Source of the DNA: Rhodoflexus caldus
Lineage (GTDB): Bacteria > Bacteroidota > Bacteroidia > Cytophagales > Thermoflexibacteraceae
Assembly (NCBI RefSeq): GCF_021206925.1
Contig: NZ_JAJPRF010000002.1
Span: 434,001-498,000 of the forward strand
Direction: 5' to 3'
DNA: 64,000 bases
The notes under the pieces were generated by a model. The model saw nothing but the letters and a program-made list of their open reading frames with translations. It searched no databases and was not told where the DNA came from. Below, piece after piece: positions 1-64,000 of the stretch; the stretch's first letter is position 1; the number at the start of each line of letters is the position of its first letter. The position numbers and the translations under genes are program-made.

Positions 1-1
1 T

Positions 2-427
2 GCCACCGACGACAACAGGCTGCGCAAGTCGCTGGTGAAAACATTAGTGGACAAACGCAAAAAAATGCCTGTCAATGCGATTCATCAACAGGCATTTATA
101 GAAACCTCTGCAACTATCGGGCACGGCAATTTGATTGCCATGCGTGCATCCGTGGGAAGTTTCGTACAAATAGGCAGCCACTGCATCATCAACGCGGGCG
201 CAGTGATAGACTATCAAACCACTATCGGCGATTTTGTACAAATAGGAGCAGGAAGCATCATCAACGGCAACGTAACAATCAAAGATGGTGCATTTATCGG
301 CTCCGGCGTTACGATTGTTTCAGGAGTTACCATCGGTAAAAATGCACGCATCGGGGCGGGTTCGGTAGTTATTGGCAACGTTGCCGATGGGGAAACCGTA
401 TTTGGCGTACCTGCTCAAAAAGTATAA
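2..427 (+). CDS. Sugar O-acyltransferase, NeuD/left-handed beta-helix family (5' truncated)
   Basis: The frame is open from base 2, so the gene starts before the window and only its C-terminal part is present. The visible protein is almost entirely hexapeptide repeats of the left-handed beta-helix type, for example IGDFVQIGAGSIINGNV and IGKNARIGAGSVVIGNV, and ends in VFGVPAQKV, the usual tail of NeuD/PglD-like acyltransferases. These enzymes transfer an acetyl or other acyl group to an amino- or hydroxy-sugar during polysaccharide or glycan synthesis. A GTG at base 35 could be mistaken for a start, but the frame reads on upstream with family-like sequence (DNRLRKSLVKTLV), so it is internal. 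The substrate cannot be told from this fragment. The next gene converges on it. Confidence 0.8.
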   Translation, partial: ATDDNRLRKSLVKTLVDKRKKMPVNAIHQQAFIETSATIGHGNLIAMRASVGSFVQIGSHCIINAGAVIDYQTTIGDFVQIGAGSIINGNVTIKDGAFIGSGVTIVSGVTIGKNARIGAGSVVIGNVADGETVFGVPAQKV

Positions 428-429
428 GG

Positions 430-999
430 TTATTTTTTTTCGGGATAGAATGCTACATCGTCAAAAACGGCTACACCGCTTCCATAATAGCCGTCGGCTG
501 AGTGTACGCCAAACCCGATGCGATATTTACCCGGTTTGAGATTAATCATATAGGTAATGGTGTTGCCGGTAGCAAGGTCGTTGTTAATGTGTCTGCCGGC
601 ACCGCCGTAATTTTCCACAAAGCCATTGCTGTAAAGTTTCAACACTTCTTTGTCCAAAATAAATACGGGGTAATCGCCCGCGCCTGTGTCGCCCAACGAA
701 GCATAGCTTAACAGTTTAAAGGTCAGCGTTCCTGTTCTACCGACTTCTATATCCTGATAGGCATACACTGTTGAAGGAGTTGTATTGGGCACTGCATCGT
801 CATCGTCTTTATTGGGGCCTGAGACAATCAGTTGGCCGGTAACAATTTCTACTTTACCATTGCCTACTATATGATTGAACCATCCTTTATTGGAATCAAA
901 TTTTCCATTTTCTATAACCATGCCACCAGCTTGCGCTTGCGCCAGCAAACGCGAGCTTACCAACAAAACAACAACGAGTGTAAATGTATACTTCATCAT
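430..999 (-). CDS. Secreted protein of unknown function, jelly-roll-like
   Basis: About 190 residues starting at the double methionine MMKYTF, followed by a hydrophobic stretch and LLAQAQA, a good signal peptide. The reading frame extends 48 codons further upstream, but that part has no signal-peptide logic and overlaps the rimO promoter and start, so I place the start at base 999. The mature part has alternating hydrophobic and aromatic residues and ends in a short acidic/lysine tail. Phrases such as VAFYPEKK and KPGKYRIGFGVHSADG recall carbohydrate-binding-module-like beta sandwiches, but this is only a resemblance. No catalytic motif is visible. It is divergent from rimO and convergent with the acyltransferase. 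Confidence 0.6.
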   Translation of the reverse strand: MMKYTFTLVVVLLVSSRLLAQAQAGGMVIENGKFDSNKGWFNHIVGNGKVEIVTGQLIVSGPNKDDDDAVPNTTPSTVYAYQDIEVGRTGTLTFKLLSYASLGDTGAGDYPVFILDKEVLKLYSNGFVENYGGAGRHINNDLATGNTITYMINLKPGKYRIGFGVHSADGYYGSGVAVFDDVAFYPEKK

Positions 1000-1072
1000 A
1001 CCATCAGAAAAATTGAACTGGTTATACAGTAGTGTAACGAACAAATTTCTATGCAATTGCTTCCAAAAGTAA

Positions 1073-1080
1073 TACTTTTG
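1073..1080 (+). promoter_or_regulatory. Bacteroidota -7 element for rimO
   Basis: TACTTTTG matches the TAnnTTTG consensus exactly and lies 16 bp before the TTG start of rimO, implying a very short leader. No clean TTG -33 element is seen at the usual spacing. Confidence 0.5.
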
Positions 1081-1096
1081 CATAAAAAAAGGCAAA

Positions 1097-2416
1097 TTGA
1101 AAACAAAGGCTTTTTCAAAGAAGAAAGATAAGATTAACATTGTAACGCTGGGTTGCTCTAAAAATTTGGTAGATTCTGAAGTTTTATTAACCCAACTTCG
1201 GGGAAATCAATTAGATGCAACACATGAATCGAGCAACGATGACGCTAATGTTATCATTATTAACACTTGCGGCTTTATCGACCGCGCCAAACAGGAGTCT
1301 ATCGATACCATCCTGCGCTATGCAGAAGCAAAAAATGACGGACTCATTGACAAATTGTATGTAACAGGCTGTCTTTCACAGCGCTATAAAGACCAACTCG
1401 AAGAAGAAATTCCGGAAGTAGATGCATATTTCGGCACGATGGAATTGCCCATGCTGCTGAAGCGCTTCAATGCAGACTATAAACACGAGTTGCTTGGCGA
1501 AAGGCTGACCACCACTGCCCGCCACTATGCCTACCTGAAAATATCGGAAGGTTGCGACCGCCCCTGCTCATTTTGTGCCATTCCGCTGATGCGAGGCAAA
1601 CATGTTTCCAAACCTATGGAACAAATTGTGCAGGAAGCCGCCAATCTGGCCAAAAACGGAACGAAAGAAATTATCCTCATCGCTCAGGATTTGACTTATT
1701 ACGGCCTTGACTTGTATAAAAAACGAGAACTCGCCGACCTGCTGCGCCGTCTGTCAGACTTGAACGGCATCGACTGGATTCGTTTGCAATATGCCTACCC
1801 CTCGGGTTTTCCATTGGAGATTCTGGATGTGATGGCAGAGCGGGAAAATATTTGCAAATATTTGGATATGCCGCTGCAACACGGGTCTTCCGAAATGCTG
1901 AAAATCATGCGTCGTGGCATTACCCGTGAAAAAACCGAAGACCTGATTCACACCATCCGCGATAAAGTGCCGGGAATTGCCCTGCGTACCACACTAATTG
2001 CCGGGCATCCGGGCGAAACAGAAGCGCACTTTGAAGAAATGGCGGACTTTGTGGAAAGAATGCGCTTTGACCGACTGGGTATATTTACCTATTCGCACGA
2101 AGACCAGACGCACTCTTTCACCATGCCCGACGATATCCCGCAGGAAGTGAAGGAAGAACGCGCCGCACAAATCATGGAAATCCAACAACAAATCAGCCAT
2201 GAGTTGAACATGGAAAAGATCGGCCAAACTTTCAAAGTGCTGTTTGACCGCAAAGAAGGAGGCTATTTTATCGGGCGCACCCAGTACGACTCGCCGGAAG
2301 TGGACAACGAAGTGCTGGTAGATGCCCAAGCAAACTATGTCCGCCTTGGCGATTTTGCACCTGTAACCATTACCTCTGCTGCCGAGTTTGACTTGTTCGG
2401 CACAGTTGCTGTCTGA
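1097..2416 (+). CDS. rimO: Ribosomal protein uS12 methylthiotransferase RimO
   Basis: Radical-SAM enzyme that methylthiolates an aspartate of ribosomal protein S12. The three domains are in the usual order. The N-terminal UPF0004 domain carries Cys20 (TLGCSKNLVDSE), Cys58 (NTCGF) and Cys92 (GCLSQR), which bind one Fe-S cluster. The radical-SAM core has Cys153, Cys157 and Cys160 (CDRPCSFCAIP). A C-terminal TRAM domain covers roughly residues 375-439. The length of 439 is normal. The start is a TTG: the next upstream in-frame stop is at 1070 and no ATG is available before the first conserved residues. thiL follows 5 bp later, so the two are probably co-transcribed from the promoter at 1073. Confidence 0.95.
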   Translation: MKTKAFSKKKDKINIVTLGCSKNLVDSEVLLTQLRGNQLDATHESSNDDANVIIINTCGFIDRAKQESIDTILRYAEAKNDGLIDKLYVTGCLSQRYKDQLEEEIPEVDAYFGTMELPMLLKRFNADYKHELLGERLTTTARHYAYLKISEGCDRPCSFCAIPLMRGKHVSKPMEQIVQEAANLAKNGTKEIILIAQDLTYYGLDLYKKRELADLLRRLSDLNGIDWIRLQYAYPSGFPLEILDVMAERENICKYLDMPLQHGSSEMLKIMRRGITREKTEDLIHTIRDKVPGIALRTTLIAGHPGETEAHFEEMADFVERMRFDRLGIFTYSHEDQTHSFTMPDDIPQEVKEERAAQIMEIQQQISHELNMEKIGQTFKVLFDRKEGGYFIGRTQYDSPEVDNEVLVDAQANYVRLGDFAPVTITSAAEFDLFGTVAV

Positions 2417-2421
2417 TAATC

Positions 2422-3462
2422 ATGGAACAGTCCAATAAAAGAACCGAACTTGCTGCCATCGGTGAGTTCGGATTGATTGACCGCATTAAGTCGGGAGTAA
2501 CCCTGCAAAACAAGAGCAGCATTCTGGGCATCGGAGACGATGCTGCTATTATTGACATCGGCAATGGTTTCTGTCAGGTAATTTCTACCGATTTGCTTGC
2601 CGAAGGTATCCATTTTGACCTCTCATTTACACCTTTGCAGCATTTAGGCTACAAGGCGGTTTCGGTGAATGTGTCGGATATTGCGGCTATGAACGCACGC
2701 CCCGAACAGATTGTGGTCAGCATAGCATTGAGCAACCGATTTTCGGTAGAAGCCGTTGATGCACTTTATGAAGGCATCATGACAGCCTGCAAAGACTATA
2801 AAGTGGACTTGGTAGGTGGTGATACCACAAGCTCACGCAGCGGATTGGTGATTTCCATTACTGCCGTCGGTCGTGCGCCGAAAGAAAAAATCGCTTGTCG
2901 CCATACCGCCAAAAAAGGCGATATTATTTGCGTATCGGGCGATTTGGGCGGAGCTTACGTAGGTTTGCAATTACTGCTGCGCGAAAAAGCGGAGTTTTCC
3001 GCTAACCCGAACATGCAGCCGCAATTAGAGCCGTTTGCCTACGTAGTCGGCAGGCAGTTGCGCCCCGTTGCCAAAACTTCACTGATTTATGAGTTGGCAG
3101 ATTTGGGCGTTGTCCCTACGGCAATGATTGACATTTCCGACGGGCTGGCATCTGAACTGCTGCACATTGCCAAAGGCAGTCGTTTGGGTGCAGTTATCTA
3201 CGAAGACAAAATACCCATTGACCGCCAAACTTACGATGTGGCCGTCAATGAGTTTAAACTCATCCCTTCGGTTTGCGCACTGAACGGCGGCGAAGACTAT
3301 GAACTGCTCTTCACCATTGCGCAGGAAGACTATGAGAAAATCAAGCTGCACGATGATATTTCATTCATCGGCTACATGACCGATGCATCTGAAGGCTGCC
3401 AGATGATAACACGGGCAGGACAAAAAGTACCTGTTACAGCACAAGGCTGGAAGCATTTTTAG
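2422..3462 (+). CDS. thiL: Thiamine-monophosphate kinase ThiL
   Basis: ATP-dependent kinase that converts thiamine monophosphate to the active diphosphate. It shows the AIR-synthase-like fold motifs: GIGDDAAII near residue 36 for metal and ATP binding, STDLLAEGIHFD, SVNVSDIAAMNA, the glycine-rich VGGDTTSS and the late DISDGLASEL motif. The 346-residue length is typical for Bacteroidota ThiL. It starts 5 bp after the rimO stop and ends just before a strong terminator, so the pair forms a two-gene operon. Confidence 0.95.
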   Translation: MEQSNKRTELAAIGEFGLIDRIKSGVTLQNKSSILGIGDDAAIIDIGNGFCQVISTDLLAEGIHFDLSFTPLQHLGYKAVSVNVSDIAAMNARPEQIVVSIALSNRFSVEAVDALYEGIMTACKDYKVDLVGGDTTSSRSGLVISITAVGRAPKEKIACRHTAKKGDIICVSGDLGGAYVGLQLLLREKAEFSANPNMQPQLEPFAYVVGRQLRPVAKTSLIYELADLGVVPTAMIDISDGLASELLHIAKGSRLGAVIYEDKIPIDRQTYDVAVNEFKLIPSVCALNGGEDYELLFTIAQEDYEKIKLHDDISFIGYMTDASEGCQMITRAGQKVPVTAQGWKHF

Positions 3463-3476
3463 CCGAAATACAACTG

Positions 3477-3510
3477 AAAAAGCGCCATGGATACACAAGG
3501 CGCTTTTTTT
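3477..3510. terminator. Bidirectional rho-independent terminator
   Basis: Stem AAAAAGCGCC (3477-3486) pairs with GGCGCTTTTT (3499-3508) around a 12-nt loop. Runs of A on the left and T on the right allow it to end both thiL (rightward) and the convergent gene at 3513-3935 (leftward). Confidence 0.9.
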
Positions 3511-3512
3511 AA

Positions 3513-3935
3513 TTATGCATTTATTTCACTTTGCAAGGCTTCATCCATTGTTTCGCAGTAACGGATGTCAAAATCTTCAAAGCGAAATTCGGGATGTTCT
3601 TTCAAAATATTTTTACGGGCAATTTCAACGGCTTTGCGAAAGAAGGCATCATCCGGCAACAACTTGCGGTAAGCAACCAAGCCATACTGCTTCATTTCCT
3701 GCTTCCACTCAACATGATACCATACCATAGATGCCTGATGAAACACTTTAAGGTTACGCTTGTCAAGAATCATTTTTTGCATAGGATTAGCCTTTATATA
3801 GTCGCCAATCTGGACAAAAATGTCTTGAAAATCTTTCATCGGTACATAATCGGTTTTAAGTGTGCACACCACAGTTGAAATGTCTGTATGTGCAACTACT
3901 TGCGCGTATTTATTATCTGCGAGTATCTGTTGCAT
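3513..3935 (-). CDS. Conserved hypothetical protein, possibly STAS/SpoIIAA-like
   Basis: A 140-residue soluble protein without signal peptide or membrane segment. The N-terminal half alternates short beta-strand-like stretches with a helix (MKDFQDIFVQIGDYIKANP), then VWYHVEWKQEMKQYGLVAYRKLLP. The C-terminal part FRFEDFDIRYCETMDEAL looks like a last strand and helix. The layout resembles the small STAS/SpoIIAA-like proteins common in Cytophagia, but this is inferred from pattern only. It has its own -7 element at 3961-3968 and shares the terminator at 3477-3510. No function is proposed. Confidence 0.65.
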   Translation of the reverse strand: MQQILADNKYAQVVAHTDISTVVCTLKTDYVPMKDFQDIFVQIGDYIKANPMQKMILDKRNLKVFHQASMVWYHVEWKQEMKQYGLVAYRKLLPDDAFFRKAVEIARKNILKEHPEFRFEDFDIRYCETMDEALQSEINA

Positions 3936-3960
3936 GAGAAAAAAATTACGGGTTTAGCCA

Positions 3961-3968
3961 CAAAATTA
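3961..3968 (-). promoter_or_regulatory. -7 element for the 3513-3935 gene
   Basis: On the minus strand this reads TAATTTTG, an exact TAnnTTTG match, 26 bp before the ATG at 3935. No obvious -33 TTG at good spacing. Confidence 0.45.
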
Positions 3969-4075
3969 CACTTTATTTTGCCTAATACAGACTTCACTTT
4001 CTGGCTAAATAAGATGGTTTGCTTACGCTGTAACTTTAGTAGCAATATCGTAAGAAGCGGCAGTACAACATTTAA

Positions 4076-4137
4076 TCACATATTGGACAGAATCCCACTA
4101 TATGGTTAATTGCAGGATTCTGTCGCAACCATGTGAT
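4076..4137. repeat. Long imperfect palindrome downstream of the PKD/T9SS gene
   Basis: Inner arms GACAGAATCC (4086-4095) and GGATTCTGTC (4115-4124) are perfect; outer arms ATCACAT (4076-4082) and ATGTGAT (4131-4137) extend the structure across small unpaired stretches. It lies 7 bp past the stop of the 2180-residue gene. There is no T-run on the minus strand, so it is more likely an mRNA 3' stabiliser or dispersed repeat than a classical terminator. Confidence 0.55.
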
Positions 4138-4144
4138 CAAAAAA

Positions 4145-7100
4145 CTATTCCTTCATCACACGCAATACAAGCGATTGCGTATCCGAAACAATCTTCATCA
4201 GGTATAATCCCGTCGGCAGGTGTCCGAAGTCAAACTCGCGGGTGAAATCTTTGGCTTGTACCTCAAAGGTTTCACTGACGGGTACGCCGCGCAGGTCGTA
4301 GAACTGAATCTGAACGTTGGCTTCATCACCCATTTTTACATCCAGCGTAAACTTGCCGCGTGCAGGATTGGGGAATACTCGCGCCTCTACAATGCCTTTG
4401 AACGCGGCACTCGGCGGTGCGCCCTGTGCCAGCCCGTCGTTGGGCAGCCTGCCGCCCTGCCGCTTCACGTTGATGCGCTTGGTGCGGGTATGCTCGCAAA
4501 CGCCGTTGCTTACTTTGAGCGTTACGTCAAACGTTCCTTCGCGGGCGTAGCTGTGCACGGGGTTTTGCGCAGTGCTTTTGTTGCCGTCGCCGAAATCCCA
4601 CTCGTGGCGGTTGGGCGCGGGATGCGATACGTTGATAAACTGCACCTGCTCCCCTACTCCAACCTCGCTTTGCGACAAGAACTGCGCCTCTATGCTCTGC
4701 GGATTGCGGATGATATTAACGGTGCGAACGGTGGTACAGCCTTTATTGCTGACGGCGGTCAGGGTGTATCTGCCTGTTTGCGTGATAGTTACCTTGTTGC
4801 CGCTCGCCGTGAAGTTGCCGCCTTCGCGTGTCCATGTATAGCGAACGTCCGCCTGTGCGTTGATTTCCAACTCCAAGCTGTTACCTTCGCAAAGTTGCTG
4901 TTCCTGAGGCAGTTGGACTTGCGGTAGCGGGTTTACCTTCACCTCTACCTCATCAGTTGCCGTACATTGCCCGTTGCGAACACGCACGCGATAGACACCT
5001 GCCCGCGAAACGGTAATGGTGCGCGTGGTTTCGCCCGTGCTCCATTCGTAGCTCATGCCCGGGTTACCCGCGTCTAAGGTTACGGTTTCGCCCTCGCAAA
5101 TTTCGCGGTCATCGCCCAAATTGACCTCCAACGGCGGTTCTTCTATCGTGATATTAACCGAAGCGGTTGCCTCGCAGAAACCTTCGCGCATAACGGTTAC
5201 GGTGTAGATGCCGGAACGGCTCACGCGCAGGGTTTGCCCCGTAGAACCATCCGACCAGCGGAAGCGTGCACCTGCATTGCCTGCATTGAGCGTTACGGGC
5301 GTACAAGACACCTGATTAGCCCCCAAATCTACGGTGAGTTTGGGGCGGGTACGCACGATGAAATCTTTCACGCGCACGCAGCCCTCGGCATCGGTCATTT
5401 CTACGCGATAACTGCCTGCCTGACGAACGCTGATGCTGCGCACGGTTGCACCCGTGCTCCAACGGTAGATTTGCGCCGCATCGGCTTCCAAAGTTTCGGT
5501 ATCGCCTTCGCAAAGGGTCAGCTCGGCAACGGGCAGCGTTTCAGGCTCGCGGATGGTAACGGTTACGGAACTTTGCGCTTCGCAAAAGCCCTCGCGCATG
5601 ACCGTTACGGTGTAAGTGCCGGAACGACTCACGCGCAGGGTTTGCCCCGCAGAACCGTCCGACCAGCGGAAACGTGCACCCGCATTGCCCGCATCCAATA
5701 CAACGGGTTGGCAAGAGGTGCGGTTTTGTCCTAAATCTACGCTCAGGCGCGGTTTTACATTCAGGCGGATTTCATGGCGGCTTGTGCAGCCTTGCGGCGT
5801 AGTGATTTGCACGACATAAACGCCTGCCGTGCGTGCCTGAATGGTTTGCGTAGTTGCGCCCGTGCTCCACAAGTAGCGGCTGCCTGCGTTGCCCGCATCC
5901 AATACGGCAGTTTCATCGCCGCAAATTTCCATCTGATTTTCAGGCACTTTTACCTCTTCGGCAAAATTCACTCTCACCGAACGGCGGATGGTGCAGCCGT
6001 CTTTGCTGACTTCTACCCAATACGTGCCGCTGCGGCGAACCGTCAGCGTGCGTGCGGCAGAACCGTCCGACCAGCGAAAAGTTGTACCCGGGGCAAAGTT
6101 GCGTGCATCCAATACCTCTACCTCGCCAAAGCATTTGTTGATTTCTTCGGGAAACTCAAACGGTTCAGGACCTCCTACGGCAACATCCACCCACGACTCG
6201 GCAGAGCAACCGTCTTGGCTGAAAACGGTCAGCATATAGCGCCCGGGTTTGTCCACTTCTATGGCGCGGGTTGTCTCACCCGTGCTCCACAAATAACGCA
6301 CGGCATTCTGGTTGATGGCAGGCTGCAAGGTCAGCTTTTCGCCGCGGCAGAGGATTTCACGCGACTTAGGAAACTGTAAAAACGGTTGCTTTTTGATGCG
6401 GATGAAAACTTCGTCCGTCCGCTGACAGCCACCACCGTCGGTAACGGTTACGGAATATGTGCCTGTTTCGGTTACGCGGATGAAGCGCGTGGTTGCACCC
6501 GTGTTCCACAAGTAAGTGCTGCCCGAATTGCCCGCGTCTAAGAATGTTTCGCCGCAAGCCTCACGGTCGGCACCCAAGTTGAGATTAATGGTTGAGAGCA
6601 ATTGCACATCTACGGTTTCGGTGATTTGGCAGCCCGCGGGCGAAGTAACCGTAACGCTGTAAATGCCCGAAGCAGTTACGTTGATGGTGCGCGTGGTTGC
6701 GCCCGTACTCCACAAATAGGTGCTGCCCGGATTTTCGGCATCTAAGGTAAGGTTTGCCGCACACGTGCCAATTACACCGCCAAAACTCAACACGGGTTTA
6801 GGATGGATAACCACATTTTGCGTGAACACGTCCATACAGCCAAAGCCGTTGGTTGCCGTCAGCATAACGGTGTAAGTGCCTGCCGTTGCATAGGTCTTCA
6901 CGGGCGATTCGTCGGTTGAAGTATCACCGTCGCCGAAGTCCCACACATAAGTCGTTCCTGCGGCAAAGGTGTTGGTCGTATTGGTGAACGCAATGGCTTC
7001 GGTTTCGCAGCGCAAGGCAGGCACGGTAAAGGCTGCCGCAGGGCGCGGATGAACGGTGATGTTTTGTGCAGTCTGATGCGTACAGCCGTTGATGTCGGTA

Positions 7101-10100
7101 ACGGTCAGGGTTACGGTAAACGTTCCGAAGGCAGCGTAGGTATGCGTGGCATCGTCGTTGCCGCCCAGCGTTACCACAGGCGAACCGTCGCCAAAATCCC
7201 ACACCGAACTAACCAATGCGTGAACGCCTGTGGAAGTATTAGTAAGGGTCAGCGGACTGTCTTTGCAAATGTTGGCAGCCGTAAAAGCAGCGGTAGGCAG
7301 CGGATGCACGGTAAAATTTTGCGTGAAGCTGTGCGTACATCCCGTATTGGAAACAACGGTCAGCGTTACGGGATATGTGCCCGCCAATGCGTACACATGC
7401 GTTACGTCGTCCATTGTGTTTGCACCCGTCAGAACGACTAAGGGCGAACCATCGCCAAAATTCCAGCGCGATTCCACAATTTGGGGCATTGCCGCCAAGC
7501 CACCCGGGTCGGCAATGGACGAAGTGTTGGTAAACACATACCCCGCGGGGTTGATACACGCCGCCCCGACGGATGTAAACGCCGCCACAGGATTGGGGCG
7601 AACCTCTACGTTGTATTCCACAAATTGCGTACAGGCATCGGGCGCATCGGTTGTTACGGTCAGGCGAACGGTGTAAACGCCCGCCGCGGCATAGGTATGG
7701 CTTACGGCATTCAGGGCATTTGCACCTGTCAGGGTTTGCGTGTTGCCATCGCCAAAGTTCCAGACCGAAGTAACAATTTGCGGGGCTGTTGCAAAGCCAA
7801 TCGGCAAAGGAACGGCGGATGTATTGGTAAACGTAGTTGGGGCGGTGTGGCAAACCTGCGTGAAGGTAAAATTCGGCACAGGCTGCGGATGAATGGTGAT
7901 GTTTTTGGTCAGAACAACGGTGCAACCCGTATTGGAAACTACGGTCAGCGTTACGGCATAAACGCCCGCTGCGGCATAGGTATGGCTCACGGCATCCAAA
8001 GCATTTGCGCCCGTCAGCACTTCCAATGGCGAACCGTCGCCAAAATTCCAGCGCGATTCGGTGATTTCGGGTGTTACTGCCAAGCCGCCCGGGTCGGCAA
8101 TTGCCGAAAAATTCAGGAACTCAATGCCCGCACCCGTAAAGCAAAGGTCGTCTAAGAAAGCAAAATCAGGGACGGGATTGGGGCGCACTTCTACGGTTTG
8201 CGTAACGGTATGCGAACAGGCGGCAGGCGAAGTCGGGGCGTTGGAAATGACGGTTAGGGTTACGGTGTAAACGCCCGCTGCGGCATAGGTATGCTGCACC
8301 ATGTCCAGCGCATTTGCCCCTGTCAGGGTTTGCGTGTTGCCGTCGCCAAAATCCCACACCGAAGTGGCAATTTGCGGCAATACTGCCAGCCCCAAAGGCT
8401 GCGCAACGGTGGAAGCGTTGGTAAACGTAGTCGGCGTACCTGCGCACACGTCGGTTTTGGTGAAAGCTGCCACAGGTATGGGGTACACATCTACCACCTG
8501 CGTAATTTCGGTGATACAGGCAGGCACGGCGTTGGAAGTCGTGCGCAGCGTAACGTTGTAACGCCCCGCCGTTGCATAGGTATGCGAAACATTGCCCGTT
8601 CCCGCTACGATTTGTGAATCGCCGTCCCCAAAAATCCATTCTGACTGCACAATGGCAGGCGTTACCGATAAGCCCGGCGGGTTGGCAATCGTAGAATTGT
8701 TGGTAAAAGCCGTTGCCGAACCGTTGCAAACAACGGTTGCCGCAAAGGCAGGCGCAGGATTGGGGCGTACTTCTACGGTTTTTTCCGTGAAAGCCGTACA
8801 GCCGTGCGCCGAAGTCATCGTCAGGCGAACGGTGTAAACGCCCGGCGCGGCATAGGTATGATTCACCGCATCCAAGGCATTTGCGCCTGTGTTGGTCAGC
8901 GTGTTGCCGTCGCCAAACTGCCAGAAACTTGTGGCAATGCTGACGGGCATCCCGCTTGGCGTTGCGCTTGGGAAACTCAACGGTGAGGTAATTGGCGTGC
9001 CCGTAACGGTAAAATTACTTGCCGTACCTGCGCAAACTTCCGTAAAGTTGAAATCGGGAACAGGCAGCGGACGCGCCTCAACGGCTTTTACAGTCTCATC
9101 GGTGTAGGTGATGCGGTCAACGCCGCCCGAACGGTACTTGGCAGTCAGCCGCAAACGGACGTTGTACACGCCTGCGGTGGTGTAGGAACGGTTGTGCGTG
9201 TCGGCATCGCTTGCTTGGTCGGTCAAGGTGCGGATTTGAGGCGAAGAACCCGCCCCGATGAAATCCCACTCAACGGTGTACACTGCCGAATAGCCCGCTG
9301 CGGTTAAGTCCGCCGTAAGGGCGGTGTTCAGGTTAGCCGTTGCAAAGTCATGATTGCCGCCCGTGCAGGCATTGGTTGCCGTAAAGTCAGGCGTAAATCG
9401 CGGGAATACGTTCACGGCATAGGTGCGCGAATTGGTACAGCCCCGCGCATTGGTCAGCGTTATGGTATAGAGGAAGCGACCCACGGTTGCAGTATTGACT
9501 GCATGGGTTTGCACCAAATTCAAAGTCGGTAAGGTGTGGCTCACGAAAGCACCGCTCCAACGAGCATCAATCAGGTTGGCACCGTTGCCGTCTGCCGCCA
9601 CGTCGTTATAGACGCGCAGCGTGAGCGGATTTCCCTGAATCACATAAATTTCTACGGTCTGCCCCGTTGTTGCCGATGTGGTCGGTGTTGCAGCATCTGG
9701 GTTGTCTGCCAAGCGGGGGGCATTGGCGCAGTTGGCATCGGCAAGCGTCAGGATGGTATTGTTGCCAATGGGTGCGGCAGCTGTACTTTCCAGAAAATTA
9801 CTTGCCGCATTGGGCGTTCCGCCAAAGTTTTGGAACGTTGCCCCGCCGTCGGGCGAAACAAACAGTGCGTAGTTGTTTTCGTTACCTGCTACCTCATCGT
9901 CCACATAACCCAAGCGAACTTGCGCGTTGGCGGCATTGGCAGCATTGAAGCCGAAATAGCGCGCAATACTGCCGTCGGCGGCATTAGCAAAAGCCGTATG
10001 CCCGCGCCATATTTGCGTAGTGCCCATGTTAGCACCGCCCGTAGTGATGCCCAAACCCGTTCCGCGCAGGTTCAGCATGATATTGTTCGGGGCGAAAGCG

Positions 10101-10687
10101 GGTAAGGTCATGCGAAGTAAACCATTACCATAGGCACGACTAAAGTTATTTTCATTGTCCAAAAAACCTCCCTCATCGCTACCCGAAACAAAATTGAGCA
10201 AATTCAGGTCAAAGCCGCTCAAGTTTAACCTCCCACCATTGAATGAAAGGCGATTGCGCAAATCTATGGCTCTGCCCAGCGTAACTTCGCCCGAAGGCTT
10301 GTTGAGGTCTAATCGGAAGAAATTGATGTTTTGCACCGTTGCGGAAAGCAACTGATTGGCTGCGCCGTTGAGCAAAACCGTTCCTTCGGTGGGGAACAAG
10401 CCGTTGGTTGCCTGATGCGAAAGGTTGCCGCCCAGCGAAAGCAAGCCCGTGCTTGGAACGGTAGCGGTATTCAAATTGGTAAAACTGCCCGTAACGCGCA
10501 GCGTAGCACCTGCGTCAATGGCAGTTGTGCCGTTGGCAGCATTCTGAAAATCACCGTTGACGTGCAGCAGTGCGCCGTTGCGAACGGTGATATTCGTTCG
10601 GTTGTGTATCAATTGGGCAAACAAGGGCGGCGCACTCAGCAACAAAAGCCATAACCAACCCCAATGCCGTAAACTTCGGATGCTCAT
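4145..10687 (-). CDS. Giant secreted multi-PKD protein with T9SS sorting domain
   Basis: A 2180-residue exported protein. A signal peptide ends near residue 24 (LLLLSAPPLFA). Residues 25-320 form a beta-rich N-terminal region with repeated LxLxGNL-type strands. About nine PKD domains follow from roughly 430 to 1297, most with the W(D/N)FGDG signature. Ten short Ig-like repeats with the core YLWSTGATT or FRWSDGS run from 1300 to 1995, then one more PKD domain (HEWDFGDGN, about 2003-2075). The last 80 residues (VFPNPARGKFTL, LPTGLYLMKI, a final lysine-glutamate) are a type A T9SS sorting domain, so the protein is expected to cross the outer membrane by T9SS and be anchored or released. Such proteins are usually adhesins or matrix components. 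It is the last gene of a five-gene leftward operon, 22 bp after the collar-like gene. Near-identical repeats in the PKD part make the DNA internally repetitive. Confidence 0.85.
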   Translation of the reverse strand: MSIRSLRHWGWLWLLLLSAPPLFAQLIHNRTNITVRNGALLHVNGDFQNAANGTTAIDAGATLRVTGSFTNLNTATVPSTGLLSLGGNLSHQATNGLFPTEGTVLLNGAANQLLSATVQNINFFRLDLNKPSGEVTLGRAIDLRNRLSFNGGRLNLSGFDLNLLNFVSGSDEGGFLDNENNFSRAYGNGLLRMTLPAFAPNNIMLNLRGTGLGITTGGANMGTTQIWRGHTAFANAADGSIARYFGFNAANAANAQVRLGYVDDEVAGNENNYALFVSPDGGATFQNFGGTPNAASNFLESTAAAPIGNNTILTLADANCANAPRLADNPDAATPTTSATTGQTVEIYVIQGNPLTLRVYNDVAADGNGANLIDARWSGAFVSHTLPTLNLVQTHAVNTATVGRFLYTITLTNARGCTNSRTYAVNVFPRFTPDFTATNACTGGNHDFATANLNTALTADLTAAGYSAVYTVEWDFIGAGSSPQIRTLTDQASDADTHNRSYTTAGVYNVRLRLTAKYRSGGVDRITYTDETVKAVEARPLPVPDFNFTEVCAGTASNFTVTGTPITSPLSFPSATPSGMPVSIATSFWQFGDGNTLTNTGANALDAVNHTYAAPGVYTVRLTMTSAHGCTAFTEKTVEVRPNPAPAFAATVVCNGSATAFTNNSTIANPPGLSVTPAIVQSEWIFGDGDSQIVAGTGNVSHTYATAGRYNVTLRTTSNAVPACITEITQVVDVYPIPVAAFTKTDVCAGTPTTFTNASTVAQPLGLAVLPQIATSVWDFGDGNTQTLTGANALDMVQHTYAAAGVYTVTLTVISNAPTSPAACSHTVTQTVEVRPNPVPDFAFLDDLCFTGAGIEFLNFSAIADPGGLAVTPEITESRWNFGDGSPLEVLTGANALDAVSHTYAAAGVYAVTLTVVSNTGCTVVLTKNITIHPQPVPNFTFTQVCHTAPTTFTNTSAVPLPIGFATAPQIVTSVWNFGDGNTQTLTGANALNAVSHTYAAAGVYTVRLTVTTDAPDACTQFVEYNVEVRPNPVAAFTSVGAACINPAGYVFTNTSSIADPGGLAAMPQIVESRWNFGDGSPLVVLTGANTMDDVTHVYALAGTYPVTLTVVSNTGCTHSFTQNFTVHPLPTAAFTAANICKDSPLTLTNTSTGVHALVSSVWDFGDGSPVVTLGGNDDATHTYAAFGTFTVTLTVTDINGCTHQTAQNITVHPRPAAAFTVPALRCETEAIAFTNTTNTFAAGTTYVWDFGDGDTSTDESPVKTYATAGTYTVMLTATNGFGCMDVFTQNVVIHPKPVLSFGGVIGTCAANLTLDAENPGSTYLWSTGATTRTINVTASGIYSVTVTSPAGCQITETVDVQLLSTINLNLGADREACGETFLDAGNSGSTYLWNTGATTRFIRVTETGTYSVTVTDGGGCQRTDEVFIRIKKQPFLQFPKSREILCRGEKLTLQPAINQNAVRYLWSTGETTRAIEVDKPGRYMLTVFSQDGCSAESWVDVAVGGPEPFEFPEEINKCFGEVEVLDARNFAPGTTFRWSDGSAARTLTVRRSGTYWVEVSKDGCTIRRSVRVNFAEEVKVPENQMEICGDETAVLDAGNAGSRYLWSTGATTQTIQARTAGVYVVQITTPQGCTSRHEIRLNVKPRLSVDLGQNRTSCQPVVLDAGNAGARFRWSDGSAGQTLRVSRSGTYTVTVMREGFCEAQSSVTVTIREPETLPVAELTLCEGDTETLEADAAQIYRWSTGATVRSISVRQAGSYRVEMTDAEGCVRVKDFIVRTRPKLTVDLGANQVSCTPVTLNAGNAGARFRWSDGSTGQTLRVSRSGIYTVTVMREGFCEATASVNITIEEPPLEVNLGDDREICEGETVTLDAGNPGMSYEWSTGETTRTITVSRAGVYRVRVRNGQCTATDEVEVKVNPLPQVQLPQEQQLCEGNSLELEINAQADVRYTWTREGGNFTASGNKVTITQTGRYTLTAVSNKGCTTVRTVNIIRNPQSIEAQFLSQSEVGVGEQVQFINVSHPAPNRHEWDFGDGNKSTAQNPVHSYAREGTFDVTLKVSNGVCEHTRTKRINVKRQGGRLPNDGLAQGAPPSAAFKGIVEARVFPNPARGKFTLDVKMGDEANVQIQFYDLRGVPVSETFEVQAKDFTREFDFGHLPTGLYLMKIVSDTQSLVLRVMKE

Positions 10688-10709
10688 ACCGTAAGGGTTT
10701 AAGGTGATA

Positions 10710-11636
10710 TCAGTTGATGCGCATGATGAACGCTAAGGCAAAGTAGGGCGGGCGGTTTTCGTGCGGTGCGCCGCTGCCTGCGGTACTGGTCGTAAAGCTG
10801 TGTGAGTGTGCACCGGTGGTGTTACTTTGCACCTGCCCGCGCCATCGGTTGTCGTTGGGGTCTGAGTCGCTGCCGCCGCCGAAGCCCATATCTACGGTGG
10901 TTGAGTTGCCCACATAGAACCTTGTGCGCCAGCTAAGCCCTGATGCATCCGTACCTTCGGTCATGTGGAAATGGTCGCCGTCCCAAGAAGTAAAACCCGT
11001 GTGGTTGTGTGCGGGCATTTCGGCAGCGGAAAGTGCCACCTGATTTGCCCCGCCGATGTTACCGGGTGCATAGCTGCTACCCGCACCTACGATGAAGCGG
11101 TCGCGAAGGTCGGGGGTGCCATTGCTGCCGTCGCACAAAGACCAGCCCGCGGGAATGGACGCAATAGAACCGCTCCACATGATAATGCCGCCGATGGGAA
11201 CAGTGCCGTTGCCGTTGATAGTGCCGCTGACGTTCACCGTACTTGCCGTAATTGTGCCCGCAGTAGAGAGGTTATTGGCTGTCAGATTGCCGTTGATGAG
11301 CGCATTGCCTTGTACTTCCAATCGGTTGGTTGGTGCGGTAGCATTACCGATTCCGACATTGCCGTTGTTGAAACTCCATGCGTCCAATACTATCCATTGC
11401 GCACCCGAACGGTACACAAACTTGTTCAGCGTTGTATTGAAAACCAACAAACCGTTGGCAGGCGTGGCAATTACATTGTGGTCGGGTAAGCGGGGCACTA
11501 ACAGCCCGCGGTCGGCAGCGGTAACATCTAACATGGCAGAGTTATCGGGCGTGGCAGTGCCGATACCTACGTTTTGCGCCCATGCCTGAACAGACAGCAG
11601 GGCAATTGCAATCAAGAAAATGCTGAATCGTTTCAT
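10710..11636 (-). CDS. Secreted protein with phage tail-collar-like domain
   Basis: A 308-residue protein with a clear signal peptide (MKRFSIFLIAIALLSVQAWAQ). After it comes NVGIGTATP, the opening common in secreted Bacteroidota proteins with tail-fibre-like stalks, and a low-complexity stalk region (LINGNLTANNLSTAGTITAS). Residues from about 150 on carry the collar pattern: GGIIMWSGSI, PAGWSLCDG, PDLRDRFIVGAG, PAHNHTG and a final HENRPPYFALAFIMRI. The domain is known from phage fibres but is widespread in secreted bacterial proteins; no other phage gene is nearby. It sits between the FN3 gene (18 bp upstream) and the PKD gene (22 bp downstream). It probably forms a trimeric fibre tip or stalk; that is inference. 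Confidence 0.8.
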   Translation of the reverse strand: MKRFSIFLIAIALLSVQAWAQNVGIGTATPDNSAMLDVTAADRGLLVPRLPDHNVIATPANGLLVFNTTLNKFVYRSGAQWIVLDAWSFNNGNVGIGNATAPTNRLEVQGNALINGNLTANNLSTAGTITASTVNVSGTINGNGTVPIGGIIMWSGSIASIPAGWSLCDGSNGTPDLRDRFIVGAGSSYAPGNIGGANQVALSAAEMPAHNHTGFTSWDGDHFHMTEGTDASGLSWRTRFYVGNSTTVDMGFGGGSDSDPNDNRWRGQVQSNTTGAHSHSFTTSTAGSGAPHENRPPYFALAFIMRIN

Positions 11637-11654
11637 ACGGCTTCTTACGGGTTT

Positions 11655-13625
11655 TTATTCGTTGACGGTGGTTTTGAGGGGTTGAGAGTGTGCAACCGCG
11701 CCGTTGGCATAGGTGCGCACTTGGTAGTAATAAGTTTGTCCGGGCTTTACGTCTGCATCGGAAAATTTCGCTTCGGTGAGCATTCCGCTGACGGGTCGCC
11801 AAGAGGTGTTTTCCTGTTTGCGATAGACAATGAACCCTTGCAAGGTCGGTTCTTTGGGTTTGTTCCAACTCAATTGCAATTGCTTGTTGCGCTTGTCGTA
11901 GGCGGCGGTTAAACCGCCTGCTTTCAGTGCTTCGGCGTTGGCATTTGCCGTCAGCGATGCGGCAAGCGGTCGCGCCTGCGGGGAAGTGTTACCGCTGCTG
12001 TCTGTGGCAGTGAGCGTATAGCGATAAAGTTTACCTTCCTGCAAGCCCTTGTCGGTAAAAGCAGTTTGCGCGGGGGGCAGCATCGCGCCCAAGGGCACAA
12101 AACCCGCCGAATCAACGGCGCGGAAGAGTTGATAACCTTTCAAATCGCTTTCAGCATTGGCAAGCCAACTAAGGGTAAGGCTTTTATCGGCATTAACGGT
12201 AAGGGCAGTAAGGACGGGCTGTTCGGGGGCTGTAATGTCGGGCATTCTGCCTTCGGCTGCCTGCGAACCTCTGCTTTCGTTGCCCGAAGAGTCTAAGGCT
12301 ACCAATCGGTAAATGAACTTGTTGCGGGCAACGGCGGGCAGTTTGTCCACGTAGCTTGTGGCGGTGAGCACGTCGTTGTGAATCAATGCGAACGATTCGG
12401 GGCGGTTTTCGTCTATGGTGCGATAAAGCCGATAGCCCAGCAAGTCGGGTTCGGTGTTGGCTTTCCATTTGAGGTGCATTTCACCGCTTCGGGCTTCCAG
12501 CGTTAAGCCTTGCGGGGGTGCGGGCGGCTCTTTGTCGGGCAAAATGGCAAAAGTTGTGTCCGAATCGCTGCGGTTGCCTGCGCGGTCAAAGGTTGCAACC
12601 TTGTAGAACCACACATCGGCAGCGGGCGGCTCATCTGTAAACACTGTATCGCGGGGCTGTTGCAAACGGTTGTTGATTTTTCGGAAGCCCGTTTGCTCTT
12701 TGCGCCCGCGGCGGTAGATGTCGTAACCCGCCACATCGGGCGAAAGCGATGATTGCCAGCGAAGGGCAATTTTGCCGCTCTTCGGGTCTGCCTGCGAAGC
12801 CAGCGCACCTGCCGGAACAGGTGGTATGCGGTCTTCGGCACGCACTTCCACCGCGGCGGAAGGCTGCGTTTCCCTGCCGAAAAGGTCTATGCCCACTACC
12901 TCATAGGCATAACTTACGCCGTATTGCAGGGTTGTATCGGCATAAAGAAAACCCTGCTTTTGCAAATCGTCCAAGCTGCTCATCAGCGGCAATTCGTTGA
13001 GTTTTTTGCGCCCTTCGGCAACCGATGTGCGATAGACGTTCACTGCCAAAAATCGGGAAGGTTCGGCTTTCCATCCCAACTGAAAAATTCTGTCGGTCAA
13101 AAGATGGACGATGCCGACGGGCGGGGCTTCCAACACTTCCTCACCCATGGTTACGGCGGGCGACGTATTGAGCACCTTGCCCGATGCGCTGATGACGCGG
13201 TATTCATAGCTCTGCCCCGCAACGGCAGTTGCGTCGGTGTACCAATTGCCCAGATAGCGGGCAAAATCGGGGCTTAATACCGATTGAATTGTAATGAATG
13301 CACCTGCCAGCGTGGCTAAATCGTCGGCGTTTAGTTTATCGGCTAATTCGCGGTAAGATGCCAGCGCGGAATTGCGGTCAAGGGCTTCTTGGGGCAACGG
13401 GACATCGCCTTTTTTAACGGGTTTTGCCGTCAGTTTTTCCCATTGGTTGCGCCCCGCAGGGCTGCGAAACACGTTCACACCTTCGGCAACATACACCGCA
13501 CGCGGAAACCAGCGAACAATCATGCCGCCTTGGGCAGGGGTGGCAATCACACGGTTATCTTGTGCAAAACTTACGCCTGCAACCGCCATGAGCCACAGGC
13601 AAACGGAAAAGATTTTGGCTTTCAC
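11655..13625 (-). CDS. Secreted fibronectin type III repeat protein
   Basis: A 656-residue protein with a signal peptide (LWLMAVAGVSFAQ). At least four well-formed FN3 modules are visible, each with a GYDIYRR/GYRLYRT/GYQLFRA/GFIVYRK strand: about 295-385, 390-475, 485-570 and 575-655. The N-terminal 280 residues hold more degenerate FN3-like units (RAVYVAEGVNVFR, RFLAVNVYRTSV). There is no T9SS sorting domain, so unlike the PKD protein it may stay in the periplasm or use another route. It starts 5 bp after the stop of the 1577-residue gene, indicating translational coupling. Likely a structural or protein-binding partner of the other products of this operon. Confidence 0.8.
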   Translation of the reverse strand: MKAKIFSVCLWLMAVAGVSFAQDNRVIATPAQGGMIVRWFPRAVYVAEGVNVFRSPAGRNQWEKLTAKPVKKGDVPLPQEALDRNSALASYRELADKLNADDLATLAGAFITIQSVLSPDFARYLGNWYTDATAVAGQSYEYRVISASGKVLNTSPAVTMGEEVLEAPPVGIVHLLTDRIFQLGWKAEPSRFLAVNVYRTSVAEGRKKLNELPLMSSLDDLQKQGFLYADTTLQYGVSYAYEVVGIDLFGRETQPSAAVEVRAEDRIPPVPAGALASQADPKSGKIALRWQSSLSPDVAGYDIYRRGRKEQTGFRKINNRLQQPRDTVFTDEPPAADVWFYKVATFDRAGNRSDSDTTFAILPDKEPPAPPQGLTLEARSGEMHLKWKANTEPDLLGYRLYRTIDENRPESFALIHNDVLTATSYVDKLPAVARNKFIYRLVALDSSGNESRGSQAAEGRMPDITAPEQPVLTALTVNADKSLTLSWLANAESDLKGYQLFRAVDSAGFVPLGAMLPPAQTAFTDKGLQEGKLYRYTLTATDSSGNTSPQARPLAASLTANANAEALKAGGLTAAYDKRNKQLQLSWNKPKEPTLQGFIVYRKQENTSWRPVSGMLTEAKFSDADVKPGQTYYYQVRTYANGAVAHSQPLKTTVNE

Positions 13626-13630
13626 GGCGG

Positions 13631-16600
13631 CTATTGGATTTTATGGGTGAACTGTTGGGTCTCAATGTCAAAGTCAATGCCTACTACGTGCACTTTGCCG
13701 CGCAGTTTGCCGCTGACGGAAATTTCATTCTTGAAGCGGGCTATCAAATCGCCTTGGAAAATGACATCCACCAGTCGCAAGTTGCCTTTGCCCACTACAA
13801 CAAGTTCCCACTCTACGCCTACCGCTGCGCGTGCTGTTGCGCTCAACCGAATGTTATCCAGTCCAAGTTCGGGTTGGAAAATTACTCTGGTACTTGCCAT
13901 TGCCTGCAAATAGGCGGAAAGGTACGGGCGAATGGCTGCCACTTCGCGAATGCCTATCCACGGCAGTTGCAAGTCTATGCCCGCTTTGAAACCGACCCCT
14001 ACTTCAAATTCCTTTTCGTTGATGTCCAAAAAGCCTGTCATGGCAACCCCCAAACACATGGGCATCATGTAGGCGGGTCGTTCGCGGCTGCCTATGTTGA
14101 GCCGCACATGCTGCGGGCTAAGGTCAATGGCAAAATTGTTTTGTCCACAAACAACGGGGGCATTAAACATGGCGTTGGCTTCCAATCGTATCCGCGTATC
14201 GGGCACGGAAATCACGGCTTTTCCGTCAATGGCTGCCACAGAGTAGGTAAACATGCCCGGCAAGCCGACGTTGCCCACCTTGCCGAATATCTTCATGCCA
14301 ATGATGTAGCCCAAACGCGAATCGCCGGAAACAGGGCGGTCAAACCTGCCGCCGTTGAGTGAAAGCTCTATCATGCCGCCAAACTGCGCAATCATACCCG
14401 AGGTGGGCATATCGGAAAATTGCGCCCGCAACATCATGCCGAACCAATTGTCGGGGTCGGGAACGAAGGTCAGGCTGTGCATACTGATGTCTTCGCCGAT
14501 GTCTTCAAAGCTGCTGCGCTTCATACCGAAGTAGAACACGCCTTCCATGCCTGTGAGGAACAACACCTTCGGCACAACGGGAATACCTTTGGAAAGCATT
14601 TCCATCACTTTGGCTTTGGTAGATTTGCCCCCGTTGGCGTTGTTGCCCGCATTTTTGGCTGCATTGGCAACGTTCTGCCCCGCATCAAACAAAGAGTTAC
14701 CCTTGGGCGAAGGCTTGACAGGGAACAACTGATTGCCCGTTACTTTGAAATAGATTTTTCCCGCCACCCACTTTGCGCCTTCCAGAGCTACGTTGCCTAC
14801 TGCCTTCGCTGCTGCCCCCGCTTTGGCTTTCAAATAGGCTTTTACGGTAAGTTCCAACTCACCGCGCAGGGCTATGTCGTCGGACGTTTTGACCAAATTT
14901 GCCCACAGCAAGGCAAGCCTTCTTTGCTCATGTTCGGTCAGGCGTTTTTCCAATGTGCCGCTGCGGTCGTCCATGCGTTTGATGAAAATCAGCTCATCGT
15001 CGGTTTTGACCTTGCGGGCAAGAATCTCTTCCAACTCTTTTTGCATGAGTTGCTTAATGTCTTCGGACGAAAGCGGCACGCCGTATTTTTCCTCTAATTG
15101 TTCGGCAATGGCGCTTTCGCGTTGGAAGTCTGCCAAAGCCGCATCCATCAGCGGGGCAACGGCAGCGCGTGATTCTACCTTTCCGCCAACGGCAGCCCCG
15201 AACTGAATCAGCCCGAAGGGATATTTATCCTTTGCGCCCGCTATTGCCAAACCGTAGAGTTGAATGGCAAAAGGCAATTCCATTTTGCCGTCTAATGCGC
15301 CCATGAAGGCATCGCCGTATATCTGATGCCCGTAGTAGAGTTTCAACATGCCTTCCATGGAAAACAATAGCGGCACGGCAACGCGCATGTACATGGAATC
15401 CATCACAATTTTGCCGTCCGCATCGGTTTGTTTGAACATGCCGCCCCTGAAAACGGCAGGCACGGAAGCACTGTTGCCGCTGATGCCTGCGGTGGGTCGG
15501 GGGTCTAATCTGTCGGGCGGCATACCCGATGTGCGCGGCGGAATTTCCCGCGCCCTTTCGCGGTCGCTGTCGGAAATGCCCGTATTGGCGCGGGCTAACA
15601 TCTCTTTAAAATCCATCGCGCTGATAAAGTCGGCGGTCGGAACGCCTTCTTTGCCCGTCGCATTCGCCATCATGACAATTTCGGCACGCACACCAAAGGC
15701 ATATTGACCCGCCAAGTTTGCTGCCATCACGTGTGTAACGCGGATTTCGTTGCCCGAAGGCAATTTGCCCTTGACTTGATTGGTAAGTGCCACCTGCCCG
15801 TTGGGAATACCGAAGCCAATTCGCCCGTCGCCCCAAAGGCGCAAATGCTGCAAGCCGGGCATGGTCAGTTCCAAACTGCGCCATTCGGCATCTAAGGTGA
15901 GTTCTAAGCGTTCGTTATCGGCAAAGGCAGCGCGGGCAATCTGCATTTCCACGCGCTGGTCGCCGCCGTCAGGGTTAAAGGCAAAGTAACGCCCCGTCAG
16001 GTCTTCTTCCATGTGCCCGGGCTGAATGCCTTGCGAAGTGATGTCGGCAGTATAGTTCAACTCTTGGTCGCCTGCCAGCAGCGGAATGCGGATAAAGCCG
16101 CGCAGAGTGCTCTTGGTCAGCACGTTGTCTTCAACGTTGAGTTGTAAGCCGCGCAGGTTGCCGCCAAAGGTGTTGAATAGCGCAGGCAGTTCGTTGTTGA
16201 AATCCCGTTGGAAGCGCAGCGTCAGCCCGCCGCCCGTCAGGAAGGCATGGCTTTCGGGCAACGATTGCAGGTCTGTTTCCCAAGCGCGGGGGAAATAGAA
16301 CTGATTGCTGCCGTCAAACTTTTGCGGGATTTGCAGGCGGTAACTTTCCAAGTAAATGCCTTTCCATGCGGGATTGTCGGCATGGATGCCCGCCGATTTT
16401 TCTTCGGACAAATCCACAACCAATTTTTGAGGCAACAACTGCATCAGCGTACCCGGAACGGCTGCCAGCGGACGGTCAAAGGTCAGGTTGTTTTCCAAGT
16501 AGAACAGTTGGGCGGCTTGCACAAAGCGCACCGACAGCGACTCATCGGTCGGCGCTTTGAACTTGTTTTCGGGCAGCAGCAAATCGCCGTCCATCTGCAA

Positions 16601-18364
16601 CTCATAGCGGTTGTCTTGGTTGATAATGATGCGGGACGAAACGGCTAAGTTGAGACGGAAACGGTAAGGTTCTGCCAACTCAAAGCGGTTGTTTTCTGCC
16701 GCAGCCGTACTTCCCAAAAGTTTAAAATCGTCGTAGCCGAAGCGCGCTTTGGCAAACAGCACTTCCGCCGCTTTGCCGCTTGTAACGGGGTGCGGCAGTG
16801 CCCATTTGGTTTCACCTTCTATCTGCAAAAAGTCTTTGGTAAGAATCAGGTTTTGCGGGTAGAAATAGGCTGCGCCGTTTTCGGGCAGCGCGGGGGTGAG
16901 TTCTATGCGTTCCCATTTGAGCGGATGCACGATTTCACCGCTTGCCAATACCATGCGTCCCGCGATGTTTTCTAACTTAATGTCCTTAAAATCAAACTCT
17001 TCCGAATCGCCCGCCAAGTTGATTTTGATGCTGCCGCGCCCCGAAAGTTTGCTCAAATCGGCATTGGACGTGCTGATGACGGTAACTTCGTGTTTGCCTG
17101 CCAAGAATTTTTCCACAACAGGCGGTCCGTTGAAAATCAGTGCGTTACTTTTGGCAATTTCCTGCTCGCCGCTGTATGCCAGCACGTGCCATGCGTAGGC
17201 TTTGCCCGATTCGGGTCGCTGCCCGCGCAAGATGTATTCCCAACTGCTACCCGCGGCAGGCGTTTCGGCGGTTTCCTCTTCAAACCATGCAGGATTGACC
17301 GCTACGGCACTTGCAGCATCCTGACCGGGCAGAAGTTCTATGGCGCGGAACTTGTAGCGCACCGCCTGCCCCGCAACCAGATTATCGGGCAGCGACCAAG
17401 CAAATTTCAACAGGTCGTTTTTACCGAAAGCATGCTGATTGTCAGGCTTTTGTAATGCAATTCTGCCGCCTTCGGGGTAGCCGTACCGAAACCAGCATAC
17501 CTGACTGATACCGTTGTTTTTGAACAGGTTGCGCCCGTCGCGGTCTGTTGCCTGCACCGTCCAAACGTAGCGCTTGGCAAGTTCCAGCGGCGGGGCACTG
17601 ATGTTGTAGTTATAGCTGGTGCGCCCCGCAATCGGTTCGGATTCAAAAATCGGGATGGCTTTGCCGTTGTTGATTGCCAACATTGGGTCGGCTTGCGGGT
17701 CGGTTACCTCGTAAACTCTCAACACATATTCCGTGTTTGCCTGAATAGCTGCCGTACCGTTGGTCAGTTGCCATTGGAACTGCACGTTTTGCGGCTCTAT
17801 GGGCTTAACAGAAGTTCCGCAAACGGGCAAAATCGGCGTAGGTTCGTCAATGGTCATCAGCCATGCGTCGTAGCAGCCCGCCCGCGAAAGCACCTGATTG
17901 CTGCGGTAGTCTATCACCTCAAAACAGAAACTGTACAGCCCGTCGGGCAGGCGGTCGGTGCGGCGCAGTTCGTCGGCACTCATGCCGCTGATTTGCATGT
18001 TGTTCAGGTCTAAATATTGCGAAAGGTCGGCGGCGGTCAGGCGCAAAGGCGTGCCGGGCACAATGGTAAACGGTGCAGCGGGACGAAAATCGGGGCGGGT
18101 GCGCAAACTCATGCGGCTGCTTTGAATACTGACGCGCAAATAAAATTCCCACGAAGGTTCGTTAAAGTCGTTAAAAGCGACATTGACGACTAATTTTTCG
18201 CCTGCGGGCGACAAATAATCGCTCAAAAGCGTAGAATACGGCGGCTGAACAATCGGATTGACCCGAAACGGAAAGGTTTGCGCCCGTGCCGTTTGTTGCC
18301 CTGCCCCTGCCAGAAATACCATGCACAAAATTTGCAGTAATTTGTGCCGTACAAACCGACTCAT
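13631..18364 (-). CDS. Very large exported protein, probably TANFOR-type
   Basis: A 1577-residue protein with signal peptide (MVFLAGAGQQTARA). The first 400 residues contain sandwich-like units with WEFYLRVSI, YVLRVYEVTDP and YVWTVQATDRDGRN, resembling fibronectin/TANFOR-type domains of Cytophagia and Tannerella; I recall this family but cannot verify it here. Residues about 430-950 are beta-rich with LTFDRPL, LYLENN and RLWGDGRIGFGIPNG strands. A charged, probably helical stretch follows (about 1075-1160, for example LEEKYGVPLSSEDIKQLMQK), then an alanine/glycine/asparagine-rich linker (DAGQNVANAAKNAGNNANGG), then a C-terminal beta-rich region. No sorting domain is present. The gene lies 19 bp after the barrel gene and is central to the operon. 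Confidence 0.7.
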   Translation of the reverse strand: MSRFVRHKLLQILCMVFLAGAGQQTARAQTFPFRVNPIVQPPYSTLLSDYLSPAGEKLVVNVAFNDFNEPSWEFYLRVSIQSSRMSLRTRPDFRPAAPFTIVPGTPLRLTAADLSQYLDLNNMQISGMSADELRRTDRLPDGLYSFCFEVIDYRSNQVLSRAGCYDAWLMTIDEPTPILPVCGTSVKPIEPQNVQFQWQLTNGTAAIQANTEYVLRVYEVTDPQADPMLAINNGKAIPIFESEPIAGRTSYNYNISAPPLELAKRYVWTVQATDRDGRNLFKNNGISQVCWFRYGYPEGGRIALQKPDNQHAFGKNDLLKFAWSLPDNLVAGQAVRYKFRAIELLPGQDAASAVAVNPAWFEEETAETPAAGSSWEYILRGQRPESGKAYAWHVLAYSGEQEIAKSNALIFNGPPVVEKFLAGKHEVTVISTSNADLSKLSGRGSIKINLAGDSEEFDFKDIKLENIAGRMVLASGEIVHPLKWERIELTPALPENGAAYFYPQNLILTKDFLQIEGETKWALPHPVTSGKAAEVLFAKARFGYDDFKLLGSTAAAENNRFELAEPYRFRLNLAVSSRIIINQDNRYELQMDGDLLLPENKFKAPTDESLSVRFVQAAQLFYLENNLTFDRPLAAVPGTLMQLLPQKLVVDLSEEKSAGIHADNPAWKGIYLESYRLQIPQKFDGSNQFYFPRAWETDLQSLPESHAFLTGGGLTLRFQRDFNNELPALFNTFGGNLRGLQLNVEDNVLTKSTLRGFIRIPLLAGDQELNYTADITSQGIQPGHMEEDLTGRYFAFNPDGGDQRVEMQIARAAFADNERLELTLDAEWRSLELTMPGLQHLRLWGDGRIGFGIPNGQVALTNQVKGKLPSGNEIRVTHVMAANLAGQYAFGVRAEIVMMANATGKEGVPTADFISAMDFKEMLARANTGISDSDRERAREIPPRTSGMPPDRLDPRPTAGISGNSASVPAVFRGGMFKQTDADGKIVMDSMYMRVAVPLLFSMEGMLKLYYGHQIYGDAFMGALDGKMELPFAIQLYGLAIAGAKDKYPFGLIQFGAAVGGKVESRAAVAPLMDAALADFQRESAIAEQLEEKYGVPLSSEDIKQLMQKELEEILARKVKTDDELIFIKRMDDRSGTLEKRLTEHEQRRLALLWANLVKTSDDIALRGELELTVKAYLKAKAGAAAKAVGNVALEGAKWVAGKIYFKVTGNQLFPVKPSPKGNSLFDAGQNVANAAKNAGNNANGGKSTKAKVMEMLSKGIPVVPKVLFLTGMEGVFYFGMKRSSFEDIGEDISMHSLTFVPDPDNWFGMMLRAQFSDMPTSGMIAQFGGMIELSLNGGRFDRPVSGDSRLGYIIGMKIFGKVGNVGLPGMFTYSVAAIDGKAVISVPDTRIRLEANAMFNAPVVCGQNNFAIDLSPQHVRLNIGSRERPAYMMPMCLGVAMTGFLDINEKEFEVGVGFKAGIDLQLPWIGIREVAAIRPYLSAYLQAMASTRVIFQPELGLDNIRLSATARAAVGVEWELVVVGKGNLRLVDVIFQGDLIARFKNEISVSGKLRGKVHVVGIDFDIETQQFTHKIQ

Positions 18365-18383
18365 AGTGTATAACGGTAATAGT

Positions 18384-20087
18384 TTAAAAGCCGAAGGTAT
18401 AGTTGTAATTCAACCCGGCACGCAGTTCGGTGAAAGAGGGTGCATTGGCTTGCTTAGAGGCACGGCTCAAATACATCACGTTCAGCCCCAGATTGTGCGA
18501 AGTTGCTACGCGATAGTTCATCATGGCACGCAGGTTGAAATTGCCGCTCAGAAGTTCGCCCGCTGCATAAGAGTTCAGCAGGCTGCCCGAAGCATTCAGG
18601 CGCATTTTGCGTTTGAGCAAGCCCTTGGCGGCGGTCAGCGTAGGACCTGCCACCAAATTTTCAAAACCCGTGCTGATGTTACGACTGATATTAAAAGAGA
18701 GAGCCAAACTTAAATCGGTAGGAACCAGCGTGTACTGATACGAACTCAACCAGTTCCAGAAGGTGGTTTTGGAATTATCGTTATCGTTAGCGCCCTGAAA
18801 GTTGAAGTTGCTCATCAGCACGTGGCGGGTGCGTTCGTTGCCCGTGTTGTAGTTGGCACTCATGCCCGCGCTGTTGGTGATTTGCAACAAACTCAACGAA
18901 TCGGGGTTGATTTGCGTATTGTTGAAGTCTGTGGCAGCCAGCAACACCTTGGTTGCCGAACTGAAATTGGAATAGTTTGCCGAAACATTCAGCTTTTCGT
19001 TAGGTGCATAGCTGATGTTAAACGAACCCGAAAGGCGCATCATTTCGTTGGCAAGCCAACGGCTCAAATTGTTGCGCTGAAAGCCGCCGCCCGCGGAAAT
19101 GTTGATTTTATTGTCCAGCATCCGCCAACCAACCGAAGCCTGCACGTCTTCCAAATCGTTGTTGAGAAAAACTGAACCCGTTGTTTTGTAGTCGGGGTCT
19201 ATGCGGCGGTAGAGCAACCGCAATTGATATTTGTCTGCCGCATAGGTCGTTTCGGCGTTGAGGGCGGCGTTTACCTGCGTGCTCAAATTCCTTTGCGAAA
19301 GCAGCGCGGCAGCCATGCCCTTCAAACCCGAAAAATTAGTACCGTCGTTTTCAAGTCGGATGTCGTTAGTAAATGCACTAAGCGCGTATTCAGCCCGAAA
19401 GTTGAGCCGCTTGGTGAGTTGTTGCCGCACTTGCAACCCCAAAATGCCGTTTTCTACGGGTGTCAGTCCTTCGGCAGTAGTCAGCGGCACGGAATTGACG
19501 TTATCTTTTGCCTGAAAGTAAATCAAATCTGCCGAGCGGTTTTCCTGTTTGCCGAGCGTGAGTTTTACGCCCTGCCCCCACCGTTCGTAGGCGGGAACGC
19601 CGCGCACAATGCCCTCTACCCCGCCTTGCGCAATGGCACGCACAAAACGCCCGTAGAGCGCCGTAACCTTCACGGGCGAATCTTCGGGTGCAACTTGAAT
19701 ACCTGCCCCCAAAAACACGTTGCCCGAAAGTGTGTAAGGTGAAAATTCCAAATTGCGATAGCCCAAATGCGCCGTTACGGACTTGTAGCGCGGGCTTAAC
19801 CCGAACTGATTAAAAGGCTGTGTAAAACGTCGGTTGAGTTGGCTGAAAGTGGCAGACAGCGGAATATCTACGCCGTAAAGGCTGATATTGAGCGTGCCGT
19901 TCAGTTGCCAAAAGAAGGGGTCGCGACGTGCTGCAATACCGCTTGCACTGTACCCCAAAAACGAACCACCCAGCGAACCGCTTACACTGACAGGCTTTTC
20001 ATTTTTCAGATTTGCTAAATCTTGCCCAAACGCCCGATTTTGCAGAAAAATTACAGCAAAAATGAATATGTAGTAAATTTTTTTCAT
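18384..20087 (-). CDS. Outer-membrane beta-barrel protein, first gene of the five-gene surface operon
   Basis: A 567-residue protein with signal peptide (MKKIYYIFIFAVIFLQNRAFG). The mature protein consists of alternating amphipathic strands with periplasmic turns, for example LSGSFNISYAPNEKLNVSANYSNF and ELRAGLNYNYTFGF; the terminal phenylalanine is the classic barrel-insertion signal. It has no plug or carboxypeptidase-like domain, so it is not a TonB receptor, and it is larger than PorP/SprF. It heads the 16-kb operon behind a -7 element at 20122-20129 and would be the membrane anchor or exit pore for the secreted products downstream. That role is inferred from gene order only. Confidence 0.75.
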   Translation of the reverse strand: MKKIYYIFIFAVIFLQNRAFGQDLANLKNEKPVSVSGSLGGSFLGYSASGIAARRDPFFWQLNGTLNISLYGVDIPLSATFSQLNRRFTQPFNQFGLSPRYKSVTAHLGYRNLEFSPYTLSGNVFLGAGIQVAPEDSPVKVTALYGRFVRAIAQGGVEGIVRGVPAYERWGQGVKLTLGKQENRSADLIYFQAKDNVNSVPLTTAEGLTPVENGILGLQVRQQLTKRLNFRAEYALSAFTNDIRLENDGTNFSGLKGMAAALLSQRNLSTQVNAALNAETTYAADKYQLRLLYRRIDPDYKTTGSVFLNNDLEDVQASVGWRMLDNKINISAGGGFQRNNLSRWLANEMMRLSGSFNISYAPNEKLNVSANYSNFSSATKVLLAATDFNNTQINPDSLSLLQITNSAGMSANYNTGNERTRHVLMSNFNFQGANDNDNSKTTFWNWLSSYQYTLVPTDLSLALSFNISRNISTGFENLVAGPTLTAAKGLLKRKMRLNASGSLLNSYAAGELLSGNFNLRAMMNYRVATSHNLGLNVMYLSRASKQANAPSFTELRAGLNYNYTFGF

Positions 20088-20121
20088 GCAAATTCTTTAA
20101 AGCGTTAGCAAGCGATTTCCA

Positions 20122-20129
20122 CAAATGTA
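20122..20129 (-). promoter_or_regulatory. -7 element for the surface operon
   Basis: Minus strand reads TACATTTG, an exact TAnnTTTG match, 35 bp before the barrel gene ATG. A -33 TTG at standard distance is not seen. Confidence 0.45.
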
Positions 20130-20252
20130 ACGCATGTGTAAAGAAAATATTCCATAGAAAAATCGGCTTTAGAACATGTTGTAAGAGTTACAATGTGTTT
20201 AAACTTTATTTTGACCTAATCACCGCTCAAACACCTTCAAAACGATATAACA

Positions 20253-20286
20253 AAAAAGTGAGACCCATAAAAGAGCCTCACTTTTT
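20253..20286 (-). terminator. Rho-independent terminator of the MscS gene
   Basis: AAAAAGTGAG (20253-20262) pairs with CTCACTTTTT (20277-20286). On the minus strand the stem is followed by a run of T. It lies 64 bp after the MscS stop and separates that gene from the surface operon. Confidence 0.85.
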
Positions 20287-20349
20287 GAGTGATACAAGCA
20301 AATTAATGGCAAAATTAGGCAAATATTACATGGTACAGTTTTTGACGAT

Positions 20350-22023
20350 TCACACCCCGTCTTCTTTCCTTACAACATAATTATTGACATAATCCTCGGC
20401 AATTTTTTGGTATTCTTCGGGGTTAATCTTACGCAGTAAGGTATTTTTAGCTTCGGGCATCTGCTCTACGTACAAACTTGTGCTCGGGAAGGCGAACTTA
20501 ACCCCCATGGCCTCTGCCAAACGGATGATGTGCAGCATCAACTCTTCACGGATAAACAACTCATCTCTGATTTCCGCAACCTTGATAAAAACCTGAAAGC
20601 GAATTTGAATGGAAGACTCTGCAAAATCAAAAAGTGTAATCAGTACGTCTTCCGCCTCTATATTGGGATGCGCCACGGCAACAGCCCGTAAGCCTTCTAT
20701 AAAGGCTTCTATCAGCACGGGCGGTGTGTCGTAAGTAATGCTCAGCATGGTGCGAAAACGGTGTTTTTGTCGCATACCCATGTTTTCCAGCGTCAAATCG
20801 GCCAGCCTGCCGTTGGGAATGACCGTTACCGAATTGGCAAAAGTTCTGATTTGGGTGCTTCTAAAGCCGATGTATTCTACCCTGCCGTCCACGCGGTCGC
20901 CGATAATCCAATCACCGTTTTTGAAGGGCTTGTCCAAGAATATCATCACCGAACCGAACAGGTTTTTGAGCGTGTCTTGCGCTGCCAAAGCCACTGCCAA
21001 ACCACCGATGGAAAGACCGGCAATAACCCCTGCCACATTCAGGTTAAAAATGTATTGCAACAAGTAAACGACCGTTACAAAAACAATCAACACGCGCAGG
21101 ATTCGCTTTAGCAGTAGGCCTAACTGTTCATTGTAATTCCAACCGTTTTTTGCGTAAATTTTCTCTATATAGTAGCCACCTAATTTGACAATGCGATAAA
21201 TCACAGTAGCAAACTGTATTACCCAAATAACAGTCAGCAAAGGATATACGTACCGCATGTAAAGAATCGGCAATTGCAAAATCGGCAAAAGGGTATTGAG
21301 CGCAAACAGAATCAGCGCCATAATCAGCGGTTTCAGTACAGGAGTTAAGTAGGTGTCGGCAAAATCTGCCTGCTCGGCGCGCTTCAGCATAGCAACCGGT
21401 ACGCGAATAACAAGAAACATCGCCAACCGATACACCAATAAAGTAAGCAACAACAGCACAGCAAGCCCTGCCCATTGCCATGCAGTCAGCAGCAGAAAGG
21501 TTTGCGGTGGATTGAATAAATCAATGCCCAACAACGCTTGCGTATCAATGATAAAAACAAGTTCGTACAGTTCAGGAATCAGTTGTATGGTTTCGCGCGA
21601 GTAATACCAGTTGTTGCCTACCTTTTCCAGATATATCGGATACCCCAAATGGCTGAACAGGAAATAGGTGTTCGGATTGCTCATGGTAGTATCCCTATGA
21701 TTGGGATTGTCGGGGATGGCAGCAAAGTCAATATATTTACCCAATCCTTCATAAATTTCCTTCAACATGCGCGCACGCCTGATACGCTCCTTCTCGTTAA
21801 TTTCATTGCGCAATTCGGGGTGATTGAATGGAGCCGCAGCCGACTTGGTAAAATTTTTTCCCCGCCGTGTTTCGCCAAAACCCAAATTTTTCAAGTGTGT
21901 TTCTATGGCTTCCTGTGGCGTAGCCAACTGCACCGACTGCCCCGCTGCCGGCAGGTTCACAATGAGCAACCACAGGATTAAACAATAAAAAGCACACTTA
22001 GAACACCTCTGTATTTTTCTCAT
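20350..22023 (-). CDS. Mechanosensitive ion channel, MscS family, with exported N-terminal domain
   Basis: A 557-residue inner-membrane channel that opens on hypo-osmotic shock. A signal-like segment (CLILWLLIVNLPAAGQS) is followed by a roughly 150-residue periplasmic domain, then membrane helices near 176-202, 230-255, 262-286 and 308-330, and the pore helix with GLSIGGLAVALAAQDTLKNL. The cytoplasmic beta domain begins with GDWIIGDRVDGRVEYIGFRSTQIRT, the family hallmark. A longer frame begins at a TTG at 22065, but that codon lies inside the -7 box of the gene's own promoter, so I use the ATG at 22023. It is divergent from a thiol-redox lipoprotein gene. Confidence 0.9.
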   Translation of the reverse strand: MRKIQRCSKCAFYCLILWLLIVNLPAAGQSVQLATPQEAIETHLKNLGFGETRRGKNFTKSAAAPFNHPELRNEINEKERIRRARMLKEIYEGLGKYIDFAAIPDNPNHRDTTMSNPNTYFLFSHLGYPIYLEKVGNNWYYSRETIQLIPELYELVFIIDTQALLGIDLFNPPQTFLLLTAWQWAGLAVLLLLTLLVYRLAMFLVIRVPVAMLKRAEQADFADTYLTPVLKPLIMALILFALNTLLPILQLPILYMRYVYPLLTVIWVIQFATVIYRIVKLGGYYIEKIYAKNGWNYNEQLGLLLKRILRVLIVFVTVVYLLQYIFNLNVAGVIAGLSIGGLAVALAAQDTLKNLFGSVMIFLDKPFKNGDWIIGDRVDGRVEYIGFRSTQIRTFANSVTVIPNGRLADLTLENMGMRQKHRFRTMLSITYDTPPVLIEAFIEGLRAVAVAHPNIEAEDVLITLFDFAESSIQIRFQVFIKVAEIRDELFIREELMLHIIRLAEAMGVKFAFPSTSLYVEQMPEAKNTLLRKINPEEYQKIAEDYVNNYVVRKEDGV

Positions 22024-22057
22024 AAGCGCCTGATAATTGTAGTTTGGGTAACAAAAG

Positions 22058-22091
22058 TTGAACAAATATAGCAGGGTACTGCTTACTTTTG
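22058..22091 (+). promoter_or_regulatory. Promoter of the thioredoxin-like/nosL operon
   Basis: TTG at 22058-22060, a 23-bp spacer, and TACTTTTG at 22084-22091. The ATG at 22096 follows only 4 bp after the -7 box, so the transcript would be leaderless or nearly so. It interleaves with the oppositely directed MscS promoter. Confidence 0.6.
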
Positions 22092-22094
22092 CAA
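22063..22094 (-). promoter_or_regulatory. Promoter of the MscS gene
   Basis: On the minus strand: TTG (22094-22092), 21-bp spacer, TATATTTG (22070-22063). The start ATG at 22023 is 39 bp downstream of the -7 box. Confidence 0.65.
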
Positions 22095-22095
22095 T

Positions 22096-22596
22096 ATGAA
22101 TACTACACGTCTGATAAGTTTCCTTACCTTGGCGGCATTACTTTTTACAAGTTGCCAAAACAAACGAGGCGGTATCCCTAAAGGAGAAGCAGCGCCTGAT
22201 TTTGAAACAACTGATTTACAAGGTAATCTGCATAAGCTAAGTGATTTTAAAGGCAAAGTTGTGATGCTGTACTTTTGGGCTGATTGGTGCCCGGCCTGTA
22301 AAAAGGAATTTCCCGAAACACAGGAGTACTACCGCAAACTGAAAAGTGATGATTTTGAGCTGATTGCCATCAACGTATCGCAACCGCGCGAGGCTTCCGA
22401 GGAATTTCAGCGGAAGTACAAAGCCACATTCCCCATGCTGCTCGATACTGACGGAAAAATTTCCAAACAATACGGCATTGAAGAGCTTCCAACCAATTAT
22501 TTTATAGACCCTGAGGGCAAAGTAGCCCGTCGAATTGTCGGCTGGATAGGCGAGCCTCAGGTGAAAGTGATGATTAATCAATTGTCAAAAAAATAA
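22096..22596 (+). CDS. TlpA/ResA-like thiol-disulfide oxidoreductase lipoprotein
   Basis: A 166-residue thioredoxin-fold protein. The lipobox LFTSC puts the lipidated cysteine at residue 20, so it should be membrane-anchored outside the cytoplasm. The active site is W64-C-P-A-C68, and the cis-proline region reads GIEELPTNYFIDPEGKV, typical of TlpA/ResA proteins that reduce disulfides in apocytochromes or copper-binding proteins. It is followed 1 bp later by NosL, which suggests a task in copper or cysteine redox handling. The promoter lies so close that the mRNA is probably leaderless. Confidence 0.85.
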   Translation: MNTTRLISFLTLAALLFTSCQNKRGGIPKGEAAPDFETTDLQGNLHKLSDFKGKVVMLYFWADWCPACKKEFPETQEYYRKLKSDDFELIAINVSQPREASEEFQRKYKATFPMLLDTDGKISKQYGIEELPTNYFIDPEGKVARRIVGWIGEPQVKVMINQLSKK

Positions 22597-22597
22597 C

Positions 22598-23059
22598 ATG
22601 AAAAACGCAGCTTATTTTTTCATTCTCAGCATTTTTATACTCCTGAGCGCGTGCACAGGCAGCAGCGAAAGCAACGGCAACAATCAATCAGACAGCAATC
22701 AACGCTGTGCGCAGTGCGGTATGCCTACGGAAGAGTTTCAAGCATGGCGCGGAAAAATTGTCGGTACTGCCGCCACTAAGCACTTTTGTTCGCCGCGCTG
22801 TTTGTTTATTAACAGTCAGGCGCACAGCCTTGCACCTACTGACAGCGTGTTTGTTACCGACTACTACGGGCAAACACTCATAGACGGCCGAAATGCGTAT
22901 TATGTCATCGGGAGCGATGTCATCGGCCCGATGGGGCACGACCTTGTACCGCTTGCCAGCCAACAGGCCGCCGAAGAATTTATGCAGGAACACAAAGGGC
23001 AACAAATTTTGCGTTTCGGGGAGGTAGATGCCGAAACGATTAAAGGGTTGGGTAAATAG
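22598..23059 (+). CDS. nosL: NosL-like copper-binding lipoprotein
   Basis: A 153-residue lipoprotein (LLSAC, lipid on Cys19). The mature N-terminus has RCAQCGMP (Cys37, Cys40 and a methionine), the Cu(I)-binding signature of NosL, and the core contains KHFCSPRCLF, VTDYY, YVIGSDVIGPMG and EEFMQEHKGQQILRF. NosL is known as a copper chaperone for nitrous-oxide reductase, but no nos genes are in this window; many Bacteroidota carry free-standing NosL proteins. The adjoining TlpA-like gene makes a two-gene copper/redox unit the simplest reading. Confidence 0.85.
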   Translation: MKNAAYFFILSIFILLSACTGSSESNGNNQSDSNQRCAQCGMPTEEFQAWRGKIVGTAATKHFCSPRCLFINSQAHSLAPTDSVFVTDYYGQTLIDGRNAYYVIGSDVIGPMGHDLVPLASQQAAEEFMQEHKGQQILRFGEVDAETIKGLGK

Positions 23060-23278
23060 GTACAAAAAATAGCATTCCGAGGTCAGGCTCCAAGATTTCA
23101 GCCTCTAATGAGCGAGTAAAAGTACAATCTGTAACAATATTTGCGATTATTATGTAATGCATTTTAATTGCTCAACTGCTTAAATTATTTTTACCGGGGT
23201 ATTAACAGGTCAGCATCCAAATCGCTGTTAATGCTCCGATGGTATTTTTCTGCCATTGACAATCAGAAACTGCCTCCC

Positions 23279-23953
23279 ATGAAACTCCTGCTGATTGAAG
23301 ACGAGAACAATCTTGCAAAAGACATCAGTACTTACCTCAGTAGCAGCAACATACATTGCGAGTGGGTAAACACACTCAACCTCGCCTTAGAAAAAATTAG
23401 CGCTTACGAGTATGACTGCATCCTGTTAGATTTAACACTACCTGATGGAAATGGCATAACCATACTAAAAGAGCTAAAAAAACAACAAAAAAACGAAGGT
23501 ATCATCATCATTTCTGCCAAAGACACCTTGGAAAGTCGTTTAGAAGGCTTACAATTGGGTGCTGATGATTATCTTACCAAACCGTTCCATATTGCCGAAC
23601 TTTTGGCAAGGGTTCATGCCGTTATACGCAGAAAGCAATTTGCAGGAAACAACCGTTTAATAATCAATGAGTTAGAAATTGATTTACTGGCAAAGACACT
23701 CAAAGTCAATCAAAAAAATATTGACCTGACCAAAAAAGAGTTTGACCTTTTGCTGTATTTGATAGGCAACAAAAACAGAGTTTTACCCAAATCGTCCCTT
23801 GCCGAACATCTTTCGGGAGATATGGCAGACATGCTGGATAACCACGATTTTGTATATGCTCACATTAAAAATTTGAAAAAGAAATTAAGTCAAGCAGGAG
23901 CCAAAGACTATATAAAAACCATTTACGGAACAGGCTACAAATGGGAAGTATAA
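23279..23953 (+). CDS. Two-component response regulator, OmpR/PhoB family
   Basis: A 225-residue regulator. The receiver domain (1-115) has the acidic pair E7-D8, phospho-acceptor Asp51 (ILLDLTLPDG) and Lys101 (DDYLTKPF). The C-terminal winged helix (about 125-225) contains KKEFDLLLYLIGNKNRVLPKSSL and ends in the usual KTIYGTGYKWEV. The frame stays open for 37 codons upstream, but those residues match nothing in the family, so the start is placed at the ATG at 23279. The gene overlaps the sensor kinase by 13 bp. Base composition is richer in A and T than in genes to either side. Confidence 0.9.
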   Translation: MKLLLIEDENNLAKDISTYLSSSNIHCEWVNTLNLALEKISAYEYDCILLDLTLPDGNGITILKELKKQQKNEGIIIISAKDTLESRLEGLQLGADDYLTKPFHIAELLARVHAVIRRKQFAGNNRLIINELEIDLLAKTLKVNQKNIDLTKKEFDLLLYLIGNKNRVLPKSSLAEHLSGDMADMLDNHDFVYAHIKNLKKKLSQAGAKDYIKTIYGTGYKWEV

Positions 23954-25236
23954 ATAAACAACCTCAAAAACTTTTACACCAAACCCTCAGAGGCTATGTT
24001 GGTTTTGCAGGCTTACTCTTGCTTTTGAGTATTCCATTTGCTTATTTCTTGATGCAAAAACTGCATGTGGACGATATAGACGAAGCCCTGATTTTGCGAA
24101 AAAAAGAATTTCAAGCCTATCATTTGCCAAACTTTACCCTTGGCGAAATTCCACAGTGGAACAAATACAACCGCGATATAAAACTTATTGATACCCTGCA
24201 AAATCTAACCAAAGACAGCCTTTTGCAACAGCCTTTTCATGATGAACTTGACAATGAAATAGAACCCTATCGTGTACTTTATTCACCCATTCGTATTGAA
24301 CAAAAAACTTTTACCTTGCTTGTTAGGCAAAATTTGATAGAAAATGAAGACCTGATTTTCAATATTTTGGGCTTGTATGCGGGTTTATTAGTGCTTTTGT
24401 TAGCGGGTTTGTTTGGGCTTACCCAATATTTTAGCAGGCAACTTTGGAAAGGTTTTTATGATACTTTACAACAATTAGAAACCTTTGAATTGGGCAAAAC
24501 CGATGCCCCAACTTTTGAGGAAACACATATTCAGGAATTTGAAAGGCTAAATAGTGTTTTGCAACATTTGATACAAAAAAGCATTGCCGTTTTTGAAAGC
24601 CAACAAGAGTTTATAGAAAATGCCTCCCACGAATTACAAACGCCTTTGGCGGTGTTGCAGGCAAAATTGGATACTTTTCTGCAAATGCCCGACCTCAGCC
24701 AAGCCCAAATGCAAGCCTTAGACAGCCTTTACGACCTTTTGGCAAGGCTCAACCGACTAAATAAAAACCTACTTTTGCTTTCAAAAATTGACAAACTCTC
24801 TTTTCAAAATCTTGAAAATATCAATTTAAAAACACTCATTGAAAAGCAAGTTTCATTTTTTGAAGAACAGGCTTTACAGAAAAATATCCGATTGGAAATT
24901 GATGTTCTGGAAAATGTAGAAATAAAAACCAATCATATTTTGATAGAGATTTTTGTGAGTAATCTTTTGCTAAATGCCATAAGACACAATCACAAAAACG
25001 GACTTATCAGTATCAGCCTCAAACAAAATGAGTTACAGATTGGCAATACCGGGCAACCTTTTCCCCTGCCTGAAAATAAACTTTTCCGACGTTTCGCCAA
25101 AATAGACAGTTCCACACAAGGCAACGGTTTAGGTTTGGCAATTATCAAAAAAATTGCAGATTTATACCGATGGTCAATTACATATGTAATGAAAAATAAT
25201 TTGCATACTTTCACAATCAACTTTAACAAAAGTTAA
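23941..25236 (+). CDS. Sensor histidine kinase
   Basis: A 431-residue membrane kinase and partner of the preceding regulator. It has a helix near 20-38, a short periplasmic sensor segment of about 100 residues, and a second helix near 138-162. The dimerisation/phospho-acceptor box is ENASHELQTPLAVLQ with His230. The ATP-binding domain has an N box (NLLLNAIRHNHKNG), a G1-like GNTGQPFPL and a G2 box (GNGLGLAIIKKIADLY). The sensor region shows no recognisable ligand domain, so the stimulus is unknown. The start overlaps the regulator gene, indicating translational coupling. Confidence 0.9.
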   Translation: MGSINKQPQKLLHQTLRGYVGFAGLLLLLSIPFAYFLMQKLHVDDIDEALILRKKEFQAYHLPNFTLGEIPQWNKYNRDIKLIDTLQNLTKDSLLQQPFHDELDNEIEPYRVLYSPIRIEQKTFTLLVRQNLIENEDLIFNILGLYAGLLVLLLAGLFGLTQYFSRQLWKGFYDTLQQLETFELGKTDAPTFEETHIQEFERLNSVLQHLIQKSIAVFESQQEFIENASHELQTPLAVLQAKLDTFLQMPDLSQAQMQALDSLYDLLARLNRLNKNLLLLSKIDKLSFQNLENINLKTLIEKQVSFFEEQALQKNIRLEIDVLENVEIKTNHILIEIFVSNLLLNAIRHNHKNGLISISLKQNELQIGNTGQPFPLPENKLFRRFAKIDSSTQGNGLGLAIIKKIADLYRWSITYVMKNNLHTFTINFNKS

Positions 25237-25240
25237 AATA

Positions 25241-25606
25241 ATGCCAAAGGATTCCAGAGAATATTTAGCCAACGAAAGAACTTTTTTAGCTTGGGTCAGA
25301 ACAGGTATTGCCATTATGGCTTTCGGGTTTGTGGTTGTTAAGTTTTCGCTTTTCCTTCGCCAACTTTCCATTATTACCCAGCAGGAAATGCTTATTCACA
25401 AAGGCTATTCGTCGGTAATCGGGGCTTTTATCTTGATTGGCGGGGCTGCCGTGATACCTATTGCTTACTTTCGTTTCAAACAGGTAAACAAGCAACTTTC
25501 CGAAGGAAGCTATGATGAAAAACACTTCATGCCCACCTTGCTAACCGTCTTATTATCAATAGTTTCCGCCTCACTTTTAGTGTATATCATCATAACTTCC
25601 ATTTGA
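25241..25606 (+). CDS. DUF202/YidH-family inner-membrane protein
   Basis: A 121-residue protein beginning with the family hallmark REYLANERTFLAWVRTGIA. Three membrane helices are visible (about 22-42, 55-77 and 96-118). The function of the family is not established. It starts 4 bp after the kinase stop and so is probably part of the same transcript. Confidence 0.85.
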   Translation: MPKDSREYLANERTFLAWVRTGIAIMAFGFVVVKFSLFLRQLSIITQQEMLIHKGYSSVIGAFILIGGAAVIPIAYFRFKQVNKQLSEGSYDEKHFMPTLLTVLLSIVSASLLVYIIITSI

Positions 25607-25695
25607 AAAAACGAAAATTCAAAATTTCTTCAAAATTGGTTCTCACCTTTGTAGTGTAATTTTTTATTCACTGTAACTATAAACGGTAGAAACCA

Positions 25696-26124
25696 ATGAA
25701 AAAAGTCGCAATGTTATTGGTGGCTGTACTGATGAGCACACTCACCTATGCCCAAAAAATGGAAGAACGCAACATTCCACAAGCTGTCAAAACTGCTTTT
25801 CAAAAGGCTTTCCCCGATGCCAAAGAGGTAAAATGGGAAAAAGAAAATAGTTTTTTTGAGGCCAATTTTGAAGTGAACGAAACCGACTATTCGGTAATAT
25901 TTGATGCCAACGGCAACATCATGGAAACCGAAGTAGAAATTGAACCGCATCAGTTGCCCCAAAATATTGCCCACTATTTGGCGCAACACTACAAAGGGCA
26001 AAAAATAAAAGAAGCCGCCAAAATCACTGATGCCAAAGGTGTAGTTACCTACGAAGCAGAAATCAAAGACAAAGATTTGATTTTTGACGAAAAGGGCAAT
26101 TTTATTAAGGAAATTAAAAAGTAA
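25696..26124 (+). CDS. PepSY-like periplasmic protein
   Basis: A 142-residue exported protein with signal peptide (MLLVAVLMSTLTYAQ). The mature part has two copies of a PepSY-like unit: IPQAVKTAFQKAFPDAKEVKWEKENSFFEANFEV and LPQNIAHYLAQHYKGQKIKEAAKITDAKGVVTYEAEI (positions about 26-75 and 87-140), each a helix followed by strands. Such proteins are frequent next to two-component systems and outer-membrane receptors in Bacteroidota, where they may bind or inhibit a periplasmic partner. The gap of 89 bp after the DUF202 gene leaves room for a separate promoter, which I could not identify. Confidence 0.8.
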   Translation: MKKVAMLLVAVLMSTLTYAQKMEERNIPQAVKTAFQKAFPDAKEVKWEKENSFFEANFEVNETDYSVIFDANGNIMETEVEIEPHQLPQNIAHYLAQHYKGQKIKEAAKITDAKGVVTYEAEIKDKDLIFDEKGNFIKEIKK

Positions 26125-26166
26125 TTCGGTTCAAATAATTAACTCAATTTGCTACCTATTCCAATG

Positions 26167-26256
26167 GAACACAGATTTTACGGATTAGGCAGATTTTCAC
26201 AGATTAAGTTGTCTAAAATCAGTGTCTTATCTGTTAAATCTGTGTTATCCGTGTTC
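26167..26256. repeat. Dispersed-type inverted repeat (about 90 bp)
   Basis: The ends are GAACAC (26167-26172) and GTGTTC (26251-26256). The arms are imperfect inverted copies built from ACAGATT/AATCTGT and ACGGATT/ATCCGT units. Intergenic elements with AATCTGTGTTATCCGTGTTC-like ends are common in Bacteroidota genomes. There is no coding capacity. Confidence 0.6.
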
Positions 26257-26307
26257 TAAAAAAGTAAGTGGCAACTTGGGTTAATTCACCCCAAAACTCA
26301 AAAAAAA

Positions 26308-28710
26308 ATGAAACACTTATTTCTTATTCTCTCGTTTTTGGCAATGCAGACGGCATTTGCTCAAAACAAAACCACCCTTTCGGGCAACCTCAAAGACAAA
26401 GCCACCAAAGACCCTTTGCCTTTTGTAAATGTAGTATTGAAAAATGCCAAAGATAGCGTTTTCGTAACGGGTACGGTAAGCAACGAAAACGGACTTTTCA
26501 GCCTCAAAGACCTCAAACAAGGCGAATATGTCTTGGAAGTGTCATACATTGGCTACAATACTTTCCAGAAAGCTGTTTTTGTAGGCAAACTCAATGACTA
26601 CTTAGACATAGGCACAATAGAACTTGCCGAAAGTACGGAAACTTTACAGGAAATAGTTGTAGAAGGCAAACGAGATGCGGTGCTTGAAACCTTAGACAAA
26701 AAGACCTTCAAAATGGATGAAAACCTTAGTCAAGGCGGCGGTTCGGTTTTACAGGCTATGAAAAATTTGCCAAGTCTTACGGTTTCGCAAGACGGAAAAG
26801 TGGCTTTGCGGGGGAGCGACAAGGTTACAGTTTTGATTGACGGCAAGCAAACTGCTCTTACAGGTTTTGGCAATCAGGCAGGTTTGGACAATATCCCTGC
26901 ATCGGCTATAGAACGAATTGAAGTCATCAATAATCCTTCCGCCAAAAACGATGCCAACGGGAGTGCAGGCATTATCAACATCATTTTCAAGAAGAACCAA
27001 CAAGAAGGGCTAAACGGAAAAGTGGGCTTAATTTCAGGTGTGGGGGCTTTGTGGCAAAAGCAAGCCAACTTGCCTACTATTCGTCCGCAGTATCAAGACA
27101 ATTACAAACTCAATCCTTCGCTCACTCTCAATTACAGAAAAAAGAAAGTCAATTTGTTTTTTCAAGGCGACCTTGTTTCGCAAAAAGTCTTGAATAAAAA
27201 TGAGTTTTTTCAACGGATTTATGATGACGGTAGCGTCATTGAACAACAATTTTTGGAAAACCGCACCCAAACCATTGCGACCGTAAAAACAGGCTTAGAT
27301 TGGAATATTGACGACAACAACACTTTCACGTTTTCGGCACTTTACAACCGAGAAAGCCATATTGATTTGGGCGATTTGCCCTATTTTAACCAAAACCTAA
27401 CCGAGAGAAAACGCCTTTGGCAATACCACGAAAAAGAAATAAACACGGCTCTAAACACCTCTTTGATTTACGAGCATAAATTCAAGCAAGCGGGGCATAA
27501 ACTCACAACTAATTTCAATTACACCTTCCACCGGGAAAACGAAAAGTTCAGTTTTGATAACTACCTGCCTACTTCGCAAAGCAATGATGCCACACACCTC
27601 ATTGCCGATGAAAACGTAAGTGATTTGAATATTGACTACATCAAGCCTTTGAAAAGTGGCAGAATGGAATTAGGCTCAAAACTGCGTTGGCGTTATATCC
27701 CTACTAATATGATTTTTATACCCGGACAAAATTCGGTTTTGGATTTAGGGGCACAAGGTTGGGCAAATTACAACGAATATATTGGGGCATTGTACGGGAA
27801 CTATGTCTATGAAAGCAAATTTTGGGAAGTGGAAGCAGGTTTGCGAATGGAAAGCATAAAGGTAAATTATGAAGTTACGCCCACGCATAATACCTACAAA
27901 AGCAACGGCTACAACTACTTACAACCTTTTCCAAACTTGCGGATAGCTTATTTGGTAAATGACAATAGCCGAATTTCCATGTTCTACAACCGTAGAGTAG
28001 ATAGACCTGATGAGCAAGATTTGCGTATTTTCCCGAAATATGACGACCCTGAAATTCTGAAAACGGGCAACCCGAACCTTCGCCCACAATTTACCCAAAC
28101 CGTAGAGTTGGGCTATAAAAACTCTTGGAAAAGTGGCTACATCTATGCAGCGGCGTATATGCGTTTTATTGACAACATCTTAACACGCATTGTTACCGCA
28201 CCCACAGGAAGCACCTTTATCAATTCCATTTCGCAAAATGCGGGAACGGGGCGAAACGAAGGCATTGAGTTGGTTTTGAACCAAGAAATTACGAAGTGGT
28301 TTTCGGTGAATGTGAATTTGAATGGCTATCAAAATACGATTAGTGCGTTCAGCATTGATAATGTGTATCCTTTCAATGTATCGTTCCAAGCAGAACAACA
28401 ACAAATTTATTCGGGGAATATGAAAATCAACAGCATTTTTAAGTTACCCCAAAATTGGGATATTCAGGTGTCAAGTATTTATTTAGCTCCTGATATTATT
28501 CCGCAGGGGAGGATAGAAAGCCGTTATTCTTTAGATTTGGGCTTGAAAAAAGCTATCCAAAACGGCAAAGGCGAACTCTTTGCCAATGCAAGTGACATTT
28601 TGAACACGATGCGTATTCAAAAAGTAGTAACAAGTACAGGCTTTACGCTGAAAAGCCGCGATTTGTACGAAACGCAGATTATTAGAGTGGGCTATGCGCG
28701 CAAGTTTTAG
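26308..28710 (+). CDS. Outer-membrane beta-barrel receptor with carboxypeptidase-like and plug domains
   Basis: An 800-residue protein with signal peptide (MKHLFLILSFLAMQTAFAQ). Residues about 22-105 form a carboxypeptidase-regulatory-like domain (LSGNLKDKATKDPLPFVNVVL, shown in part). Residues 115-235 form a plug domain (LQEIVVEGKRDAVLETLDKK, VLIDGKQTALTG, IERIEVINNPSAKNDANG, GIINIIFKK). The rest is a large barrel ending in RVGYARKF, with the terminal phenylalanine expected for outer-membrane insertion. This is the TonB-receptor-like outer-membrane barrel family of Bacteroidota; the substrate is unknown. Its AT-rich composition matches the preceding TCS/DUF202/PepSY genes, which suggests one transferred unit with the receptor as regulated output. 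Confidence 0.88.
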   Translation: MKHLFLILSFLAMQTAFAQNKTTLSGNLKDKATKDPLPFVNVVLKNAKDSVFVTGTVSNENGLFSLKDLKQGEYVLEVSYIGYNTFQKAVFVGKLNDYLDIGTIELAESTETLQEIVVEGKRDAVLETLDKKTFKMDENLSQGGGSVLQAMKNLPSLTVSQDGKVALRGSDKVTVLIDGKQTALTGFGNQAGLDNIPASAIERIEVINNPSAKNDANGSAGIINIIFKKNQQEGLNGKVGLISGVGALWQKQANLPTIRPQYQDNYKLNPSLTLNYRKKKVNLFFQGDLVSQKVLNKNEFFQRIYDDGSVIEQQFLENRTQTIATVKTGLDWNIDDNNTFTFSALYNRESHIDLGDLPYFNQNLTERKRLWQYHEKEINTALNTSLIYEHKFKQAGHKLTTNFNYTFHRENEKFSFDNYLPTSQSNDATHLIADENVSDLNIDYIKPLKSGRMELGSKLRWRYIPTNMIFIPGQNSVLDLGAQGWANYNEYIGALYGNYVYESKFWEVEAGLRMESIKVNYEVTPTHNTYKSNGYNYLQPFPNLRIAYLVNDNSRISMFYNRRVDRPDEQDLRIFPKYDDPEILKTGNPNLRPQFTQTVELGYKNSWKSGYIYAAAYMRFIDNILTRIVTAPTGSTFINSISQNAGTGRNEGIELVLNQEITKWFSVNVNLNGYQNTISAFSIDNVYPFNVSFQAEQQQIYSGNMKINSIFKLPQNWDIQVSSIYLAPDIIPQGRIESRYSLDLGLKKAIQNGKGELFANASDILNTMRIQKVVTSTGFTLKSRDLYETQIIRVGYARKF

Positions 28711-28722
28711 TACATCCTAAAA

Positions 28723-28839
28723 AAGCAAGTGAGCAAATTTGGAACGCTTTTAACCCAATCCGCCGACAGGGATAGGCTAAGCAAACCCGGTTCGTTCGTG
28801 TGTAAAACCCCTGTTGGCTATTTAATATTTGACTTGCTT
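28723..28839. repeat. Nested inverted-repeat element
   Basis: Outer arms AAGCAAGT (28723-28730) and ACTTGCTT (28832-28839) enclose inner arms GCCGACAGGG (28762-28771) and CCCTGTTGGC (28809-28818), with a small AACCCGGTT near the apex. The sequence AATCCGCCGACAG in the left inner arm recurs in the hairpin downstream of serS. It could be a small dispersed element or a structured 3' end of the receptor mRNA. Confidence 0.4.
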
Positions 28840-28851
28840 ATGTAATGTTGC

Positions 28852-29496
28852 TTATTGTTTTCCGCCTATCCGCTCGTATATAATCGGCGTATCGTAAGGC
28901 GTAATTTGTTTGCCATCGCGGACAAGTAACTCCATTACCTCCAAACGGTCTTTGCCGATGGTTTCTTCCAAAGTAAAAACACCGCCCGGAAACTCATTGG
29001 GAGCTTTAATATAAAAACCGCGGTCAGTTTGCGTATAAACGGCAGGCTTGAAACTTGGCGAAGGTTTTAATGCCTGATAATCAAACCGCAAAGACGCATT
29101 GTCATTGCGAATATCTTTCGGAGGAACGTCTTTCGGCAACTGCATAGAGTAGAGTTTTACTTTGCCTTCGGGCAGTGCTTCAAAGAAAAATAAGTACGGC
29201 TTGATGATTGTATCCGCCTCGGCATACTTATAATAACTCTCTTCCAACAGAAAAAAGCCGTTGAGTTGTGCAGGCAGGTTATCTATCTTGCCGTTAGCCA
29301 CCCTATTGACATGTTTGGCATAAGGATGTACCTGCTTGCCCGCTTTCAGTTCCGCATCTATCTGCCGTTGGTTGTCAAAATCGCCCGTGATGTAGGTTTG
29401 AAACAAATGAATCGGGTGATTATCAGGTATTTGCGCATATGCTTGCATAGTCATAAAGAGGCTAAAAAGCCATATTAATTTTTTTGCGGTTTTCAT
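28852..29496 (-). CDS. Exported protein, weakly CpcT/CpeT-like
   Basis: A 214-residue protein starting at MKTAKKLIWLFSLFMTMQAYAQ, a good signal peptide; the frame is open 32 codons further upstream but with a basic, non-signal sequence, so the internal start is preferred. The mature part has ITGDFDNQRQ near its start, then FFLLEESYYKYAEAD and PYLFFFEALPEGKVKLYSMQ, an order reminiscent of CpcT/CpeT-type chromophore-lyase-like proteins, which in Bacteroidota have no known chromophore role. The resemblance is weak. It stands alone, converging on the receptor gene. Confidence 0.55.
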   Translation of the reverse strand: MKTAKKLIWLFSLFMTMQAYAQIPDNHPIHLFQTYITGDFDNQRQIDAELKAGKQVHPYAKHVNRVANGKIDNLPAQLNGFFLLEESYYKYAEADTIIKPYLFFFEALPEGKVKLYSMQLPKDVPPKDIRNDNASLRFDYQALKPSPSFKPAVYTQTDRGFYIKAPNEFPGGVFTLEETIGKDRLEVMELLVRDGKQITPYDTPIIYERIGGKQ

Positions 29497-29643
29497 GACG
29501 TAAAATTCAAAGGTGAAAATTTGGGTATTATGCTGAAAGTGCAACAGAAGCAACCTTACAAACTTCCGCTTCAAGATTCTTCTTTTTGCCATATTCTCAT
29601 TGCCTAAAATTATGCCGCAAGGTGCATAATTGCAAGATTTTCA

Positions 29644-29673
29644 TTGCGATTCGCGGCAAATGTTCTATATTTG
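29644..29673 (+). promoter_or_regulatory. Promoter of rpsA
   Basis: TTG at 29644-29646, a 19-bp spacer and TATATTTG at 29666-29673: a full match to the Bacteroidota housekeeping promoter. Transcription would begin near 29678-29681, giving a leader of about 100 nt. Confidence 0.8.
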
Positions 29674-29677
29674 CAGT

Positions 29678-29778
29678 CCTTTCGGGTGAAAGGCGGCTTT
29701 TGCTGGAATTGTTTAACCAAAATGCCTACGCTTTGGGCACCGGAGCGAAGGTGTAATAGCAGGTGCAAGCAAAATTCA
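29678..29778 (+). promoter_or_regulatory. Structured 5' leader of rpsA
   Basis: The predicted transcript begins with a compact hairpin CCTTTC-GGGT-GAAAGG (29678-29693). A second possible stem, CACC/GGTG, lies further down. About 100 nt precede the ATG. S1 and other ribosomal-protein mRNAs are often autoregulated through such leaders; a regulatory role here is inference. Confidence 0.4.
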
Positions 29779-31566
29779 ATGAGCAAAGACCAATTAACTG
29801 AATTTGACTGGGACAGCTTTTCGTCCAACAAATTAGGCGGCGGTTACTCTAAAGCCGAAAAAAGCCGTCTGGAAGAACTGTATGCAGGCACACTGTCAGA
29901 AGTAAAACAAAATGAAGTGGTTCGCGGCACAGTAGTAAGCATCACCGACCGTGATGTGGTATTAAACATCGGTTTCAAATCAGACGGCTTAGTGCCTCTG
30001 TCCGAATTCCGCGATGTAACAGACCTGAAAGTTGGCGACACCATTGACGTGTACGTGGAAAACCCCGAAGACACTAACGGCCAACTGATTCTTTCCCGTA
30101 AAAAAGCCAAAATTGTTAAGGCTTGGGAAAACATTGAAAATGCCTTGCAAAATGATTCAGTTATTGAAGGCCTCGTTAAGCGCCGCACCAAAGGCGGCCT
30201 GATTGTGGATATCTTCGGCGTGGAAGCATTCTTGCCGGGTTCACAAATTGATGTGAAGCCTATCCGCGACTTTGATATCTACGTAGGCAAGAAAATGGAG
30301 GTTAAAGTGGTGAAAATCAACTACGCAAACGACAACGTAGTAGTTTCTCACAAAGTCCTCATTGAAAAAGACCTCGAATCACAACGCGCTGAAATCCTCA
30401 ACAACCTTGAAAAAGGACAAGTGCTTGAGGGCGTTATCAAGAACATGACCAACTTCGGCGTATTTATTGACTTGGGCGGCGTTGACGGCTTGTTGCACAT
30501 TACCGACATCTCATGGGGCCGTATTAACCATCCGGAGGAAGTACTCAGCTTAGACCAGAAAGTAAACGTAGTAGTTCTTGACTTTGACGAAGACAAGAAG
30601 CGCATCTCTCTGGGTATGAAGCAATTGATTCCTCATCCTTGGGATAGCCTGCCTGCCGAAATTCAAGTTGGTTCTCGCGTGAAAGGCAAAATCGTTAATG
30701 TAGCTGACTACGGCGCATTCCTCGAGATTATGCCGGGCGTAGAAGGTTTGATTCACGTTTCCGAAATGTCATGGTCGCAGCACCTGCGCAATCCTCAGGA
30801 TTTCATCAAAATTGGTGATGAATTGGAGGCTGTTGTATTGACACTTGACCGCGAAGAACGCAAAATGTCTCTGGGTGTAAAACAACTGACCGAAGACCCA
30901 TGGACTAAAGCCGATATTACTACCAAATATGCTGTAGGTACACGCCACACAGGTACTGTGCGCAACCTGACCAACTTCGGCTTGTTCCTCGAGCTGGAAG
31001 AAGGCATTGACGGTCTGGTACACGTTTCCGACCTTTCATGGACTAAGAAAGTGAAGCACCCTTCAGAGTTCATTAAAGTAGGCGAGAAATTAGACGTACA
31101 AGTGCTGGAACTGGATGTTGAGCAACGTCGTTTGGCATTAGGCCATAAACAACTGGAAGAAAACCCTTGGGACACATTTGAAACCATCTTCGTTCCGGGT
31201 TCCGTTCACCGTTGCACCATCATCAGCAAAAACGACAAGAACGCCGTACTGGAACTGCCTTATGGCTTAGAAGGTATCTGCACGCTGAAAAACCTTGTGA
31301 AAGAGGACGGCAGCAAAGGCGAAGTAGGCGAAAGCCTCGACTTCAAAGTGCTGGAATTCTCTAAAGATGAAAAGCGCATCGTATTGTCTCACACAGCTTC
31401 TTACAAAGACACCAAGGAAGATGCAAAACCTGCCAAGAAGTCTAAGAAAGAAGGTGAAGGCGAATACGTTGCCAAGCAGGAAGATTCAGGCCGCGCTACT
31501 CTGGGCGACTTGGAAGCTCTTTCTCAATTGAAAGAAGATATGGCGCGCAACGAAGAGAAAAAATAA
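29779..31566 (+). CDS. rpsA: 30S ribosomal protein S1
   Basis: A 595-residue protein with six S1 RNA-binding domains. Domain cores are recognisable at about 40 (VVRGTVVSITDRDVVLNIGF), 125 (VIEGLVKRRTKGGLIVDI), 210 (VLEGVIKNMTNFGVFIDLGG), 295 (RVKGKIVNVADYGAFLEI), 385 (RHTGTVRNLTNFGLFLELEE) and 470 (VHRCTIISKNDKNAVLELPY). A lysine/glutamate-rich tail follows. S1 unwinds and positions mRNA on the small subunit. The frame is open 45 codons upstream, but those codons lie in the leader and include the promoter region, so the start is the ATG at 29779. A strong terminator follows at 31587. Confidence 0.96.
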   Translation: MSKDQLTEFDWDSFSSNKLGGGYSKAEKSRLEELYAGTLSEVKQNEVVRGTVVSITDRDVVLNIGFKSDGLVPLSEFRDVTDLKVGDTIDVYVENPEDTNGQLILSRKKAKIVKAWENIENALQNDSVIEGLVKRRTKGGLIVDIFGVEAFLPGSQIDVKPIRDFDIYVGKKMEVKVVKINYANDNVVVSHKVLIEKDLESQRAEILNNLEKGQVLEGVIKNMTNFGVFIDLGGVDGLLHITDISWGRINHPEEVLSLDQKVNVVVLDFDEDKKRISLGMKQLIPHPWDSLPAEIQVGSRVKGKIVNVADYGAFLEIMPGVEGLIHVSEMSWSQHLRNPQDFIKIGDELEAVVLTLDREERKMSLGVKQLTEDPWTKADITTKYAVGTRHTGTVRNLTNFGLFLELEEGIDGLVHVSDLSWTKKVKHPSEFIKVGEKLDVQVLELDVEQRRLALGHKQLEENPWDTFETIFVPGSVHRCTIISKNDKNAVLELPYGLEGICTLKNLVKEDGSKGEVGESLDFKVLEFSKDEKRIVLSHTASYKDTKEDAKPAKKSKKEGEGEYVAKQEDSGRATLGDLEALSQLKEDMARNEEKK

Positions 31567-31586
31567 TTTTCTCCGCATCAATAAAG

Positions 31587-31618
31587 AAAAAACCCGACTG
31601 TTGCAGTCGGGTTTTTTT
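31587..31618 (+). terminator. Rho-independent terminator of rpsA
   Basis: CCCGACT (31593-31599), loop GTTGC, AGTCGGG (31605-31611), then seven T. A preceding A-run pairs with the T-run. Confidence 0.93.
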
Positions 31619-31670
31619 ATAAGTCAAGCCACGTGCATATCCGAAAAACTGTTTTTCACTTCCAAAACAT

Positions 31671-32247
31671 ATGATTAACTACCGGCATTATTTTGAAACA
31701 GGAGTTACCTATGACTCCTACTTGCAACAAGCGGAAACAGATGCGCAAAAAGAACCGAAAACAGGCTATCTGCCCTACGTCCCTCTGAATTTGCAGCGCA
31801 TGAAACGGATTGGCAAACAGGTGCAACTCAACAGTGATACAGAGGCTGTACTCCATCGCTTAGACAAGTCTCTACACTGGTTGGTCATCAGTGAAAACTG
31901 GTGTGGCGATGCAGCGCAGTCATTGCCTGTGCTTGCTGCCATTGAAAAGGCTTCGCAAGGTAAAATAAATATGCGCATTGCTTACCGCGACAGCAACCCC
32001 GAACTGATGGATGCGCACTTAACCAACGGCAGCCGCTCTATCCCTGTACTGATTCAGTTAGACGAGCATTTCGGCCTCATGGGAACATGGGGGCCGCGCC
32101 CGGCAGTGGCACAAAAACAGGTAAGAGAATGGATTGCGGCCGGTACGCCTTTTACGGAATACGCCGAGAAACTGCATAAATGGTACGCAGACGACAAACA
32201 GCAGTCAATTCAGGCAGAAATAGTGGCATTGCTGCAACAATCTCTGA

Positions 32248-32255
<8 letters not shown>
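31671..32255 (+). CDS. Thioredoxin-family protein with altered active site (WCGDA)
   Basis: A 194-residue cytosolic protein with a thioredoxin-like core. The place of the WCxxC motif holds SENWCGDAAQ (Trp77, Cys78, then Ala81), so only one cysteine remains. The later region TNGSRSIPVLIQLD supplies the cis-proline strand. Similar single-cysteine thioredoxin-like proteins are common in Bacteroidota and may be thiol peroxidase-like or bind bacillithiol; no activity is shown. It lies between the rpsA terminator and the eno promoter and so is probably monocistronic. Confidence 0.8.
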
Positions 32256-33581
<1,326 letters not shown>

Positions 33582-33598
33582 GCGCCCTTCACCAATTG

Positions 33599-33635
33599 AA
33601 AAAACGGATTCGCAAACCCTGTGAATCCGTTTTTT
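33599..33635 (+). terminator. Rho-independent terminator between eno and the convergent giant gene
   Basis: AAAAAACGGATTC (33599-33611) pairs with GAATCCGTTTTTT (33623-33635). A and T runs on the two sides mean it can work for both converging genes. Confidence 0.9.
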
Positions 33636-33656
33636 GTTGGTCAAGAGCCAATCTGC

Positions 33657-36600
33657 TTACTGCACAACAAACGCCCTGCGATGCTGTACACCTCCGTGCT
33701 CAATGGTTGCTATGTAGGTACCGGCAGGCAAACGGACAGAAAGCTCGAGTGAACTGCGCCCCTCCGCATTTACCGACAGATTATTTTGCCAGACAATTCT
33801 GCCCGTTAAGTCGCTGATGGTCATTTGTACAGACTTTCCTGCTGCCTGATGTATCATGACGGACAAACTGCCGCCATCGGAAGGGTTCGGATAAAGTACA
33901 AGCTCCACTTGTTCATCAGCCCCCATGCGCAGGGCTACAATGCGCGAGAAGGAGAATGTGCCATCGGTATCTACCTGACGCAAGCGATAGTAGGAAATTC
34001 CACGCAGGGGCTCTGTGTCTATCCAGTGATAATTTTGCCTGATGCGGGTCGTTCCTCGGCCTGCCACTCTGCCTATCTCGGTAAAATCGCTTCCATTTTG
34101 GCTGCGCTCTACGGCAAAATAGTCATTGTCAATTTCGGTAGCTGTTTCCCATTGTGTGAGTACGGTGCCGTCGTTTTGTGTATCGGCACGGAAAAATACC
34201 AACTCCACAGGTAAGGGGTTATTGGGGATGAGGCTGCCCAGCGTAAACGGAGAAAAAGTTGTTACCGCATCGGCAGCACGCAGTATGCCGCGGGTCATGG
34301 TACCGGTGAATGCTTCATTGCCTTCATCCCACCAGCGGGTATCGCCGCCGCGATTCTGCCAATGTGCCACCCGCAACTGTCCTTCCTGCGTTACACCGCC
34401 GCTGCGGGGCGTATCCCAGCTCAGTGTGATTTTCACCGCATTGCCTGCTCCTGTACTGCCGGCTACTTTTTCAATATCCCAATATTCCACTTCACTTACG
34501 CGGTTTAACGGTGGCCGTTCTATGAGCGAGGTGTTATAGCCCGGCACATTAGGATTGACGGGAAAATATTCTGCCGATATAATTGTTGCAGGGTCAGTAG
34601 GTGCGGTAATACCTGCCGGAGCATACCAACGCGTGCTTGCATCAATCACTTTGCCTACGGGAAACATGAAAGCCGTATTACCGACCTTTTGTACTCGCCC
34701 GTTTACAAAACTATTGTTACTCGGGCCGGGCGCTCCGGGGAATGTACCGGGGCCTGCTACCGTACCCGTAGTAAGAAACACCATTATCTGATTGGTCAGC
34801 GGACTGACAATGCCATTGGTGAAATTGGCCTCGCGCGTAATGCGGCAATTGTCCTCTATCGTAAAGCCCAGCGCATTGGTAAAGGTAATATCGTAAAACG
34901 CCGAGTTGTTGGTCAGGATGCGCTGGGTGGTGTTATCAACAGTATTGCCATTGAGAATCACGCGTCCGTTGCGTGCAGTAAATGTACCGCCGTTGTTGAG
35001 CCAATGCCTACCCAGGGTAATATTAAAATTGGAAGCCGAAGCATCCAGCGTATTGTTGTTTTCAATCAGCAAATCGCCACGGATATCCACATTGTGCAGC
35101 AGCAACTTAGTAACCGCCGCTCCGCCTGAAATTAACCGCACATGCCCATAGCTGAACGGTACACCGCCCGTATTTTGTCCTGCAATGTTATTGCCTGCCT
35201 TGTCGGAGTTGAAAATAACGAAGTTTTTGGGCGATAAAGTGGCTTCTAAGTTGATACTGCCAAACTGATTGGGGAACAACGTAGCTACACCGCTCACGCC
35301 TTGCGTACCTAAGGTAAGCCGACCGTCATTTTCCATCAACATGTTGCCCGAAGGTGTACCCGTTATTTGCAAGCCGTTGTCTATCAAATGGTTAAAGTCA
35401 AAAATAGACAAGTTACCGTTGATTCGCAGCAGATTGTCGGTGGTGTTGGTCTGGACGGTTTTATTAATCAATGGGGCGGCTACATTGAATTTCCTGAATT
35501 CTACATTACCGTACACAGGCTCAGACGAAACGGGCTGGGCATCATCCGAACCGTAAAGAACCGTACTGCTTGCGTTAAGGTTAATATTTGCCCGCACATA
35601 GTTCAACGGGAAAAGCGTAGGCGTTCCATTAGCCGCTACATGGTCAAGTTCAAGGCGGCTGTCGGCTTCCATTATCATTTGCCCTGTGGCACTGCCTGTC
35701 AGTTGGAAACCGTTATCGCGCAGATTGTTGCGTTGATTAATCCGCAGGTTGCCGCGTACCCGCGTAGCTCCCAAAAGGGTTTTTACCGCAACCACAGAAA
35801 GGTCTTGGCTGTTAATGGTCAAATTCCAGTAAGAAGTATTGTCGTTATTGTTGAAAGCTGCCACATTTTGCGGCACGGAAGCGTTGTAGGTAACGGTAGA
35901 ATTAGGTTCTAACAACCGCGCCGTGAAACCCTCGGGAAAATTGGTGGCAATAGCGGTATTTCCCAGTGTTAAAAAGCCGCCTTCTGCTGCCGAAGCCCCG
36001 CCCCTGATGGTAACGGTGCCGCCTGATGCCGTGCGTGAAATTTGCGAGCCGTTATCTGCCAAATTGTTGAATGCATTGATTGTCAGGTCGCGTTGCAGGC
36101 TTACCGGATTAGTAGGCACAAAAGTTTTGACTACTATCGGCAGGGCATTATTGGGGTTATTGAGCAGTATGGAGCCATATTGCGGTGCGGTGCTCATTTG
36201 CTGATTTACACCGGCGTTATAAACGGTCAGGTTGCCTGCATTAATGTTAAAAGTGGTAAAATTGATAGGGAATTGAGTGGCTGTGGCGGCAGTACCCACT
36301 ATAAGTTGGGTGAGGTCTTCCATGGTCAAAGGGCCTCCTGCCGTTACTCTGCTGATTTGGAAGCCGTTGTCAATCAGGTGTGCCCGTGCGCGGACGGCAA
36401 GTTCTACCCGCACATTCAGAGGGCCACCAGATACTATTTTATCAAACCGTTCTGCTCCCGTAGCTCCAATCACGGCAACCTCCAAATTACCGTAGGTAAT
36501 ATTCCCTCGCACCTGTTGCGTAGCAGTGGCTACGTAGCTCACCCACGAATTAGTGCCAAGATTCACCTTCGCATCCGAATAAGAGGGGAATACGGTAGCT

Positions 36601-39600
36601 ACGTCAGGAGCAACGTTCGGAGGCAGCACAATGCCTTGCGGCAAATTATTGACAGGTACAAAACTGCTGTATTGCACGTTTGTTCCTTTGCCGCTGCCTA
36701 AAAAAATACGTGCATTGGTAGCGTCCTGTGTGTTGATTTCATTACCCGCATGTGTATTGCCGGTGATTAGGAAACCCATATCCCTAAAATAGGTATTGTT
36801 GCGGACGGCCAGCGTGCCGTTTACCACAATGGGAGCCGTTAGCGGTTTATTGGCAATATTATTACCGCTGCTCAACAGTAAGGTTCCGTAAGTGATATTG
36901 CCCTGAACCAATTGCGAGCGCGCACTGCTGTATTGTACGATAGCCGCATTGTTATTGTCCGCCGGGTCAACGTCTAAAAAGTTGCTGACATAACCAAGAG
37001 GTATGCCCTGCCCTATGGAAATGTTGGTAAAGCAAGTAGGAAATACCGTAGCGGAACCGTCTACATTGCCGCCGCCGAGTTGCAGTTTGGTATTATTTGC
37101 CAATGTAATGGTACCAATAGTGTTGCCTCTGATTTGGTTGCCGTTGTCGCGCACCTCCCCTGCCTCTATGCTGAAATTGTTAAGAATGGAAATGCCGTAA
37201 TCCTGAATGTTGAGCACTCGCCCTGCCGCAACGGCTGTTTTATTGACCGTTAGGTTATAAAACGGGCTGCTTGCAATCGTCGTACAGGCATCGTTGGCAC
37301 CATAAGTAGCCGAATTGTAAGCACTCAATACCTGTGCGGCAGTAGTGCCGTTGAACCGCACCGTACCTGTACCGGGATTAAATACAGATGTGTTCAGCGG
37401 TGCAACGGGAGGCGAAATTGTCCAGTTGCCCGTTAGATTAATTGTGTGCGTCTGCGCCTCAACCGTGCCGTGTTGAATGGTAAAACTGCCGCCGTCGTTA
37501 ATGGAGAGGTTATCGGCCAACTGCCATGTATCGTTATTGTTGTTAAAAATCAGGTTGCCACGCAGCGGAATACCGCCCCAGTTGAGTGTCTTGGTTGAAC
37601 CTGCGGTTACACCTGTCAGCTCAATCGCTCCCAGAAAGTTGTTGGTGAGCGCTGCACCTGCCCAGTTCACACTGCCATACAATTGCATCACACGGGTGGC
37701 AATACCGCTGAGTGTGGCAGGGTTTGTACTGCTCCAAATCATAGACTTGGCAAAAACGGTAGGCTGGTCTATGGTAACGGTGCCACCCGCAGGAAAGGAG
37801 TTGTTGTCAAAAATTACGTCTGTATCGGGGGAAGGAATACAACCCGACGGCGCGCCGCCACTTGTCAGCGACCATCGGTTAGGGTCGCTCCAATTGCCTG
37901 TTCCGCCAATCCAGTAAAGCGGAACGCCAAGGTTGGCACTCAATGTAGTAAAACCCGTGTTGTTGCCTATGTCGCTGGCTGCCGTTGCGTTTACCGTACC
38001 TGCGGCAATATTGATGTCCTGCAAAATAGCACCCACCCAGTTTTGCGCTGCTGCACCAAATGACAGATTGGTCTGCACACCCGCCAGCGTTGAACTTAGG
38101 CGAATCCACGATGCACAATCGGCATTCAGCAGGAAGTTGTTTGCAAAGGTAAAAGTTTGCCCACTACCAAATCGGAAGGTGCTGAAAACATTGGCAGTCA
38201 GGTTGTTAAAACTGCTTGTGGTCGTAAAATTGGCATTAGAAGATGCTCCGATGCTTACATCGCTAAACGCACAGGCCGCACTTACGGTAAGGTTGCTGTT
38301 TGTGCCGATGTTCATTGCGCTGCCGACTGCAAAATCAATGGAACTGCCGATAGCGGCCGTCGTTGCATTGGGGAAAGTGATAGTACCGTTTACAATATCC
38401 CGATTAGGACTGGCAAGCGTGCTGCCGTTCCATGTAACATTTTTGGCAGCTGCCGTACTGGTAACGGTGATATTGTTAAACGTACGAAGCGTCGTCCCAT
38501 TAATGGTCAGATTGGCTTTGGTAGAAGTAATATTGCCGAACGTGATTCTGTTTGTGCTTGTTCCCGTGTTAATTATGGCCGTAGCCGTTGCGCCCCCGGC
38601 AGTATTAAACTCTATGGGTGGCAGGGTTTTCGTGAGAGTTCCCGTGTTGATGGTTACGTTGCCGTTACCGGTAGCACGCAATACAGAGCTGCCGGGATTA
38701 AAGGTAATGTTATTGCCTGTCAGGTCTAATACGACAGCATTAGCCCGCACAATGTGTATGGCGTTGCCCATGTTCAGTGTGCGCAGCAAGTCGCTTGCCA
38801 AGCCTGCATTGATAATATTGACATCCAACACCTGATTGTTGGTGTTCAAAGTGCCCTGAACCAAACTCAGCGTACCGACTAAATAGAACTGGTCTTGCAG
38901 CGTCCAACTGCCGGAGCCAAAGAAATCGGTATTATTCAATCGCTTACCTGCCATCGTAATGGTTGCCGGATTGTCTGAAACAAATTGAACCGTACCGGTG
39001 TAAGTAGGTGCGGCTCCTGTTTGGTTCATGGCCGCAATAAAAGTCAGCGAACCTCCAATGGTTAATTGTTGGTTACCGGCCAATGAAGGCGTAAATAATG
39101 CGCCCGTCCAGTTCATGTTATTGCAAAAGGCAGGGATATCTACGGTAACGCTTTGCCCCGCTGCACTGAATGAATTGGCATCAAAAAAAACATTATCGGT
39201 AATGTTGGGCGTACAACCCACAGGTGCGCCGCCACTGCTCAACGACCATCGGTTGCCATCGCTCCAATTGCCTGTGCCGCCTATCCAGTAAAAATCCCGA
39301 GCCGTAGAGACGAATGTAAACTGTCCGCTATTACCGCCAAGGTTAGCCCCGTTGTCAATGGTCAGCATATTGCCCGAATTATTCAGGTCGCGCACATTCA
39401 AGCCATTGACCGTCTGCGCCGTACCGATACTGATATTGGCAGGGCTGCCGACGTTAGCAGAACGCCAGTTTACAGGTGCGCTGCAACTTGCGGTAATATT
39501 TATGGTGCCGTTGATAATGGTTGGCAAAGTGGCAGCGGGGTTTACCTGCAATACCGAACCGGGCGGCATGGTGATATTGTTAAGCGTTAGCTGTGCCGTA

Positions 39601-40886
39601 GCACCTGCCTGACCGGCAATAATCCAACCATTGGCCGCAAGTGTAAGCGAGGAAGAGGCATTAAAAACATGTTGAACAGTGGCGGCAGTAAACTCAATGC
39701 GGCCGTTATTGCCCAATGTTACCGCTCCATTAAACGTAGATTGATTGGTGAATTGCAAAATGGAGTTGAAGCCTACCCCACTGCTGCCGATGGTAATATT
39801 GCCGTTAAATACATTTCGGCTGTTAAAAATTAGCCTTCGGTTGTTTCCCGTATAATTGCCTGCCGTAATATTGCCATTGAAAGTATTGACAGAAGCGGTA
39901 GCGCCTGTAAAGGTAACTTGATTATTATCGCCTAACGTGATATTCTGATAAGTTTTGGGGCGGGTGCTGTTGATAGTGAATGTGCTGTTGGCACGTGCCA
40001 AGTTAATATTGCCAAACTGCAAGGGATTGGCACTGTCATTACTATTAATGGCAACCGTAGTATTGGCAGTCGTAGGGTTGCTGAAATTGAGAGGCGCTCC
40101 GTTAAAATTTGCCAGCGTACCCATCACAACCGTAATGTTGCCTGCATTGGTAAACTCAAAGTTCGTAGCCGAATTGATGTTCAGAGTAAATAAAGCGCTG
40201 TTATTGGCAGACAGGTCAAGTACCGTTCCCGTACCGGTGATAGTAATGCTCGAGCCGTTTAAGGTTAAAGAACGCGTAGGTACAGGGGCAGGCTGTGCAG
40301 GAACTAATAAAGCAGCCGCACTAATGGCTTGCCCATTCGTATTGAATCCTCCCTCGAGCAGCCTGATATTATTGGTTACGGTCAAAGGGCCGGCAAGTTG
40401 AAAAACACTGCCCAACTGCGCTGCCGTAACATCTAATGCAGCCAATGTTTGCCCGGCTGTTGTTACAGTCCAAGTACCCGTAAGCCCCCTAAGAACGACC
40501 GTTCCCGCAAACGTGTAGTTCATGGCAGGAATCAGCGTCAGATTGCTGTAAACGGTCAGTGTAAAAGCATTCGTTCCGGTAAGGGTAGGATTGTTGGCAG
40601 CACCTACCCACGACATAGACCTACACGCTGCATTTACGTTGATAGTTACGGTTTGCCCTGCCGCGGTGAAAGAGTTGGCATCAAAATAAACATCGTCCGA
40701 AATACCCGGCAGCGTAGTGTGCAAATTGGCAGGCAGCGTGCTGCCCGATACTTTTGACCAATTGGAAAGATTGTTCCAGTTACCTGTACCGCCCACCCAG
40801 TAGTAATCCGCCGCTTGCAGATTAGCGCATAGAAGCAAGATAAGTAATAATAAGAGGTAATAGGAGTTGATAGTGCGTAATCGCAT
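33657..40886 (-). CDS. Giant secreted beta-repeat protein with T9SS sorting domain
   Basis: A 2409-residue exported protein. The signal peptide (YYLLLLLILLLCANLQA) is followed directly by YYWVGGTGNWNNLSNWS, the first of three modules of about 460 residues that start near 26, 530 and 987; the later two read YWIGGTGNWSD..RWSL.SGGAP.GC. From about 1240 to 1840 six shorter repeats occur every 105-135 residues, each with a DNGxQIxG core (RDNGNQIRG, IDNGFQISR, RDNGFQLTG and others), followed by TxFPxxF. A fibronectin-like unit lies near 2230-2310. The last 85 residues (VLYPNPSDGGSL, LPAGTYIATIEHGG, FVVQ) form a type A T9SS sorting domain. Probably a large adhesin or extracellular-matrix filament; it stands alone with its own promoter. 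Confidence 0.85.
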   Translation of the reverse strand: MRLRTINSYYLLLLLILLLCANLQAADYYWVGGTGNWNNLSNWSKVSGSTLPANLHTTLPGISDDVYFDANSFTAAGQTVTINVNAACRSMSWVGAANNPTLTGTNAFTLTVYSNLTLIPAMNYTFAGTVVLRGLTGTWTVTTAGQTLAALDVTAAQLGSVFQLAGPLTVTNNIRLLEGGFNTNGQAISAAALLVPAQPAPVPTRSLTLNGSSITITGTGTVLDLSANNSALFTLNINSATNFEFTNAGNITVVMGTLANFNGAPLNFSNPTTANTTVAINSNDSANPLQFGNINLARANSTFTINSTRPKTYQNITLGDNNQVTFTGATASVNTFNGNITAGNYTGNNRRLIFNSRNVFNGNITIGSSGVGFNSILQFTNQSTFNGAVTLGNNGRIEFTAATVQHVFNASSSLTLAANGWIIAGQAGATAQLTLNNITMPPGSVLQVNPAATLPTIINGTINITASCSAPVNWRSANVGSPANISIGTAQTVNGLNVRDLNNSGNMLTIDNGANLGGNSGQFTFVSTARDFYWIGGTGNWSDGNRWSLSSGGAPVGCTPNITDNVFFDANSFSAAGQSVTVDIPAFCNNMNWTGALFTPSLAGNQQLTIGGSLTFIAAMNQTGAAPTYTGTVQFVSDNPATITMAGKRLNNTDFFGSGSWTLQDQFYLVGTLSLVQGTLNTNNQVLDVNIINAGLASDLLRTLNMGNAIHIVRANAVVLDLTGNNITFNPGSSVLRATGNGNVTINTGTLTKTLPPIEFNTAGGATATAIINTGTSTNRITFGNITSTKANLTINGTTLRTFNNITVTSTAAAKNVTWNGSTLASPNRDIVNGTITFPNATTAAIGSSIDFAVGSAMNIGTNSNLTVSAACAFSDVSIGASSNANFTTTSSFNNLTANVFSTFRFGSGQTFTFANNFLLNADCASWIRLSSTLAGVQTNLSFGAAAQNWVGAILQDINIAAGTVNATAASDIGNNTGFTTLSANLGVPLYWIGGTGNWSDPNRWSLTSGGAPSGCIPSPDTDVIFDNNSFPAGGTVTIDQPTVFAKSMIWSSTNPATLSGIATRVMQLYGSVNWAGAALTNNFLGAIELTGVTAGSTKTLNWGGIPLRGNLIFNNNNDTWQLADNLSINDGGSFTIQHGTVEAQTHTINLTGNWTISPPVAPLNTSVFNPGTGTVRFNGTTAAQVLSAYNSATYGANDACTTIASSPFYNLTVNKTAVAAGRVLNIQDYGISILNNFSIEAGEVRDNGNQIRGNTIGTITLANNTKLQLGGGNVDGSATVFPTCFTNISIGQGIPLGYVSNFLDVDPADNNNAAIVQYSSARSQLVQGNITYGTLLLSSGNNIANKPLTAPIVVNGTLAVRNNTYFRDMGFLITGNTHAGNEINTQDATNARIFLGSGKGTNVQYSSFVPVNNLPQGIVLPPNVAPDVATVFPSYSDAKVNLGTNSWVSYVATATQQVRGNITYGNLEVAVIGATGAERFDKIVSGGPLNVRVELAVRARAHLIDNGFQISRVTAGGPLTMEDLTQLIVGTAATATQFPINFTTFNINAGNLTVYNAGVNQQMSTAPQYGSILLNNPNNALPIVVKTFVPTNPVSLQRDLTINAFNNLADNGSQISRTASGGTVTIRGGASAAEGGFLTLGNTAIATNFPEGFTARLLEPNSTVTYNASVPQNVAAFNNNDNTSYWNLTINSQDLSVVAVKTLLGATRVRGNLRINQRNNLRDNGFQLTGSATGQMIMEADSRLELDHVAANGTPTLFPLNYVRANINLNASSTVLYGSDDAQPVSSEPVYGNVEFRKFNVAAPLINKTVQTNTTDNLLRINGNLSIFDFNHLIDNGLQITGTPSGNMLMENDGRLTLGTQGVSGVATLFPNQFGSINLEATLSPKNFVIFNSDKAGNNIAGQNTGGVPFSYGHVRLISGGAAVTKLLLHNVDIRGDLLIENNNTLDASASNFNITLGRHWLNNGGTFTARNGRVILNGNTVDNTTQRILTNNSAFYDITFTNALGFTIEDNCRITREANFTNGIVSPLTNQIMVFLTTGTVAGPGTFPGAPGPSNNSFVNGRVQKVGNTAFMFPVGKVIDASTRWYAPAGITAPTDPATIISAEYFPVNPNVPGYNTSLIERPPLNRVSEVEYWDIEKVAGSTGAGNAVKITLSWDTPRSGGVTQEGQLRVAHWQNRGGDTRWWDEGNEAFTGTMTRGILRAADAVTTFSPFTLGSLIPNNPLPVELVFFRADTQNDGTVLTQWETATEIDNDYFAVERSQNGSDFTEIGRVAGRGTTRIRQNYHWIDTEPLRGISYYRLRQVDTDGTFSFSRIVALRMGADEQVELVLYPNPSDGGSLSVMIHQAAGKSVQMTISDLTGRIVWQNNLSVNAEGRSSLELSVRLPAGTYIATIEHGGVQHRRAFVVQ

Positions 40887-40902
40887 AGCTGTATTTTTTC
40901 AA

Positions 40903-40933
40903 CGAAAATACAGACTAAAAAACAGATTGTCAA
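40903..40933 (-). promoter_or_regulatory. Promoter of the 2409-residue protein gene
   Basis: On the minus strand: TTG (40933-40931), 20-bp spacer, TATTTTCG (40910-40903), one mismatch to TAnnTTTG. The ATG is 17 bp further. Confidence 0.45.
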
Positions 40934-41039
40934 GCAATTATTCTGATGGCTGCCAAGGATATACATCTACCAACTGTGTAAGCAGCCAACAGAATAAAAT
41001 ATCTAACTAATTAATGAAAATTTAATAGGTGGCTCTCTA

Positions 41040-42239
41040 TCATGACTTAAGCCGCTGCACAATCTTGCCTGTTGCTTTTTCTTTCAAAATAATTTTTATG
41101 AACCCATCGGGCATTACTTCCTCTTTTACAAACCAGTGATACTCGTCGTAGTCTTTCAAGGTGGACATTTTAGGCACGTTAGTTCTGCCGCGCCAAATTT
41201 CCAGTTCTACCGGCTCCCAGCGTTTGGTCTGCACCGACTTATAACAGGCATCCATAATGGCATTGACAATGTAGCCATCGTAGAAAGTCTCCTGACAAGG
41301 GGTGCCGTTTTCAATGGCATTGAACATGTCAGTAAACATATTGTTATAGCCCAGTTCATGCACCTCATCACCAACAGGGAACAGCCAACCTTTGTCCGAT
41401 TCTGCTTTTTCCGACACGTAGCCTTCGCTGCCTGTTGCAGAAAATATTTCAAAGCCTGTGCGCAGGAAGTTATCTAAACGCATACTGCCTTCTGTTCCAC
41501 TGACTTCATCGCGCAGGTCGAGTCCGCCACGGAAAGTCCAGCTTACCTCAAATTGAGCCATCGCACCGTTCTCATAGCGAATCATGCCAACCGCATTGTC
41601 CTCAGCCTCAATGGGTTTCATCAGTGTATCAGCCCAGCAAACCACCTCAACGGGGCGTATATCCTTCCCGATGTAATTGCGGGTAATTTCTATACAATGG
41701 CAGGCTAAATCTATGATGGCACCGCCTCCGGAAAGACTGCTGTCCCAAAACCAGTCGCTGTGCGGCCCCGGGTGCGTTTCGCGCGAACGCGCCCACATGG
41801 GTGTACCCAAAGCACCGGCACGAATGTACTGCAATGCTTTTTGCGTTTTGGGCGTGTAAACCAAATCTTCCATATATCCATGAAAAACGCCTGCTTTTTC
41901 TACTGCCTCCAAAATTTCTTTAGCATCTTTTGCGTTCATGCCGAGTGGTTTGGTGCATAAAACCGCCTTCCCTGCCTTGGCCGCCAATAAAATGGCTTCT
42001 TTGTGCAAATGATTAGGCAAACCTACCACTATGGTATCTGTTTCGGGGTCATTGATAGCGGCAGCCATATCGGTATATACTTTCGGAATCCCCCACTCAC
42101 GGGCAAACTTTTCGCCCTTCTCCTGCGAACGGGCATAAACGGATATTATCCGGTCGCGGCTGCGCAATCCGTGAATGGACATGGTGTAAAATCCGGCGAT
42201 AAAGCCGCTGCCAAGCATGGTGATTTTTCTCATTTTCAT
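41040..42239 (-). CDS. Gfo/Idh/MocA-family oxidoreductase
   Basis: A 400-residue NAD(P)-dependent dehydrogenase. The Rossmann start is [15 protein letters not shown], followed by [30 protein letters not shown], the family's nucleotide and EKP-like motif (here TKP). The middle carries [17 protein letters not shown], with the conserved histidine region of the substrate pocket. Members oxidise or epimerise sugars and cyclitols. The longest frame begins at 42260; I prefer the ATG at 42239 ([12 protein letters not shown]), just before the dinucleotide fold. No sugar operon is attached, so the substrate is unknown. Confidence 0.88.
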
Positions 42240-42352
42240 ATAAATTTTGGTGGCAACCAATTTGCAAAAAAATGGCGGAAGGGCAAAATTCCATCCTGAA
42301 AATAAGCCTTTCGGATGGATACATTAAGTGCCAACCACTGAAACCATAAGCA

Positions 42353-42382
42353 TTGTAAGCTCATCTTATTTTCCTATCTTTG
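42353..42382 (+). promoter_or_regulatory. Promoter of the alpha-oxoamine synthase gene
   Basis: TTG at 42353-42355, a 19-bp spacer and TATCTTTG at 42375-42382. The GTG start is 31 bp downstream. Confidence 0.75.
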
Positions 42383-42413
42383 CCGGATTTATCATAAAAC
42401 CCAATCTCTTGCC

Positions 42414-43661
42414 GTGGTAGATTTATTTGAGAAACTCAAGACCAATCGAGGCCCGTTGGGGCAACATTCGCAGATAGCTCATGGTTATTTTGCTTTCCCT
42501 AAGCTGGAAGGTGAAATTGGCCCGCACATGATGTTCAGAGGCAAAGAAGTGTTGAACTGGAGCCTGAACAACTACTTAGGGCTTGCTAATCATCCCGAAA
42601 TTCGCAAGGCAGATACCGAAGCCACACAACAATACGGGTTGGCATACCCAATGGGTGCGCGCATGATGTCCGGTAACTCCACCATCATGGAGCAGTTTGA
42701 AGCGCAACTGTCCGAGTTTGTTGGCAAAGAAGACACAATGGTGCTCAACTACGGCTATCAGGGCATTATGTCGGTGATTGATGCATTGCTGACCCGCCAC
42801 GATGTGGTTGTGTACGACTCTGAGTGCCACGCTTGTATCATCGACGGTCTGCGCCTGCATATGGGCAAGCGTTTCATGTTCCCGCACAACGATATTGAAA
42901 ACTGCGAAAAACAACTGCAACGCGCCACTAAACTTGCCAACGAAACCGGCGGCGCCATTTTGGTAATTACCGAAGGTGTATTCGGTATGCTGGGCGATTT
43001 GGGCAAATTAGACCAGATTGTAGCATTGAAGCAGAAATATCAGTTCCGCCTGTTGGTGGACGATGCACACGGCTTCGGCACAATGGGCAAAACAGGAGCC
43101 GGCACACCCGAGCACTTTGGCGTGATGGACGGGGTAGATTTGTATTTCTCTACTTTTGCCAAGTCAATGGCAAGCATCGGCGGTTTTGTTTCAGGCCCTG
43201 AAAATGTGATTGAATATTTACGCTACAACTGCCGTTCTCAAATTTTCGCCAAAACACTGCCCATGCCGATTGTTCTGGGCAACATGAAGCGTTTGGAAAT
43301 GCTCCGCACCATGCCCGAACTGAAAGATAAGTTGTGGGAAATTGTAAACGCCCTGCAAAGTGGCCTAAAAGCCCGAGGCTTCAAAATCGGTGCGTGCGAG
43401 TCGCCGGTAACGCCTGTGTTCCTCAGCGGCGGCACCAATGAAGCAGCCAACCTGATTATAGACCTGCGTGAAAATTACCATATCTTCTGCTCTATCGTAA
43501 TTTATCCGGTAGTGCCCAAGGATGTAATCATGCTGCGCCTAATTCCGACAGCATCTCATACATTGGAAGATGTAAACCGCACCATTGAAGCATTTGAAAA
43601 AATTTCCGACAAACTGCGCAGCGGTATTTATGCCAAAAGCCAAATTGCCGCAATGGTGTAG
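42414..43661 (+). CDS. Alpha-oxoamine synthase: serine palmitoyltransferase-like (sphingolipid or sulfonolipid synthesis)
   Basis: A 415-residue PLP enzyme that joins an acyl thioester to an amino acid with loss of CO2. Conserved points: LNNYLGLANHP, His139 (DSECHACIIDG) stacking on PLP, Asp216 and His219 (VDDAHGFGTMG), and the Schiff-base Lys250 (FSTFAKSMASIGGF). In Bacteroidota this close family includes serine palmitoyltransferase, the first step of sphingolipids, and the cysteate-using enzyme of sulfonolipid (capnine) synthesis. Cytophagia make sulfonolipids, so both are possible; sequence reading alone does not decide. Start is GTG, supported by the promoter position and the family-like MVDLFEKLKTNRG. 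Transcribed alone. Confidence 0.85.
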   Translation: MVDLFEKLKTNRGPLGQHSQIAHGYFAFPKLEGEIGPHMMFRGKEVLNWSLNNYLGLANHPEIRKADTEATQQYGLAYPMGARMMSGNSTIMEQFEAQLSEFVGKEDTMVLNYGYQGIMSVIDALLTRHDVVVYDSECHACIIDGLRLHMGKRFMFPHNDIENCEKQLQRATKLANETGGAILVITEGVFGMLGDLGKLDQIVALKQKYQFRLLVDDAHGFGTMGKTGAGTPEHFGVMDGVDLYFSTFAKSMASIGGFVSGPENVIEYLRYNCRSQIFAKTLPMPIVLGNMKRLEMLRTMPELKDKLWEIVNALQSGLKARGFKIGACESPVTPVFLSGGTNEAANLIIDLRENYHIFCSIVIYPVVPKDVIMLRLIPTASHTLEDVNRTIEAFEKISDKLRSGIYAKSQIAAMV

Positions 43662-43693
43662 TTAAGTCAGGTAAGCAGATTAACGCGTTCTTT

Positions 43694-43801
43694 TTTACCG
43701 CAGAGTGCGCAAAGGTTTAACCGCAGTGTACACAAAGAAAAAATTCATCATAAAAACATTCAGCGGCTATTGGCGTAATATTCAGCGGGCTTTGCGGTAA
43801 A
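43694..43801. repeat. Inverted-repeat element, about 108 bp
   Basis: Perfect 9-bp ends TTTACCGCA (43694-43702) and TGCGGTAAA (43793-43801). Inside, CCGCAGAGTGCGCAAAGG and CCGCAGTGTACACAAAG repeat a theme seen as dispersed intergenic repeats in many Bacteroidota. No coding capacity; MITE-like or REP-like. Confidence 0.5.
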
Positions 43802-43860
43802 TTTGAAAGGTCATTTTAAATTGCTCGTTTACTTAAGTCAGGGAACGAAAATTATATCCC

Positions 43861-43896
43861 AAAGGCGCGTCCAATCACCCATGGCGCGCCTTTTTT
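43861..43896 (+). terminator. Terminator hairpin with T-run
   Basis: GGCGCG (43864-43869) pairs with CGCGCC (43885-43890), followed by six T and preceded by AAA. It lies about 200 bp after the alpha-oxoamine synthase stop. Confidence 0.75.
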
Positions 43897-43932
43897 GTTT
43901 TCCCGACAGGCAATTTAAAGCGATTAAGCAAC

Positions 43933-44014
43933 CCAAGCATTATTGCTTGGCTTATGCAAAGCACAAATATTTTGCAAAAGATGCTTTATGTAAATTGCTG
44001 AAAAACAGCAATTT
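43933..44014. other. Cluster of short hairpins; possible structured RNA
   Basis: Consecutive short stems: CCAAGCA/TGCTTGG (43933-43939 and 43944-43950), TGCAAA/TTTGCA (43955-43960 and 43971-43976) with an overlapping AAAGCA/TGCTTT alternative, and AAATTGCTG/CAGCAATTT (43992-44000 and 44006-44014). They lie between two terminator-like hairpins. A 76-codon frame spans the area but has no family features, so I do not call a gene. This accounts for the last part of the 414-bp gap between the synthase and tadA. Confidence 0.35.
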
Positions 44015-44015
44015 A

Positions 44016-44050
44016 AACCTAATGGGTCTTTAAGACCCGTTAGGTTTTTT
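44016..44050 (+). terminator. Strong 15-bp terminator hairpin
   Basis: AACCTAATGGGTCTT (44016-44030) and AAGACCCGTTAGGTT (44032-44046) pair with one mismatch, followed by T at 44045-44050. It faces rightward and also separates the region from the convergent tadA gene. Confidence 0.8.
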
Positions 44051-44075
44051 ATAACATATCAACAGTTTACAAAAA

Positions 44076-44528
44076 TTATTTCCGCAGCCTCTTAAAAAAA
44101 CTTTTCAACAGGGCTGCGACTTCTGATGCCAGCAAGCCTTGTTGCAGGTTGGTTTTAGGATGAAACGCCTGCTGCGACTGTTCCCCGAGCCGCGAAAAGC
44201 CGTTTTTTTCATCGGCAGCACCATATACAATGCGCCCGAACATAGCCCAAAAACAAGCACCGGCACACATTACGCAAGGCTCGAGCGTTACGTAGAGCGT
44301 ACATTCATTCAAATAACGGTTGCCCAAGTATTGCGTGGCGGCTGTTATGGCAATCATCTCCGCATGTGCCGTGGGGTCGTTGAGGGCGACCGTTTGGTTA
44401 TAACCTCTGCCAATAATTTTATCTTTCCATGCAACCACCGCACCTACGGGTATTTCCCCTGCTTCGCCGGCCATTTGCGCCAGCCGAAGAGCTTCCCGCA
44501 TCATGCGGTGGTCGGTTTCGCTGAACAT
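44076..44528 (-). CDS. tadA: tRNA-specific adenosine deaminase TadA
   Basis: A 150-residue zinc deaminase that converts A34 to inosine in tRNA-Arg. Zinc and catalytic residues are His55 and Glu57 (TAHAEMIAI) and Cys85/Cys88 (LEPCVMCAG); IPVGAVV and the later FGRIVYGAADEKNG are also typical. The longest frame starts 18 codons earlier, but that part overlaps the stop of the upstream gene and matches nothing, so I choose the ATG at 44528, 7 bp after the aldo/keto reductase stop. Last gene of a three-gene leftward group. Confidence 0.93.
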   Translation of the reverse strand: MFSETDHRMMREALRLAQMAGEAGEIPVGAVVAWKDKIIGRGYNQTVALNDPTAHAEMIAITAATQYLGNRYLNECTLYVTLEPCVMCAGACFWAMFGRIVYGAADEKNGFSRLGEQSQQAFHPKTNLQQGLLASEVAALLKSFFKRLRK

Positions 44529-44535
44529 GGCGGGC

Positions 44536-45567
44536 TTATTTTCTAAAAATAATTTTATCCTTCGTATCTGCGAATATGGCATCTTTCACCGTGGGCAGTT
44601 GCAGAAAGTCGTGCGGGAATCCCAACTCAATGCGGCTCACCTCGTCCAGTGCTGCCATGTACTCATTCGGGATAACCACTTGCAGGCAGCCCAAGCAGTC
44701 GCGGATTTGTTCCAGCCTTCTTGCGCCCAAAATCGGCAGTATGTTGCTTCCCTGCTGACGCAACCATGCAAGTGCAGTCTGTGAAGGTGTAGCTCCAATG
44801 GCAGCCGCCACATCGCAAACTTTTTGTGCAATGGCAAGATTTCTGTCGTTTAGTTTGATGCTTTTTTCGCTCAAACGCACCGCCTGATTGGTTGGAATGC
44901 CTTGGTTGTATTTGCCGGTCAGGATGCCCGCCCCCAACGGAGCCCAAGGCGTAACTGCCATGCCGAAATGCTTTGCCATTGGCAACAAATCGCGTTCTGC
45001 ACTGCGCTGCACCAAACTGTACTCTATCTGTAAGCCTGCAAAAGCCGTCCAGCCGCGAAGGTCGGCAAGCGTGTTGCACTGCGCCACTACCCATGCAGGC
45101 GCATCGGATATGCCTACATAGTGTACTTTACCTTGACGCACCAAGTCATCCAGCCCGCGCATTACTTCTTCGGGCGATGTGGTAAAATCCCACATATGCA
45201 CCCACAAAATATCAATAAAATCAGTATTGAGTCGTTTTAAACTACCCTCTACCGAACGCATCATATTTTTGCGATGGTTGCCGTTGGCATTAGGGTTCTC
45301 ACGCTCGTCAAAAAGCGTATATTTAGTCGCCAATACAAAATAATCGCGGTCGGCAGCTACAAATTCGCCCAACCATTTTTCACTTGTACCTTCTGTGTAG
45401 CGATTGGCTGTGTCAATAAAATTGCCACCTAAGTTTACGTAAGCATCAAATATTTTTTTGCTGGTATCGTAGTCTGCTCCGGTGTTCCACTCTGTGCCAA
45501 AAGTCATAGTGCCTAAACACAGTTCCGATACTCGCAAACCTGTTTTGCCAAATAGTTTGAACAACAT
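44536..45567 (-). CDS. Aldo/keto reductase
   Basis: A 343-residue NADPH-dependent reductase with the TIM-barrel family motifs: LCLGTMTFG, GGNFIDTANRYTEGTSEKWLGEF with catalytic Asp and Tyr, the catalytic Lys in FVLATKYTL, and a His in DILWVHMWD. The C-terminal part (QTALAWLRQQGSNILPILGARRLEQI) binds the cofactor phosphate. It belongs to the group acting on small aldehydes or sugars; the real substrate is unknown. Genes upstream and downstream (17 and 7 bp) suggest an operon without obvious functional link. Confidence 0.9.
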   Translation of the reverse strand: MLFKLFGKTGLRVSELCLGTMTFGTEWNTGADYDTSKKIFDAYVNLGGNFIDTANRYTEGTSEKWLGEFVAADRDYFVLATKYTLFDERENPNANGNHRKNMMRSVEGSLKRLNTDFIDILWVHMWDFTTSPEEVMRGLDDLVRQGKVHYVGISDAPAWVVAQCNTLADLRGWTAFAGLQIEYSLVQRSAERDLLPMAKHFGMAVTPWAPLGAGILTGKYNQGIPTNQAVRLSEKSIKLNDRNLAIAQKVCDVAAAIGATPSQTALAWLRQQGSNILPILGARRLEQIRDCLGCLQVVIPNEYMAALDEVSRIELGFPHDFLQLPTVKDAIFADTKDKIIFRK

Positions 45568-45584
45568 AAAAATTGTGATTGAAA

Positions 45585-46139
45585 TTAATTGGAACGATAT
45601 TTTTCTAACGGAATCGTAATGCGCTCGTTGGTGATAACCGCGTGCGGATAAACAGACTTAATTTGTGTATAAAGCGCAAACGCATCGGTTTTATTAAAAA
45701 AATTACCTAATTTTACCCGAAAATTAGGCTGTTCGTAAACCAATTCGGGTATTTCGGTAGTTATTTTTCGCACATCTGTCATCACCTTATTGGCCTCATC
45801 CCGATTGCCGCCCGAATAAATCACCAATCGGAAACCTTGCGAAAATTTAAGGTTTTTATTGCTTGCCGCTATTGCTTCACGCATGGCATTCAGTTGTGCC
45901 TGAATAGTACCTGATACACTGACGGTTTGGGTATTTTGCATGGGGGGTGTTGCATTATTGGCCGGCGAATTGCTTTTTTGCTCCGGCTCTGCCACTCGTG
46001 GCCGATAAGCACTCAAATCCATCGTAAACGGTGGTGCATAAGTAACAGTTGATGCGCTTTTGCAAGCAACCGCCAATGCATATATAGTTATCAGGCCTGC
46101 AAATCGGCTAAGATTTCTTTTGATAATACGCCTCCTCAT
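45585..46139 (-). CDS. SPOR-domain lipoprotein
   Basis: A 184-residue protein starting MRRRIIKRNL, with signal sequence and lipobox LAVAC (lipid on Cys26). A proline/asparagine-rich linker follows, then from about 105 a SPOR-type domain: GFRLVIYSGGNRDEANKVM, PNFRVKLGNFFNKTDAFALY and a final VITNERITIPLEKY. SPOR domains bind denuded septal peptidoglycan, so a cell-envelope or division role is likely. The reading frame is open 17 codons further upstream but overlaps the start of the divergent polyketide-synthase gene. A 17-bp palindrome lies in the divergent gap. Confidence 0.8.
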   Translation of the reverse strand: MRRRIIKRNLSRFAGLITIYALAVACKSASTVTYAPPFTMDLSAYRPRVAEPEQKSNSPANNATPPMQNTQTVSVSGTIQAQLNAMREAIAASNKNLKFSQGFRLVIYSGGNRDEANKVMTDVRKITTEIPELVYEQPNFRVKLGNFFNKTDAFALYTQIKSVYPHAVITNERITIPLEKYRSN

Positions 46140-46154
46140 TTCTTGTTTTTTTAC

Positions 46155-46171
46155 TAACTTGATGCAAGTTA
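46155..46171. promoter_or_regulatory. Candidate operator palindrome
   Basis: TAACTTG-ATG-CAAGTTA is a perfect palindrome with a 3-bp centre, placed midway between the divergent starts at 46139 and 46189. The position suits a dimeric repressor controlling one or both genes. No promoter consensus is clear here. Confidence 0.4.
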
Positions 46172-46188
46172 ATAATAAAAACTGCTTC

Positions 46189-47313
46189 ATGCGTAAACCT
46201 CATATTACTGCCATCGGAACGGCAGCGCCCGCACACGAAATCAGGCAGGAAATTGCCCCCGAGTGGGTAACTACCTCATTGGCACTCCCGCCGTCTGAAG
46301 CACGCAAAGTACGGCTGATTTACAGAGCAACCGGCATACAAACCCGTTACAGCGTTGTTCCCGACTTCAGCAGTATGGAACGCCGCGAACTGTTTCCTTT
46401 GACAGAAAACTTAGAACCATTCCCTACAACAGCCGACCGCATGGCTGTTTATAAGCGCGAAGCACCGCTACTCGCCTCTCAGGCTATCCAAAATATGCAA
46501 CTTCCTGCCGATTATTTCAGCAAAATAACCCATTTAATTACCGTCAGTTGCACAGGCATGTATGCCCCCGGTCTGGATATTGACTTGGTGCATCAACTCG
46601 GATTGCCGCCGCATGTACAGCGCACCTGCATTTATTTTATGGGTTGTTATGCGGCTTTTAATGCACTGAAAACCGCTGAGACCATTTGCAGGGCATACCC
46701 CGATGCCAAGGTATTGATTGCCGACATAGAACTTTGCAGCCTTCACTTTCAGAAAATCAATACCGAAGACCAACTGCTGGCAAATGCCATTTTTGCCGAC
46801 GGTGCAGCAGGTGTGCTGGTAGAATCCGTAACACCTGACAAGGGGCTACTTTCACTGGAAGGTTTCTACAGCGGCCTGATTCCCGAAGGAAGCAGCGAAA
46901 TGGCTTGGCACATAGGCGATTTTGGATTTGAAATGAAACTCTCTTCCTATGTACCCAAACTTTTGGGCGGCAAAATCAAATTTTTTATCGAAAAAATAAG
47001 AGAGCAGTTAGAAATACCATCCGATGCGATAGATTATTTTGCTTTCCACCCGGGCGGCAAAAAAATTCTGACCGAAATAGAAGCAGGTCTTGGTATTTCG
47101 CCACATGAAAACAGGTGGGCATACGACGTGATGAAACGATACGGGAATATGTCATCAACCACCATCCTTTTTGTTTTGCAGCACCTGATGGAAACACTGC
47201 GCAAAGAAAATTACCAACAAGGCGCGCAGGTACTGGCCGCTGCCTTTGGCCCCGGTTTAACTATGGAATCTGCCATGCTCCACCTGCAAAACCTCGACTT
47301 TCGCCATGCCTGA
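46189..47313 (+). CDS. Type III polyketide synthase (chalcone/stilbene-synthase family)
   Basis: A 374-residue homodimer-type enzyme that condenses malonyl-CoA units onto an acyl-CoA starter. The catalytic triad is visible: Cys121 (ITVSCTGMYAPGLD), His287 (YFAFHPGGKKIL) and Asn320 (YGNMSSTTILF), together with the family's GFGPG-like loop near the end (AAAFGPGLTME). The longest frame starts 43 codons upstream inside the divergent gene; the start at MRKPHITAIGTAAP fits the family. The downstream methyltransferase overlaps by 8 bp, so the two act together, probably making and methylating an alkylresorcinol, pyrone or quinone-like product. The product is inference. Confidence 0.92.
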   Translation: MRKPHITAIGTAAPAHEIRQEIAPEWVTTSLALPPSEARKVRLIYRATGIQTRYSVVPDFSSMERRELFPLTENLEPFPTTADRMAVYKREAPLLASQAIQNMQLPADYFSKITHLITVSCTGMYAPGLDIDLVHQLGLPPHVQRTCIYFMGCYAAFNALKTAETICRAYPDAKVLIADIELCSLHFQKINTEDQLLANAIFADGAAGVLVESVTPDKGLLSLEGFYSGLIPEGSSEMAWHIGDFGFEMKLSSYVPKLLGGKIKFFIEKIREQLEIPSDAIDYFAFHPGGKKILTEIEAGLGISPHENRWAYDVMKRYGNMSSTTILFVLQHLMETLRKENYQQGAQVLAAAFGPGLTMESAMLHLQNLDFRHA

Positions 47314-48010
47314 CTTCAGCCGCCGCAGCTATGAGCCCGAACTGATGGACGACCTGACCCTTGGCAACGAGGCACTTGCACAAAACCTGCGCGAACTGGA
47401 ATATGTCAATACGTATTTGGGGGGTAATGCAGTAGCGGCCAAAGGGTTGCAATATTTTGTTAGGCAAAGTAAGTTGCCGCTTTCTGTGGCAGATGTCGGC
47501 TGCGGTGGCGGCGATACGCTGCGCTACTTTGCCCAATGGGCACAAAAGCGCAACATCCCGCTGCAACTGGCAGGCTACGATGCCAACCCTTTCATGGTAA
47601 ACTATGCATGTACACACCCCCGAAACCATCCCTCCATCAGTTACCACTGCATAGACCTTTGGTCAGAAAAATTTGACAATGTGCAGCCCGATGTATTTAT
47701 GTTGAGCCTTTTCTGCCACCATTTTACGGACGAGGAACTTGTACACCTGTTGGGTAAACTGTTGCAACAAGCACACAAAGGAATCATTATCAACGACTTA
47801 CATCGGCATCCGCTGGCTTATTACAGCATCAAATGGCTGACTCGCGGTCTGCGAGGTTCTTATTTGGTACAAAACGATGCGCCGCTGTCGGTCTTGCGGG
47901 CTTTTCGCAAAAAGGAATTGGAACAACTGTTACAACAAGTAGTTCCGCACGGCCGATTCCGCATCAGTTGGCATTGGGCTTTTCGCTATTTGGTGTTGAT
48001 TGAGAAGTAG
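47306..48010 (+). CDS. Class I SAM-dependent methyltransferase partnered with type III PKS
   Basis: A 234-residue methyltransferase. SAM motif I is [11 protein letters not shown] (about residues 61-71), followed by [13 protein letters not shown] and the post-motif [21 protein letters not shown]. The C-terminal third ([26 protein letters not shown]) is family-specific. PKS plus methyltransferase pairs of this type, often followed by a FAD oxidoreductase, recur in Bacteroidota; the oxidoreductase is missing here. The 3' end overlaps the convergent DnaJ-domain gene by 47 bp. Confidence 0.88.
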
Positions 48011-49073
48011 GTTGGTAGCTTTCACAAAAGTAATCCAGCGTTTCGTCGCGGAGTTTGCGATTTAGTTTTTTGGCAATATTCCAATCATAACATGCAGAAG
48101 ATATTTGCGCCAAATTCACGTAGGTTTGCGCCCGCTGATAATACAAGTCTGCTCGTCGTGGGTTGCATAAAATAGCATTGGAATATGCAGCGACGGCGGC
48201 GGCATAATCTTCTTTGGCATTGGCAATAATTCCTAAGTTCTCATAAACCGCCTCATCTGCCAAACCCTTTTCCACCATAGCATCAAAAATGATTTTAGCA
48301 TTATCCGGTGAATTATTTTTAAAAAGCAGCAAAGTACCTGCGCGCATGTACATTGCTTTGTCGGGAGGCATTTTGGCAAATGCGTACACAAAATTCATAC
48401 GCGCCGAGTCAGGGTTGTTCAGATAGCTGTTGGCAAGCCCGAGATAGTAATAAAACTCAGGATATTCAATTTCAGCATTATCAATGGCGGCCTGTATCAG
48501 CTTGCGCCCGTCATCGTAAAACCCGAAATGGTCTATGTAAATTTTTCCGCGCAGGAATAGGGCGCGAAAATAATCATGGTCGGTGCCTAAACCTTGATTG
48601 AGGTAATGCTCGGCTTCCATGTAGTGCCCTTTTTTATAGGCCTCGTATGCCCAGTGATAATTCAAACGGCCAATTAGCGCAAAGAGTGAATAGACAATAA
48701 AAAACATGTACCCCACAATGGCAATTGCCACCCAAGGCGCGGCCTTGATGTAGCGTTCCTGCTCGGCCTGTTCTTCGGGGGAAACTTTTTTTACATATAC
48801 AGGCCTTCTTGGGCGCTGCACAGGCTGCTGACGGTTCACGGGACGCGCCGTGGGGTCGTAGCCAATACGCAACAGATGGTCGTAGCGCGCTTTTTTATCA
48901 GGATTACCTAAATACTGATAAGCATGGTTAATGGCCTTGAATTTTTCCTCCGCCAGCGGGTTGTTCGGATTGCGGTCGGGGTGGTACTGAAAAGCCAATC
49001 TTTTAAATGCGGATTTTACCTCGGCTGACGAGGCAAAATTGGGTAAGCCCAGCACTTCATACAGATTGACCAT
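47964..49073 (-). CDS. DnaJ-domain membrane protein with TPR repeats
   Basis: A 369-residue protein. Residues 1-70 form a J domain with intact HPD at 31-33 (AFQYHPDRN), which can stimulate an Hsp70. A proline/arginine linker leads to one membrane helix (about 108-132, [22 protein letters not shown]), and the rest holds tetratricopeptide-type helical pairs ([31 protein letters not shown] in part). The tail is low in complexity. A GTG at 49085 is possible, but the ATG at 49073 begins the J domain properly. Convergent 47-bp overlap with the methyltransferase gene; divergent from the amidotransferase. Confidence 0.88.
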
Positions 49074-49105
49074 CGGATTATTCACTGTAATTTTGAGGAA
49101 AATTA
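49066..49105 (+). promoter_or_regulatory. Promoter of the amidotransferase gene, with overlapping palindrome
   Basis: TTG at 49066-49068, 19-bp spacer, TAATTTTG at 49088-49095. The -7 box is half of the palindrome TAATTTT-GAGG-AAAATTA (49088-49105), whose other half gives a near -7 box (TAATTTTC) facing the divergent DnaJ gene. Confidence 0.7.
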
Positions 49106-49139
49106 CGCCGTTTTTGGCAAAAAACCTTATAGCCTTTTC

Positions 49140-49712
49140 ATGTCTGTCAGGCTTTTATTATTGGACAACCGCGATTCGTTTACTTACAATCTTGCACAAT
49201 TGATTGAAGAAAATTTTGACGGTTTTTGGCAAGTAAAAACTTGTGATGAAATAAAAATACACGAAGTAGCGGGCTATGATAAAATTATTTTCTCTCCCGG
49301 CCCGGGGGTACCGTCTGAAATTCCTCTGATGCGCGATATTTTGATGACCTACGGCACAAACAAATCCATTTTGGGCGTTTGCCTTGGGCATCAGGCTATT
49401 GCCGAAACCTTCGGAGGAACTTTGTACAACATGGGGCAAGTATGGCACGGCATGAAAGTCCCCATCCGCATTACCGACCCGCAAGAACGCCTGTTTCACA
49501 ATTTGCCGCAGGAGTTTCAGGTAGGGCTTTATCATTCATGGGCAGTTGCCACACTGCCTGACTGCCTGCAAGCTACCGCCGTAAGTGCCAACGGGACTAT
49601 TATGGCGCTGTCGCATCGGCAATACGATATTAAAGGCGTGCAATTTCATCCCGAATCGGTCATGACCGAATACGGCGCGGAAATGTTGCGCAACTGGCTG
49701 TCAGTAAAATAA
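49140..49712 (+). CDS. Glutamine amidotransferase, PabA/TrpG family
   Basis: A 190-residue class I glutaminase that delivers ammonia to a chorismate-using partner. The catalytic triad is Cys81 ([10 protein letters not shown]), His170 and Glu172 (GVQFHPESV), and the oxyanion region is SPGPGVPSE. It stands alone, apart from any pabB or trpE gene, so whether it serves folate (aminodeoxychorismate) or tryptophan synthesis cannot be decided; many bacteria use one subunit for both. Its promoter is among the best in the window. Confidence 0.9.
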
Positions 49713-49820
49713 GGCAAGGGTACGTACCGACAACCGCAAACAGCTATTTTGAGCTACGTATTTGCACATTTAACGGAAGGCGGCTAACTTGATTCCCGTT
49801 ACAATTAAAATCATTCGGGA

Positions 49821-50873
49821 ATGAAAACAATTAAAGGGCCTGCCATTTTTTTGGCGCAGTTTATGGGCGACCAAGCCCCTTTTAACGATTTCAAAAAAAT
49901 TTGCGAGTGGGCTGCCTCACTTGGCTATATTGGCGTACAAGTACCCACATGGGACAGTCGCTGTATTGACTTGCAAAAAGCCGCCGAGAGCAAAGACTAT
50001 GCACAAGAAGTACAGGGCATTGCCAAAGAAGCAGGTGTAGCCATCACCGAACTTTCTACGCACCTGCAAGGGCAATTAGTTGCCGTGCACCCTGCCTATG
50101 ATGCCATGTTTGACGGTTTTGCTCCGGCTGCCATGCGCGGCAACCCCGCCGCACGCACCGAATGGGCTGTACAGCAATTGAAATATGCCGCCAAAGCCAG
50201 CCAACACATGGGACTAACCTCACATGTAACTTTTTCGGGTGCATTGGTTTGGCCTTTTATGTATCCATGGCCGCAGCGCCCCGCCGGATTAGTAGAAACA
50301 GGTTTCGGTGAACTTGCCAAACGCTGGAAACCTATTTTGGACTATTTTGACGAATGTGGCGTAGATGCCTGCTACGAGCTGCATCCCGGAGAAGACCTCC
50401 ACGACGGCATTACGTTTGAAATGTTTTTAGAGCATTTGAACAATCACCCGCGCGCCAATATCAATTACGACCCCAGCCATTTCATCCTGCAACAGCTTGA
50501 TTACCTGCAATTTATAGACTTCTACCACGAGCGTATCAAGGCCTTTCACGTAAAAGATGCCGAATTTAATCCGACAGGAAAACAAGGCGTTTACGGCGGC
50601 TATCAAGGCTGGGTACAGCGAGCAGGACGTTTCCGCTCCCTCGGCGACGGACAGGTGGACTTCGGCGGTATTTTCAGCAAACTTGCGGCTTACGACTACG
50701 ACTCATGGGCTGTGCTGGAATGGGAATGTGCGCTTAAACACCCCGAGCAGGGTGCAGCAGAAGGTGCACCATTCATTGAAAGCCACATCATCCGCGTTAC
50801 CGAGCGTGCTTTTGACGACTTTGCAGGAACAGGCGCCGATGAAAATTTCAACCGAAAAGTGCTGGGCTTGTAG
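49821..50873 (+). CDS. Sugar phosphate isomerase/epimerase-like TIM-barrel protein
   Basis: A 350-residue protein of the xylose-isomerase-like superfamily. Metal-ligand positions are visible: a Glu in CYELHPGEDLHDG, an Asp/His in NINYDPSHF, a His in IKAFHVKDAEF and a Glu in WAVLEWECAL. The start QFMGDQAPFNDFKKICEWAASLGYIGVQVP (given in part) is the usual first strand and helix. Members isomerise or epimerise ketoses or act on inositols, often beside Gfo/Idh/MocA dehydrogenases; the one in this window is 8 kb away. The substrate is not known. A terminator follows at 50903. Confidence 0.85.
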   Translation: MKTIKGPAIFLAQFMGDQAPFNDFKKICEWAASLGYIGVQVPTWDSRCIDLQKAAESKDYAQEVQGIAKEAGVAITELSTHLQGQLVAVHPAYDAMFDGFAPAAMRGNPAARTEWAVQQLKYAAKASQHMGLTSHVTFSGALVWPFMYPWPQRPAGLVETGFGELAKRWKPILDYFDECGVDACYELHPGEDLHDGITFEMFLEHLNNHPRANINYDPSHFILQQLDYLQFIDFYHERIKAFHVKDAEFNPTGKQGVYGGYQGWVQRAGRFRSLGDGQVDFGGIFSKLAAYDYDSWAVLEWECALKHPEQGAAEGAPFIESHIIRVTERAFDDFAGTGADENFNRKVLGL

Positions 50874-50902
50874 GTCTTATTGTTGGGCTTTGCTTTAACC
50901 CA

Positions 50903-50941
50903 AAAGGACACAAGGGCTTTTATGCGCCTGTGTCCTTTTTG
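50903..50941 (+). terminator. Rho-independent terminator
   Basis: GGACACA (50907-50913) pairs with TGTGTCC (50930-50936); flanking A-run on the left and T-run on the right. It ends the isomerase-like gene and faces the end of the mevalonate operon. Confidence 0.88.
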
Positions 50942-51015
50942 ATGGTCAGCATATTAGCATGTGCGACAGCTACCGGAACGGGTTTAATTTCGCTACCTAC
51001 GTAAACAACCGTTTC

Positions 51016-51876
51016 TCAATAAGTTTTCGTCATGTCCGACGGAATCGCTACTATAAAATTGGCTTTATTGAGTGCATCTTTGGAGAGCGCACCAATGTCG
51101 TCCTGCTCTGAAACACTGATAGTCAGGATGTTAAGTCCGGGTTTATAGCGGTTCAGATACCAAATAATGCCCTCGAAATTGTCGGAGTGATAGGAGCCGT
51201 TGAAGTGGATAATCAACTTGCCTTTTTCCCAAACGCGGGCTGTGTGATAGCCCATGGTAGCATCTTTAGAGGCCTGTGCGGCTACCATGTTATCGCTCAT
51301 TGCGCCACCGTGGCCACCCATCATTGCCACCATGTTTTTATAGCCGGGCAACTCCCTGTCTAAGGGAATAGGCAGTGGAGGCAGCATTTTTTTGGCTTCG
51401 GCATCTAATTTTTCAAGGCTGCTCAATCCCTGCGCAGCTACCATAGAAGCATAACGCCGCGGAATATTACTCGCCACAAAAGGCAGTTTATTTTGCTTGG
51501 CAAAATTGACCAAGGGTTTATAGTCCGTTGCGTAATTGTTCCAAATTTTGGCTTCTTTCTCAAAATTGCTTTCCTTAATCAGGCCGCCGAGGTACTCGTT
51601 CAATACCAATTGGTCATCGGCTTCAAACATTTCGGCTGCCAGCACCAGTCTGTCGCCTACGGCTTTGTGCAAATCTTTGGTGAGCCGCAACTGCAACCAG
51701 TGGCAAATGGGATTGTTGTGGCTTTCTCCGAAAAATACAACATCGGCTTTTTGAGCGGCAGCCAATAAATCGCTGTACTGCACCGCTTTTCCGTTGCGGT
51801 CATACAGCAAATAAGCGGGGTTGTCCTGCATAGCCATCAGGGGAATGAACAGAAGGGAAAGCAATAGTTTTTTCAT
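51016..51876 (-). CDS. ChaN/EreA-like exported protein
   Basis: A 286-residue protein with a signal peptide (MKKLLLSLLFIPLMAMQ) that lacks a lipobox cysteine, unlike the ChaN lipoproteins. The core has VVFFGESHNNPICHWLQLRL, AAEMFEADDQLVL, and later MMGGHGGAM and HFNGSYHSDNFEGI, the ChaN pattern in which conserved Glu and His residues can bind haem or metal. Function unsettled for the family. It follows the mevalonate kinase-like gene by 19 bp and is therefore the last gene of the mevalonate operon, although no biochemical link is apparent. Confidence 0.8.
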   Translation of the reverse strand: MKKLLLSLLFIPLMAMQDNPAYLLYDRNGKAVQYSDLLAAAQKADVVFFGESHNNPICHWLQLRLTKDLHKAVGDRLVLAAEMFEADDQLVLNEYLGGLIKESNFEKEAKIWNNYATDYKPLVNFAKQNKLPFVASNIPRRYASMVAAQGLSSLEKLDAEAKKMLPPLPIPLDRELPGYKNMVAMMGGHGGAMSDNMVAAQASKDATMGYHTARVWEKGKLIIHFNGSYHSDNFEGIIWYLNRYKPGLNILTISVSEQDDIGALSKDALNKANFIVAIPSDMTKTY

Positions 51877-51895
51877 GGCAAATATTCAAAATTGA

Positions 51896-52852
51896 TTACA
51901 AACGATAGGCAATGCGCGACTGATAGTCTTCCAGATGGCCGCGGGTTGCAGTAAAATCTTTAGTAAATCCAAGAATGAAGCCCCCCCCGCCTGCGCCGCA
52001 AAGTTTGAGGTAGTACAACCCAGAATCAAGCCCGTATTGCCAAATTTGCCGGAACAATGGCGGAATCATCTGGTTGAGATGCTGCAATTGAAAGGCCGAA
52101 AGTTTGGCAAGCTCATCAAACAAATTATCGGTTTGGCCTGCAAGTAAATACCGAATACAATTTTCATTGTATGGAATCAGTTCGTTTCTGCAAAGTTCTG
52201 CAAACTCCTGATTTTGCATTTTTTCCAGAAACAGGTTTACCAAAGGCTCTGTTTTGCGCGGCCTTCCCGTATTGAGCAAGAATATTCCGCCGCAATTGGT
52301 GGTTGGACGAGGCAACTGTACGGTTTCAATATGCGTTTTGCTGCGAATCAGCAGCGGCAAGTCCAAGTAGCAAATCAACGGGTCTACTCCCGAACTGGAA
52401 CCGTGAAAATGGGACTCCATCTCCGCAAAAATCTTTTTCAGTTGTACGATTTCATCATTGCTCGGGTGGCCGTTGTGCGCAATTTTATCGTACACGTAGC
52501 GGTCGTACAAAGCGGCCGTAAGCGCCCCCGAACTGCCTACGCCGAACCCTTGCGGAATATTGGACTGAAAATAAAGCCCCTGCGCCACGTCAAACTCCAT
52601 CGAGTTGATATCAAAGTCAAAACTGAGCGCCTGCTGCCGCTTGCGCAGTTTCATGTAGTCGCAAAAGGCTTTTAGTTCGCGATTGGACTGGTCTATTCGG
52701 CGCGAACTGTCGGTGATGTGTTTGAGTACCAGCCGCCCTTGAAACAGCGGATAGGGCAAGGCAAGCCCCATGGAGTTGAGAATCAGGCTGTATTCGCCAA
52801 AAAGCAGGACTTTGGAATGAAAAGTCGGAGAATCAGTATTAGAATAAGTCAT
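51896..52852 (-). CDS. Mevalonate kinase-type GHMP kinase
   Basis: A 318-residue GHMP kinase. Motif 1 is KVLLFGEYSLI near the N-terminus, motif 2 (ATP loop) PQGFGVGSSGALTAALYD, with HGSSSGVDPLICYL carrying the base region, and motif 3 LCGAGGGGFILGF. Its place directly after the decarboxylase gene (14 bp) fits mevalonate 5-kinase, the first ATP step after HMG-CoA reductase. Because the operon holds two GHMP kinases and two kinase steps must be covered, either could in principle act on phosphomevalonate; I prefer mevalonate kinase here. Confidence 0.82.
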   Translation of the reverse strand: MTYSNTDSPTFHSKVLLFGEYSLILNSMGLALPYPLFQGRLVLKHITDSSRRIDQSNRELKAFCDYMKLRKRQQALSFDFDINSMEFDVAQGLYFQSNIPQGFGVGSSGALTAALYDRYVYDKIAHNGHPSNDEIVQLKKIFAEMESHFHGSSSGVDPLICYLDLPLLIRSKTHIETVQLPRPTTNCGGIFLLNTGRPRKTEPLVNLFLEKMQNQEFAELCRNELIPYNENCIRYLLAGQTDNLFDELAKLSAFQLQHLNQMIPPLFRQIWQYGLDSGLYYLKLCGAGGGGFILGFTKDFTATRGHLEDYQSRIAYRL

Positions 52853-52866
52853 TGCTGTGCCTGCGA

Positions 52867-53922
52867 TTAATTAAACAGTTGCGGCCCTGTACCTACGCCG
52901 TCGTGAATGTAGCGGTTTTCCTGACAATACCCGGCCAGTCGGTCGGCAATAAATGCGTGAATTTCAACCTGATAAGCCAACGGATAAAGCAAATGAACAT
53001 TCGGCCCCGCATCGAGTGTGAAGGTCAGCGGAATGCGAGTATCGCGGCGGAACGCGCGAAGTTCTTCAATCACGGCAAGGGTGGCAGGCTTCATCAAGAT
53101 GAATGAAGGGTTAGAGTTCATCATCAAGCCATGCAGTGTAAGTGCTTCACTTTCAACAATTTGAATAAACTCTTCTATATCGCCGCTTTTCAGTACGTCC
53201 AGCAATCGGCGAAGGTTGTGTCGTGCTTGTTCATAACGAACCGCCGCAAACGGGTGGCCGTTCATCAGCGCATGACCGGCACGACTGGAAACGGCTTTTT
53301 CTTCACCGCTGATAATCAGGATGGTATCGCAAAAAGTGGCAAAAGACGGGTGAACCTGTTGTGTTTCCAAAGGAATGGCAAACAAGTCTGAACTGCCGGG
53401 CAGTTCGGGAGTTGCACCCCAAACTGTGTAACCGCCGTAAATGGAGCGACAGGCACTGCCCGATGCCAGCCTTGCCCAATTGGAGGCTTTTTGCAGGGCT
53501 TGCTCAGGGCTGCCCAAAAAGACACCTTGCTTTTGGGCAAGTGTGGCCAAACACATGGCAAGTGCCCCCATGCTGGAAGCGGAAGAGGCGATACCGGCAG
53601 AGTGAGGGAAGGAATTGAGCGACTTGATTGTCAGTTGCAAACCTTCGGTGAAGGCAAAATCTTCCGATAGGCTTTCCAGAAATTGTACAATTTTCGCCTT
53701 GAATTTCTCGTTAGGCTTGCCTTCAAAATAAAAATCAATGGTGCGGCTCCCGCTCTCCGACGGGCGGTACAAAAGCTGCATATCGGTGTAGGACTGCCGC
53801 AGCGTAAAACTCAGCGAAGGATTTTGAGGAAGTTGTACGCCGTGTTTTCCCCAGTATTTTACCAAAGCGATATTGGAAGGAACACGCCAGTATATGACTT
53901 GCTCTTGCGGGTGTAGTGCCAA
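52867..53922 (-). CDS. mvaD: Diphosphomevalonate decarboxylase
   Basis: A 351-residue enzyme that converts mevalonate diphosphate to isopentenyl diphosphate with ATP. The motifs are complete: PSNIALVKYWGKH, SLSFTLRQSYTD, ASSASSMGALAMC as the phosphate loop, ARLASGSACRSIYGGYTVW, and the catalytic aspartate in FTLDAGPNVHLLY. It lies in the middle of the mevalonate operon, 42 bp after the GYDVA kinase and 14 bp before the next kinase. Confidence 0.93.
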   Translation of the reverse strand: MALHPQEQVIYWRVPSNIALVKYWGKHGVQLPQNPSLSFTLRQSYTDMQLLYRPSESGSRTIDFYFEGKPNEKFKAKIVQFLESLSEDFAFTEGLQLTIKSLNSFPHSAGIASSASSMGALAMCLATLAQKQGVFLGSPEQALQKASNWARLASGSACRSIYGGYTVWGATPELPGSSDLFAIPLETQQVHPSFATFCDTILIISGEEKAVSSRAGHALMNGHPFAAVRYEQARHNLRRLLDVLKSGDIEEFIQIVESEALTLHGLMMNSNPSFILMKPATLAVIEELRAFRRDTRIPLTFTLDAGPNVHLLYPLAYQVEIHAFIADRLAGYCQENRYIHDGVGTGPQLFN

Positions 53923-53964
53923 AACAAAACCGTTTTAGGTGAAAAGAAATAAACCGCGGCAAAT

Positions 53965-54945
53965 TTAGGATATTGCAATGGCAGTGCCGTGCTCGTTTTC
54001 TACATTTCTTTCCTCGCGTTCAGATGCTTTAATCATTTCGGTATAGGTCAGCATCACGTCAAAACCCTTTTCGGCAAAATATTGTCGCGTTTCAGCTTCG
54101 GTACGGCTGCTCGTAGCCAATACGAAATCGCCTCCCCACGCTCCCAGCGACTTAATTTCTCCCCAAAAGTCTTTGAAAAACAAGTCTTTGGTACGTGTAA
54201 GGTGCAGGCTTTGCGCAATAAGCGACTCGTGCTTTTCTATCAGCCTGTCAAACTGTTCAAGGGTTTCGGCGCGAAGAAACTCCTGTGTAATCTGCGTGAG
54301 TTGCTCGGCCAGCTCTGCCTTGTTGTGCCCCAGCGAACGGTAGTGCTCAATACCTGCCGCCGAGGACTGTTTTTTGCCCAAATAAACAAAATACAAATTT
54401 TGCTTAAACGGCGGGTCAAAGGTTACGGTGTGGCGGTGCGGCCCTTCTGCCGATTTTTTATACAAAATAGGCCCTTCCGCCTGTGCACAGGCTACGTCAT
54501 AGCCCGAACCGCCCAGTGTACCGAATAATAGGTCGTAAGGGTCAACTTCTGCCCACTGCGCAACGTTGTGAATAAGTGTGCTGCTGCTGCCCAAGCCCCA
54601 CCAGCGCGGAAATTCCAGGTAGGTTTCTACCAGCACATACTCGCGGCCTTTAAGAAAATTGGCAGCCAAACGGCGCGTCATGCGCAATATTTTTTGCAGG
54701 GTTAGTGACTTTTGCGATATAAACCTATCTAAGCAGTCAAAAGATTCTGTATCAAATTTTGCTTCAAACCACAGCTTACCCTCATTGTCATAGCTTTTCC
54801 AATGCAGCACTTTGTGCTCGGAAGCATGATAGGTAACTTTCAGTTTCTGACCGAAACGCGTGGGCATTGCCAGCGCAAGCGCGCCATCCAGTACATAATA
54901 CTCGCCGCTGAGCAATAATTTACCACTGCCATAAAAGTTTTGCAT
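53965..54945 (-). CDS. GYDIA-family GHMP kinase, candidate phosphomevalonate kinase
   Basis: A 326-residue GHMP kinase of the Bacteroidota-specific group named after a GYD(I/V)A motif, here GGSGYDVACAQAEGP. The N-terminus GSGKLLLSGEYYVLDGALALAMP gives motif 1 (in part) and RWWGLGSSSTLIHNVAQWA the ATP loop. Placed between HMG-CoA reductase (21 bp) and the decarboxylase (42 bp), it fills the gap where phosphomevalonate kinase is otherwise missing. The activity is inferred from operon logic. Confidence 0.8.
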   Translation of the reverse strand: MQNFYGSGKLLLSGEYYVLDGALALAMPTRFGQKLKVTYHASEHKVLHWKSYDNEGKLWFEAKFDTESFDCLDRFISQKSLTLQKILRMTRRLAANFLKGREYVLVETYLEFPRWWGLGSSSTLIHNVAQWAEVDPYDLLFGTLGGSGYDVACAQAEGPILYKKSAEGPHRHTVTFDPPFKQNLYFVYLGKKQSSAAGIEHYRSLGHNKAELAEQLTQITQEFLRAETLEQFDRLIEKHESLIAQSLHLTRTKDLFFKDFWGEIKSLGAWGGDFVLATSSRTEAETRQYFAEKGFDVMLTYTEMIKASEREERNVENEHGTAIAIS

Positions 54946-54966
54946 AGCCGAATTTGCTAAAATGAT

Positions 54967-56325
54967 TTACACCAGGGTTGAATCAGAGTCGTTATTGCGT
55001 TTAGCTTCCGCAGCTTCCCGATAGCCGTCTAAAAGGTCGCGTACAGCACTGAAAGAAACTACGTGATGTTTGAAGTGCTCTACCGCCGCTGCGGTTTCGG
55101 CCTCCGTTGCCTCAAAATGTTTGAGAATATTCATCAAGTGCATTTTCATATGCCCTTTCTGAATACCACTGGTAATCAACGATTTAACAGCACCAAAGTT
55201 TTGTGCCAGACCTATTGCGGCAGCAATTTTCATTAATTGTTCTGCATTGGGATGCCCCAAAATTTCAAAAGAACGGCGCACAATCGGGTGGAGATTGGTC
55301 AGCCCGCCAACAGTGCCCAATGCCATTGGTATGGTAATCCAAAAACGGAAAATGCCGTTTTCTACTGAACAATCGGTCAGGCTGCGATACTTGCCATCGC
55401 GGGCAGCATAGGCATGACCGCACGCCTCTACGGCGCGGAAATCGTTGCCTGTTGCCAAAACCACCGCATCTATGCCGTTAAAAATGCCTTTGTTGTGGGT
55501 AGTAGCCCTGTAAACATCGTTTTTGGCAATCATCAAGGCTTTTTGAAACTTAAACGCAAAAGTTTCGGCATCCATTTCGTCAAAATTACCCAAGTCGGCA
55601 ACGGGACATTCTACCCAAGCCTTTACCAGACACTCCGGCGTATAGTTGGAAAGAATGGACATAATGACCATTGGGTTGCGCTCTTTTTCGTTGAAGCCTT
55701 CCTGTTCGGCTGCCCACTGCTTAAATGTGCGGGCAAACTCTTCTAAACAGGTATTGATGAAGTTCGCACCCATTGAGTCGCAGGTTTCAAAAGTGGCTTT
55801 GAATTGGTAATAATGCGGCTCAATGTGTGTCATATTGACCAGTTCTATATCTACGATACCGCCGCCGCGTTGGCGCATATTCTTGGTAATCAGGGCGGTA
55901 TTATCCAGCATTTTTTCTTTCAGGTCGTCAAACAGCACGTCTAATTTCAGGAAATCGCCCTCCCACAAGAAATGCACCTGACCGATTTTTTTGGTACTGA
56001 TAATTTCCGCTTTAAATCCGCCGCGGGTTTGCCAAAACTTAGCGCTTTGAGATGCCGCCGCTACTACCGAACTTTCTTCAATCACCATCGGAACGGCATA
56101 CAGTTCGCCATTTAACAAAACATTAGGGGCTACGCCAAAAGGCATGTAAAAGTTGGTCAGTGTGTTTTCGCTGAATTCGTCAAACAGCTTTTGCACGGCG
56201 CGGTCGGCATGCCAATAGCTTTTCATTTCATCAATAAAAGTCTGTGGCTCATCGCTGACTTGGCGGGCTAACCATTCTAACTTTTGTTCTTTGCTCAATT
56301 TTGAGTACCCTGAGATGGTTTGCAT
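54967..56325 (-). CDS. mvaA: Hydroxymethylglutaryl-CoA reductase, class II type
   Basis: A 452-residue enzyme that reduces HMG-CoA to mevalonate. Characteristic stretches are NFYMPFGVAPNVLLNG, PMVIEESSVVAAAS with catalytic Glu, CDSMGANFINTC, the Lys region ALMIAKNDVYRATTHNKGI, the NAD(P)-binding GTVGGLTNLHP and the late His-containing IQKGHMKMHL. It resembles class II (bacterial, often called degradative) reductases, but the operon with later mevalonate enzymes shows a biosynthetic role. It follows the isomerase gene by 59 bp. Confidence 0.93.
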   Translation of the reverse strand: MQTISGYSKLSKEQKLEWLARQVSDEPQTFIDEMKSYWHADRAVQKLFDEFSENTLTNFYMPFGVAPNVLLNGELYAVPMVIEESSVVAAASQSAKFWQTRGGFKAEIISTKKIGQVHFLWEGDFLKLDVLFDDLKEKMLDNTALITKNMRQRGGGIVDIELVNMTHIEPHYYQFKATFETCDSMGANFINTCLEEFARTFKQWAAEQEGFNEKERNPMVIMSILSNYTPECLVKAWVECPVADLGNFDEMDAETFAFKFQKALMIAKNDVYRATTHNKGIFNGIDAVVLATGNDFRAVEACGHAYAARDGKYRSLTDCSVENGIFRFWITIPMALGTVGGLTNLHPIVRRSFEILGHPNAEQLMKIAAAIGLAQNFGAVKSLITSGIQKGHMKMHLMNILKHFEATEAETAAAVEHFKHHVVSFSAVRDLLDGYREAAEAKRNNDSDSTLV

Positions 56326-56384
56326 AGTGATGAATTAAAAGTGATGCACTAAAAGGATGATGTTGAGCGATTGTTTGTTTGGTT

Positions 56385-57467
56385 TTATCGGACTTTCAAA
56401 TATTGCTGCGCATAGCTGTAGCCCTTGATTTGCAAGGAGATATAGCGATGCAAAAGTTCGTAGTTTTCGCGGGCATATTTCAAAAAGCCGGAAGCCTGCC
56501 CGTAAACAGCCGGCATATTTAACCGATGAATCAGGTAGTAGCCGTCCAGAAAGTTGCGTACACCACCCGAAATAATCACCTGTCGGCACAGGCAATGTTC
56601 GCCCAGTTGAGCGAGTACTTCGTTGGCAAAATCAACCATTTCTGCGGCCGAATGCCCGACTGTACTCAGGCAATCGTAGGCATTTTTTTGTTCTTCATCG
56701 GAACGGAGCAGTTCCAGCAAAGCAAAGTTAGTACCGCCTGCTGCGGCAAAGTCCACAGCCGCCAAGGGCAACCTAAACAATGCCCGAAGGCTCTCCGGCC
56801 CCATACCCTGCCCGACTTCTTTTACAATCACAGGCATTTTTGTGAGGGACAGGACTTCCTCTATGATTTGCAGGGGAGGATTCTCGAGCAAATCTCCCTC
56901 GGGTTGCAGCCACTCCTGCGTAGGGTTGATGTGGATAATCAGACCATCGGCTTGCAGGCGGGCAACCATTTCCTCGGCCACATGCCACTGATTTTTTTGC
57001 AACAACTGCTCTACCTGCGCAATGCCCAAATTGGCAAATAACGGTACATCAAAGCCCATCACAGGGCGAACGTTGAAGTCTGCAAAATGTTCGTCGGAGT
57101 ACAACAGCGAACGACAAGACCCCAATCCCATCCCAAAACCAAACTCCCCGCAGGCACGCGCCAGATTGGTATTAATCGTCCGCGCCATCTGTGTGCCGCC
57201 TGTCATGCTGGAAACCCACATCGGCACGTTGAAGGTTTTTCCCAAAAAGTTGAGAGGCTCTACTCCTCGGGGATGAGCAGCAAGGACAGGTTCATAGAAA
57301 AAACGGCTGTCCAACTGCGCCTGAGTAACCTGCGAATGAAAGGCCATATCAATATGGTCTTTTTTGCGGGAAACTGCCGTAGGGTCGTTATCAGCTATTT
57401 TGTCCGGTGTATTTGTCAAGATAATCGTTTCCAAAAGATTACAGAAAGTAGGTGCGCGCAGAGGCAC
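56385..57467 (-). CDS. fni: Type 2 isopentenyl-diphosphate delta-isomerase
   Basis: A 360-residue FMN- and NADPH-dependent enzyme interconverting IPP and DMAPP. Motifs: SRKKDHIDMAFHSQV, PMWVSSMTGGT, GMGLGSCRS, HINPTQEWLQPEGD, VIVKEVGQGM, VDFAAAGGTNFALLE and ISGGVRNFLDGYY, covering FMN and substrate binding. The call of the start is uncertain: the frame opens with a GTG at 57467, only 8 bp after the -7 box, and about 35 residues precede the first conserved motif, so a start further in is possible. First gene of the mevalonate operon. Confidence 0.92.
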   Translation of the reverse strand: MPLRAPTFCNLLETIILTNTPDKIADNDPTAVSRKKDHIDMAFHSQVTQAQLDSRFFYEPVLAAHPRGVEPLNFLGKTFNVPMWVSSMTGGTQMARTINTNLARACGEFGFGMGLGSCRSLLYSDEHFADFNVRPVMGFDVPLFANLGIAQVEQLLQKNQWHVAEEMVARLQADGLIIHINPTQEWLQPEGDLLENPPLQIIEEVLSLTKMPVIVKEVGQGMGPESLRALFRLPLAAVDFAAAGGTNFALLELLRSDEEQKNAYDCLSTVGHSAAEMVDFANEVLAQLGEHCLCRQVIISGGVRNFLDGYYLIHRLNMPAVYGQASGFLKYARENYELLHRYISLQIKGYSYAQQYLKVR

Positions 57468-57475
57468 ACGTATTA

Positions 57476-57483
57476 CAAAGCTA
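57476..57483 (-). promoter_or_regulatory. -7 element of the mevalonate operon
   Basis: Minus strand reads TAGCTTTG, an exact TAnnTTTG match directly before fni. A TTG lies 27 bp further up, longer than the usual spacing. Confidence 0.45.
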
Positions 57484-57646
57484 AAAACTGATTCCTATCT
57501 ATAAGCGATGCAAGCCTGAAAATGTTTGGCAGATGCTAAGAAAATATTGCAAAACTTACAAGGACATCATCGCGGCGCAACATTAACAATTGCCTAAAAC
57601 ACAATTTCACGGCTGCGGTTGAGCAAGGTTGTATCAAACGCCCAAT

Positions 57647-58663
57647 CTATACCCGCAAAAGAAACGCCATAGTATCTGTTCCATCGGCATAATCTGCAAT
57701 GCCGGGCATTTGTGTTTGCCCGAAAGCTACCGTTCGGCTGAATAATCGGTTGTCGTGAGCGGCTACGCATTGCAGTTTATCGGCTTGTGCAGCCAATAGT
57801 TGCATCACCTCTTCGCGGCTGCGATAGTATTGGTAATAAATAACAGACATTGGCGATGCCAAGGCCTCATTTTCATTTAATAATACAAATCCGCTATCTA
57901 AATGTGGCACGCGATTGACCAAAAAGATGGATTTCTGATAATCGTAATTGTTGCGGTATTTGTGATTGTCCACCAAGTCGGCCAGTTTTTCGGTCTGTTG
58001 TAAAAAAGGAGTAAAATCGTAGTCTTCGGGAACAAACAATTTGGCAATGCTGCGGCAACCCAAACCGAAATACAGCATGGCATCGTATGCCAAACCTGCC
58101 AGTTCCTCCGGTGTTTCCGACCCATCGAGCACCGCTGCCGACACGCGATTCTGACGGATAATGTGCGGATATTTACCGAAGTAATACTGGAAGTAACGGG
58201 ATGAATTGTCGCTGCCCGTAGCAATAATGGCATCTGCGGCTTTCAACTGCTCTGTCCATTGCACGCGCTCGCGCAGTTCAGGCGCCATTTCAAACAGCAT
58301 TTCGGCCAGTTGCGGCAAAAGGAAATTGTCTTGCGAACTCATCTTCGCCGCTAACCGATGCCCGCTGAGCAACACACAAAGGAAGTCGTGAAAACCGGCC
58401 AGCGGGATATTACCGGCCATAATCACACCAATGGTTTTGGGCTGTGCAACAGGCAAATCGTAGGCGGCCAGCCATTGGCGCAGTGCGTCGGGCGCTAACA
58501 TGTGGGCAATACCGTCCAGCGCTTGACGCACGTGCGAGGCAATAAACCAACTGTTGCGGGCAGCAGCTCCGTTGCAAAGCCTTTCCAACTCATCCTCAGG
58601 CAGTTGCCGTAAACGTTGCCCCAGTGCAATAAACGCCTCTGCTACTTGTTGATGCGACATCAT
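57647..58663 (-). CDS. Acyl-CoA reductase, LuxC family
   Basis: A 338-residue protein of the aldehyde-dehydrogenase-like LuxC family, which reduces acyl-CoA or acyl-enzyme to an aldehyde with NADPH. Visible parts are KTIGVIMAGNIPLAGFHDFL, IATGSDNSSRYFQYYF, RQNRVSAAVLDGSE and the catalytic cysteine strand MLYFGLGCRSIAKLFVPE. Free-standing LuxC-like reductases are usual in Bacteroidota without any lux operon; their substrate is not established. It is divergent from the HMG-CoA lyase gene and 180 bp upstream of fni, so it may or may not read into that operon. Confidence 0.85.
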   Translation of the reverse strand: MMSHQQVAEAFIALGQRLRQLPEDELERLCNGAAARNSWFIASHVRQALDGIAHMLAPDALRQWLAAYDLPVAQPKTIGVIMAGNIPLAGFHDFLCVLLSGHRLAAKMSSQDNFLLPQLAEMLFEMAPELRERVQWTEQLKAADAIIATGSDNSSRYFQYYFGKYPHIIRQNRVSAAVLDGSETPEELAGLAYDAMLYFGLGCRSIAKLFVPEDYDFTPFLQQTEKLADLVDNHKYRNNYDYQKSIFLVNRVPHLDSGFVLLNENEALASPMSVIYYQYYRSREEVMQLLAAQADKLQCVAAHDNRLFSRTVAFGQTQMPGIADYADGTDTMAFLLRV

Positions 58664-58693
58664 TTGTTGAATTATTTAGAGGCGCAAAAGTCT

Positions 58694-58701
58694 TAATTTT
58701 G
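58694..58701 (+). promoter_or_regulatory. -7 element of the HMG-CoA lyase gene
   Basis: TAATTTTG, an exact consensus match, 14 bp before the ATG. A TTG at 58667-58669 is 24 bp upstream. Confidence 0.5.
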
Positions 58702-58715
58702 TTACGCAATAAAAA

Positions 58716-59618
58716 ATGAATCTCCCTATGTATCCATCAGAAGTCATTTTGGAAGAACAAGGCCTGCGCGACGGCTTACAGGTTGAAAGCACGCTGCTGC
58801 CCACCGAAAAAAAGGTTGAACTCATTCACCGCCTGATGGATGCAGGGCTGAAACGGATTCAGGTCGGTTCCTTTGTCAATCCGAAACTGGTGCCGCAAAT
58901 GGCCGATACAGCGGCTGTTTTTGCCGCCATACAGCAACGCCCCGATGTATCGCTGAATGCACTGGTACTCAATACGAAGGGCGTTGAGCGCGCCGTAGAA
59001 GCAGGTTTTACGCATGTAGCGGCCTCTATTTCTGCCAGCGACACGCACAGTCGCAAAAATGCCAACAAAAGCCTTGAAGAGGCTATGACAGAGTTTGAGA
59101 GCATGGTGCGCACTGCCAAAGCCGCCGGTATGCGTGTTCGCGGCGGATTGCAATGTGCCTTTGGCTGCCGCTATGAGGGTGAAATCCCTGCACAGCGAGT
59201 ATTAGACCTCAGCAAACGACATTTAGACTTGGGTATTGACGAAATAGCGCTTGCTGACAGTACAGGTATGGGCAATCCGCGCCAGATGGAAGAACTGATG
59301 GGACAAATTGTTGAGATGGCCGGCCATGTGCCCGTAATGCTGCATCTCCATGATACCGAAGGCAAAGGACTTGCCAACGTAGTCGCTGCCATGCGCGTAG
59401 GCGTGCGGCATTTTGATACGGCCTTTGGAGGGCTGGGCGGCTGTCCGTTCATCAAAGGTGCTACGGGCAATATCGCCACCGAAGATACAGCTTATATGCT
59501 GGAAGAAATGGATATCCGCACAGGCATTGACATCGCTGCCATTGTTGCCATCACCCGCGAGATGGAAGAAATTTTAGGCAAAAAACTGCCGGGCAAAATA
59601 AAAAATGTATTGGGATAG
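58716..59618 (+). CDS. Hydroxymethylglutaryl-CoA lyase
   Basis: A 300-residue TIM-barrel enzyme that cleaves HMG-CoA to acetyl-CoA and acetoacetate (leucine and ketone metabolism). Motifs: EQGLRDGLQVE with the metal-binding Asp, GSFVNPKLVPQMADT, GGLQCAFGCRYEGE, LADSTGMGNP, MLHLHDTEGKG with the two His ligands, and the active-site loop GLGGCPFIKGATGNIATED with its cysteine. It competes with HMG-CoA reductase for the same substrate, whose gene lies 2.4 kb away on the other strand. Confidence 0.92.
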   Translation: MNLPMYPSEVILEEQGLRDGLQVESTLLPTEKKVELIHRLMDAGLKRIQVGSFVNPKLVPQMADTAAVFAAIQQRPDVSLNALVLNTKGVERAVEAGFTHVAASISASDTHSRKNANKSLEEAMTEFESMVRTAKAAGMRVRGGLQCAFGCRYEGEIPAQRVLDLSKRHLDLGIDEIALADSTGMGNPRQMEELMGQIVEMAGHVPVMLHLHDTEGKGLANVVAAMRVGVRHFDTAFGGLGGCPFIKGATGNIATEDTAYMLEEMDIRTGIDIAAIVAITREMEEILGKKLPGKIKNVLG

Positions 59619-59698
59619 TGGCCGTATCAGGCAAGCAACACACCTATTGAACGGCAACTTTCGGAATCGCAGTTTCGGATTTTGTATTTTTTATATTT

Positions 59699-59731
59699 AA
59701 ACCTGACAGATATAAAAGATCTGTCAGGTTT
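59699..59731 (+). terminator. 13-bp hairpin downstream of the lyase gene
   Basis: AAACCTGACAGAT (59699-59711) and ATCTGTCAGGTTT (59719-59731), perfect, with a 7-nt loop; a run of seven T begins a few bases later. The AACCTGAC arm recurs in the hairpin after the ferritin gene. Confidence 0.65.
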
Positions 59732-59797
59732 AAGCGACCTTTTTTTCAGCAATTTACAAAAAAAATTTTCACAAAACCTTCTGCACTTTTGTATAAA

Positions 59798-59836
59798 TCC
59801 GCCGACAGAGACTGTTTTCCCGCATCTCTGTCAGCG
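59798..59836 (-). terminator. Hairpin downstream of serS
   Basis: CCGCCGACAGAGA (59798-59810) and TCTCTGTCAGCGG (59824-59836), one mismatch in 13. It lies 22 bp past the serS stop. No immediate T-run, so it may be an mRNA end stabiliser. Confidence 0.55.
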
Positions 59837-59858
59837 GAAGCAGATGCCTATCTACTTA

Positions 59859-61136
59859 TTAATCAATCGTTTCAAAGCCTGTGTAGGGCACCAGAGCTTT
59901 GGGTATGCGGATACCTTCACCTGCTTTTTGGTTGTTTTCCAAAATAGCAGCTACAATACGCGGGAATGCCAGTGCACTGCCGTTGAGCGTATGTAACAAT
60001 TGCGTTTTATTGTTTTCGTCGCGGTAGCGCAGTTTGAGGCGGTTGGCCTGATAGGTTTCAAAGTTGCTGACCGAACTCACCTCTAACCAGCGTTGCTGAG
60101 CGGCTGAATACACTTCAAAGTCATAGGTCAGGGCGGAGGTGAAGCCCATATCGCCGCCGCAAAGCCGCAGAATACGGAACGGCAATTCCAGCGCCATCAG
60201 CAGGCTTTTTACATGCTCACACATTTCTTGCAAGGTTTCGTAAGACTTTTCAGGAGTCTGCACTTGCACAATTTCAACCTTTTCAAACTGATGTAAGCGG
60301 TTCAGCCCGCGAACGTGCGCCCCCCACGAACCGGCCTCGCGGCGAAAACATGGCGTAAAACCCACGTTTTTGATGGGCAAATCTTCCTTGCGCAGAATAA
60401 TATCGCGGTACAGGTTGGTGATGGGCACCTCGGCAGTCGGAATCAGGTACAGGCCATCGGCTGTAACATGGTACATCTGCCCTTCTTTGTCGGGCAGTTG
60501 CCCTGTGCCGTAGCCCGAAGCCTCGTTTACTACCACCGGAGGCTGTATTTCGTGGTAGCCCGCATCATTGGCGCGGTCTAAAAAGAAGTTCATCAGCGCA
60601 CGCTGCAATCTTGCACCTTTGCCCTTGTAAACGGGAAAACCGGCGCCACTGATTTTATTGCCCAAATCAAAGTCAATAATATCAAATTTTTTAATCAACT
60701 CCCAGTGCGGCAGTGCGGCATCGTCCAGCGTCGGAATAGTACCGTGTTGGAAAACCACCTCGTTATCGTCGGCAGAGCGGCCGTGCGGCACACTTTCATG
60801 CGGTATGTTAGGGATGGCATATAACTGACGGGTCAGTTGTTCTTCCAACGCTGTCATTTTTTCCGACAACTCCTTAGAAGCCGTTTTCAAACCTGCCGTT
60901 TCGGCTTTGGCAGCCTCGGCCTCAGCCTTTTTGCCTTCTTTCATCATTGCGCCAATTTCTTTGGAAAGCGCATTGATGCGGGCATTTACCTTGTCTAACT
61001 CGGCCTGTGTTTGCTTGCGGGCATCGTCGGTGGCAAGCACCTCGGCAATTACCTGTTCCGCATTGGGGAAGTTGCGCTTGCCAAGCCCGGCAATCGCTTT
61101 GTCGGTGTGTTCACGAAGAAACGTTACTTGTAACAT
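59859..61136 (-). CDS. serS: Serine--tRNA ligase
   Basis: A 425-residue class II synthetase charging tRNA-Ser. The N-terminal 110 residues form the long antiparallel coiled coil that grips tRNA (QTQAELDKVNARINALSKEI and so on). The catalytic domain shows the TAEVPITNLYRD segment, motif 2 FRREAGSWG, and motif 3 EVSSVSNFETYQANRLKLRYR in part. Length is normal. It lies 29 bp after ytxJ, so the three leftward genes 62500-59859 are probably one transcript. Confidence 0.96.
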   Translation of the reverse strand: MLQVTFLREHTDKAIAGLGKRNFPNAEQVIAEVLATDDARKQTQAELDKVNARINALSKEIGAMMKEGKKAEAEAAKAETAGLKTASKELSEKMTALEEQLTRQLYAIPNIPHESVPHGRSADDNEVVFQHGTIPTLDDAALPHWELIKKFDIIDFDLGNKISGAGFPVYKGKGARLQRALMNFFLDRANDAGYHEIQPPVVVNEASGYGTGQLPDKEGQMYHVTADGLYLIPTAEVPITNLYRDIILRKEDLPIKNVGFTPCFRREAGSWGAHVRGLNRLHQFEKVEIVQVQTPEKSYETLQEMCEHVKSLLMALELPFRILRLCGGDMGFTSALTYDFEVYSAAQQRWLEVSSVSNFETYQANRLKLRYRDENNKTQLLHTLNGSALAFPRIVAAILENNQKAGEGIRIPKALVPYTGFETID

Positions 61137-61165
61137 AAATTGAGCGTTTATATTTTCATCAAGCC

Positions 61166-61516
61166 TTAGGCTGAAATTTTTGGCAAATGTTCTATGATAT
61201 CGTCAAAAGCAATATCAAAATGAGAGGCATTGTAAATACACTCGCCCCGATAAATCAGCAGTACCTGCGGCGACTCATGCCAAACGCCGAAATCCTGTGC
61301 AATTTGGTTAGAAATGGGTCTGTAAGCAATCAAATCCAAAAAATAAGGCACAAGCCCTTTGGCGCGGTCATCGTCCCAGTGGCGCTCTAAACGACTCAGC
61401 GCCGCTGCACTGATAGAGCAACGGGTGCTGTGCTTAAAAATAAGAACCGGCTGCTGATGGGATGCCTGCTTGGCGGCTTCCAAATCGGCGGCAGAGTGGA
61501 TAGTGTTCCATTTCAT
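61166..61516 (-). CDS. ytxJ: Bacillithiol-system redox protein YtxJ
   Basis: A 116-residue thioredoxin-fold protein with a single active cysteine in the HSTRCSISAAAL motif (Cys33), followed by DLIAYRPISNQIAQDFGVWHESPQVLLI, which supplies the cis-proline strand (given in part). YtxJ proteins are proposed to remove bacillithiol from proteins, so the organism probably makes bacillithiol. It lies between a lipoprotein gene and serS on the same strand. Confidence 0.88.
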   Translation of the reverse strand: MKWNTIHSAADLEAAKQASHQQPVLIFKHSTRCSISAAALSRLERHWDDDRAKGLVPYFLDLIAYRPISNQIAQDFGVWHESPQVLLIYRGECIYNASHFDIAFDDIIEHLPKISA

Positions 61517-61567
61517 GGCAATAACAGATAATCGGCAAAGTTAGAGGGAAATACTGACGGGAAAAAA

Positions 61568-62500
61568 CTATCTGCCATAGAAAACCAACGGAGAACCCAT
61601 GAAAAGCGGAGATTCGGTTGCCGTATAAAACCCTTTACTGTCATCTGCCCATGCGATGGCCTCCCCTTGCAACTCGGGCAGATATCTGATGCTACGCGGT
61701 TGCGTTTGCAACAGTTCGGCCAGTGGTTGCCTCAGGTTGCGGCGTTTCCAATACAAAATTTGTTGATAATTTTTTACAACCACCTCTGTCCCGTCGGGCG
61801 ATAAGGAAGCAGCCGTTACCATATTAAAGGGTAACTCGCCGCGAAAAGAAAGAACGGCGCACCTATTTTGCAGCGGGAACAAAGATGTGCTGTAAATCCG
61901 CGACTTGTGTTCCCGCTTCGTAATGATTATTAATTCGTTATGTGCCGCATCAATTAGCATGGCCTCGGCATCTCTTGCCCCATCGGCATAAGTCAGTTTC
62001 AGGGTTGCAATCTGTCGGCGCGGTATTTGCCCAATTTGACCGCTTTGTATCGCCATCGGTTCGGGCAATATGTGCACGCTGATATGCTTGCGGCTTGCAT
62101 GGTTGTCGCCAATATCTCCTACAAAAAGTTGCGGCTGCCTGTCTTCTCCCAATCGCGCAGCAGCCAATTCCTCCCAATCGTAAGCTGATACTTTTTGCAG
62201 CCGAAACAAAGCCTGTAACCTGCCCATGCTGTCTATCAGATAGATAAAACTATCGTCGCCACTGTCGTTGTGTATCCAAAAGCTGCCCTTGTGTCCTACG
62301 GCCGCTGCCATGCCCGATATTTCGCGCAGTTCGGGGGCAGCAATATAGCCTTTCACTTGCGGCACACCGAACGACGACTCCATAGGAAAAAGCATCTGAG
62401 GCGTTGAGCCACACGCCTGATACATCCAGATAAGCCACAACAGCACCGTCAGTACCTGACCTATGCGCATCATGGTACGTAAAACGCAATTATGTTTCAT
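61568..62500 (-). CDS. Beta-propeller-like lipoprotein of unknown function
   Basis: A 310-residue protein with a membrane-export segment and lipobox-like MYQAC (lipid on Cys30). The mature part has FWIHNDSGDDSFIYLID, SAYDWEELAAARLGED, FVGDIGDNHASRK, and DAEAMLIDAAHNELIIITKRE, a regular blade-like pattern with DWEEL and GDIGDN signatures seen in a conserved Bacteroidota/Proteobacteria family resembling SdiA-regulated and phytase-like propellers. No activity is known to me. Internal methionines at residues 10 and 11 are alternative starts. First of the leftward group with ytxJ and serS. Confidence 0.7.
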   Translation of the reverse strand: MKHNCVLRTMMRIGQVLTVLLWLIWMYQACGSTPQMLFPMESSFGVPQVKGYIAAPELREISGMAAAVGHKGSFWIHNDSGDDSFIYLIDSMGRLQALFRLQKVSAYDWEELAAARLGEDRQPQLFVGDIGDNHASRKHISVHILPEPMAIQSGQIGQIPRRQIATLKLTYADGARDAEAMLIDAAHNELIIITKREHKSRIYSTSLFPLQNRCAVLSFRGELPFNMVTAASLSPDGTEVVVKNYQQILYWKRRNLRQPLAELLQTQPRSIRYLPELQGEAIAWADDSKGFYTATESPLFMGSPLVFYGR

Positions 62501-62591
62501 TTAGACTTAGAATCGCTCCAAATTATATGACAATGGAAACATTTTTTGCCACAAAAGCATTATATTAGCGTATCTAAACGTCAGAAAGTTC

Positions 62592-63152
62592 ATGAAAACC
62601 TCAATAACAGCAAAAACTTCGCTCAATCCGGAAGTTGAAAGCAAACTGAATAAGCAAGTGCGTATGGAAGGTATTTCTGCCTTCTACTACCTCTCCATGG
62701 CCTCTTGGTGCGAAAACAGAGGCTTTGTAAATGCGGCAGAGTTCCTGTATGACCATTTTGAAGAAGAAAAAATGCACATGCTTAAACTCATGCGCTATAT
62801 CAACGAAGCCGGCGGCCATGCCATTGCACCGGAAATCACCAATTTGCGCTATGAGTACGGCAGTTTCCGCGAAGTATTCGACCAAATTCTGGAACATGAA
62901 ATTGCGGTAAGCCGTGCCATCAACAACTTGGCAGATTTCTGCTTTAAAGAAAAAGATTTCGCTTCGTTCCAGTTTCTGCAATGGTACGTTGCCGAACAGC
63001 GCGAAGAAGAGTCTGTGGCACGTCGGTTGGTAGAACTGTTCGATATCATCGGAGAAGAAGGTCAAGGCATCTGGCTGATTGACCAAGAAATCGGTAAAAT
63101 GTTGCAGCAGATTAAAGCCGAGCGCGCTGCCGAAGGCGAAGAAGCGGCGTAA
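62592..63152 (+). CDS. Ferritin
   Basis: A 186-residue four-helix protein that oxidises and stores iron. Ferroxidase ligands can be placed: a Glu in VRMEGISAFYYLSMASWCE, the EEEKMHM helix, the EHEIAVSRAI helix and WYVAEQREEESVARRL with its Glu/Gln ligands. A 10-15 residue N-terminal extension (MKTSITAKTSL) and an acidic alanine tail (AAEGEEAA) are slightly longer than in E. coli FtnA. It is a single gene between a divergent lipoprotein and a terminator; I found no clear iron-responsive operator. Confidence 0.93.
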   Translation: MKTSITAKTSLNPEVESKLNKQVRMEGISAFYYLSMASWCENRGFVNAAEFLYDHFEEEKMHMLKLMRYINEAGGHAIAPEITNLRYEYGSFREVFDQILEHEIAVSRAINNLADFCFKEKDFASFQFLQWYVAEQREEESVARRLVELFDIIGEEGQGIWLIDQEIGKMLQQIKAERAAEGEEAA

Positions 63153-63171
63153 TCTCATCTGCCATTACATA

Positions 63172-63208
63172 AAAAACCTGACAAGCCATAATGGTTGGTC
63201 AGGTTTTT
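63172..63208 (+). terminator. Rho-independent terminator after ferritin
   Basis: AAAAACCTGAC (63172-63182) pairs with GTCAGGTTTTT (63198-63208); the inner CCAT/ATGG adds a second short stem. The T-run follows directly. Confidence 0.85.
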
Positions 63209-63388
63209 CATTTATACATGAATTAGAGGAGTCGCTAAGCCCGTCAAATTTTAACTGCCTGTTGTTCAAAAATAACTTACACTTTTGCATACATGCAGTT
63301 AAGGGAACCCCAACATGCCTGAGATATCCCCTGAAATATTTTGCGCAATTTATTTGAAAATAAAAAATCTTCCGCGTTGCTCGTTGCT

Positions 63389-64000
63389 TTACTCTTCCAA
63401 CAAATCGGGGCGGCGGGCTTTGGTACGCTCCAACGATTGCTGAAAACGCCACTCGGCAATGTTGGCTTCATGCCCGCTGAGCAAAATATCAGGCACTTTC
63501 CAGCCTTCAAAGTCTGCGGGACGTGTATAGACAGGAGGTGCGAGTAAATTGTCCTGAAAAGAGTCGGTAAGGGCTGAAGTTTCATCGGAAAGCACACCTG
63601 GCAACAATCGCACTACCGCATCGGCAACCACTGCGGCTGCCAACTCACCACCCGAAAGTACAAAATCGCCAATGGAGAGTTCCATTGTGATGAAATGTTC
63701 GCGCACCCGCTCATCTACGCCCTTGTAGTGCCCGCAGAGGATAATAATATTTTGAAGCAACGATAATTTATTGGCTATTCGCTGCTCGAATCGCTTGCCA
63801 TCGGGTGTCATGTAGATAATTTCATCATACTTCCGCTCTGCCTGTAACTTGCGAATACATTTGGCTATCGGTTCAATCATCATAACCATACCTGCACCGC
63901 CACCAAACTGATAATCATCTATCTGGCGGGCTTTATTGTTTGAATAGTCGCGGAGGTCGTGTACAACCACTTCAACCAATCCTTTATTTTGTGCACGCTG
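63389..64000 (-). CDS. trmD: tRNA (guanine-37-N1)-methyltransferase TrmD (5' truncated by the window end)
   Basis: The C-terminal 204 residues of TrmD, the SPOUT-class enzyme that methylates G37 next to the anticodon. The frame continues past the window edge: bases 63980-64000 encode QRAQNKG directly before [13 protein letters not shown], so the apparent TTG start at 63979 is internal. Motifs: [17 protein letters not shown], the SAM-binding knot [14 protein letters not shown] and [23 protein letters not shown] (in part), and the C-terminal helices ending RRPDLLEE. About 20 residues at the N-terminus are outside the window. Confidence 0.95.

What the first reader, a model, noticed from the sequence alone, without database searches (positions are those of the whole stretch)
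4145..20129. A 16-kb operon of five exported proteins: candidate undescribed surface apparatus
Seen: five genes on one strand with gaps of 5-22 bp, each with a signal peptide: an outer-membrane barrel, a 1577-residue protein with a helical middle, an FN3 protein, a collar-domain protein and a 2180-residue PKD protein with a T9SS sorting domain. Only the last has a sorting signal. Known: barrels, FN3, collar and PKD domains all serve extracellular assemblies. Inferred: the products form one extracellular structure, with the barrel as anchor and the PKD protein as T9SS cargo. The internal order (barrel, scaffold, FN3, fibre tip, giant adhesin) is unlike known gliding or PUL operons.
Basis: partly seen in the sequence, partly recalled or inferred. 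Interest (0 to 1): 0.65.

Follow-up and report, generated by a model that had tools for sequence, protein, structure and literature searches.

The report
Toxin-free TANFOR surface operon with barrel
Five neighbouring bacterial genes make one conserved set of exported proteins: a very wide outer-membrane barrel plus four surface proteins, related to a published family of bacterial toxins but without the toxin; the barrel turns out to be the constant, previously unreported partner of that whole toxin family and may explain how its members leave or attach to the cell.

Summary
In detail: five same-strand genes with gaps of 5-22 bp, all with signal peptides, the last a T9SS type A cargo. The system idea holds too. 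Barrel > 1577-aa protein > FN3 > collar (1-3 copies) > giant T9SS protein recurs in four genomes of three other families, rearranged in two more, and all five genes are under purifying selection. It is not wholly undescribed: the 1577-aa protein is a distant TANFOR protein, a family published in 2020 as polymorphic toxins near FN3, PKD and T9SS genes. New here: (1) the barrel, in no Pfam or NCBIfam family and predicted at about 25-26 strands, is the near-obligate TANFOR partner (67 genomes with barrel, 65 with TANFOR, 61 with both, p=1e-59; usually directly upstream; fused to TANFOR in two genomes); the 2020 text mentions no barrel. (2) The window belongs to a toxin-free TANFOR branch with conserved C-terminus, no adjacent immunity gene, and collar-type fibre genes (8/15 loci versus 0/56 in the toxin branch). 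Best reading: a T9SS-linked surface structure in which the barrel anchors or exports the TANFOR chain, serving adhesion rather than killing. The gene system is shown; the mechanism is inferred.

The parts
20253..20286 (-). Terminator-like hairpin between the upstream MscS-like gene and the operon
   Evidence: 14 pairs plus T tail
20122..20129 (-). TACATTTG, match to the Bacteroidota -7 promoter element TAnnTTTG, 34 bp before the barrel start
   Evidence: pattern search; a consensus match only, no more frequent in the window than chance
18384..20087 (-). Outer-membrane beta-barrel, 567 aa, about 25-26 strands predicted; constant partner of TANFOR proteins
   Evidence: AlphaFold pLDDT 87; nearest PDB folds MtrB, ushers, LptD; no Pfam/NCBIfam family in 53 homologues; co-occurrence
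13631..18364 (-). TANFOR-type exported protein, 1577 aa, no recognisable toxin domain
17879..18250 (-). TANFOR domain (aa 39-162)
   Evidence: TIGR02542, 29 bits, E 7e-7, below curated cut-off 67
17480..17800 (-). Ig-like domain (aa 189-295)
   Evidence: PF25788, 28.7 bits, cut-off 27.4
15215..17329 (-). Conserved beta-rich body (aa 346-1050), marker of the toxin-free TANFOR branch
   Evidence: alignment A7; profile search; AlphaFold pLDDT mostly 80-90 up to about aa 900, lower after
14585..15214 (-). Insert (aa 1051-1260), helical, length varies between families
13634..14584 (-). Conserved C-terminal beta region (aa 1261-1577), where the toxin sits in the toxin branch
   Evidence: homology to the last residues in 10 loci outside the genus; dN/dS 0.058
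11655..13625 (-). FN3-repeat exported protein, 656 aa
10710..11636 (-). VGIGT-stalk / phage-collar-type protein, 308 aa, ends PPYFALAFIMRIN
4145..10687 (-). Giant PKD protein, 2180 aa, T9SS cargo
9698..10615 (-). Conserved N-terminal domain of the giant (about aa 25-330)
   Evidence: homologous in the other six operons compared, G399 only through an intermediate
4148..4378 (-). T9SS type A sorting domain (aa 2104-2180)
   Evidence: TIGR04183 62 bits, cut-off 23
4071..4141 (-). Long hairpin just after the last stop codon, likely transcript end
   Evidence: -34.7 kcal/mol, z -6.07

Best explanation
The five genes are one operon encoding a T9SS-linked surface system from a toxin-free branch of the TANFOR family. 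Shown: gene set, conserved order, purifying selection, near-obligate barrel-TANFOR pairing, natural barrel-TANFOR fusion, absence of a recognisable toxin or adjacent immunity gene. Inferred: all five proteins enter the periplasm by Sec; the giant PKD protein crosses the outer membrane through T9SS by its type A CTD; the N-terminal TANFOR/Ig part of the 1577-aa chain docks in or threads through the wide barrel, which exports or anchors it, a division of labour like the barrel/exoprotein pairs of two-partner secretion though with an unrelated barrel; the conserved beta-rich body and C-terminus are displayed outside with the FN3 protein and the collar-tipped fibre. The branch keeps a fixed C-terminus and adds fibre tips instead of a toxin, so it most likely serves adhesion or cell-cell/surface contact rather than killing.
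For: Order barrel>TANFOR>FN3>collar>CTD giant in G399, G056, G311 and G042, rearranged in G067 and G414; giant N-termini homologous. Barrel and TANFOR co-occur: 61 of 67 and 61 of 65 genomes (p=1.5e-59), 54 of 82 barrels have TANFOR directly downstream; 40 of 44 and 40 of 42 genera, p=7e-35. Distances correlate, r=0.92 over 65 pairs. One-chain fusions L159 and L160. Collar in 8/15 toxin-free loci versus 0/56 toxin-branch loci, p=6e-7. Toxin-branch C-termini are polymorphic (9% identity; nucleases, deaminase, ADP-ribosyltransferase); no toxin domain in 15 toxin-free members, C-terminus conserved, dN/dS 0.058. SprA in 9 of 9 hosts.
Against: No experiment shows surface location, export route or adhesion. 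The TANFOR match is below the curated cut-off. The barrel fold is a prediction without a complex; the strand count is read from secondary structure. Some TANFOR genes sit far from a barrel, so co-expression is not always enforced. The C-terminal body could hide an activity no library knows. One toxin-free TANFOR genome (G364) has no intact barrel.
Confidence: 0.55

Rival explanations
1. The barrel is only an anchor or shuttle for T9SS cargo (working like PorP/SprF for type B cargo); the TANFOR, FN3 and collar proteins leave by T9SS through unrecognised signals and the barrel holds the giant or the TANFOR chain at the surface without being a pore.
For: In many genomes the T9SS-A giant sits directly beside the barrel while TANFOR lies elsewhere; PorP/SprF genes and type B giants neighbour the barrel in several loci; PorP-like barrels are known anchors (PMC9143113) and shuttles (PMC12618676).
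Against: The barrel is not PorP/SprF by profile comparison; its tightest partner is TANFOR, not the giant; about 25-26 strands is larger than an anchor would seem to need.
Confidence: 0.25
2. It is still a weapon: the insert or C-terminal region of the 1577-aa protein carries an unknown toxin, with the collar fibre for target recognition.
For: The family's known members are polymorphic toxins (PMC7073777); collar-type domains often form receptor-binding tips; the insert varies between families.
Against: No immunity-like gene follows; the C-terminus is conserved across families and under strong constraint, dN/dS 0.058; no toxin domain in any of 15 members.
Confidence: 0.15
3. A nutrient-uptake or other unrelated locus whose genes merely lie together.
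For: Large barrels also serve uptake.
Against: Same gene set in several families, co-occurrence and fusion, no SusD-like or enzyme domain in the five proteins.
Confidence: 0.05

Closest known systems
TANFOR polymorphic toxins of Bacteroidetes (Jana, Salomon and Bosis 2020, PMC7073777)
   Same: N-terminal TANFOR domain, signal peptide, FN3/PKD/T9SS-CTD neighbours, host with T9SS
   Different: No recognisable toxin, no immunity gene, conserved C-terminus, collar fibre gene; the barrel partner is not mentioned in that paper's text
Two-partner secretion / contact-dependent inhibition (CdiB-CdiA-CdiI)
   Same: Gene logic: barrel, then giant exoprotein with conserved N-terminus, then in the toxin branch a small immunity-like gene
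   Different: No Omp85/POTRA or TPS domain match; larger barrel; T9SS-linked partners
SprB/SprF and PorP-like anchors of T9SS type B cargo (PMC9143113, PMC12618676)
   Same: Outer-membrane barrel beside a giant T9SS adhesin
   Different: Barrel not homologous to PorP/SprF; cargo here has a type A CTD
Phage tail collar / Gp10-like fibre tips
   Same: Weak collar and Gp10_C matches, VGIGT stalk, conserved C-terminal motif
   Different: Has a signal peptide and sits in a secretion operon, not a phage module

Membership tests
TANFOR polymorphic toxins | TIGR02542 TANFOR domain at the N-terminus | tested here: inconclusive
   E 7e-7 but 29 bits, cut-off 67; none of 396 genomes reaches the cut-off
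TANFOR polymorphic toxins | C-terminal toxin domain | tested here: not met
   no Pfam/NCBIfam toxin; C-terminus conserved
TANFOR polymorphic toxins | Immunity gene downstream | tested here: not met
   the next gene, 5 bp on, is the FN3 protein
TANFOR polymorphic toxins | FN3, PKD and T9SS-CTD neighbours; T9SS in host | tested here: met
Two-partner secretion | Barrel gene next to giant exoprotein | tested here: met
Two-partner secretion | Omp85/POTRA transporter and TPS domain | tested here: not met
   no Pfam match in 53 barrels and no TPS domain in the 1577-aa protein
PorP/SprF T9SS barrels | TIGR03519 homology | tested here: not met
T9SS type A cargo (2180-aa protein) | Signal peptide, TIGR04183 CTD, host with SprA | tested here: met
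   62 bits over cut-off 23; SprA
Phage tail collar (308-aa protein) | PF07484 above cut-off | tested here: inconclusive
   22.2 of 24 bits; orthologue 27.4
TANFOR export system | Barrel physically binds or exports the TANFOR chain | not testable with these tools
   fusion and co-occurrence only

The most novel reading that the evidence does not exclude
The wide barrel and the TANFOR domain form a separate outer-membrane export or anchoring route of Bacteroidota, two-partner-like but unrelated to Omp85 transporters, used by one branch for toxins and by another, the window's, for a collar-tipped surface structure.
Probability: 0.35. Interest if true: 0.85.

Novelty: new variant of a known kind. 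Interest (0 to 1): 0.63.

Why it matters
How TANFOR toxins leave the cell was left open in 2020; the authors could only suggest T9SS. A dedicated barrel that accompanies them almost without exception, and is sometimes fused to them, gives a concrete candidate to test. The toxin-free branch shows that the same machinery has apparently been used for another surface task, with phage-fibre-like tips.

Tried and rejected
PorP/SprF identity of the barrel rejected. PDB sequence relatives of barrel, TANFOR N-part and body: none significant. Fold search of the 1577-aa body: no meaningful match, TM about 0.1. Curated TANFOR model as a survey tool: too strict. Single-chain TANFOR with T9SS CTD: none found in the 80 loci. 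Paralogue locus in the same genome as a second complete copy: its TANFOR gene is broken. Large giants of the distant third class: no Pfam domain. A first CTD profile drifted and was rebuilt.

Full report
Observation. The five open reading frames, their strand, the 5-22 bp gaps and the domains are as described. The barrel starts at 20087; the stretch to 20129 is leader with a TAnnTTTG element. A terminator-like hairpin separates the operon from the upstream MscS-like gene, and a strong hairpin follows the last stop codon. In a congener (G002) all five genes are intact and conserved (the giant is compared over 2135 codons, to the end of the fetched stretch): dN/dS is 0.041 for the barrel, 0.097 for the 1577-aa protein, 0.158 for FN3, 0.107 for the collar and 0.085 for the giant.

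What the big protein is. The 1577-aa protein matches TIGR02542 (TANFOR) weakly, E 7e-7 and below the curated cut-off. A profile of its N-terminal 345 residues finds a large Bacteroidota family; the 23 places that TIGR02542 itself finds at E up to 1e-5 fall on hits of this profile. TANFOR proteins were described in 2020 as polymorphic toxins whose neighbourhoods are enriched in FN3, PKD, SprB and T9SS CTD domains, with T9SS export proposed (PMC7073777).

The barrel. A profile of the 567-aa barrel and the TANFOR profile were run over the same 396 genomes of the class. Strong barrels occur in 67 genomes, strong TANFOR in 65, both in 61 (p=1.5e-59). Of 82 barrels, 54 have TANFOR directly downstream on the same strand, 47 of them within 200 bp. 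By genus it is 40 of 44 and 40 of 42 (p=7e-35). Only the best few candidates per genome were scored, so counts are lower bounds. In 80 named loci the gene after the barrel is TANFOR in 58, and barrel and TANFOR distances correlate at r=0.92 over 65 pairs (no species-tree control). Two genomes of one family carry a single protein of about 1390 aa with a TANFOR domain (E 4e-12 in L159) and a C-terminal copy of the barrel (E 8e-16 in L159). None of 53 barrels matches any Pfam or NCBIfam family, the barrel is not PorP/SprF, and the 2020 paper does not mention a barrel in its text (its supplements could not be read). AlphaFold gives pLDDT 87 and about 25-26 strands; the nearest solved folds are MtrB, chaperone-usher pores and LptD, at low TM-scores, so this is a size class and not a homology.

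Two branches. In the toxin branch a common order is FN3, CTD giant, barrel, TANFOR, small immunity-like genes, and the C-terminal 350 residues are unalike (9% identity) with WHH, colicin-DNase, EndoU, AHH, deaminase, PT-HINT and ADP-ribosyltransferase domains among them. In the window's branch the body (aa 346-1050) is conserved and the C-terminus (aa 1261-1577) aligns to near the last residues in ten loci outside the genus. No toxin domain is found in 15 members, the next gene is usually FN3, and within the genus the C-terminal part is among the most constrained (dN/dS 0.058). A strong body match occurs in 9 of 396 genomes. Barrels of this branch cluster on the tree, most of them in one supported clade, but a single origin is not shown.

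Order conservation. Around the branch members, barrel>TANFOR>FN3>collar>giant CTD is found in G399 (three collar genes), G056 (two), G311 and G042; G067 and G414 carry all five rearranged; G361's contig ends after TANFOR; G364 has TANFOR alone. The giants' N-terminal 330 residues are homologous (window against G042 4e-25, G067 7e-23, G414 4e-17, G311 4e-11, G056 6e-9; G399 only through G067). The type A CTDs of three of these giants were checked with NCBIfam and pass. Collar genes occur in 8 of 15 loci of this branch and none of 56 of the toxin branch, although long TANFOR genes often push the collar beyond the fetched stretch. SprA is present in all nine hosts.

Mechanism. Sec export of all five and T9SS export of the giant follow from signal peptides and CTD (established knowledge of T9SS; PMC12618676 for type A cargo and PorV). 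That the barrel exports or anchors TANFOR is inferred from the pairing, the fusion and its width. That the structure adheres rather than kills is inferred from the missing toxin, the missing immunity gene, the fixed C-terminus and the collar tip. The AlphaFold model of aa 401-1577 is confident only for the first half and resembles no solved fold.

Verdict. A real, conserved operon; a new variant of a known kind. Its most useful result is the barrel as constant partner of a published toxin family.

Noticed in passing
L032 (G000:C18:1-17000), 0.3-10.3 kb: The same genome holds a second barrel (566 aa, intact, 25% identical) beside a TANFOR gene broken into pieces with in-frame stops; the pieces carry CarboxypepD_reg, Laminin_G, FN3 and a T9SS CTD. 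A related copy in L033 is open over 1787 aa up to the contig end.
   Followed up: partly
L161 and L162: A more distant class: barrel-like proteins of 860-906 aa, a short 385-aa TANFOR protein, one or two small proteins and a 2000-2200-aa giant with no Pfam domain.
   Followed up: partly
L148-L154: In some Bacteroidota genomes the barrel sits next to a T9SS-A giant, or next to a ~950-980-aa unknown protein and an FN3 gene, while TANFOR genes lie elsewhere in the genome, like orphan effector modules.
   Followed up: partly
window 33657-40886: A second giant exported protein (2409 aa) with a T9SS type A-like sorting domain, apart from the operon.
   Followed up: no
window 4145-20087: The operon is richer in G+C (54%) than the window (48%).
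   Followed up: no
TIGR02542 over 396 genomes: The curated TANFOR cut-off is reached by no genome, although 65 have strong relatives by profile; the model misses most of the family.
   Followed up: yes
L022, L053, L056, L063, L065, L071, L072, L094, L097, L142: PorP/SprF genes, often with type B giants, lie beside the TANFOR barrel in several loci, a second link to T9SS.
   Followed up: partly

Follow-up and report, generated by a model that had tools for sequence, protein, structure and literature searches.

In the phylum Bacteroidota, the mevalonate pathway of Flavobacterium johnsoniae is among the closest described systems: it has been studied (Hayakawa et al., 2017, doi 10.1016/j.bbrc.2017.04.120), and reportedly is a general mevalonate pathway whose kinases are distantly related to the known ones, so the biochemistry may already be published. 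Rhodoflexus caldus belongs to the same phylum and carries its own mevalonate genes in one six-gene operon.

A 2014 genome paper on Elizabethkingia (PMC4026382) stated that Flavobacteriaceae seem to lack phosphomevalonate kinase (PMK). The family of GHMP kinases called GYDIA, one member of which is encoded by the R. caldus operon, would fill this gap. A 2026 review indicates that all the Legionella species analysed lack PMK and that most of them also lack HMG-CoA synthase (PMC13001223).

Gene content of the R. caldus operon

The window, i.e., the whole stretch of 64,000 nucleotides that was analysed, was originally predicted to contain a mevalonate operon with an isomerase, an HMG-CoA reductase, a decarboxylase and two GHMP kinases. 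Pfam and NCBIfam models agree with this content, and the coordinates stand. All six genes of the operon are located on the minus strand, with intergenic gaps of 14-59 bases. They are given below with the two genes that lie beyond the isomerase.

51016..51876, minus strand: ChaN-like protein (PF04187, 209.9 bits), final gene of the operon
51896..52852, minus strand: GHMP kinase, proposed mevalonate kinase (MVK) (TIGR00549, E 7.6e-20)
52867..53922, minus strand: MvaD-type decarboxylase, TTG start (TIGR01240, 166.1 bits, narrowly short of the cut-off of 171.35)
53965..54945, minus strand: GYDIA-family GHMP kinase (GYDVA protein), proposed phosphomevalonate kinase (NF040656, 377.1 bits)
54967..56325, minus strand: HMG-CoA reductase (PF00368, 287.5 bits; TIGR00532, 242.7 bits, cut-off 259.95), the best model being that of the degradative (class II) type
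56385..57467, minus strand: type 2 isopentenyl-diphosphate isomerase, IDI2 (TIGR02151, 190.3 bits, cut-off 281.3), with a GTG start at 57467 and a reading frame that stays open upstream as far as 57494
57647..58663, minus strand: LuxC-like acyl-CoA reductase homologue (PF05893, 34.8 bits)
58716..59618, plus strand: HMG-CoA lyase (NF004283, 331 bits, cut-off 246)

Since two relatives (L100 and L101) harbour all six genes in an identical arrangement, this order is not due to chance. The genes are presumably co-transcribed. Promoter-like sites (10 found for 9.9 expected) and terminator-like sites (15 for 10.7) were set aside.

It is very probable, judging from sequence comparisons, that this operon encodes the lower mevalonate pathway, with the GYDIA kinase as PMK and the 51896-52852 protein as MVK. 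We infer the following substrates and order of reactions. HMG-CoA reductase would produce mevalonate, the 5-hydroxyl of which would be phosphorylated by the 51896-52852 kinase; the GYDIA kinase would add the second phosphate to phosphomevalonate; the decarboxylase would convert mevalonate diphosphate to IPP and IDI2 would convert IPP to DMAPP. The GYDIA family, which has no function in NCBIfam, would thereby gain a concrete and easily testable substrate, and the two odd kinases of the operon would be told apart.

Roles of the two GHMP kinases

No classical PMK was found, as had been anticipated for this operon. In the whole genome, PF00288 matches three places only, i.e., ThrB, the 51896-52852 kinase and the decarboxylase; as this model misses the GYDVA protein, another equally diverged kinase could also escape it. 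The GYDVA protein itself remains unmatched by the PMK models TIGR01219 and TIGR01220 at E values up to 1, which places it outside the classical PMK families as defined by these models. It shares the GHMP fold with classical PMKs such as that of Streptococcus pneumoniae (3gon; VIA-align Z 24.2, rmsd 3.2 over 278 residues), but with 19% identity in the structural alignment. The GYDIA kinase would work as a PMK and yet be too diverged for the classical models.

With its match to positions 1-299 of the 299 of the NF040656 profile (cut-off 225 bits), the GYDVA protein qualifies as a full member of this family, and it is the single match to the model in the whole R. caldus genome. It was said to have no assigned activity, which is true for NCBIfam, where the family is named 'GYDIA family GHMP kinase' and has the kind hypoth_equivalog. 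NF040656 scores above its cut-off in 35 of the 247 genomes sampled in the phylum; the protein is therefore not peculiar to the R. caldus operon. The R. caldus member is 34-96% identical to the 31 other aligned members and carries the motif GYDVA rather than GYDIA, like several of its relatives. The catalytic residues and the ATP loop of GHMP kinases are present, as is motif III: K9, S147, D150, GLGSSS (117-122) and KSLGAWGGD (265-273). Residues S147 and D150 are invariant in the alignment of the family and K9 is nearly so. By homology, the enzyme would follow the usual GHMP chemistry with Asp150 and Lys9 as catalytic residues, a glycine-rich ATP loop at 117-122 and motif III at 265-273; the roles of such residues come from work on mevalonate kinases, as described in PMC10910542. 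The predicted structure (pLDDT 88.2) has the GHMP fold.

It was also proposed that one of the two GHMP kinases must phosphorylate phosphomevalonate. Profile comparisons and motif III support this proposal and favour the GYDVA protein. The reference sets come from three Bacteroidota genomes whose operon includes an HMG-CoA reductase-mevalonate kinase fusion and a separate kinase; each set (MVK or PMK) contains three sequences, whose roles derive from models and elimination rather than from assays. Among the fusions, that of L140 was scanned and reaches 247.1 bits with TIGR00549 (cut-off 163.05); the best model for the three separate kinases is the PMK model TIGR01220 (147.6, 129.2 and 140.7 bits, cut-off 165.7). 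With hhalign, the GYDIA family is closer to PMK (probability 96.8, E 2.8e-10, 265 columns) than to MVK (85.8, E 5.4e-6, 153 columns), and the reverse holds for the 51896 family (MVK: 89.9, E 1.7e-6, 272 columns; PMK: 56.1, E 1.1e-4, 200 columns). In the same way, the HMM profile of the GYDIA family gives 34.5, 33.1 and 28.9 bits to the PMKs and 19.0, 18.4 and 16.8 bits to the MVK domains, followed by the 51896 protein (8.6), MvaD (2.0) and ThrB (1.2).

Motif III reads K-x-LGA-x-GGD in the 32 GYDIA rows, which all keep S-x-x-D as well, and KPSGAGGGD in the three reference PMKs; it ends in GGGG in the three reference MVKs and in all 18 rows of the 51896 family. The GSG-x-D and GGD motifs of the reference PMKs are both present in the GYDIA kinase. 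The 51896-52852 kinase has HGSSSGVD (150-157) and KLCGAGGGG (283-291), i.e., the SSG-x-D and GGGG motifs found in mevalonate kinases, and the stretch HG-x-[AS]-SG-x-D is common to its family and the reference MVKs. Its best NCBIfam model is that of mevalonate kinase, TIGR00549, with 71.5 bits, well below the cut-off of 163.05 (the GYDIA protein obtains E 2.7e-4 with this model), and its best PDB match is the mevalonate kinase 2x7i. Motif III and profile thus suggest that this protein works like an MVK, although it lies outside the TIGR00549 cut-off.

The roles could be swapped, with the first phosphorylation carried out by the GYDIA kinase and the second by the 51896-52852 protein, which appears unlikely. 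Among PDB sequences, the GYDIA profile matches the mevalonate kinase 1kkh of M. jannaschii best (E 3.5e-10), and the first ten rows obtained by Foldseek with the GYDIA model are all mevalonate kinases. Furthermore, the 51896 family carries GEY in motif I, like GYDIA and the reference PMKs, where the reference MVKs have GEH; the archaeal PMK model NF040957 touches the 51896 protein (E 0.0011), and one reference PMK obtains 26.3 bits with the 51896 profile, more than the MVK domains do (17-21). However, the same profile gives 6.1 and 5.8 bits to the two other PMKs, and the crossed hhalign scores, motif III, the HG-x-[AS]-SG-x-D stretch and the TIGR00549 values all argue against the exchange.

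On whether the GYDIA kinase is nearer to PMK than to MVK, the methods diverge: hhalign and the HMM scores favour PMK, and the PDB profile search and Foldseek rank MVKs first. The two best VIA-align matches of its model are Lin0012 (Z 25.1), which we take to be the Listeria PMK, and 3gon; WcbL, a heptokinase, and one mevalonate kinase are practically level with them (24.1 each), and a second S. pneumoniae PMK entry, 1k47, obtains 22.4. The Z values to PMK chains (22-25) are thus tied with those to other GHMP kinases. The predicted structure of the 51896 protein (pLDDT 33.9, from 3 sequences) was discarded. A tree of GYDIA, the 51896 family, PMK and MVK domains puts each group on one side of a branch, but long branches meet: the 51896 family stands apart from the MVKs on a very long branch, and how PMK, MVK and GYDIA join is unsettled. 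This tree was set aside as evidence on the roles of the kinases.

A modified pathway that dispenses with a phosphomevalonate 5-kinase, the decarboxylase using phosphomevalonate or a 3-phosphate and GYDIA acting at another step, is very unlikely; it would also require an isopentenyl phosphate kinase. Such pathways are known in haloarchaea, some Chloroflexi and Thermoplasma, according to PMC9254496. The score of the decarboxylase with TIGR01240, slightly under the cut-off, would fit such a pathway, as would its second PDB match, 6n0x (E 8e-35), which bears the PDB name diphosphomevalonate decarboxylase and which that paper presents as the Anaerolinea phosphomevalonate decarboxylase (PMC9254496). 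Nevertheless, 166.1 bits with TIGR01240 exceed the scores with the models of phosphomevalonate decarboxylase (NF040704, 63.4 bits, cut-off 475) and bisphosphomevalonate decarboxylase (NF040847, 54.9 bits, cut-off 560), and the best PDB match, 3lto (E 4e-37), is named mevalonate diphosphate decarboxylase. The catalytic Asp of decarboxylases is present (DAGPNVH at residue 304, aligned with PDB decarboxylases); PMC9254496 describes it as common to DMD, PMD and MBD, hence it does not discriminate DMD from PMD.

GYDIA carriers among Bacteroidota

The 59 genomes compared include the 35 GYDIA carriers above the cut-off and 24 others, and the MEP pathway was judged by DXR. All the carriers possess MvaD (E 4.9e-30 or better). 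DXR has no match in 33 of them, and the two others are matched at 23 bits (cut-off 21.7), in frames 666 and 683 aa long; the 24 non-carriers all reach at least 118 bits. HMG-CoA reductase adjoins the GYDIA gene in 26 of the 34 other carriers. Such neighbourhoods, together with the lack of a convincing DXR in the carriers, link the GYDIA family to the mevalonate pathway. In R. caldus, a single operon holds the GYDIA gene, MvaD and the MVK-like gene; in 15 of 20 regions examined in other genomes, the latter two genes lie together elsewhere or some kb away.

That the GYDIA protein would phosphorylate some other small molecule, or be no kinase at all, and sit beside the pathway for another reason is most improbable. 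In its favour, galactokinase and heptokinase structures match nearly as high as PMK, NCBIfam gives no function and, in L102, L103, L104, L105 and L107, the flanks examined around the GYDIA gene contain no further mevalonate gene. Against it, MvaD accompanies all the carriers, none of which has a convincing DXR, HMG-CoA reductase is the usual neighbour, and S-x-x-D and motif III are kept in all 32 rows. The second phosphorylation by a GYDIA kinase is probably the ordinary situation in this group of Bacteroidota.

Source of HMG-CoA and neighbouring genes

With the PMK step assigned as proposed, the open question would move one step up the pathway, to the source of HMG-CoA. HMG-CoA synthase had been reported as absent from the window. 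None was recognised among the window genes examined, and none was found genome-wide either, as no protein of the R. caldus genome matches PF08540, PF01154 or a flavobacterial synthase. The archaeal model TIGR00748 retrieves only KASIII-type proteins in this genome, namely two FabH and a KASIII-like protein (L041) in which the HQAN motif reads TQLN by eye; they were judged implausible as HMG-CoA synthases. A complete mevalonate pathway from acetyl-CoA thus lacks a recognisable synthase gene in R. caldus. The synthase was not found either in 18 of the 34 other carriers; seven of these 18 are single-contig assemblies, and two belong to a genus with 14 carriers. In total, a recognisable HMG-CoA synthase is lacking in 19 of the 35 carriers, all 19 being devoid of a DXR match as well. 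The gap is bigger and less explained than that of PMK. Among the papers on the Flavobacterium pathway and on Bacteroidota that were retrieved, most of them unopened, none was recognised as stating it.

Mevalonate-dependent Bacteroidota, including R. caldus, could tentatively be considered to make their isoprenoids without any known kind of HMG-CoA synthase, the lower operon with its GYDIA kinase being the sole isoprenoid route of the cell, a reading that is plausible but somewhat doubtful. HMG-CoA could then come from leucine breakdown via methylcrotonyl-CoA carboxylase (MCC), from the lyase adjacent to the operon working in reverse, or from a family of synthases that has escaped recognition. 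The MCC beta subunit was rejected as a marker of the leucine route because it is matched in all 59 genomes at E 1e-100 and is thus not discriminating; inspection by eye of its neighbours in L155-L158 revealed no leucine operon. HMG-CoA lyase was searched with the window protein as query at a threshold of 1e-15, 1e-60 being too strict.

The lyase gene, divergent from the operon, is a conserved neighbour. The LuxC-like gene, 179 bases upstream of the isomerase gene, is also kept as a neighbour in L100 and L101. The ChaN-like gene was described as having no known link to the operon, and indeed no mechanistic link to the pathway was found; its position in the operon is kept in these two relatives, and the ChaN and GYDIA genes of L105 are found one gene apart.

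The mevalonate operon and its neighbourhood

The original prediction of a mevalonate operon is confirmed: family matches identify a cluster of six tightly packed genes on the minus strand.

Type 2 isopentenyl-diphosphate isomerase, IDI2 (-)
HMG-CoA reductase (-)
53965-54945 (-), GYDVA kinase
52867-53922 (-), decarboxylase of the diphosphomevalonate decarboxylase type, MvaD
51896-52852 (-), second GHMP kinase
ChaN-like gene (-)

Among named relatives, those closest to the GYDVA protein come from two MAGs, one of Cytophagales (L100, 95% identity over the best segment) and one of Bernardetiaceae (L101, 85%), which both carry the identical six genes in the identical order. Upstream of the operon, both also harbour the same LuxC-like gene and the same divergent HMG-CoA lyase gene. 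In the window, the acyl-CoA reductase homologue related to LuxC (57647-58663, -) occupies this conserved position between lyase and operon.

The neighbourhood of the corresponding gene was compared in eight loci, including these two. L106 holds a partial mevalonate set (IDI2 and reductase), and no further mevalonate gene was found within the fetched flanks of L102, L103, L104, L105 and L107, these flanks being short for L104 and on the upstream side of L102. In L105, a ChaN gene lies one gene away.

Other genes were noticed in the window. A type III polyketide synthase gene (46042-47310, +) followed by a methyltransferase gene (47261-48007, +) lies a few kb from the operon. Two genes (4148-10732, - and 33660-40898, -) each encode a very large protein carrying a Por secretion tail; the first of these proteins also has PKD domains.

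Distribution of the GYDIA family in Bacteroidota

The GYDVA protein had been described as lacking an assigned activity, and this holds for its family: it belongs to the GYDIA family of GHMP kinases (NF040656; 377.1 bits for a cut-off of 225), to which NCBIfam gives no function. No Pfam model, those of GHMP kinases included, recognized it. The family exceeds its cut-off in 35 of the 247 sampled genomes of the phylum, with weak matches in four more and none in 208.

Fifty-nine of these genomes were compared: all 35 carriers (R. caldus included), the four with weak matches and 20 listed without match. A strong MvaD match occurs in every carrier and in three of the four weak-match genomes; the other 21 have none (best E 2.7e-5). 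DXR reaches at least 118 bits in all 24 non-carriers and has no match in 33 carriers. The two remaining carriers have 23-bit matches that barely exceed the cut-off (21.7) and lie within frames of 666 and 683 aa; these are taken as false. Furthermore, 26 of the 34 other carriers have an HMG-CoA reductase gene adjoining that of the GYDIA kinase (flanks of 1.5 kb in 29 and about 6-9 kb in five), and homologues of the second kinase (the 51896 family) adjoin MvaD in 15 of 20 fetched regions. These counts indicate that the GYDIA family tracks the mevalonate pathway and opposes DXR. Among the nine listed genomes of the same order, none has GYDIA and all have DXR. Among Bacteroidota that use the mevalonate pathway, a kinase like the GYDVA protein is nothing unusual, and its family merits a name.

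Assignment of the two GHMP kinases

According to the excerpted text of PMC4026382, E. anophelis and F. branchiophilum possess every mevalonate enzyme except phosphomevalonate kinase (PMK) and lack the MEP pathway; the excerpt calls this pattern general in Flavobacteriaceae and guesses at a non-orthologous GHMP kinase.

One of the two GHMP kinases of the operon had been proposed to phosphorylate phosphomevalonate. This proposal is supported, and the GYDVA protein is probably the PMK, judging from profile comparisons and motif III. The reference kinases come from loci with a reductase-mevalonate kinase (MVK) fusion (L140, L141 and L142). In three of the four weak-match genomes (G159, G227 and G235), the GYDIA match is a kinase located between MvaD and such a fusion. 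The fused protein of L140, the sole one scanned, exceeds the TIGR00549 cut-off (247.1 for 163.05), so that by elimination the separate kinase would be the PMK. The best model of the three separate kinases is TIGR01220 (147.6, 129.2 and 140.7 for a cut-off of 165.7).

The hhalign scores against these references cross, placing the GYDIA family nearer to the PMKs (E 2.8e-10, vs 5.4e-6 for MVK domains) and the 51896 family nearer to the MVK domains (1.7e-6, vs 1.1e-4 for PMKs). HMM scores of the GYDIA profile go in the same direction (PMKs 29-35 bits, MVKs 17-19); those of the 51896 profile are mixed (MVKs 17-21; PMKs 26.3, 6.1 and 5.8). In aligned rows, motif III ends in GGD in GYDIA as in PMKs, and in GGGG in the 51896 family as in MVKs; GGD appears in two of 18 rows of the latter, by eye not within motif III.

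Some points count against this assignment. The best PDB profile match of GYDIA is the M. jannaschii MVK, motif I of the 51896 family is a PMK-like GEY and not the GEH of MVKs, and the tree of kinase groups leaves the question unsettled. The AlphaFold2 model of the GYDVA protein (pLDDT 88.2, 9 sequences) resembles GHMP kinases, and such a predicted fold alone leaves the substrate undecided. Mevalonate kinases fill the first ten Foldseek rows; PMKs appear at rank 13 (3gon) and rank 15 (1k47). VIA-align places Listeria Lin0012 (Z 25.1) and the S. pneumoniae PMK 3gon (24.2) first, then one mevalonate kinase and WcbL (both 24.1), with PMK 1k47 at 22.4; for this model, the order among PMK, mevalonate kinase and WcbL entries counts as a tie.

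Hayakawa et al. (2017) reportedly studied the mevalonate pathway of F. johnsoniae and found two distant kinases; the function of the GYDIA kinase may already have been settled there.

The source of HMG-CoA

The source of HMG-CoA is the part worth following. With either HMG-CoA synthase model, PF08540 or PF01154, 16 of the 59 genomes have a match, all of them GYDIA carriers; a flavobacterial synthase query retrieves these 16 again and adds a 20-bit hit in G002. None of the three finds a synthase in R. caldus (3.96 Mb in 40 contigs, completeness rating 100%) or in 18 of the 34 other carriers; single-contig genomes (G029, G057, G103, G118, G134, G198 and G226) are among these synthase-less carriers. 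In genus g11, 12 of the 14 carriers have a synthase (74-100% identity to the query), and G057 and G154 have no match at E 0.001. E. anophelis and F. branchiophilum do possess the enzyme, by the excerpt of PMC4026382.

The same searches found no synthase in the three genomes with fused reductase-kinases, where a PMK-like kinase and MvaD are adjacent and DXR is present. TIGR00748 retrieves solely three KASIII-type proteins in R. caldus. A KASIII-like protein (L041:943-1932) adjoins a FabG-like reductase; by eye, it has TQLN in place of the HQAN motif, so that the active-site histidine seems lost.

A leucine route to HMG-CoA is possible, yet the MCC beta marker gives no indication of it, because a match to the R. 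caldus subunit occurs in 59 of 59 genomes and its PDB scores are nearly equal for an MCC beta chain (8j4z, best, 520.5 bits), a chain labelled propionyl-CoA carboxylase (513.3) and 3u9r, also an MCC beta subunit (507.8). R. caldus carries two lyase genes, and the one beside the operon may either supply or remove HMG-CoA.

58716-59618 (+), HMG-CoA lyase beside the operon
G000:C19:56421-57203, lyase-like gene, 33% identical to the former

At E 1e-15, lyase-like matches, predicted by similarity, occur in 55 of the 59 genomes, R. caldus included, and are absent from the three fused-kinase genomes and G035. Those of other genomes share 27-34% identity with the lyase beside the operon, a range that includes the second R. 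caldus gene. Only the lyase beside the operon passes the NF004283 cut-off in the 59 genomes.
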